23,422 nt of DNA from a virus. The stretch is from the IMG/VR virus record IMGVR_UViG_3300017991_004910, positions 1-23,422 of that record; one strand, written 5' to 3'. Numbering within the stretch: position 1 is the stretch's first letter; each line of letters opens with the position of its first letter. Below, piece after piece: positions 1 through 23,422 of this stretch. A program made the position numbers and the translations under genes. The notes under the pieces are model-generated. The model had not been told where the DNA came from, made no database searches, and worked only from the letters and a program-made list of their open reading frames with translations.

Positions 1-141
1 CTGCCATAACTTAATACCAAAACCATCAAGAACATTGAAGCACTTGCTCACTGTACTATCAAAATTGATTGTTATAGTACCATCTGTTAAAACACCATCA
101 ACATCTAGTACCAATAGACATATTTTACTAAAATCTATCAT
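1..141 (-). CDS. KdsC-like HAD phosphatase, N-terminal part (cut by window edge)
   Basis: The first 47 codons of a minus-strand gene are visible, starting at ATG 141; the rest lies beyond the left edge. The segment LVLDVDGVLTDG at residues 10-21 is the HAD motif I in the form typical of KdsC and the related phosphatase of CMP-sialate synthesis proteins, with the nucleophile and acid/base aspartates in DVD. It is followed by FNVLDGFGIKLW (residues 35-46), matching the family's usual F-N-x-x-D-G-x-G-I stretch. KdsC removes phosphate from Kdo-8-phosphate, and relatives act on nonulosonate 9-phosphates; the exact substrate cannot be read here. A GGAG lies 13 bases before the start, a long spacing. 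It follows a glycan gene cluster, which fits a sugar role. The family call is fairly firm, the substrate is inference. Confidence 0.8.
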   Translation of the reverse strand, partial: MIDFSKICLLVLDVDGVLTDGTITINFDSTVSKCFNVLDGFGIKLWQ

Positions 142-171
142 TGTGTATTTCAATCTCCAACAATAACACAA

Positions 172-197
172 GGGGTATGGCCAGATTGCCATACCCC
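172..197 (-). terminator. Strong hairpin, probable rho-independent terminator
   Basis: A perfect 10-bp inverted repeat (GGGGTATGGC and GCCATACCCC) encloses a 6-base loop. It lies between the stop of the metallophosphoesterase gene at 234 and the KdsC-like start at 141. On the minus strand the stem is followed by TTGTGTTATTGTT, a T-rich but interrupted tail. It is by far the most GC-rich stem seen between genes here. It probably ends or weakens transcription from upstream. With the imperfect T tract, an mRNA-stabilising or processing hairpin is also possible. Confidence 0.6.
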
Positions 198-233
198 ACC
201 TCCGGAAAGAAAGTAAGAGAAGCAAAATTATTG

Positions 234-956
234 CTAGTGTTTTCTATTCATCTTGAATCCTGTAAACTTTGAATCATGGTATTTCTCACCTTTTGAACAG
301 GGCATTATTTCATGATAAGGAATACCGTTCAGTACTATGCCAGCAGCCAAAACTGGACGAACCACTTCATCTTTTCCATAAATAAATTGAAAAGCCTTTT
401 CATCAATGCCACAACCCACATCCATTCCGAACATCCGAGTAAATTCATTCGTGCTCCATTTAATCCCAGCTCTGCCATGGTGATGACCTATTACCACGGA
501 CATATGAACCTTATTCATCAAATTCCAAGCTGGATGAATACTAGACTTAAGTTTTGTACCATGACGATAGGATACATTGTCAATAAAGAACCTATAGTCC
601 CATTCCCAATTAGGTGTTTCCCATAGTTCGCTGTAAGGTTTTATCATGAATTCAGGTATGTTTACCGTTTTTGCCAATCTAGCAGGACGCTCATCATGAT
701 TTCCAATACAAACTTTCGCCTTAGGAAAAGCTTCTGCCCATTGTCTCACATGCTTCTTCGCTAATTTGTATTCATCAATAGGCCCAGGACACGCAGGTTC
801 CTTCACCCAAAAACTAATAGCGTGCCAATCTACTACATCTCCTATGAAAATTACTTCATTACAATCCCATTCTTCATACAAATCCTTACAAAACTGTAAG
901 TAACCTTTTCTTGCTGCGGGTAAATGTAAATCACCAATTACAAGAACTCTTGACAT
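234..956 (-). CDS. Calcineurin-like metallophosphoesterase
   Basis: This 240-residue protein carries the full set of calcineurin-like phosphoesterase motifs: GDLH (residues 8-11), GDVVD (39-43), GNHDE (85-89), a histidine-glycine at 132-133 and GHHHG (157-161). These would bind two metal ions and hydrolyse a phosphomonoester or phosphodiester. The substrate cannot be deduced; family members act on nucleic acids, cyclic nucleotides, UDP-sugar derivatives or phosphoproteins. No signal peptide or membrane segment is seen, so it is likely cytosolic. The start at 956 has an AGGAGG six bases upstream, one of the best ribosome-binding sites in the window. It lies at the end of the glycan gene run and before a strong hairpin. 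A role in nucleotide-sugar or lipid-sugar phosphate cleavage would fit the context but is inference. Confidence 0.88.
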   Translation of the reverse strand: MSRVLVIGDLHLPAARKGYLQFCKDLYEEWDCNEVIFIGDVVDWHAISFWVKEPACPGPIDEYKLAKKHVRQWAEAFPKAKVCIGNHDERPARLAKTVNIPEFMIKPYSELWETPNWEWDYRFFIDNVSYRHGTKLKSSIHPAWNLMNKVHMSVVIGHHHGRAGIKWSTNEFTRMFGMDVGCGIDEKAFQFIYGKDEVVRPVLAAGIVLNGIPYHEIMPCSKGEKYHDSKFTGFKMNRKH

Positions 957-991
957 TGTTTACCTCCTAACCTATTATCATCAACTTTCTC

Positions 992-1654
992 TTACTTTCT
1001 CTTATGATGAAATCTTCCATTCCGCACACAACCAGCTTTTCGTATCACTCGAACTGAGTTTGCTTGAGGTTTCTTAGAAGCATTTCTCTCCACTCTTGAA
1101 GCTTGAAAATGCTTAATGACAGGATATTTCACACTAGACATGTAATCAAATATTGTACAGTATTCCTCTGGAAGAACATAGAAATCTTTCTCTCTAAGAA
1201 CACTAGCTAAAGCTCTCTGATCCCATAACCTAGAATCTTTCTTACATTCCTCTATCCATTCATTTATAATTATACTTGTCTTCTGATTATTTTTCAAAAA
1301 TATTGTTCCAGAAAGCAATTCCGGAGGGTGATTTCTACGGCGATATTTTGAATGATCTAGAATATGTACTCCTACAGAAAGATTGGGCATTCTATCTAGT
1401 TGATCAAAAAGAGCAGGATACCTATAGAAAACAGCATCCACATCTACATAAACTATAGAGTGAGGATGGTATTTCTCTAACATTTGTTTGAGAAATGTGG
1501 GTTTGAATTGCATATTCTTGTACCAATCACCCAAATTATCAATAGGAGTTATCTCATATGGCAATTTAAACTCTTTCAAGGATTCTATAAGATTTCTAGC
1601 ATGATTCTCATACTGAGTTGCTTTCGTATAAAATGCAGCAACTAACCACATCAT
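992..1654 (-). CDS. Putative GT-A fold glycosyltransferase (nucleotide-diphospho-sugar transferase type)
   Basis: The 220-residue protein resembles the nucleotide-diphospho-sugar transferase group (GT77-like). YVDVDAVFYRYP (residues 69-80) holds a DXD motif (D71, D73) of the sort that binds metal and nucleotide sugar. LLSGTIFLKNN (113-123) and WDQRAL (144-149) match the S/N-G-T and D-Q positions usual in the family. The C-terminus is strongly basic and ends RNGRFHHKRK. Two ATG codons are adjacent (1654 and 1651); a GGAG lies 4 bases before the first and 7 before the second, so translation may start at 1651. It follows the FkbM-like gene by 16 bases. It probably adds one sugar to the glycan made by this cluster; donor and acceptor are unknown. 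Confidence 0.75.
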   Translation of the reverse strand: MMWLVAAFYTKATQYENHARNLIESLKEFKLPYEITPIDNLGDWYKNMQFKPTFLKQMLEKYHPHSIVYVDVDAVFYRYPALFDQLDRMPNLSVGVHILDHSKYRRRNHPPELLSGTIFLKNNQKTSIIINEWIEECKKDSRLWDQRALASVLREKDFYVLPEEYCTIFDYMSSVKYPVIKHFQASRVERNASKKPQANSVRVIRKAGCVRNGRFHHKRK

Positions 1655-1670
1655 CTATCTCCAAAACCAT

Positions 1671-2294
1671 TCATATGTGCCAATGTTCAAAAATATATTC
1701 ATATCTATACAATAAAGTATGAGTTTTTGAAAGTGCTTCTTGAATCTTCTTCTTCCTATTTGAATAATCAGGCCCTATTCTATGAAATTGAATTAGTAGT
1801 TGTTTGAATCTCTCTATCAACCCAGTTGATATCATAAACTCCAATAACTCATACTCACCACCCTCAATGTTTATCTCTGCTAAATCCACTGATTTTACAT
1901 TTAAATCCTCAAGAATTTCTTTCATAGACCTAATAGTAATCCTTTGTTTCTTGTCGTGTAGCCGAAAAATACTTGAAGAATCTCCTAATAGTGCTATGTC
2001 CTCAGAACGAGTAGATCCTCCTACTCCACAATTAAACAACCTAACTTTAGAAGAATAAGAGGATAAACGATTTCTTGCTATCCTAAAATAATCCCAGATA
2101 GGTTCAAATCCATAAAGCGTGGGGCCATATCTAGAGCAGATTTGTTCTGCCCATAATCCTTTATACAATCCTATATCAAATACACAGCTATTCTCATCAA
2201 TCCCTTGGAAAGAATACATCTTCTCAGAACCATTGTCATCTAACCAGATTTGATGATTTTTTGCCCGCTCGGATGAATCCTTCTTTTCACCCAT
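1671..2294 (-). CDS. FkbM-family SAM-dependent methyltransferase
   Basis: A 207-residue class I methyltransferase of the FkbM type. VFDIGLYKGLWAEQ (residues 38-51) is the SAM-binding glycine loop, YGFEP (61-65) carries the acidic residue that follows strand 2, and VDLAEINIEGGEYELLE (136-152) matches the characteristic I-D-x-x-K-I-D-x-E-G-x-E signature of FkbM proteins, with the usual lysine-containing position altered. FkbM enzymes usually O-methylate sugars or other hydroxyls in polysaccharides and natural products. The length is normal for the family. It sits between sugar-modifying genes, so methylation of a sugar in the glycan is likely. A weak purine-rich AGAGATGAGAG precedes the ATG. 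Confidence 0.82.
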   Translation of the reverse strand: MGEKKDSSERAKNHQIWLDDNGSEKMYSFQGIDENSCVFDIGLYKGLWAEQICSRYGPTLYGFEPIWDYFRIARNRLSSYSSKVRLFNCGVGGSTRSEDIALLGDSSSIFRLHDKKQRITIRSMKEILEDLNVKSVDLAEINIEGGEYELLEFMISTGLIERFKQLLIQFHRIGPDYSNRKKKIQEALSKTHTLLYRYEYIFEHWHI

Positions 2295-2377
2295 ACTCTC
2301 ATCTCTTTCTTTCGTTCAAATATTCAATACTGCCATAAGTTTCTTACCAGGAAACCTCCAACAACCTGCTCTTGGTT

Positions 2378-3115
2378 TCATTTTTGAACATCCAAAAATT
2401 GTTTGATATATTCTTTACTAGTCTTCACAGGATAAAATTTCTGTAATGTTTGCACATCAATCTGATAAGTTTCAATCTTTGAATCAACTCTTACCTCAGG
2501 TGTCACATTAAGTAATGAGGCTATCTCTGCTATTGAAATAGATTCACTTGCTCCAACATTTATCCATTCTGCCCTCCTAGCATCTACACCACCTACATCT
2601 ATCTTCCAATTATCAATTATACAATCAATGATATTGGCCACCTCTTCAGTAGTAATGAAATTATAGATTGATTCAAGTTGAGTATACAAAGGTCGATTAT
2701 TCAGTAAATCATATATCACATTCTTAGATAAACCAGGGCCAATCAAACCACCCAATCTAAGGATATAGAAATTCTTCTTGACCAACTCCAATACTTTTCT
2801 TTCCATGGCCCGTTTCTGCACCCCATACTCAGTGTCCTCTCTTTCAGCGTCTATGGAAGAAATATGAATAACACCTTTCATTTTCATGTGGCACAACTTA
2901 GCATAGATATTATTCTCAATTTCTTGGGTAAGACCCCAATTCTCACTTACAAGGCGTTTACTAGAATTCCCAGCACAATTTACAACTAAATCAAAAACAT
3001 CATTCTCGGACACAGAAGTCTTAGAACCAACCTTAGTTATATTATGCTTATCCCCCAATTTCTGACAAACGGTTCGACCTACGAAACCATTGAATCCTAG
3101 CAAACAGATATTCAT
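2378..3115 (-). CDS. NAD(P)-dependent sugar epimerase/dehydratase-like SDR, short form
   Basis: A 245-residue extended-SDR-like protein. GFNGFVG (residues 7-13) is the N-terminal dinucleotide-binding glycine motif and Y97-x3-K101, preceded by SSID (86-89), fits the catalytic Ser/Tyr/Lys set. NCAGNSS (46-52) corresponds to the strand 4 N-A-G element. It is shorter than typical NDP-sugar epimerases (about 310-340 residues) because the C-terminal substrate region is trimmed, so it could be a reductase or dehydratase on an activated sugar. A GGAG lies 9 bases before the ATG. It follows the radical SAM gene by 21 bases. The fold is well supported, the reaction is not determinable. Confidence 0.78.
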   Translation of the reverse strand: MNICLLGFNGFVGRTVCQKLGDKHNITKVGSKTSVSENDVFDLVVNCAGNSSKRLVSENWGLTQEIENNIYAKLCHMKMKGVIHISSIDAEREDTEYGVQKRAMERKVLELVKKNFYILRLGGLIGPGLSKNVIYDLLNNRPLYTQLESIYNFITTEEVANIIDCIIDNWKIDVGGVDARRAEWINVGASESISIAEIASLLNVTPEVRVDSKIETYQIDVQTLQKFYPVKTSKEYIKQFLDVQK

Positions 3116-3136
3116 TTAAGATAAACTCCAATTTCC

Positions 3137-4231
3137 TCACGGAAAATATCTACACATCTCATCTTTCATGAAAACTTGTTCGACCATCCGATTATATGGC
3201 CCAAAAGTGCATCTAGGGCATTTGGTTACATCAATATCCATCAACATCTTCTTATGTCTATCCGTATTCCAATGTTTCAAAATCTCATGAGGATCAGGAT
3301 AATGACTACATAAAATCAAATCCTTCCTCCCACGCATATCAAAACATAAATGACAATTCCCATCAGCCCCAAAAGTGGCTAACAAAGCAGCAGCCCAACA
3401 TTTTGAAAATCCTATCTTTCTTGTAAAATTAGGATTAAACTTGTGCCTTACGCCAAAAACTCGAAAGTTCTCATCCTCTAGATCCATAGCACGAGCTATC
3501 TGATCATCCACTTCATCAAGCAAATCAGCAAAATACGGAGCTTCTTGATTTCTCGTTTTAGTAAGATTATCCCACCCTACCGGCCGAAGATGAAAATCCT
3601 TAACTCCTATCTTCTTAGCAATAATAGCAGCGGCTAATATCTCTTTAGCATTCATTGGATGTAAAAGATATTTATAGCACACATCACACCCAGTCTGCAA
3701 CTCCTTAACTCTCTTACAAACCTTCTCAATATTTTCAATAACTCTTGTAAACATATTCCTATTCTTGATGCCTTTAGCTCTCATGTACGTCTCTTCGGTA
3801 CCAGCATCCATTGATACCCCCATCCATCTACAAGATTCAGCTATCTTTTCAGCAGATTCATCAGTAATTAAAGAACCATTTGTAATAAGTCCAGGTTGGA
3901 CATTATTCTCTTTCAACCAAACAAGAAAATCCGGAGTTGAGGGATTCATTAAGGGTTCTCCTCCTCCAGCAACACAATTAGAGTGGGCTCCCCACTCGGC
4001 AAAAAAATCTGCTAATCGTTTCAAATGATCCCTAGGAATATCACTCTTCTTTCCCTTCATGTAATCAAAAGCATTACACCAAGGACAGTTGAAATTACAC
4101 CTATTTGATGGATCTGTATCTACTGTAACCGGGGGAAGAAAATCTTGTTTAGCAAAGCCTTCAAAATTCTCTCTCCACATTAGGGCTTTCATAGAATTAA
4201 AAGGATTAAATGGGTTATTCCACTCTCTCAT
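3137..4231 (-). CDS. Radical SAM enzyme with SPASM-like C-terminal cysteine domain
   Basis: A 364-residue protein with the radical SAM cluster motif CNFNCPWC (C45, C49, C52) that holds the [4Fe-4S] cluster cleaving S-adenosylmethionine, and the GGGEP motif at 89-93. A second cysteine group (C278, C293, C296, C308, C338, C341, C360) looks like a SPASM domain binding one or two auxiliary clusters. Such enzymes do hydrogen-atom-abstraction chemistry such as peptide crosslinking, epimerisation, dehydrogenation or sugar and alcohol oxidation. No peptide substrate with a recognisable leader is adjacent. Its place among glycosyltransferases suggests a sugar or glycosyl carrier substrate, which is inference. 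The ATG has a GGAG 8 bases upstream, and it overlaps the upstream gene by 4 bases (ATGA), implying translational coupling. Confidence 0.87.
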   Translation of the reverse strand: MREWNNPFNPFNSMKALMWRENFEGFAKQDFLPPVTVDTDPSNRCNFNCPWCNAFDYMKGKKSDIPRDHLKRLADFFAEWGAHSNCVAGGGEPLMNPSTPDFLVWLKENNVQPGLITNGSLITDESAEKIAESCRWMGVSMDAGTEETYMRAKGIKNRNMFTRVIENIEKVCKRVKELQTGCDVCYKYLLHPMNAKEILAAAIIAKKIGVKDFHLRPVGWDNLTKTRNQEAPYFADLLDEVDDQIARAMDLEDENFRVFGVRHKFNPNFTRKIGFSKCWAAALLATFGADGNCHLCFDMRGRKDLILCSHYPDPHEILKHWNTDRHKKMLMDIDVTKCPRCTFGPYNRMVEQVFMKDEMCRYFP

Positions 4232-5061
4232 TTGACAAGCTCCAACTCAACTTCTTGATGACAACCATTACTAACAAAACCAACTAATTTATTCACATTC
4301 ATTCTATATCCTGAATCAAATGCTTCTGTCAGAGCATTTACAGAAAATCTCCTATCTCCCCAAACTCGAATCCGCCAATTCTCTGGAAGGGTGCTGACTT
4401 CATTCATTGGATTGCTAAAAACTACAGATTGATTATAACATAGAAGATAAGGAAAAGTATCTATAAATCTTCCTTTACTTTTATTCATAACATCCTCAAC
4501 ATGAGGCATATCAACACTGATATTTTTCGTCCAAATGGGTGTAATATCTTTTGTACGATATATAGAACTAGAAACCTCCAATGGATAAGCAAAATCAAAC
4601 TGTTCTCCATTCCATTGATACTTAACCATTCTATCATTTATTCGCGAAAACTTAGGTATTCTTTGATTACTATCATGACCATAACAATAAGTGGTATTTG
4701 AACCTAATCGTAATGAAAATCCAAGAACATCCTTATTATTCTGCAAAGCAGCCTCTATTTCCAACAGTGAGAAAGAACCTGTAAACATATTGTCATCACA
4801 TTGCAAGAAGAAATATTCATATCCTGCTGTCATCTGAATAATCTGTTCAACTACTCTAGTCTCTTCAATGAAAACTACCTTCTTGAATATTTCTTTTAGA
4901 ACTTGATATTGTCGATGATAAGATTCACTAGTTGTCCTGTAAAGAACAATAACATCAACATTCCCTGGATCTTCACAATTTAGAAAGAAAGAATCCAAGG
5001 CAGCTCGTAACTGTAAAGCTCTATCTTTACTGAAAATTATAGACACTAGACTGGAAATCAT
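4228..5061 (-). CDS. Putative GT-A-like glycosyltransferase
   Basis: Start placed at ATG 5061 (277 residues, beginning MISSLVSIIFSKDRALQLR). A longer reading from TTG 5091 would overlap the upstream gene and has no ribosome-binding site, whereas GAGAGG lies 12 bases before ATG 5061. The N-terminus (SIIFSKDRALQL followed by a helix and then VDVIVLYR) is typical of a GT-A nucleotide-binding fold, and FFLQCDDNMF (about residues 84-93) sits where the metal-binding DXD motif should be, here as DDN. I recognise the general pattern rather than a named family. It is likely cytosolic and follows the CgeB-like gene by 16 bases. It may transfer a sugar in the same glycan pathway. Moderate confidence in the class, low in any specific reaction. 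Confidence 0.6.
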   Translation of the reverse strand: MISSLVSIIFSKDRALQLRAALDSFFLNCEDPGNVDVIVLYRTTSESYHRQYQVLKEIFKKVVFIEETRVVEQIIQMTAGYEYFFLQCDDNMFTGSFSLLEIEAALQNNKDVLGFSLRLGSNTTYCYGHDSNQRIPKFSRINDRMVKYQWNGEQFDFAYPLEVSSSIYRTKDITPIWTKNISVDMPHVEDVMNKSKGRFIDTFPYLLCYNQSVVFSNPMNEVSTLPENWRIRVWGDRRFSVNALTEAFDSGYRMNVNKLVGFVSNGCHQEVELELVK

Positions 5062-5077
5062 TTGCAATTTTTTCCTC

Positions 5078-6028
5078 TCACAACAAATCAACGATGATAT
5101 CTACTAATCTATCAACTTGAATATTTGCACTAAAGTTTTCAAGAACATATCTTCTACCAGCCTCTGCTATCTCTTCCCATTTAGGATCATCAAGTGTGTC
5201 AAAATATTCTTGAAATACTTCTTTGTAGTTTTCATTATTAATGAAAACAGCTGTTTCTCTATCCGTGAATCCCAATCTCTCATAATTGTTTATCTCACTT
5301 GCCTCCATGAATAGTAAAGTTCCGGCTGCGGGTATTTCCACATATTTGGAAACTGTATATTTAGTAGCCGCAGCAATAGAGGCTCGATAGGATTTTAGCA
5401 ACTTAGGATAGTTATCATTTACAGATTTTTCCCCTCTACCAAAATACTCAACAAATGATAGCTCTCTACAAGCTCGTCTTAACATGTAAAAGGCCCGCCA
5501 TTGAATAGTTTTGGGCATATCCCCTCCACAATCACCAGTCAAAAGTATTCTATCAGAAATTCTCTTGCTAAAGTCGTCATTCTCAAGTTGATATGCTTCC
5601 TGATCAATGAGACCAAAAATGATTTGATGATATTCTATGCCCTTAGGTCCATTCTTATCATACCACTCTGGAGCGTGTTCCCAGACAGCAGTCTTTATAC
5701 CATACTGATTACATTTAGCTACCCATGTATCAGATATAAGATGACAATCCGGGGATATAGCTAGTTTTGGTATCTCTACATCCTCAAGATGGAGTAAGTC
5801 AGATCCTTCAAGTTGGCCATGAGGATATGTTACAATCAACATAGCATCAAATCCCTCGAGAAATTTACAATCAAGAATTCTATCATACCCAAAAAAGGAT
5901 ACATCTACCCTACTATTCTGTGGCAGATCCTTCATAACAAATCTATACACATTGTTATTATGATAATTCCCAGAAAGAAACAAATTAGTATTTCTATACA
6001 ACACAGCTATTTTAAGTTTCTTATCCAT
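5078..6028 (-). CDS. GT-B glycosyltransferase, CgeB/glycosyl-transferases-group-1-like
   Basis: A 316-residue protein whose C-terminal third (about residues 220-316) matches the pattern of the group-1-like glycosyltransferase domain seen in CgeB proteins: a Ser/Lys-rich strand, then KYVEIPAAGTLLFMEAS, LGFTDRETAVFINN and a final helical tail ending in IVDLL. The N-terminal half (KIAVLYRNTN, a YPHG segment, and an AVWEHAP segment) would be the acceptor-side Rossmann domain. In this family the P-A-x-G-x-x-L element helps bind the donor nucleotide. Sporulation polysaccharide and phage glycan clusters carry similar enzymes. It overlaps the upstream GT2-GT4 gene by 8 bases, so both are probably made together. 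Donor sugar unknown. Confidence 0.72.
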   Translation of the reverse strand: MDKKLKIAVLYRNTNLFLSGNYHNNNVYRFVMKDLPQNSRVDVSFFGYDRILDCKFLEGFDAMLIVTYPHGQLEGSDLLHLEDVEIPKLAISPDCHLISDTWVAKCNQYGIKTAVWEHAPEWYDKNGPKGIEYHQIIFGLIDQEAYQLENDDFSKRISDRILLTGDCGGDMPKTIQWRAFYMLRRACRELSFVEYFGRGEKSVNDNYPKLLKSYRASIAAATKYTVSKYVEIPAAGTLLFMEASEINNYERLGFTDRETAVFINNENYKEVFQEYFDTLDDPKWEEIAEAGRRYVLENFSANIQVDRLVDIIVDLL

Positions 6029-7721
6029 TCTCTCTTATCACCTTTTGAAACAAATTATCAAACTTCCCAATCACCGATGCCCAACCCCAGTTATGTATAA
6101 TTTCTTCCCGCAGATTTCTACCAAATCCCCCTCGCAATTCTACATCCTCTTCTAGCAGCTTAAGATGTTTAGATAAATCAGTTGGATTTCTATCCACCAA
6201 AAATCCATTCTCTCCATGTTTTATTATTTCATTAGCAACCCCAACTCTTGTGGATACAACAGGAATCCCCATTGCACCTGCTTCTAGAATAGGCAAACAA
6301 AGACCTTCACTTTCAGATAGACATGCATATACATCTAACTTATTATAGAAACCAGGCATTTCCTTCATAGTAAGATGTGTTCTATCAACCTTTTGAAGAG
6401 CAGATATGAAAATAGCTCCAATCATCTTACAAGCCTGATCAATTAACCCAACCCCCTTAAATCCTCGAGACGATCCAGCATATCCAACTACAAGTTTCGA
6501 ATGATTAGGTCGTTTATTTGCATACTTCTTGTAATTAAATATATTCAAATCTACACCATCTGGGATAACATTCAAATTATCAACAAGTCCGTCAAGTTTC
6601 TTGTATTGATTATGGTTCACAAGAGTGAAATAAGAACCCCTACTTTTTAATTTTTCATTACAAAAATCTATAAGTTTTGTTCTATCATCAGGAAGATAGT
6701 AATCAGCTCTGATTCCAAGAATGGTTTTCTTCACAGGCAATCCAAAAGTTAAGGATTTTCCTGTGTAAGCCCCAAGTAAGTACACCACATCAAACTTCTT
6801 TGAGTCAGTATGGGCAAGATCATCAGTCGTTACAATCGTGAAATCATACTTACATGACAGTCGCATCTTCAACTGCAAAGCTATCTGATGAAATGTCCAT
6901 CCTAGAATATCCACAATCAATAATACCTTTGGTTTATGTTGATCTTCCATCATGGATCTTTTATCAATCCCTTCTATCAATTCTGCTTTAGTCATTGGAG
7001 GATAAGATTGTCTCCAATACACCTCCGCTCCACATCTAGCTTGTAAACTTCTGTTAACATTTCCATCACACAAAGGATTGCCTCTATTATAGATATATAG
7101 AATTTCATCAATATATTTTACATGCTTATGAGTGGCTATCTCAACCAATGGTCTCATTATAGCCACATCATATCCGGCAGGGAAATACTCTCCTGTCTCG
7201 GAAAATCTCAGATCTTCATCCTTAAGATTTTTCCATAAGAAATACTTGTAGGTTCTTAGATGCCTCCAAAAATATGTACCATGTCTAGGATCATGACCCG
7301 GAGGAGTAGGCCTAGCTACCTTATCCACTACATCCCCGGGCACACGCTTAAATGTTCCATAAGTCAACCAAACCTCTGGATCTTCATAAGTTCTCGCTAC
7401 TATTGATAAAACATCCGGAGTCGCCAACCAATCATCCCCATCCACTAATACTATTACATCCTCATCCTTACAATCAGCTTTCTGAATACCCTTAACAATA
7501 TTAGCTAAAGCCAACACTCTTTTAGTATTCTGCACAAAGACGAATCGATTATCCCCCCTAATCATCTTATCTATCTTCTGAGTGGTATCATCTGTTGAAA
7601 CATCATCTATAACAATAGCTTGCCAATTATCATATGCTTGAGATTTGATAGAATCAAGACATTTTTCTATGTACTCACTACAATTATATGCTGGGATGAT
7701 TACTTTCATATGTGAAGTCAT
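6021..7721 (-). CDS. Two-domain glycosyltransferase: GT2 (GT-A) fused to GT4 (GT-B)
   Basis: A 566-residue protein with two glycosyltransferase domains. The N-terminal GT2 domain (about residues 1-230) begins MKVIIPAYNCSEYIEKCLDS after a short leader and has DGDDW at 94-98, the metal/nucleotide-sugar site. The C-terminal GT4-like domain (about 262-566) has GYAGSSRGFKG near 413-423 and the E-x7-E motif (E472, E480) in SESEGLCLPILEAGAMG, which binds the nucleotide of the donor. It could add two sugars in sequence. I place the start at ATG 7721, not TTG 7724, because AGGAAGG lies 6 bases upstream and the TGATG overlap with the preceding stop suits coupling. No membrane segments are seen. Linkages and sugars are unknown. 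Confidence 0.86.
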   Translation of the reverse strand: MTSHMKVIIPAYNCSEYIEKCLDSIKSQAYDNWQAIVIDDVSTDDTTQKIDKMIRGDNRFVFVQNTKRVLALANIVKGIQKADCKDEDVIVLVDGDDWLATPDVLSIVARTYEDPEVWLTYGTFKRVPGDVVDKVARPTPPGHDPRHGTYFWRHLRTYKYFLWKNLKDEDLRFSETGEYFPAGYDVAIMRPLVEIATHKHVKYIDEILYIYNRGNPLCDGNVNRSLQARCGAEVYWRQSYPPMTKAELIEGIDKRSMMEDQHKPKVLLIVDILGWTFHQIALQLKMRLSCKYDFTIVTTDDLAHTDSKKFDVVYLLGAYTGKSLTFGLPVKKTILGIRADYYLPDDRTKLIDFCNEKLKSRGSYFTLVNHNQYKKLDGLVDNLNVIPDGVDLNIFNYKKYANKRPNHSKLVVGYAGSSRGFKGVGLIDQACKMIGAIFISALQKVDRTHLTMKEMPGFYNKLDVYACLSESEGLCLPILEAGAMGIPVVSTRVGVANEIIKHGENGFLVDRNPTDLSKHLKLLEEDVELRGGFGRNLREEIIHNWGWASVIGKFDNLFQKVIRENG

Positions 7722-8680
7722 CAATTGCCTTCCTGCAGCTTTCTTCTATACTCTTCTATTCTTGGAAGATACCATTCTACTGTCTTAGTAACACCTTCTG
7801 CTAAAGTAACCTTTGGATCATATTTCAAAACTGCTCTCGCCTTTGAAATATCTGCTATGAATCTACATACTTCTCCAGTACGATTTGGCTCACAACACAA
7901 CTTACTATTGGAATTAGTCAATTCTTTAACTAACTGAGCAACATCCTTAATTGAATGCCCCTTCTGAGTTGCAATATTATAAACCTCATTCTTTGAAATT
8001 TCAAAATGTTCCAAAGCTTTCACTACTCCATCCACTGTATCCTCAACATAGGTGAAATCAAGAATCTTGCTTTCTCCATAAATATGGATATTCTCACCTT
8101 GCAGAGCTTTTAAAATAAATAGAGGCACAACACGATCACTATAGTCAAACTTTCCATATACATTTGAAAATCTTACAACTATAAACTCAATACCATAACA
8201 TTGCTGATATGAATGTATTAAAGCTTCCCCAGCAACTTTTGTAGCCGTGTAAGGACTTTCACAATCCTTAACAAAAGCTTCATCCTCCGAATGAAGAATG
8301 CGACCGGAATTCCCATAAACTTCTCTAGAACTAGAAAAAAGAACTTTCTTGATGTTATTCTTTCTAGCAAACTCTAGAACATTGTACAGCATCATAAAGT
8401 TATCTTTAGCTAAATCAGGATCTTTTACCAGATTATAAACTCTAGCATTGGCAGCAAAGTGGACGATTACATCAATATCTAAAGGCAATTTCTCAAAACC
8501 GCTAGAATCCCTAAGATCTACACGAATGGTTCGTTGATGAACTTCATCATTCCATTGATTTTGATGCTTGATATCTACTCCTACTAAAACAGCATTTCTC
8601 TCCAATAATGTTTCACACAAACAATTACCAATGGTCCCCGAACTTCCAGTCACCAGAACTTTTAAATTATCTAGTTTCAT
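7721..8680 (-). CDS. NDP-sugar epimerase/dehydratase (extended SDR, GalE/RmlB-like)
   Basis: A 319-residue full-length extended SDR. GSSGTIG (residues 12-18) binds NAD(P), VDLRD (54-58) is the adenine-side element, HFAANARV (74-81) the strand 4 motif, SSSREVYG (116-123) holds the catalytic serine region and Y144-x3-K148 the catalytic pair. RFSNVYG and a later DFTYVEDTVDGV stretch are typical of GalE, dTDP-glucose 4,6-dehydratase and UDP-glucuronate decarboxylase relatives. It therefore probably makes an activated sugar for the nearby glycosyltransferases. The exact reaction cannot be told from motifs alone. AAGGA lies just before the ATG. It overlaps the upstream methyltransferase fusion by 14 bases and the downstream gene by one base. 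Confidence 0.88.
   Translation of the reverse strand: MKLDNLKVLVTGSSGTIGNCLCETLLERNAVLVGVDIKHQNQWNDEVHQRTIRVDLRDSSGFEKLPLDIDVIVHFAANARVYNLVKDPDLAKDNFMMLYNVLEFARKNNIKKVLFSSSREVYGNSGRILHSEDEAFVKDCESPYTATKVAGEALIHSYQQCYGIEFIVVRFSNVYGKFDYSDRVVPLFILKALQGENIHIYGESKILDFTYVEDTVDGVVKALEHFEISKNEVYNIATQKGHSIKDVAQLVKELTNSNSKLCCEPNRTGEVCRFIADISKARAVLKYDPKVTLAEGVTKTVEWYLPRIEEYRRKLQEGN
7728..7734 (-). promoter_or_regulatory. Ribosome-binding site deciding the GT2-GT4 start
   Basis: AGGAAGG on the minus strand, six bases before ATG 7721. The nearby in-frame TTG at 7724 would be only three bases away, so the site favours ATG. Confidence 0.7.
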
Positions 8681-9635
8681 AACTATCCTTCTCTATCCAA
8701 TAAACCTTTCTTGTTCCTCGAACTTTATGAGCATATCTTGCTAAGATTCTTCCACCCACTATTGTATCTATCTCCTCTTCCGTCATACTCTTATCAGAAG
8801 GAAAATGAGGAGGGACTATCAATTCTACAAAAAGATACTTTTTCGCTCTTAATTTGTATTCATCAATTTTATTTCTCAAATTACAATAGTTTGGATCAAT
8901 TTGATGATGCACACTTAGATACAAGATAATATCGAATTCACCTCCAGGATCCTCTACAACGAAATTAACATCCTCGTGCATAACCCTATCCCGTATTATT
9001 TTGGCAGTTTTCACTCCAGCAAGTCCTTTATCAAAACCCACTACTCTAGCACCGTGTTTGCTGGCTTGGAATGAATGGTAACCATAATGACACCCTATAT
9101 CCAATACTGAACAACCTGACCAATCTACAATATTCATGGTGTCCCAGAGAAATTTACTTTGTGCCCTTTTAGTGGGTGAAAAATCAAAAGTCTGCCACCA
9201 ATATATATCTTTCGCCCATTCCCTTATCTGGTTCTCATTCCAGTATTCAGCCAGTTCTATCTCCAACTCACCTTCACGAAAATCTTCAGGAATAGGTTCC
9301 TTAGTAATAATCTCCAAAAGACCTACACCTGAAGTGTGGTCATGACTTCTTTTAACCCAACCAAAATAATCCCTTCCCCCTTTTGATATTCTTGTAAACC
9401 AAAACCAATCAGTGCCATCAATTTTAGAGGGCCTAATCTTCTTAAAATAAGAAGCCTTCGACTTATCAATCAACCTAACATTAAATGTTCCAAACATTTT
9501 GCAACCAAAATTTCTAAAGAAGCTATCAATAAGCCCATCTGTCTTACCAACTTCGTGGGCGTGCCCACGACCTGTTGTGTATCTGCAAGTTGTTTTCACT
9601 CTATCTATCCCCTGTGTTTCCTTTATGTCTTCCAT
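8667..9635 (-). CDS. Riboflavin-kinase-like (CTP-dependent, DUF120) domain fused to class I methyltransferase
   Basis: A 322-residue two-domain protein. The N-terminal 130 residues resemble archaeal CTP-dependent riboflavin kinase: a glycine-rich GRGHAHEV start (22-29), a helix, then FGTFNVRL (48-55) equivalent to the family's G-T-L-N motif whose Thr and Asn bind the metal, FGWVK (91-95), and LLEIITKEPI plus EGELEIEL (106-128) matching the C-terminal E-I-I-A-P and G-D-x-x-x-I-x-I elements. The C-terminal part (about 160-322) is a class I SAM methyltransferase, with VLDIGCHYGYHS at 177-188 and VVGFDKG after it. The domain match is from memory of the family, without a search. The substrate is unknown; a CTP- or CMP-linked molecule is an attractive guess. 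The ribosome-binding site is weak (AAAGG three bases from ATG). It overlaps the upstream gene by 35 bases. Confidence 0.68.
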   Translation of the reverse strand: MEDIKETQGIDRVKTTCRYTTGRGHAHEVGKTDGLIDSFFRNFGCKMFGTFNVRLIDKSKASYFKKIRPSKIDGTDWFWFTRISKGGRDYFGWVKRSHDHTSGVGLLEIITKEPIPEDFREGELEIELAEYWNENQIREWAKDIYWWQTFDFSPTKRAQSKFLWDTMNIVDWSGCSVLDIGCHYGYHSFQASKHGARVVGFDKGLAGVKTAKIIRDRVMHEDVNFVVEDPGGEFDIILYLSVHHQIDPNYCNLRNKIDEYKLRAKKYLFVELIVPPHFPSDKSMTEEEIDTIVGGRILARYAHKVRGTRKVYWIEKDSYETR

Positions 9636-10200
9636 ATACCTTTACATGACCAGTATTCCCAGAAAATCCCCAAAGATTTGAAAAAAGAGCCAACTTATCT
9701 ATCCACCAACCAGGAGAACGAACACTAAGATGAAGAACCTCATCTATCTTCTTCCCCATATTGTCAGGCTGACAAGATATTGTACAATACCAAAACTTTG
9801 ATACCCGATTTATTTCTTGCAATGCCACCAACACTTTACTTGGTGGAATATGTTCAAGAACATCACAGCATAACAAAGCGTCAAACTGAAGAGATTTATA
9901 AGGAAGTTGCCAAACCGAAGCTATAGTTAATCTCTTCTTATACTCCGGAAATTTTAATACGTCTACCAAATCCACACCGAATACTTGATATCCAGCCATT
10001 GCTAACTTATGTAAACCAAAACCTTCTCCACATCCTAATACGAGAATAGACTTAACCGGTCTTTTATCTATCCAAACCAAGAATTTAGAAATTTCTTCAC
10101 ATTCTCCAGACCAAAAAGTATAATCAGGTATTCGCCATATCCTTGCATACTTGTCTGTCTCTCTTGCAAGCAAGGAAGCATCTGAAATTTCATCTTTCAT
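9601..10200 (-). CDS. Class I SAM-dependent methyltransferase
   Basis: A 199-residue protein of the Methyltransf_11/UbiE-like type. ILVLGCGEGFG (residues 52-62) is the SAM-binding loop, VFGVDLVD (73-80) holds the acidic residue that binds the ribose, and FDALLCCDVLEHIPP (106-120) is the post-motif II signature. The target cannot be read; sugars or small metabolites are likely given the neighbours. Its start codon shares one base with the stop of the preceding DUF115-like gene (TAATG), so it is probably translated by re-initiation. Its 3' end overlaps the riboflavin-kinase-like fusion gene by 35 bases, suggesting the two methyltransferases belong to one functional unit. Confidence 0.85.
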   Translation of the reverse strand: MKDEISDASLLARETDKYARIWRIPDYTFWSGECEEISKFLVWIDKRPVKSILVLGCGEGFGLHKLAMAGYQVFGVDLVDVLKFPEYKKRLTIASVWQLPYKSLQFDALLCCDVLEHIPPSKVLVALQEINRVSKFWYCTISCQPDNMGKKIDEVLHLSVRSPGWWIDKLALFSNLWGFSGNTGHVKVYGRHKGNTGDR

Positions 10201-10838
10201 TACAATACTTCTCCTACACTCTTATAAGATATGACATCATTAAGTTTACTTATAGATGAACAAGAAATCACCTGAATTCCTGAATCTAGAAGTCCTCGTA
10301 ATCCTATTCTAAAATAATTTTCATATGTACAAAGTTTTTCAGAGAACTTCTGCAAAGATTCCCCATATCCAGAATGGAAGTGAGTTTCATCAGTAATAGT
10401 TAGATCTACACCAAGAAGATAAATCCTCTTGTAACCTAGAATTACTGCCAATTGGAGAGCACAGAATCCAGAATTCAATCCTGTCCTGAAATCATCAAAT
10501 GAGAAGCCAATCCCATCTGCTCGATAACTTTTCACAACCATATTAAAATCATTCAAATGATAAACCATGTTGTATCTTTCATCTACAATTTGGCCGTTCT
10601 TCTCCTTAAGAAAAGGATGGCTAAAATCGGCTACAAATATTTTAGGTGTTTTAATTTGACTAAAACACCTAGTCCCTATCTTTCTCGAAAAAGTATAATC
10701 TACTGTAATGAAATAGGAAGGAGATGGGACATCAAGAATTGATTTATTCGTGACGATTGTATTTTTTTGTGTAAGTTTGCAAAAATCAAAATTTTTGAGG
10801 CTTGGACCTCCTCCAAGAACGAAAACTTCACTCTTCAT
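10200..10838 (-). CDS. MptE/DUF115-like protein, copy 2
   Basis: A 212-residue protein of the DUF115 (6-hydroxymethylpterin diphosphokinase MptE-like) superfamily, which also holds the Maf proteins that glycosylate flagellins. GGGPSL (residues 9-14) is the glycine-rich nucleotide-binding loop. GLNSGFCALQLAVILGYKRI (120-139) followed by YLLGVDL is the family's N-S-G-x-x-A-L and L-L-G-x-D block, and THFHSGY (152-158) is a histidine motif shared with the gene upstream. The two copies share these three blocks but little else. It may transfer a phosphate-linked group or a CMP-type sugar. It lies 26 bases after its relative. The gene's stop overlaps the next start by one base. The family is well supported; which activity applies is open. 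Confidence 0.77.
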   Translation of the reverse strand: MKSEVFVLGGGPSLKNFDFCKLTQKNTIVTNKSILDVPSPSYFITVDYTFSRKIGTRCFSQIKTPKIFVADFSHPFLKEKNGQIVDERYNMVYHLNDFNMVVKSYRADGIGFSFDDFRTGLNSGFCALQLAVILGYKRIYLLGVDLTITDETHFHSGYGESLQKFSEKLCTYENYFRIGLRGLLDSGIQVISCSSISKLNDVISYKSVGEVL

Positions 10839-10864
10839 ACCCTTCTCTCTATTTTCTCTACACT

Positions 10865-11614
10865 CTATCCTTGATATTTTCTTAGAAAACTTTCTAAGGA
10901 ATCTTTCTCAAAACACTCTAATCTACTGCTAGAACTCAGATTCACCACCTTTATCCCTTCTTTAGCAATAGTGGGAGCAAAAACATTGAAATATATTTGA
11001 AACTTATCTAACTTGTTTTGCATGGAATCAAATCTTTGACCTTGATAACCACTATGCCAATGAGTTCTTTTAGTTTGGTCATCCACTTTCATATCATAAC
11101 CAAGAAGCCCAATCTTTGTAGCCCCTAAAGCAATAGCCAACATCAAGGCACCAAAACCACTATTATTTCCTCCAAAAATCCCCCTCTTCAAATCAAAACT
11201 TAGAACTTTCTCCTTTCTAAGATCTTCGACCACATATACATCAGAATCAAGTTTGAAATTTCTTCGTTTCAAAAACACCTTAATTCCCTTGTAATCTAAC
11301 CATTGTCGATGTAATTCTATTCTTTCAGGTTCTGTAGGTGCATCATATGTTACTTTATCATAAAATCCCATATCCATTCCGAAATTGATTGTAGTAGGAA
11401 ATTTAGTGAAAGATTTGTTTATACCAATAGTCAATTCATTCCTTATACAATTAAAGTTGAAATTCCTAAGGCTTGGACCTCCACCAATAAGAAAACACCT
11501 CCTATCCTTCCACGATGTGGAGGATAAAATTTCAGATATAGGTTTAGCTAAACAAACTCTTTCTGAAGCTGCTATTATTCTAGTTGATTTATTATGTTTT
11601 ATTGTAACACCCAT
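10865..11614 (-). CDS. MptE/DUF115-like protein, copy 1
   Basis: A 249-residue relative of the next gene, with about 35 extra N-terminal residues. It carries IGGGPSL (residues 43-49), NNSGFGALMLAIALGATKI (150-168) followed by GLLGYDM, and THWHSGY (184-190). The DNA around the GGGPSL loop is identical over 14 bases in the two genes (10798-10811 and 11469-11482), including codon choice. It is the first gene after the tail fibres, 19 bases from the fibre stop. That position, and Maf proteins of this superfamily transferring nonulosonic acids to flagellin, suggest a protein glycosyltransferase acting on the fibres. This is inference; pterin or other pyrophosphokinase activity is also known in the superfamily. 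Confidence 0.77.
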   Translation of the reverse strand: MGVTIKHNKSTRIIAASERVCLAKPISEILSSTSWKDRRCFLIGGGPSLRNFNFNCIRNELTIGINKSFTKFPTTINFGMDMGFYDKVTYDAPTEPERIELHRQWLDYKGIKVFLKRRNFKLDSDVYVVEDLRKEKVLSFDLKRGIFGGNNSGFGALMLAIALGATKIGLLGYDMKVDDQTKRTHWHSGYQGQRFDSMQNKLDKFQIYFNVFAPTIAKEGIKVVNLSSSSRLECFEKDSLESFLRKYQG

Positions 11615-11633
11615 GTAAGTAATCCACTCTTCT

Positions 11634-12737
11634 TTATTGTTTAACTAGATTTCCTGCACCAATAGGTAGCCATCTTATAGAACCAGAGAACGTACCACCA
11701 GATGTTGATACTTTACAATACTCTCCTGACTTAACAGGAAAACTAGCTGCTTCAGGACTATTTATAGCATCACTGCCTGCAACAGCTGTAGTTGGTGGAT
11801 TGCTACTATCAGTATATCCAAAAGTTCCTGCACCCGCAGCGGAAGCACTAAAAGACATGAACCCATCGCAATCTGCCTTATACACAGCATCTGCAACAAG
11901 GGCATTATTCAAACTATCTTTTGTTGTCCAACTTCCAAAAATATCCCCACTAGCAGACATTGGAGACGAAATGAAACTTCTAACATCTGTTATTCTATCT
12001 GCGGGTATGTTAGTATCACCATTAACCACCCTAACCTCCGCCAACACTAATTTTCCATTATAATCAGGGGCTGAAGGACTTGGAGTGGCTGTTCCCTGCT
12101 GTATGGCTATTGCTCCTGCATCAGTTATATATACCAAATCAATTCGTGAATTAGGAGAACTAGGAACAGCAAATAGACCAGTTTTCTGTTCGGAAATAAG
12201 TACATATCCACTACTTGTTTGTACTCTTCCAGCTCTAACACGAACCCTCATTTCCGTCTCACTAGTAGCTTCAACCCTTAAAACTATGTCTTGAACATTT
12301 AAGAATGTTCTACAACTATAATCAAATCCTGTCAGTGTTGCTCCAGAAAATTCACACTTACCTATTACTATATCATTATCTTGAGCAGCAGCTAAAGAAG
12401 CAATAGCATGAACTTCCACATAATTGGCTATCGTTTCAGCAAAAGCCCAGCGAAAAACTATGAATGGGGTTGCAGAAGAAATGCTTCCAGAATCCAATGT
12501 TTCAGAATCAAGAGTAGCATTAACACTAGATTTTGAGCTAATCTGTTCACTATTATCTCCTATTTCAAGAGCAAAAGGAGATAATGTAATCCTAGTATCA
12601 AGAACCTTTGTTAAGTAGCCACCATTGTAAATTCCACGAGGCCTTATACTAAGATGTCTTTTATTAAAATCTTCAGCAGTAGCTTCCTCATAATAATTAT
12701 ATGTAATGTCTTGATTTCCGTGATCTATTGCTCCCAC
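11634..12737 (-). CDS. Tail fibre/receptor-binding protein, copy 2
   Basis: A 367-residue fibre-like protein, low in cysteine and rich in serine, threonine, alanine and glycine. Residues 30-260 align with the fibre gene upstream through shared segments such as GIYNGGYL, PFIVFRWA, DIVIGKCEFSGA, RVRAGRVQT, NSRIDLVYI, YNGKLVLAEV and ITDVRSFIS. The last 100 residues (a Ser/Gly-rich stretch ending in IRWLPIGAGNLVK) are unrelated to the other copy and would form a different receptor-binding tip. The start is GTG 12737, with AGGAG 8 bases upstream, in the same arrangement as the other fibre gene. It would be assembled on the baseplate as part of an adhesin. No chaperone gene was recognised next to it. 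Confidence 0.72.
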   Translation of the reverse strand: MGAIDHGNQDITYNYYEEATAEDFNKRHLSIRPRGIYNGGYLTKVLDTRITLSPFALEIGDNSEQISSKSSVNATLDSETLDSGSISSATPFIVFRWAFAETIANYVEVHAIASLAAAQDNDIVIGKCEFSGATLTGFDYSCRTFLNVQDIVLRVEATSETEMRVRVRAGRVQTSSGYVLISEQKTGLFAVPSSPNSRIDLVYITDAGAIAIQQGTATPSPSAPDYNGKLVLAEVRVVNGDTNIPADRITDVRSFISSPMSASGDIFGSWTTKDSLNNALVADAVYKADCDGFMSFSASAAGAGTFGYTDSSNPPTTAVAGSDAINSPEAASFPVKSGEYCKVSTSGGTFSGSIRWLPIGAGNLVKQ

Positions 12738-12745
12738 AATTATTT

Positions 12746-12750
12746 CTCCT
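12746..12750 (-). promoter_or_regulatory. Ribosome-binding site for GTG start of fibre copy 2
   Basis: AGGAG on the minus strand followed by AAATAATT and the GTG at 12737. The same AGGAG, A/T-rich spacer and GTG order precedes the other fibre gene, so this initiation region seems to have been copied with the gene. Confidence 0.65.
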
Positions 12751-12790
12751 ATCTATGTTATTGTCTCATACACTAACCATTACCAGCAAT

Positions 12791-12805
12791 TATTGCTCCC
12801 ATAAT
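12791..12805 (-). repeat. Duplicated fibre-gene start, vestige in the gap between fibre genes
   Basis: This 15-base stretch matches 14 of 15 bases of 12726-12740, which covers the start of fibre copy 2. On the minus strand it reads ATTATGGGAGCAATA and opens a 9-codon frame (ATG 12802 to TAG 12773) encoding MGAIIAGNG, against MGAID at the real gene. It looks like the remnant of an extra fibre-gene 5' end or of a failed duplication. It lacks a clear ribosome-binding site. The rest of the 86-base gap shows no further gene or hairpin. Confidence 0.5.
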
Positions 12806-12823
12806 CTAACCGCTCATACTTTA

Positions 12824-14035
12824 TCAAGATAATTCTTGTACAACCAGAACTCTTGGATAAGTAACCCCTTGCTGATTAATGCCATTCGCTGGAGCATGCT
12901 CCCCGCCAGTATGCCACTGAATCTTATAAACATAAGTTCCTGCTGATATCTCATCAAGATATTGTAAAGTGAAAGGTTTCTCTACATGAGATCCTTCATA
13001 ATTCTTATTTCTGTAAAGAGCTTCAGATAGTTTAGTAGATCCCCTAACAAGTTTTACATACATATCTACTCTAGATGAATCCCCTATCATCTCACAAGTG
13101 AATGTCACGAAAACTTTTCCTCCCATAGTAGTTATTGCTATTGACATATCAGGCATATCTGTATAACTTAATGATTTTGTATTGACATTTGTACTCCCAA
13201 CTGCACTAAGAGCTTGTCCAATAGATTTAACTTGCAGTTTTCCATCACTATTCTCTTCTATTGTAACATCATCAGGAGAAACATTTGGTGATATGAAATT
13301 CCTAACATCCTTTATCATAGATGCTGTAATATTTGTATATCCCGCAGTTAAAGTAATCTCCGCCAACACTATCTTTCCTTTATAATCAGGAACCACAGGA
13401 TTCAAAGCAGCAACTCCGGTTTCTATTTCAACTGCCCCAGTACTTTTATTGATATATATCAAATCTATTCTACTATTGCTTGCAAGAGTATCAAACAAAT
13501 CACTCTTTTGATCAGATATATCAATTACTGCGCTATTAGTTTGAATTCTCCCCGCCCTAATTCTAACTCTACGCTCAGAAGTCTCAGTAGGTTCTACCTT
13601 CAAAAATAGATCTTGAGTACTTGGAGTGGTACGAGGATATGAACTATCCTGATAATTAAATCCATTAAGATTACCACCAACGAAAGTACACTTCCCTACA
13701 ACTAAATCATTAGCAGCAGGAGTAGCTACAGCTAACAATTCCATATAGTCGGTTACTGTACCAGTGTATGCCCAACGAAGAACTATGTAAGGAGTCCCCT
13801 CTGCCACGGTGAGATTCACGGTGCTGGCAGTCTCTATTCTTACCTGGTAAGTTCCGTCACTAATTTCACAAACTAGAGTTGATATTTGAGCAGTAGTATT
13901 ATCAACTACACTAAGATAGCCCCCGCTATAGATTCCAGTTTGTCGAATTCCTTGAAATCTCTTATTTACAATAGATGAATTCGCCGGTCTATAGAATAAA
14001 ATTGTAACAGTTTGATTCCCAATATTAGCAGGCAC
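12824..14035 (-). CDS. Tail fibre/receptor-binding protein, copy 1
   Basis: A 403-residue fibre-like protein homologous to the next gene over roughly residues 25-255 (GIYSGGYL, PYIVLRWA, DLVVGKCTFVGG, RVRIRAGRIQTNS, NSRIDLIYI, YKGKIVLAE, IKDVRNFIS). After residue 255 it differs: a short DDVTIE linker leads into a beta-rich tip of about 140 residues ending in YPRVLVVQELS. The linker resembles DDITIE in the gpI-like protein just upstream, suggesting a shared adhesin joint. The start is GTG 14035, seven bases after AGGAG. The gene follows the gpI-like gene by 10 bases, the usual place for a tail fibre in P2-type modules. Receptor unknown. Confidence 0.75.
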   Translation of the reverse strand: MPANIGNQTVTILFYRPANSSIVNKRFQGIRQTGIYSGGYLSVVDNTTAQISTLVCEISDGTYQVRIETASTVNLTVAEGTPYIVLRWAYTGTVTDYMELLAVATPAANDLVVGKCTFVGGNLNGFNYQDSSYPRTTPSTQDLFLKVEPTETSERRVRIRAGRIQTNSAVIDISDQKSDLFDTLASNSRIDLIYINKSTGAVEIETGVAALNPVVPDYKGKIVLAEITLTAGYTNITASMIKDVRNFISPNVSPDDVTIEENSDGKLQVKSIGQALSAVGSTNVNTKSLSYTDMPDMSIAITTMGGKVFVTFTCEMIGDSSRVDMYVKLVRGSTKLSEALYRNKNYEGSHVEKPFTLQYLDEISAGTYVYKIQWHTGGEHAPANGINQQGVTYPRVLVVQELS

Positions 14036-14042
14036 AATTCTT

Positions 14043-14047
14043 CTCCT
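14043..14047 (-). promoter_or_regulatory. Ribosome-binding site for GTG start of fibre copy 1
   Basis: AGGAG with a 7-base spacer AAGAATT before GTG 14035. It overlaps the TAG stop of the gpI-like gene, so the two genes are probably coupled. Confidence 0.65.
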
Positions 14048-15275
14048 AACTTAAATCACTTCGATAAACTTCTACAATCACTTCTAGCTCAACATCACTT
14101 GATTTATCTATCCTTGGAAAACAAGACAGCAAAACCAGCTTATCCGGTATTCCTGGAATATAAAGACCTAATTCAGAAATGCTATTTTGTACTGTGGCTT
14201 TTGGGACAATAAATTCAAATGTAATCTTATCATCTTCTATTGTTATATCATCAGGATCTATCGCCCCAGTAAGAGCAGGGGTCTCCACATCAACACTGCC
14301 AGATAAAGAACAAGGATAATTCCCTGTACCTAACACCCATTTAGTTATACTTTTAACAAATGCTTCTGAAGATTGGTCAAAAAATGTTCCATCATCAAAA
14401 TTCCAAGCATCTGGACTTCCCTCCATATCAAAAAACTTAATAGAGTATTCCCAGTTCTCTAATACTCTTGTAAAAATTTCACCATCTGTTTCAATCACGT
14501 TACCAAATTCATCCGTCTTAGGATTAAGAGTTATTATGTAATGAGGAACAGTGTGTACAGGCCTATTCTCCTCTATCCGTTTCACGAAATTATCCGCATA
14601 GTCTTCTCGCCATAGATAAAGAAGTGAACCTACCTCATACACCTTATTAAGAAGTATTTCAAGACCAAAATGAGGAGATTTATAGTAAGTACTGTCAAAT
14701 CCTGGGGGATTTTCATCCTCAGCCCCCACAAACCAATCAACCAGATGAAACGTAGTATAATCTTTAGTATACATATCATATAGATTGACTGTGAGTTGAT
14801 AAATTAAAGCAATTACTTGTACTACTTTGTAGGTTCCTTTTAACTTGTACCAATCAATAGCTTGGGCTAGAGTTTTTCTCATTTCAAGTTCAGTTGTTTC
14901 ATCCTCAGGTGGAAAAGTTACTCCTATAAGGGCACCAAGATGCCTCAAATATCTCATTGAACCCACTGTATAAGGATTTTCTAACTTAATTGTATCCTGA
15001 ACTAATGATAACCAACCACCTACTTGGAGACCCACCTCATCCAGATAATCAATCAATATTTGAGAAATTCTAAATTTCTCAGGTACTAACTGCAGTAAAT
15101 CTAGAGCAATTCCTGCAAAAAGATCAAGTTCAAATTCAACCCCAACTTCTATCTCTTGATCTATAAGAGGATGACAAATATAAGAGGATGTTTCTGAAAA
15201 CGAAACATCTCCTAGTATCTCTCTACCGTAGTCCCAATCTATATGGTAGCCTTCATCAAGTTTCCAGTCGGCCAT
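14046..15275 (-). CDS. Tail protein I-like (P2 gpI family) baseplate/fibre-connector protein
   Basis: A 409-residue protein. Residues 70-165 match the P2 gpI (Tail_P2_I) pattern: RYLRHLGALIGVTF (108-121), a charged turn, a helix with RKTLAQAIDWYKLKGTYKVV (133-152) and then a hydrophobic segment. That helix-turn with K-G-T is the hallmark of the family, which links the baseplate J/gp6 ring to the fibres. It is longer than P2 gpI (about 175 residues); the extra C-terminal half is beta-rich, includes DDITIEDDKITFEF and ISELGLYIPG, and may anchor the fibres. It starts at ATG 15275, overlapping the stop of the Ig-like adhesin by one base (TAATG). The fibre genes follow immediately. Confidence 0.8.
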   Translation of the reverse strand: MADWKLDEGYHIDWDYGREILGDVSFSETSSYICHPLIDQEIEVGVEFELDLFAGIALDLLQLVPEKFRISQILIDYLDEVGLQVGGWLSLVQDTIKLENPYTVGSMRYLRHLGALIGVTFPPEDETTELEMRKTLAQAIDWYKLKGTYKVVQVIALIYQLTVNLYDMYTKDYTTFHLVDWFVGAEDENPPGFDSTYYKSPHFGLEILLNKVYEVGSLLYLWREDYADNFVKRIEENRPVHTVPHYIITLNPKTDEFGNVIETDGEIFTRVLENWEYSIKFFDMEGSPDAWNFDDGTFFDQSSEAFVKSITKWVLGTGNYPCSLSGSVDVETPALTGAIDPDDITIEDDKITFEFIVPKATVQNSISELGLYIPGIPDKLVLLSCFPRIDKSSDVELEVIVEVYRSDLS

Positions 15276-17020
15276 TATGTCACTCTACCAATATCTATAT
15301 TCACACTAAATAAATTCCAGCTATATTGATTTGGATTAACTACCACTGTCATTTCATTTGACCAAGTATCACCCATAACATTAGAAACTTTACATTTATA
15401 GATTCCAGCATCAGAAACATTCGCATAGAAGAATAAAGTAGAACTTGTCTCTCCCTCCATTAGAGAATCATCCTTATACCATTGATACGTCGGATCTGGA
15501 GTTCCCGTTGCCGTTACAAATAATTCTACTAACTGCCCTACCAATACAGTTTTATCTCCTGATTGATCCGTTATCGTAGGAGCTACACCCTCAATTCCCG
15601 TAACTGTCAGAATATCACTATTACTTCCCTCGGTAGGAATTCTTTCTGCAAGTAAAAGATTACAATCTTCATCAAACACACATACATTATTTCCAGAACC
15701 AGACTGTTCTATTCCAACAACAACCCTATCAACAGGAAGTTCATTAATAGATCTTCCAGTATCATTAAGACTACTACCAGCTAATATATCTCCATTTGCG
15801 GGGTCTAATTTTATTACATTATAGCCAGAATCAAGAATATTTGCTTCACCTGTCGCATATAAGTACCCATTAGAATGGTAGTATGTACCATATATTTTAA
15901 ATCCCGAACCATCAAAACCATTGACACACCAATCTCTTGTTGTGCTTTCAAGAGGAAATTGGAAAACGCTTACTTTTGGGTATAATTGCCGAATTTCTGC
16001 AATACAGACTTTTTCGTTACCATCAACTATCCCTATAGATACACTATAAACGCTAATAACATTATCCCCTGTAGGATAAGTAAGTAATACAGTTCCATCA
16101 GACGAAATTCGAATAGGGTTTTTACAGTTACTATGACATCCTAAAACAAGTGAATCATCTGAAGCTATAGCCATAGAAGGGATAATGGCTCCAATTTGAT
16201 CATAATAATATTTATCCCATATTAAACTTCCGGTAGAGCTATACTTTCTAACATGATTTACTACTGCAACGAAAACCTCTCCAGTACTTGCAATAGCCAA
16301 ATCATAAATAATTTGATTTACTCCAGCTGGTGTTTCAACATAGCCATCACTTCCCCAAGTGGTATCTAGAGTTAGATCTGACTTATATTTAGCAATTCTG
16401 TGTCTATACAAACCAGAAGTTTCATTACTGACAGCAAATATATTGCCATCTTCATCTTTAACTGCTACCGAGCAATCAGCAGCTAAAAGAACAGCTACAC
16501 CTTCTTCATAAAGAACTGTATGAGCAGAATCATAATAACCACATTTAAATAATGATACTGGTCCGGCGGCTGCTTCTCCTCCTACAAAAAACTTGACACT
16601 AGTGGGAGTGGATGTTTGATTAAATTCAAATTCATATATCTTAGCAATCTTAGGTTGAAGTCCATTCTCATTAGAAAACTTCAATCTAGCTTTTGTAACA
16701 TATTTAGTACTACCTATATCTACTTCATACCAAGTATGAGAACTATGTTCATTATCCCAATACAAGCCATGCCAAGCATCATTGTAATAAAGTTCAACTT
16801 GGCATTCATCTATTCCAGAAGAACCATCCCTATGAACATTGAATCTAATCTTATCACAAAAGATTGGTTCAGAAAGAATTAGATCTAACCAACTACCCCA
16901 TTGAGGACCTATACCTATGCTTTCCTCAGCATAGGTATTCACATCCCCATCATAAGCATTGGGTTCATTATCCCATTTGGTATCTGGATCTAGAAAGGAT
17001 GTTGGGCTAATCCAACCCAT
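15275..17020 (-). CDS. Large tail adhesin: F5/8C-like, propeller-like and Ig-like regions
   Basis: A 581-residue virion protein with start at ATG 17020; an upstream in-frame GTG (17029) overlaps the GAGG ribosome-binding site, so it is unlikely. Residues 5-135 resemble an F5/8 type C or galactose-binding domain (YDGDVNTYAEES, then WLDLILSEPIFCDKIRFNV). Residues 150-475 contain repeated strands with D-G or T-G turns that suggest a beta-propeller. Residues 480-562 form an Ig-like domain with QWYKDD (W514) and DAGIYKCKVSN (C543), where the first conserved Ig cysteine is missing. Ig-like and F5/8C domains on phage particles usually bind carbohydrates. It lies between the wedge gene group and the gpI-like gene, so it is likely a baseplate-attached surface protein. 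Confidence 0.72.
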   Translation of the reverse strand: MGWISPTSFLDPDTKWDNEPNAYDGDVNTYAEESIGIGPQWGSWLDLILSEPIFCDKIRFNVHRDGSSGIDECQVELYYNDAWHGLYWDNEHSSHTWYEVDIGSTKYVTKARLKFSNENGLQPKIAKIYEFEFNQTSTPTSVKFFVGGEAAAGPVSLFKCGYYDSAHTVLYEEGVAVLLAADCSVAVKDEDGNIFAVSNETSGLYRHRIAKYKSDLTLDTTWGSDGYVETPAGVNQIIYDLAIASTGEVFVAVVNHVRKYSSTGSLIWDKYYYDQIGAIIPSMAIASDDSLVLGCHSNCKNPIRISSDGTVLLTYPTGDNVISVYSVSIGIVDGNEKVCIAEIRQLYPKVSVFQFPLESTTRDWCVNGFDGSGFKIYGTYYHSNGYLYATGEANILDSGYNVIKLDPANGDILAGSSLNDTGRSINELPVDRVVVGIEQSGSGNNVCVFDEDCNLLLAERIPTEGSNSDILTVTGIEGVAPTITDQSGDKTVLVGQLVELFVTATGTPDPTYQWYKDDSLMEGETSSTLFFYANVSDAGIYKCKVSNVMGDTWSNEMTVVVNPNQYSWNLFSVNIDIGRVT

Positions 17021-17028
17021 AAACAGCA

Positions 17029-17032
17029 CCTC
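17029..17032 (-). promoter_or_regulatory. Ribosome-binding site deciding the large adhesin start
   Basis: GAGG on the minus strand, 8 bases before ATG 17020. It overlaps the alternative GTG at 17029, so initiation at the GTG is unlikely. Confidence 0.6.
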
Positions 17033-17038
17033 AAAATT

Positions 17039-17548
17039 TTACTTAATCTTAATTCTTATTTGGAAAGTAACAGTATCCCCACTCAGAATTGTTCTCTCAA
17101 TCGCCATAGCTACCGCACCAATCAATGACCCGGTATCATTAAGTGAGGTTCCTAAGAATGCCCCATTAACAGGACCTATACTACCACCAGAAGCAGTAAG
17201 AGAGAATTCTTTTGAGACTACTCTCCAATCACCTCCATCTTGCTCCAAAGTAGGAAATCCTACTGATGATCTTTCACACACAGTACGAGCATATCCATTA
17301 CCACTAGGTTCCCCTGGGATAGTAGTAAGAACAGTGCTTTCGGAAATTGATCCTTTGTAAAGTCCTACATAGAAATTAGTAGCCGGAAAGTACGAAGCAG
17401 CATTATTTCTAAAGAAGGTGTCCACAATGGCCCGTTCTCCCTCATCCACCAAAATATTTGAACGTATTTCTTCCCATTTCAACCTTCCATTCCCATCATA
17501 ACATTTAATATCCCAGATAGCTTCATACCATTCATGTTTCTTAGACAT
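17039..17548 (-). CDS. Phage tail-associated protein of unknown function
   Basis: A 169-residue beta-rich protein. It opens with WDIKCYDGNGRLKWEE, then NILVDEGERAIVDTFFRN (31-48), FYVGLYKG (59-66), PSGNGYARTVCERSSVGFP (about 81-99), and a C-terminal half with SKEFSLTASGG, FLGTSLNDTGSLIGAVA and a final strand of alternating lysine and isoleucine. I recognise this kind of protein from phage tail regions, where it sits near fibres, but not a named function. It has no signal peptide or membrane segment. The ATG is preceded by GGAG at 6 bases. The LNDTG-type stretch also appears in the adhesin encoded next, a short resemblance only. A structural or fibre-attachment role is inferred from position. 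Confidence 0.65.
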   Translation of the reverse strand: MSKKHEWYEAIWDIKCYDGNGRLKWEEIRSNILVDEGERAIVDTFFRNNAASYFPATNFYVGLYKGSISESTVLTTIPGEPSGNGYARTVCERSSVGFPTLEQDGGDWRVVSKEFSLTASGGSIGPVNGAFLGTSLNDTGSLIGAVAMAIERTILSGDTVTFQIRIKIK

Positions 17549-17574
17549 ACTATACTCCTAAATTCTATCTACAA

Positions 17575-19299
17575 CTACCCTTCCATTGCAATATTGGTCA
17601 CATCCACTTCATACAATTTACATATTTGTTTCAAAGTTGGTTCTATATTATCATGAGCATCTTGTTGATATCTTACATAAATACTCGAAGAAGGTGCTGG
17701 ATTAATATCCAATACTAGCACTCCAGTTGTATAATCTATCTCACTATTTACTATTGTATATCCACCAACAATTCCATCAAATGTGCCAGTACCATCACCA
17801 TTATCAGAATCAGTAGTTATGTAAACTCCATCAACAAACAATCTGACTGATTCCGGAAGAATGGGAACAGCATCAAGAAGCTCTCCATAATCAAAAGTCG
17901 AATCATAAGAATCACTTAAAGCCTTTCTTATCTCTAGAACCATAGTAACATACGCCACACTATCAAGATTATCTATTGCTGAAATCACATTGCTATACTT
18001 TACTTTTGTTCCTAACTTAGTAGTACTTCCAAGTAAGAATTGAGCAGCTATGGCAGTTTCCGCAGCTGCCTGTGTCTCCGATAATGAGTATCCAGTACTT
18101 ACAGTTATCCTTAAAACTGGAATTACTTGAAGAAACACAGGTGTCACGAATTCATACTTAACTGTTAGCATTGATATGTCATAGATATAATCTGAAAGGG
18201 TAGTCTTGAAGGTGGCATCTGGCAGTTCCCATTCCTGAAGAATTATACTCATCTTCACTTTATTGAGCATTTCATAATCAGCTAGAACTCCTTCCTCTTC
18301 AGCCTCTTCATTCTCACCCCAAACATTAACATTTGCAACCCCGGCATAATTTTCAAGGATAGCAATGAAATCAGTCTTACTTACTGCTCTATCTCCAGTT
18401 TTGAAAACTCTTGGCGCTTCATATCGAATTTCCTCAATATCCTCATCATCATCACCTCCAAGAAATGAACCCGAGTTAGTTACAGTAACAGTTACCGAAT
18501 CACCATCCTCATCATAAATAGCATCATTAAGAGTAGTAATCTTGTCAGGATAAGTCACGTTGCCACTCAACCCTGCGGATTCAATGTATTGAATAATTAT
18601 AGTTGAACCAGTTTCTGGAGCCCTCCCATTTACATTATCTCCAAACTTAATTGTAACTGTTCCATCCATTTCAGTTATGACTCTGTAATGTTTGGAAATG
18701 CTATCACTGTCAATAAATGAATCTACCTTTGTCCATTCTTCCCTATCCACTAGTATTCTCAAAGTTGGATTATCTATATCAGCAGAATTCTCAACATTCG
18801 TACTACTAATTAAATACTCTTGATTTATTATTCCATTCGAGGTTGTCTCAATCTGCTTCAATTCACCTTGAATAGAAGATGCATCAACGGAAGTTTGACC
18901 TTTTTCAATAACAACACCCTCATTCGTTACATACTTAAGGTTATCCACAGATTGACATTCTGTATACTTAGGAATGTATACTATCTTTGCTAGAGGCCCG
19001 GATATGCTAAAAGTTAAGTCCCCAGAAGAAGAAGTTTTTCTCTTAGGGTTATAATTTAGCAGTGCTACAAGAGCTAGAATACTAGAACGATTTTTAGCGG
19101 TTAGAATATAAGATTCCTCAGCCCTTCTCTCAGTATAGTATAATCCAGCATTAAGTATATAAGCGAGCAATTCAATTAGCATTTGTCCCGTGGCAGACCT
19201 ATAAATATCCTTCCAAGCATCCTTATTTTTAAGCCTATCTTGCAATGCTGCCACTAAATCATCAAAATTATAATTACAATAGGATAAAGTATTAGCCAT
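17575..19299 (-). CDS. Baseplate wedge protein, gp6/J-like
   Basis: A 574-residue protein of the Baseplate_J / T4 gp6 family. The N-terminal helix pair (13-60, with GQMLIELLAYILNAGLYYTERRA) is typical; IKFGDNVNGRAPETGS (217-232) is the conserved F-G-x-x-x-x-G-x-x-P loop, YIESAGLSGNV (238-248) follows, and APRVFKTGDRAVSKTDFIAIL (295-315) is the strongest family signature. The last 110 residues form an extra beta-rich tail. Gp6-type proteins ring the baseplate and contact gp25, encoded immediately upstream with a one-base overlap at 19299. This arrangement (gp25, gp6, gpI, fibres) is conserved in contractile tails. Confidence 0.88.
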   Translation of the reverse strand: MANTLSYCNYNFDDLVAALQDRLKNKDAWKDIYRSATGQMLIELLAYILNAGLYYTERRAEESYILTAKNRSSILALVALLNYNPKRKTSSSGDLTFSISGPLAKIVYIPKYTECQSVDNLKYVTNEGVVIEKGQTSVDASSIQGELKQIETTSNGIINQEYLISSTNVENSADIDNPTLRILVDREEWTKVDSFIDSDSISKHYRVITEMDGTVTIKFGDNVNGRAPETGSTIIIQYIESAGLSGNVTYPDKITTLNDAIYDEDGDSVTVTVTNSGSFLGGDDDEDIEEIRYEAPRVFKTGDRAVSKTDFIAILENYAGVANVNVWGENEEAEEEGVLADYEMLNKVKMSIILQEWELPDATFKTTLSDYIYDISMLTVKYEFVTPVFLQVIPVLRITVSTGYSLSETQAAAETAIAAQFLLGSTTKLGTKVKYSNVISAIDNLDSVAYVTMVLEIRKALSDSYDSTFDYGELLDAVPILPESVRLFVDGVYITTDSDNGDGTGTFDGIVGGYTIVNSEIDYTTGVLVLDINPAPSSSIYVRYQQDAHDNIEPTLKQICKLYEVDVTNIAMEG

Positions 19300-19694
19300 T
19301 ACTCTATTTCTCCTAACACAGGTCTGGCATACTTAAAGATTTCATCATACCCTCGTATTGAAAAGGATATTTGAAGTGATATGCTGTTTCTATCTGGATC
19401 TGAAAGAAAAGCAACTTCTTGAATATCGACCCTGTCATCCCAAGTTTCAATAATATCTTTTATATCTCGAGATATGAAATCAACCAAATCACTATTAATC
19501 GTCTCAAAGACAATATCCTTAAGAACACCTCCAAATTCAGGCAGCATAACCCGTTCTCCTCGATATGTTCTAAGAATATTATCAATAGAAGTCATTACCG
19601 ATTGTATGTTGATAACTTTCTTAAGCCCTCCTTGAGCATCTTGTACCAGACGATGATCTAAATCACTCCAAATCTCGGAAATTTGTACTGCCAT
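19299..19694 (-). CDS. Baseplate wedge protein, gp25/GPW-like
   Basis: A 131-residue protein of the GPW/gp25 family. YRGERVMLPEFGGVLKDIVF (residues 44-63) is the family hallmark (E-R-x-x-x-P-x-F-G) that contacts sheath and gp6. RDIKDIIETWDDRVDI (75-90) fits the helix before the final strands. T4 gp25 and P2 gpW have comparable length. It acts at the junction of sheath and baseplate. The stop overlaps the next start by one base (TAATG). Confidence 0.92.
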   Translation of the reverse strand: MAVQISEIWSDLDHRLVQDAQGGLKKVINIQSVMTSIDNILRTYRGERVMLPEFGGVLKDIVFETINSDLVDFISRDIKDIIETWDDRVDIQEVAFLSDPDRNSISLQISFSIRGYDEIFKYARPVLGEIE

Positions 19695-19705
19695 AATTAT
19701 CCTTC

Positions 19706-19972
19706 TTACTCAATAGATACCTTCCTATCTGGAGGCTCGATAATTGCACCACAACCAGCTATTGCACCTTCGGTTAGAATAAGTTTTCCTTCATGAAAAC
19801 TCTTTGTAGTTACAGCTAATATTGTGGTTATTCCATGTCCTGGAATAGGGCAACTATGTTGAGCTCCTTCAACAGCTACAACTCCTCCTCCCACGGTAAA
19901 CGCTCCACTTTGATTGGAGCTTATCACTGCACCCCCATGGGAAGAACTATCACCAACTAATACAATATTCAT
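19706..19972 (-). CDS. PAAR-domain spike tip protein
   Basis: An 88-residue PAAR protein that sharpens the tip of the membrane-piercing spike. It has the expected metal-binding residues: H12 in SHGG, H39 and C41 in AQHSC, H46 in GHG and C74 in AGCG, with the usual start GDSSSHGG and the ending IIEPP. T4 gp5.4 and T6SS PAAR proteins are of similar size. Three bases separate it from the spike gene, so the two are produced together. TTAGGAT lies just before the ATG, a tightly spaced site. Confidence 0.93.
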   Translation of the reverse strand: MNIVLVGDSSSHGGAVISSNQSGAFTVGGGVVAVEGAQHSCPIPGHGITTILAVTTKSFHEGKLILTEGAIAGCGAIIEPPDRKVSIE

Positions 19973-19975
19973 ATC

Positions 19976-20461
19976 CTAAGGATTAATCTGAATTGTGGTT
20001 CCACTTATGATTACATTCCCACTACTATCAATAGTTAGATAAGCTCCTGAAGGATGAATAATCTTAACTTTCTCACTCCCGCTCTTATCATTAATTGATA
20101 CTATAATACCACTCTTCGTTTCTAGTACCTTCGTACTAGGATATTCGGTTAAGCGCTCAGCAGGCAATCCATGAATACCATCAGGAGCTTCTGCGAAATA
20201 AACTGGCGTATTCAAATCACCGGCCTCAAAGAAACACCAAACGAAAGAATTCATCTCTGGAACAGCAAAGTAACCATATCCAACTCCTGAACCTGAGAAT
20301 ATAGGATATGCTGGAACTGCCCAAGGTATATTTACAACTTCTATACTATCAAACACTCCAAATATCTGAACTTTCAATCTACCTAATTTACTAGGATCAA
20401 CATTATCAAGAACCTTTCCTCTAAACATTCCACCAAACTTTGTTGTATCTTCTATAAACAT
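19976..20461 (-). CDS. Baseplate central spike, gp5/gpV-like, without lysozyme domain
   Basis: A 161-residue protein. Residues 1-95 form an OB-fold like the T4 gp5 N-terminus and P2 gpV (FRGKVLDNVDPSKLGRLKVQ at 13-32, then VNIPWAVPAYP and FWVC-like strands). From about 112 on, short alternating strands (IIVSIND, VKIIHPSG, YLTIDSSG, VIISG) look like the start of a trimeric beta-helix needle. There is no lysozyme domain such as that in T4 gp5, so peptidoglycan digestion must come from another protein or be unnecessary. The PAAR gene follows, completing the spike. The start overlaps the hub gene stop by one base. Confidence 0.85.
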   Translation of the reverse strand: MFIEDTTKFGGMFRGKVLDNVDPSKLGRLKVQIFGVFDSIEVVNIPWAVPAYPIFSGSGVGYGYFAVPEMNSFVWCFFEAGDLNTPVYFAEAPDGIHGLPAERLTEYPSTKVLETKSGIIVSINDKSGSEKVKIIHPSGAYLTIDSSGNVIISGTTIQINP

Positions 20462-21636
20462 TACAATTTTCTCTCCACAGAGGATTTCATCAAACTCGTC
20501 TCCATCTCTGTATCAACTCCGCTCCTAATCAACAAAAGATTTGTTAAGAATGATTGACCTATAAGATGAACCACTCTTTTCACCATCCAGAGACCTGAGT
20601 GCTGATACACGAATAAATCTTTTCTGTGTAACATCTCACCAAATATGACTTGTACTATATCTCCAGGAGCTATATTCTCCAAGCCATAAGTTGATGCCCA
20701 CATATTAATCAATTGTCCTAATCTGCTGTAATAACTATTTCTTACCCTACCGTCAAAATCAGGTGTAAATCTATTGCTCCGGCCCAGAAGAAGATAGAAA
20801 CTCTCATTTACGTCATCATCATCTATCAACAAGTATTTCGTTAAGGAGGGTTGAAAATCTGCTACTGATATGGATTTATCCACACACTTCCCAGTGTCAT
20901 AATCAAAGTAGCTATATACTTGTGATTTAGCTCCATAGTCAGTAATGAGTCCTGAATTATCATAAATTCTGTAAGTGAGAATAGGATAATGATCTTGAAA
21001 TGTATCCGGTCCTACTATGAACTTATACTTGACGGATGTTAAATACAATTCATTCAAACTCTTGAATACAAAAGTAGTCTTTCCTTCCACATTTCTTATG
21101 AAACAATGGTATCCAGCCTCTTTACCAATACCCACAACATTCCTTGTCAAATATCTTAACAATTTTGAGTTAGTCCAATGAGGTTGGAGAATCTTCTTAT
21201 CATAATTCAATGAAGCTCCTACATCTGATTTCGTAGTTTCCAATTCAGTTGACGCAATATCCTCCAAACTAGTTTTCAAATTACCTGTCAAACTCCTGCA
21301 TCTATTAGGAGAAAACAATCCATTAATATTCAGAATCCCAGCAATTTCATATTTATTATTCTCTAAACCCATCCTTCTTTCTACAATAAATTTGAACTCA
21401 TTCAAGTTATCATAACTGCTTCCTCTAGCTATCTCAAGACTTATATTATTTGAAGTTTTATCAAAAGGGACAATTTGGGTCAGAACATTCGTTGGGTCTG
21501 CTACTCGTAATCTAAAAACAGGAAGTAATCTATCAATATCCTGAGTGATAGTAAATTCCTCAATTTTCTGTGGTTCAATTGGAACCACCACATCACCAAT
21601 CTTTATATTCAGAATGTAATTACCAGAGATTATCAT
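20461..21636 (-). CDS. Probable baseplate hub protein (gp27/gpD-like)
   Basis: A 391-residue protein, placed between the gp53-like and spike genes, where T4-type and P2-type phages encode the hub on which the spike trimer sits. The N-terminus is beta-rich and includes EFTITQDIDRLLPVFRL (27-43); the middle has LLRYLTRNVVGIGKEAGYHC (about residues 158-177), similar to hub proteins where a helix precedes the tail-tube-like domain; and residues 303-330 resemble GRVRNSYYSRLG, followed by GDIVQVIFGE, a pattern of late-control-D-like proteins. The similarity is structural in pattern more than sequence-specific. It starts at ATG 21636, 17 bases after the gp53-like gene's stop, and overlaps the spike gene by one base. 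Confidence 0.68.
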   Translation of the reverse strand: MIISGNYILNIKIGDVVVPIEPQKIEEFTITQDIDRLLPVFRLRVADPTNVLTQIVPFDKTSNNISLEIARGSSYDNLNEFKFIVERRMGLENNKYEIAGILNINGLFSPNRCRSLTGNLKTSLEDIASTELETTKSDVGASLNYDKKILQPHWTNSKLLRYLTRNVVGIGKEAGYHCFIRNVEGKTTFVFKSLNELYLTSVKYKFIVGPDTFQDHYPILTYRIYDNSGLITDYGAKSQVYSYFDYDTGKCVDKSISVADFQPSLTKYLLIDDDDVNESFYLLLGRSNRFTPDFDGRVRNSYYSRLGQLINMWASTYGLENIAPGDIVQVIFGEMLHRKDLFVYQHSGLWMVKRVVHLIGQSFLTNLLLIRSGVDTEMETSLMKSSVERKL

Positions 21637-21653
21637 GACGTTTTACTTCTTTA

Positions 21654-21959
21654 CTACCTCACACGATATTGTTTCTGAAATTCATAGATATCAAGTTTGT
21701 TAGGTATTTCTAAAATCATCCCCTCCTTCAAATCAGAGAGAGGATTATCAATTCCATTAACTAGAAGAATTATCCACCAAAAGTCCACAGTTCCATATAC
21801 CTTGTAACTGATAAGATCTGGACGCAAAAGATCAATTACACTCACTCGATAATAGCCCGGAACATATGTTGTGTCAATCTTAGATAAGGTATTCCACAAA
21901 AAATCTAGTTCCTGAATGTCATCTGTTGTTAAAACATGATAAAACTTCGTCCTATCCAT
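21654..21959 (-). CDS. Baseplate wedge protein, gp53-like
   Basis: A 101-residue protein. Residues 47-88 (RPDLISYKVYGTVDFWWIIL, then NGIDNPLSDLKEGMILEIP) match the T4 gp53-like baseplate wedge pattern, in which an aromatic W-W-I-I-L helix and a LysM-like ending I-P are typical. LysM-containing baseplate proteins of this size are common in contractile tails. The 5' end overlaps the upstream gene by 8 bases, so translation is likely coupled. It would join wedge pieces around the hub. Confidence 0.8.
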   Translation of the reverse strand: MDRTKFYHVLTTDDIQELDFLWNTLSKIDTTYVPGYYRVSVIDLLRPDLISYKVYGTVDFWWIILLVNGIDNPLSDLKEGMILEIPNKLDIYEFQKQYRVR

Positions 21960-22854
21960 TTGATACCTGCTTCACTTTCCCCTTTATGACCCTCTCTGCC
22001 ATATCTTTTCGTATAGTTTTGTTAGAAAAGTTAGATTTGCTGTATGCCTCTTCTAGTGTTTCAACTGTCATCATTTCATAAGATTCAAATACTATGTTAA
22101 CCTGAGCACTTATAGGATCTCCCTTTCTTACAAATTTGGAATGAAATACTGGAGTAACATTCTTAACTACAACATTCCAGAAACTTAAGAATCGACCTAT
22201 ATCAACTTTTATAATATCCCCACCTTTTAAATCATTCACTATCTCATCTATACTTCGTGTGCTGTCTCTCGTAAATAAACCTTTGGTAGTAAATGGTGTA
22301 GGACCAGGAGGAGATAGAAAAGTTCCTGCTACTCCCTTAAGAGTCTCCCTTACCTCGTGTTTTGCTGTTTCCACTATACCCGGACGAGCCTTCGCCCAAG
22401 ATTGTTCAAATTTAATGTTCGCCGGAAGGGTCATTGCTTGTAAAAACTTGCACGGCTGGACAACCTCTCTATATGGATCTTCTACAGCTTCAAATTTCAA
22501 ATTCAGTGATATCTGCAATGGAGAGGAACCCTGCCAAATTCTACGACTTGTAGCTTTAGTTATCACTGACCATCTACCGCTTGATACTGCCTGTATTGCT
22601 AAATTAGCAAGGTCTAATATTGCTGTAGGTACAACATACTCCCATCGAGATTCAACCCTCATCGTTATATCTTCTTGTAAAACTCCTACAACCGTACATT
22701 TATTTCTATAGCTTGTTATTCTAACTAAATATTCCGGAGCAACAGGTTCTCCATCCGCTGTTACATATCCATATCTTTCAAGAGTGAAGCCAGCAGATTT
22801 GGGTTTCTGTCTCGCGAGTTTCCCAGCTTTAGCTACTTTATTTATATTCTGCAT
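21952..22854 (-). CDS. Probable tail-tube/baseplate-junction protein
   Basis: A 300-residue protein with no family I can name firmly. It has a strand-rich body (YLVRITSYRNKCTVVGVLQE at 42-61, WEYVVPTAILDLANLAIQA), then ISLNLKFEAVEDPYREVVQP followed by CKFLQAMTLP (about 114-144), which resembles baseplate or tube-initiator proteins where a strand is followed by D-P-x-x-x-V-x-P and a leucine-rich segment. Position between the upstream tail protein and gp53-like gene supports a tail-tube or hub-associated role. AGGGG lies only 2 bases before the ATG, an unusually tight spacing. Function is inference. Confidence 0.55.
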   Translation of the reverse strand: MQNINKVAKAGKLARQKPKSAGFTLERYGYVTADGEPVAPEYLVRITSYRNKCTVVGVLQEDITMRVESRWEYVVPTAILDLANLAIQAVSSGRWSVITKATSRRIWQGSSPLQISLNLKFEAVEDPYREVVQPCKFLQAMTLPANIKFEQSWAKARPGIVETAKHEVRETLKGVAGTFLSPPGPTPFTTKGLFTRDSTRSIDEIVNDLKGGDIIKVDIGRFLSFWNVVVKNVTPVFHSKFVRKGDPISAQVNIVFESYEMMTVETLEEAYSKSNFSNKTIRKDMAERVIKGKVKQVSNG

Positions 22855-22859
22855 TTCCC

Positions 22860-23422
22860 CTACCTTTCATCAATAGTAAGTTCTCCAGAAGCTCTCATAC
22901 CAAGAAGTGTATCAGCTGAATCATAAGGGTTACCATAACCTCTATTTCTAATGTTTGGTACTGATTTTTCTTTATCAATTGAATCAGCAAGTCTATCTAT
23001 AGATCTTTGTAATTCTTGACCCCTCTTCTCCGTATCTCGCATTATATCCCTCAACTCCTCAACCCCCAGCTCTCTCCCTCTTGGAATTGAAGAAATAGGA
23101 GTAGAAACTTCTGGAATCTCAAGATCAATCGTAGGTTTCATACCTAACTTTTCTCTTCCTTGTGATATAAGACCCGCTACCCCTTGTTTCCACGAGTCCC
23201 ATGTAAGAAGTGATGGTCCCCACCTCTTTGCTTCCCTTTCAAATTCTTTTTGTAGGGCTTTCTGATAAACTTTCCTTGCTCTCCTACCAGCTTGACGCTC
23301 CTCATCAGTATCACCAAACATAGTCAAACCTACAGCTTTCCTTAATCCTCTCTCAAGGAATCCTTTTTGTTTCTCTTCAAATCTCTTTACATTTTTGCGA
23401 ACGTCAAAGTACCCCTTAGTTA
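22860..23422 (-). CDS. C-terminal part of a larger charged tail protein (cut by window edge)
   Basis: The minus-strand frame is open from the right edge to TAG 22860, giving at least 186 residues. An internal ATG (23321) has only a weak TAGG before it, and the 33 codons upstream of it are coding-like, so the gene probably continues beyond the window. The visible part is highly charged and helical: VKRFEEKQKGFLERGLRKAVG, RRARKVYQKALQKEFERE and a likely coiled coil EELRDIMRDTEKRGQELQRS then IDRLADSIDKE. This kind of tail end before the baseplate hub genes fits a tape measure protein, but no direct motif proves it. The stop lies 5 bases before the next start. Confidence 0.6.
   Translation of the reverse strand, partial: TKGYFDVRKNVKRFEEKQKGFLERGLRKAVGLTMFGDTDEERQAGRRARKVYQKALQKEFEREAKRWGPSLLTWDSWKQGVAGLISQGREKLGMKPTIDLEIPEVSTPISSIPRGRELGVEELRDIMRDTEKRGQELQRSIDRLADSIDKEKSVPNIRNRGYGNPYDSADTLLGMRASGELTIDER

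Follow-up and report, generated by a model that had tools for sequence, protein, structure and literature searches.

A glycan gene island with Maf-like glycosyltransferases behind the tail fibre genes of an uncultured virus: a candidate virion glycosylation locus

Gene content of the locus

The window analysed here, 23,422 nt of DNA from an uncultured bacterial virus (IMG/VR record IMGVR_UViG_3300017991_004910), contains a run of 14 open reading frames from position 11614 to position 1, all on the minus strand and separated by no more than about 90 nt or joined by short overlaps. Two fibre genes (11634-14035, minus strand) precede this block, and the genes upstream of it were assigned to baseplate and fibre families by Pfam and PHROG matches. 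An earlier note had described a one-strand run of 14 genes for sugar synthesis, transfer, methylation and radical chemistry behind two fibre genes; the order, strand and spacing of the reading frames agreed with the first part of this description, and family matches to glycosyltransferases, methyltransferases, epimerases and radical SAM enzymes with the second. The features are listed below from the tail genes onwards.

15275-17029: Ig-domain tail protein
14046..15275 (-): conserved tail protein in a gpI-like position, adjoining the fibres upstream
12824..14035 (-): fibre 2; weak PHROG tail/head structural matches
11634..12737 (-): fibre 1, putative receptor-binding protein; AlphaFold model pLDDT 81.5, pTM 0.47
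10865..11614 (-): DUF115a, predicted Maf/GT42-fold glycosyltransferase, left frame edge; model pLDDT 86.7
10200..10838 (-): DUF115b, second predicted GT42/Maf-fold glycosyltransferase; second frame position, conserved
9601..10200 (-): SAM methyltransferase, island cargo; Methyltransf_11, E 6.6e-10
8667..9635 (-): SAM methyltransferase, cargo; Methyltransf_31, E 3.3e-5, below cut-off
7721..8680 (-): NAD-dependent nucleotide-sugar epimerase/4,6-dehydratase; PF01370, E 3.5e-50
6021..7724 (-): two-domain GT2 + GT4 glycosyltransferase; PF00535, E 1.6e-22, and PF00534, E 3.5e-19
5078..6028 (-): GT-B-like glycosyltransferase; PF13524 (Glyco_trans_1_2), E 4.7e-5, just below cut-off
4228..5091 (-): putative GT-A-like glycosyltransferase; likeness to GT-A by eye only
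3137..4231 (-): radical SAM enzyme; PF04055, E 2.2e-19
2378..3115 (-): SDR/epimerase; PF01370, E 6.4e-7
1671..2294 (-): FkbM-family methyltransferase; TIGR01444, E 7.8e-11, above cut-off
992..1654 (-): terminal glycosyltransferase, right frame edge; PF03407, E 9.2e-7
234..956 (-): metallophosphoesterase, right-flank gene; phrog_221, E 1.8e-45
172..197 (-): terminator-like hairpin ending the block; 10 pairs, 7 of them G-C
1..144 (-): KdsC-like HAD phosphatase, truncated at the edge of the window; TIGR01670, E 1.4e-10, below cut-off

The glycan island proper probably comprises 12 of the 14 genes, with the metallophosphoesterase and the KdsC-like fragment lying outside it. Ten of the twelve carry glycosyltransferase, methyltransferase, epimerase or radical SAM signatures, and the other two were assigned through their relatives or by eye. 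The methyltransferase at 8667..9635 is common to contigs L009/L020 and L018/L026 (48% and 41% identity to relatives), and the epimerase at 7721..8680 also gave below-cut-off matches to TIGR01181 (E 2.4e-49) and the LegB-type TIGR04180 (E 5.7e-38). No family match in Pfam, PHROG or NCBIfam was obtained for 4228..5091; homologues of this gene and of the SDR/epimerase are present in the island of L035. On the right flank, the metallophosphoesterase is probably not part of the sugar pathway, and L026 has an HTH-metallophosphoesterase at the equivalent place. Promoter-like sites were hardly more frequent than in shuffled sequence (78 versus 69 +/- 7) and were left out of the argument.

Among the tail genes, 14046..15275 had neither a Pfam nor a PHROG match; its homologues occupy the same place in the J-seeded relatives at 43-61% identity. 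Fibre 1 models as a receptor-binding protein, with RBP-shoulder-like and tail-fibre-like N domains and a variable C1q-like tip, the orientation of the domains in this model being unreliable (pTM 0.47, no full-length structural match). Its VIA matches were the phage 1358 RBP (Z 9.7), the cyanophage A-1(L) tail fibre (Z 9.3), the HFTV1 tail fibre (Z 9.1) and C1q-like heads (about Z 6). In fibre 2 the N-terminal part of about 250 aa is conserved, and conservation drops from about 0.7 to 0.15-0.38 past residue 250.

Maf-like enzymes and a conserved frame

The best VIA match of the DUF115a model was residues 257-513 of the flagellin glycosyltransferase Maf (5MU5; Z 16.4, 197 residues, rmsd 3.9), ahead of CstII (Z 11.4), which suggests that DUF115a has the central MAF/GT42-like domain fold of Maf. 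This match was obtained by re-aligning Foldseek candidates; Foldseek on its own gave no DUF115a match below 1e-3, and Maf was not among its best ranked. For DUF115b, the profile (A2) matched CstII (E 1.1e-5) and Maf 5MU5 (E 0.01). Both proteins, which are DUF115/MptE-like, fall below the PF01973 gathering cut-off (27.9 and 20.3 bits versus 34.6). Maf has a three-domain layout (PMC11339370); the alignment of the DUF115a model is confined to the central domain, and the N-terminal Rossmann-like and C-terminal helical domains are absent from DUF115a and DUF115b, which are 249 and 212 aa long. Neither has a flagellin neighbour, as both adjoin phage baseplate and fibre genes.

In related viral contigs the same frame was found, namely fibre, DUF115a, DUF115b, 5.5-12 kb of sugar genes and a terminal PF03407 glycosyltransferase. 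The order fibre-DUF115a-DUF115b was kept in all six J-seeded relatives whose DNA was long enough, and among near fibre-seeded relatives 11/11 had DUF115a directly after fibre 1, a recurrence that argues against chance as the cause of the linkage. The terminal glycosyltransferase marks the distal end of complete islands and has an invariant D71xD73 motif, with 49-56% identity in five relatives. Between L023 and L025, the fibre N-domain (74%), DUF115a (62%), the terminal glycosyltransferase (61%) and the next gene (81%) are similar, and none of the seven and fourteen middle genes, respectively, is in common; the middle therefore appears to have been swapped as a cassette. Two distant fibre homologues (L095, L099) had no DUF115 within their fragments, so that the fibre fold does not need DUF115. 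Scans of viral contigs with the single radical SAM protein or DUF115a alone gave nothing usable, and alignments were required. When a DUF115a alignment was run against 84,980 prokaryote species, one match was returned, L080 (37% identity), on an Aminicenantes MAG contig whose neighbouring genes resemble, by eye, those of the L045/L049 phages.

The earlier note had held that islands far from any structural gene and expressed early would speak against fibre glycosylation. The two most suspicious cases were the giant islands of L036 and L040, whose DUF115a is far from any visible structural gene; in the DNA upstream, both islands were seen to start behind the fibre, with four genes (L036) and one gene (L040) between fibre and DUF115b. 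In cultured phage PAJU2 and in virus S20, DUF115 genes likewise lie among the structural genes, and in the Brevundimonas phage Bambus they follow the tail genes.

In about 14 other contigs DUF115a and the terminal glycosyltransferase are fused, and in three of these, representing two further phage lineages, the fusion follows capsid genes immediately or almost so. Directly upstream of the fusion, L134 has a scaffold gene and then a Gp13-like major capsid gene (E 2.9e-76) and L045 a cement gene and then a weak Phage_capsid_4 match (E 5.8e-5); in L047 a cupin-like gene stands between the fusion and Phage_capsid_4 (E 3.5e-7).

Candidate substrates of the island

Taken together, the Maf-like fold, the placement behind fibres and the fused cognates behind capsid genes make it probable that the locus encodes a Maf-like system which glycosylates virion proteins in the cytoplasm, the receptor-binding fibres being the most likely substrate in this virus. 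Fibre glycosylation by Maf-like enzymes, as the earlier note had proposed, is thus the best-supported reading, and it is also favoured by NeuB and CMP-sugar synthetase genes in two relatives and by the lack of multi-pass membrane proteins. Two elements of that first reading were not supported. The fibres had been called Ser/Thr-rich, yet their 19-20% Ser/Thr is nothing unusual beside the 16-17% of J, gp80 and the Ig protein, and enrichment of the variable fibre tips was absent on comparison with the conserved fibre parts. For KdsC-like enzymes the note had pointed to Kdo or nonulosonate pathways, but the KdsC-like fragment, whose TIGR01670 match spans 40 of 154 positions, lies past the strong hairpin at 197-172 that separates it from the rest of the block, and the window contains no NeuB or CMP-transferase. 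NeuB and CMP-sugar synthetase above cut-off were found in the islands of two of 14 records, all fragments; most islands, including that of the window, have no CMP-sugar synthetase, though DUF115a is kept. Maf itself accepts CMP-Neu5Ac and CMP-Kdo (PMC11339370).

In the proposed mechanism, soluble enzymes, presumably made late alongside the tail proteins, would build nucleotide sugars, and a multi-sugar, methylated glycan would be transferred in the cytoplasm onto newly made virion protein, the most likely acceptors being the receptor-binding fibres from the two genes immediately upstream. The functional core would be two glycosyltransferases: DUF115a (Maf/GT42 fold), aided by DUF115b, may attach the initial sugar to hydroxyl groups of the protein, and its extension or capping may then fall to the PF03407 enzyme. 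Genes between the edges would be exchangeable cargo fixing the identity of the glycan, such that related phages would keep the fibre scaffold and the attaching enzymes and differ in their sugars. A one-to-one pairing of the two DUF115 proteins with the two fibres was rejected, as L031, L044 and L046 each combine both DUF115s with a single recognisable fibre gene. Distances of fibre tips and DUF115a were only weakly correlated (r 0.21), which counts against the proposed reading.

An unlikely alternative is that the main substrate is another virion protein (the Ig-domain tail protein at 15275-17029, sheath or capsid) and that the fibres are mere neighbours. The position of the pair behind capsid genes in other lineages would fit this, as would the glycosylated capsid and tail-tube proteins of mycobacteriophages (PMC12363180); within the lineage of the window, however, the relatives that were inspected, L036 and L040 included, have islands beginning at the fibre.

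Remodelling of the host surface, in which the enzymes alter host LPS or capsule during infection and block co-infection or re-adsorption, is considered rather unlikely. The gene types of the island do match those of surface polysaccharide clusters, and comparable T4-like phages with glycosyltransferases beside fibres have been interpreted by their describers as modifying the O-chain (PMC7029224). Against this, a hydropathy scan of 138 proteins from the islands of relatives, and of the island of the window, found no multi-pass membrane protein, and hence no GtrA/Wzx/Wzy-like part; the multi-pass flippase and transferase (GtrA-like, Gtr) of Gtr-type O-antigen conversion are accordingly absent from these islands. 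The DUF115a+PF03407 pair behind capsid genes in other lineages is a further argument against host remodelling. As a counter-point to the virion reading, soluble peripheral glycosyltransferases acting on the LPS core would also be without membrane helices.

Direct modification of fibre amino acids by the radical SAM enzyme and methyltransferases, with the sugar genes partly unrelated cargo, is improbable. The C-terminus of the radical SAM protein is Cys-rich and SPASM-like by eye, and its best NCBIfam matches, all below cut-off, include peptide maturases; this enzyme is nevertheless present in some islands only (5/135 Pfam members) and so behaves as cargo, and radical SAM enzymes act on sugars too. 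Hypermodification of DNA, with glycosyltransferases acting on modified bases of the phage genome, appears extremely improbable. Although phage glycosyltransferases often act on DNA (cited in PMC12619734), no thymidylate-synthase/hydroxymethylase family gene (PF00303) was found in 18 contigs, all fragments, and the placement of the island with structural genes, the Maf/GT42 fold and the sugar-type methyltransferases (FkbM, TylF) also speak against it.

Known systems and implications

Phage virion glycosylation and glycosyltransferase-rich islands beside fibres are already known, while a Maf-like core of two glycosyltransferases with an exchangeable middle appears to be new; the open-access literature searched contained no earlier report of tail-fibre glycosylation or of nonulosonate-bearing phage fibres. 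Like the window, mycobacteriophages Corndog, Che8 and Myrna have O-methyltransferase/glycosyltransferase genes inside the structural gene block, in Corndog flanked by the portal and capsid protease genes (PMC4351075). Glycosylation of mycobacteriophage capsid and tail-tube proteins has been reported (Freeman 2023, cited in PMC12363180) and involves a few genes, whereas the window has a dozen-gene island behind fibres; conserved edges with an exchanged middle are not described in the excerpts of these sources. No mycobacteriophage was among the DUF115a tblastn matches at E 1e-5.

Maf flagellin systems (PF01973, 5MU5) share with the window the GT42-like fold, the position next to surface-appendage genes and, for two relatives, an island that also encodes nonulosonate synthesis. 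Unlike Maf, the phage proteins adjoin fibres rather than flagellin, are single-domain (about 210-250 aa), occur two per locus and are paired or fused with a PF03407 glycosyltransferase, and most islands are without NeuB and CMP-sugar synthetase. In bacterial O-antigen and capsule clusters, conserved genes flank an exchangeable middle of sugar genes. This pattern is alike in the window, but the flippase/polymerase-like membrane proteins are absent. The host recognition cluster of pelagimyophages and cyanomyophages is likewise a hypervariable island with fibres and glycosyltransferases within the structural region, in which radical SAM gene cassettes differ between close relatives; the excerpt of that source (PMC7029224) reads it as host LPS modification and does not mention a conserved DUF115/PF03407 frame.

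Glycosyltransferase-rich islands beside fibres have so far been read as host-surface tools, whereas a Maf-like core locked to fibres, with fused cognates near capsid genes, points to the virion as substrate. A testable general rule would be that, where DUF115a+PF03407 are present, glycans should be looked for on the neighbouring virion protein. Tentatively, the locus may be of a 'serotype' kind, in which the two-glycosyltransferase core, found in several unrelated lineages, glycosylates the main exposed virion protein, whether fibre or capsid, cassette exchange changes the sugar, and the glycan, serving attachment, mimicry or shielding, is selected for diversity. Should the swapped cassette determine the glycan, phages would have changeable surfaces comparable to the O-antigens of bacteria, which, if true, would bear on adsorption, neutralisation and the evolution of phage-host specificity.

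Gene content of the window and its right flank

The main open reading frames of the window, a linear IMG/VR fragment of 23,422 bases, all lie on the minus strand. From 23.4 kb downwards, baseplate genes come first (gp53-, gp5-OB-, PAAR-, gp25- and gp6/J-like), followed by genes for a gp80-like fibre protein, a protein with an Ig domain, a conserved tail protein and two related fibres. The Ig-domain protein, a tail protein at 15275-17029, has this domain at its C-terminus and a weak discoidin-like match at its N-terminus; about 100 residues are common to most relatives, and lengths vary. The observation in the earlier note that sugar-type genes continue on the same strand behind the fibres was confirmed, and its count of 14 genes from there to the window's end was correct. 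The island itself reads as follows:

10865-11614, minus: DUF115a, island start; MptE-like/DUF115 match, sub-threshold
10200-10838, minus: DUF115b, second gene of the island; MptE-like/DUF115 match, sub-threshold
Downstream of DUF115b, minus: two SAM methyltransferases
After the methyltransferases, minus: nucleotide-sugar epimerase/4,6-dehydratase; strong match, E 3.5e-50
After the epimerase/4,6-dehydratase, minus: GT2+GT4 protein
After GT2+GT4, minus: GT-B-like protein; match just under cut-off
After the GT-B-like protein, minus: GT-A-like protein; no family match, likeness judged by eye
3137-4231, minus: radical SAM protein; its end looks SPASM-like
After the radical SAM gene, minus: second SDR
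After the second SDR, minus: FkbM methyltransferase
992-1654, minus, after the FkbM methyltransferase: PF03407 glycosyltransferase (GT)

The radical SAM protein may act on a sugar or on a fibre peptide; among relatives' island proteins, radical SAM genes numbered 5 of 135 (Pfam).

The last two genes of the window, a metallophosphoesterase and a KdsC-like gene, probably lie outside the island. The counterpart of the former in relative L026 is an HTH-metallophosphoesterase in the same position; an intein (Intein_splicing E 1.1e-10, Hint_2) splits this L026 gene (17614-19683, contig G006). The KdsC-like gene, cut by the window end (TIGR01670 E 1.4e-10 across 40 positions, under cut-off), starts past a terminator-like hairpin at 197-172, the best in the 18 kb scanned. 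As such sites were just somewhat commoner than in shuffles (15 against 8.1 +/- 2.8), a single one is suggestive only.

Fixed edges, an exchangeable middle and the conserved enzymes

A search of IMG/VR with the baseplate gene J returned 16 relatives, and the order fibre 2 - fibre 1 - DUF115a - DUF115b was seen in all six with enough DNA, a count that includes variants with one fibre plus another gene in place of two fibres. When the fibre N-domain was used as an independent query, DUF115a lay directly 3' of fibre 1 in 11 of 11 near relatives; none was seen within the fragments of the distant fibre relatives L095 and L099 (34-43% identity). In the downstream DNA of relatives, complete islands likewise have the PF03407 enzyme as their last gene, 49-56% identical to that of the window. 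The relatives' contigs are fragments, and their reading frames were called mechanically.

Between DUF115b and the terminal GT, eight compared islands spanned 5.5-12.3 kb and 7-16 genes. Between relatives L023 and L025, identity is 74% for the fibre N-domain, 62% for DUF115a, 61% for the terminal GT and 81% for the gene that follows it, but the two have no middle genes in common (0/7 and 0/14). Many other pairs had few or none in common, and clustering of 152 island proteins left 37 singletons. Distances for J, the fibre 2 N-domain and DUF115a were correlated (r 0.61-0.70, permutation p 0.0005), which fits inheritance of the frame together with the tail module; fibre-1 tip distances were weakly coupled.

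DUF115a was modelled from eight sequences (pLDDT 86.7). Foldseek alone gave no match below 1e-3 for this model; re-alignment of its 1000 candidates placed Magnetospirillum Maf 5MU5 first (residues 257-513, Z 16.4), well above CstII (Z 11.4) and methanogen HPPK (Z 11.3). With the DUF115b profile, CstII was found by sequence (E 1.1e-5), and 5MU5 at E 0.01. By sequence cut-off, outer domains and substrate, the window's system falls outside the Maf family; its core enzyme, DUF115a, has the Maf fold in the model and probably works in a similar way. In the PF03407 enzyme a DxD motif (D71, D73) is invariant. About 14 distinct contigs carry a DUF115a-PF03407 fusion, in this order, connecting the enzymes at opposite ends of the window's island. 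Long proteins matching DUF115a were also seen in L057, L069 and L054/L058 (9926-13207), the last a 1093-aa protein with two DUF115a domains in tandem.

The virion as probable substrate

The virion is indicated as the likely substrate by the island's position at the fibres, fusions behind capsid genes, the placement in cultured phages, the lack of multi-pass proteins and the receptor-binding character of fibre 1. The window's island begins behind the fibres, and in L040 (about 25 kb) and L036, whose islands are closed by a fused DUF115a-PF03407 gene, DUF115b follows the fibre by one and four genes, respectively. Giant fibre-linked islands of about 25 kb ending in the fusion were noted in L143-L144 (contig G016) and L145 (contig G020); they contain arrays of GT paralogues that look alike and, by eye, paired dehydrogenase/transketolase-like genes of about 330 and 350 aa.

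In phage lineages other than the window's, the fused gene immediately follows genes for scaffold and a Gp13-like major capsid protein (L134, capsid E 2.9e-76), immediately follows a cement gene and one for a protein weakly matching Phage_capsid_4 (L045, E 5.8e-5, under cut-off), or lies downstream of a Phage_capsid_4 protein with one cupin-like gene intervening (L047, E 3.5e-7). In sister loci such as L049, the unfused pair sits between a phrog_24071 protein, a family the L045 capsid candidate also matches, and a head-tail adaptor plus minor head protein. In the cultured phage PAJU2, a DUF115 gene sits with a methyltransferase gene between the head-closure and tail-terminator genes; in Bambus, likewise cultured, a DUF115 gene follows the tail genes.

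A second, siphophage-like lineage (L045, L047, L049, L060, L061, L064, L066, L122, L123, L129) carries DUF115a, often fused to PF03407, together with cupin, GT2s and methyltransferases within the head gene block, adjoining a phrog_24071/Phage_capsid_4-type protein; this is a likely capsid-glycosylation operon. The only DUF115a match in prokaryote genomes, an Aminicenantes MAG contig of 9,307 bases (L080), is probably viral, since its neighbours resemble those of the L045/L049 phages.

A hydropathy scan found no multi-pass membrane proteins among 138 relatives' island proteins; seven had marginal windows (two at most, peak 1.86). The window island's sole marginal call was DUF115a (1.77), consistent with a buried strand. 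The fibre 1 model is that of a receptor-binding protein, with matches to RBP shoulders and to the tail fibres of HFTV1 and A-1(L); its tip is C1q-like and is the variable portion.

Donor sugars and known systems

The search for NeuB and CMP-transferase genes suggested in the earlier note succeeded in two relatives, L029 and L046 (NeuB E 4e-71 and 3e-63; CMP-synthetase above the Pfam cut-off, nearest PseF at E 9e-34 and 4e-26, under PseF's own cut-off); neither gene was found in the window or the other relatives' records, which are fragments. Since DUF115a is retained where these genes are absent, it may use a host-supplied CMP-sugar or accept other donors. Maf is promiscuous, using CMP-Neu5Ac and CMP-Kdo (PMC11339370).

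Mycobacteriophage GTs are reported to glycosylate the virion (PMC4351075; PMC12363180), as proposed for the window's island, and pelagimyophages carry hypervariable GT-rich islands with fibres (PMC7029224), like the window's, with host LPS taken as the target there, whereas the virion is favoured here. No description was found in the open-access literature of a Maf-like/PF03407 core that also occurs as a fusion and recurs behind genes for fibres or capsids, nor of cassette exchange between fixed edges, so the novelty of both is provisional. The core of the fibre-glycosylation interpretation is supported with its details corrected, and virion glycosylation by the window's locus is predicted with reasonable confidence.
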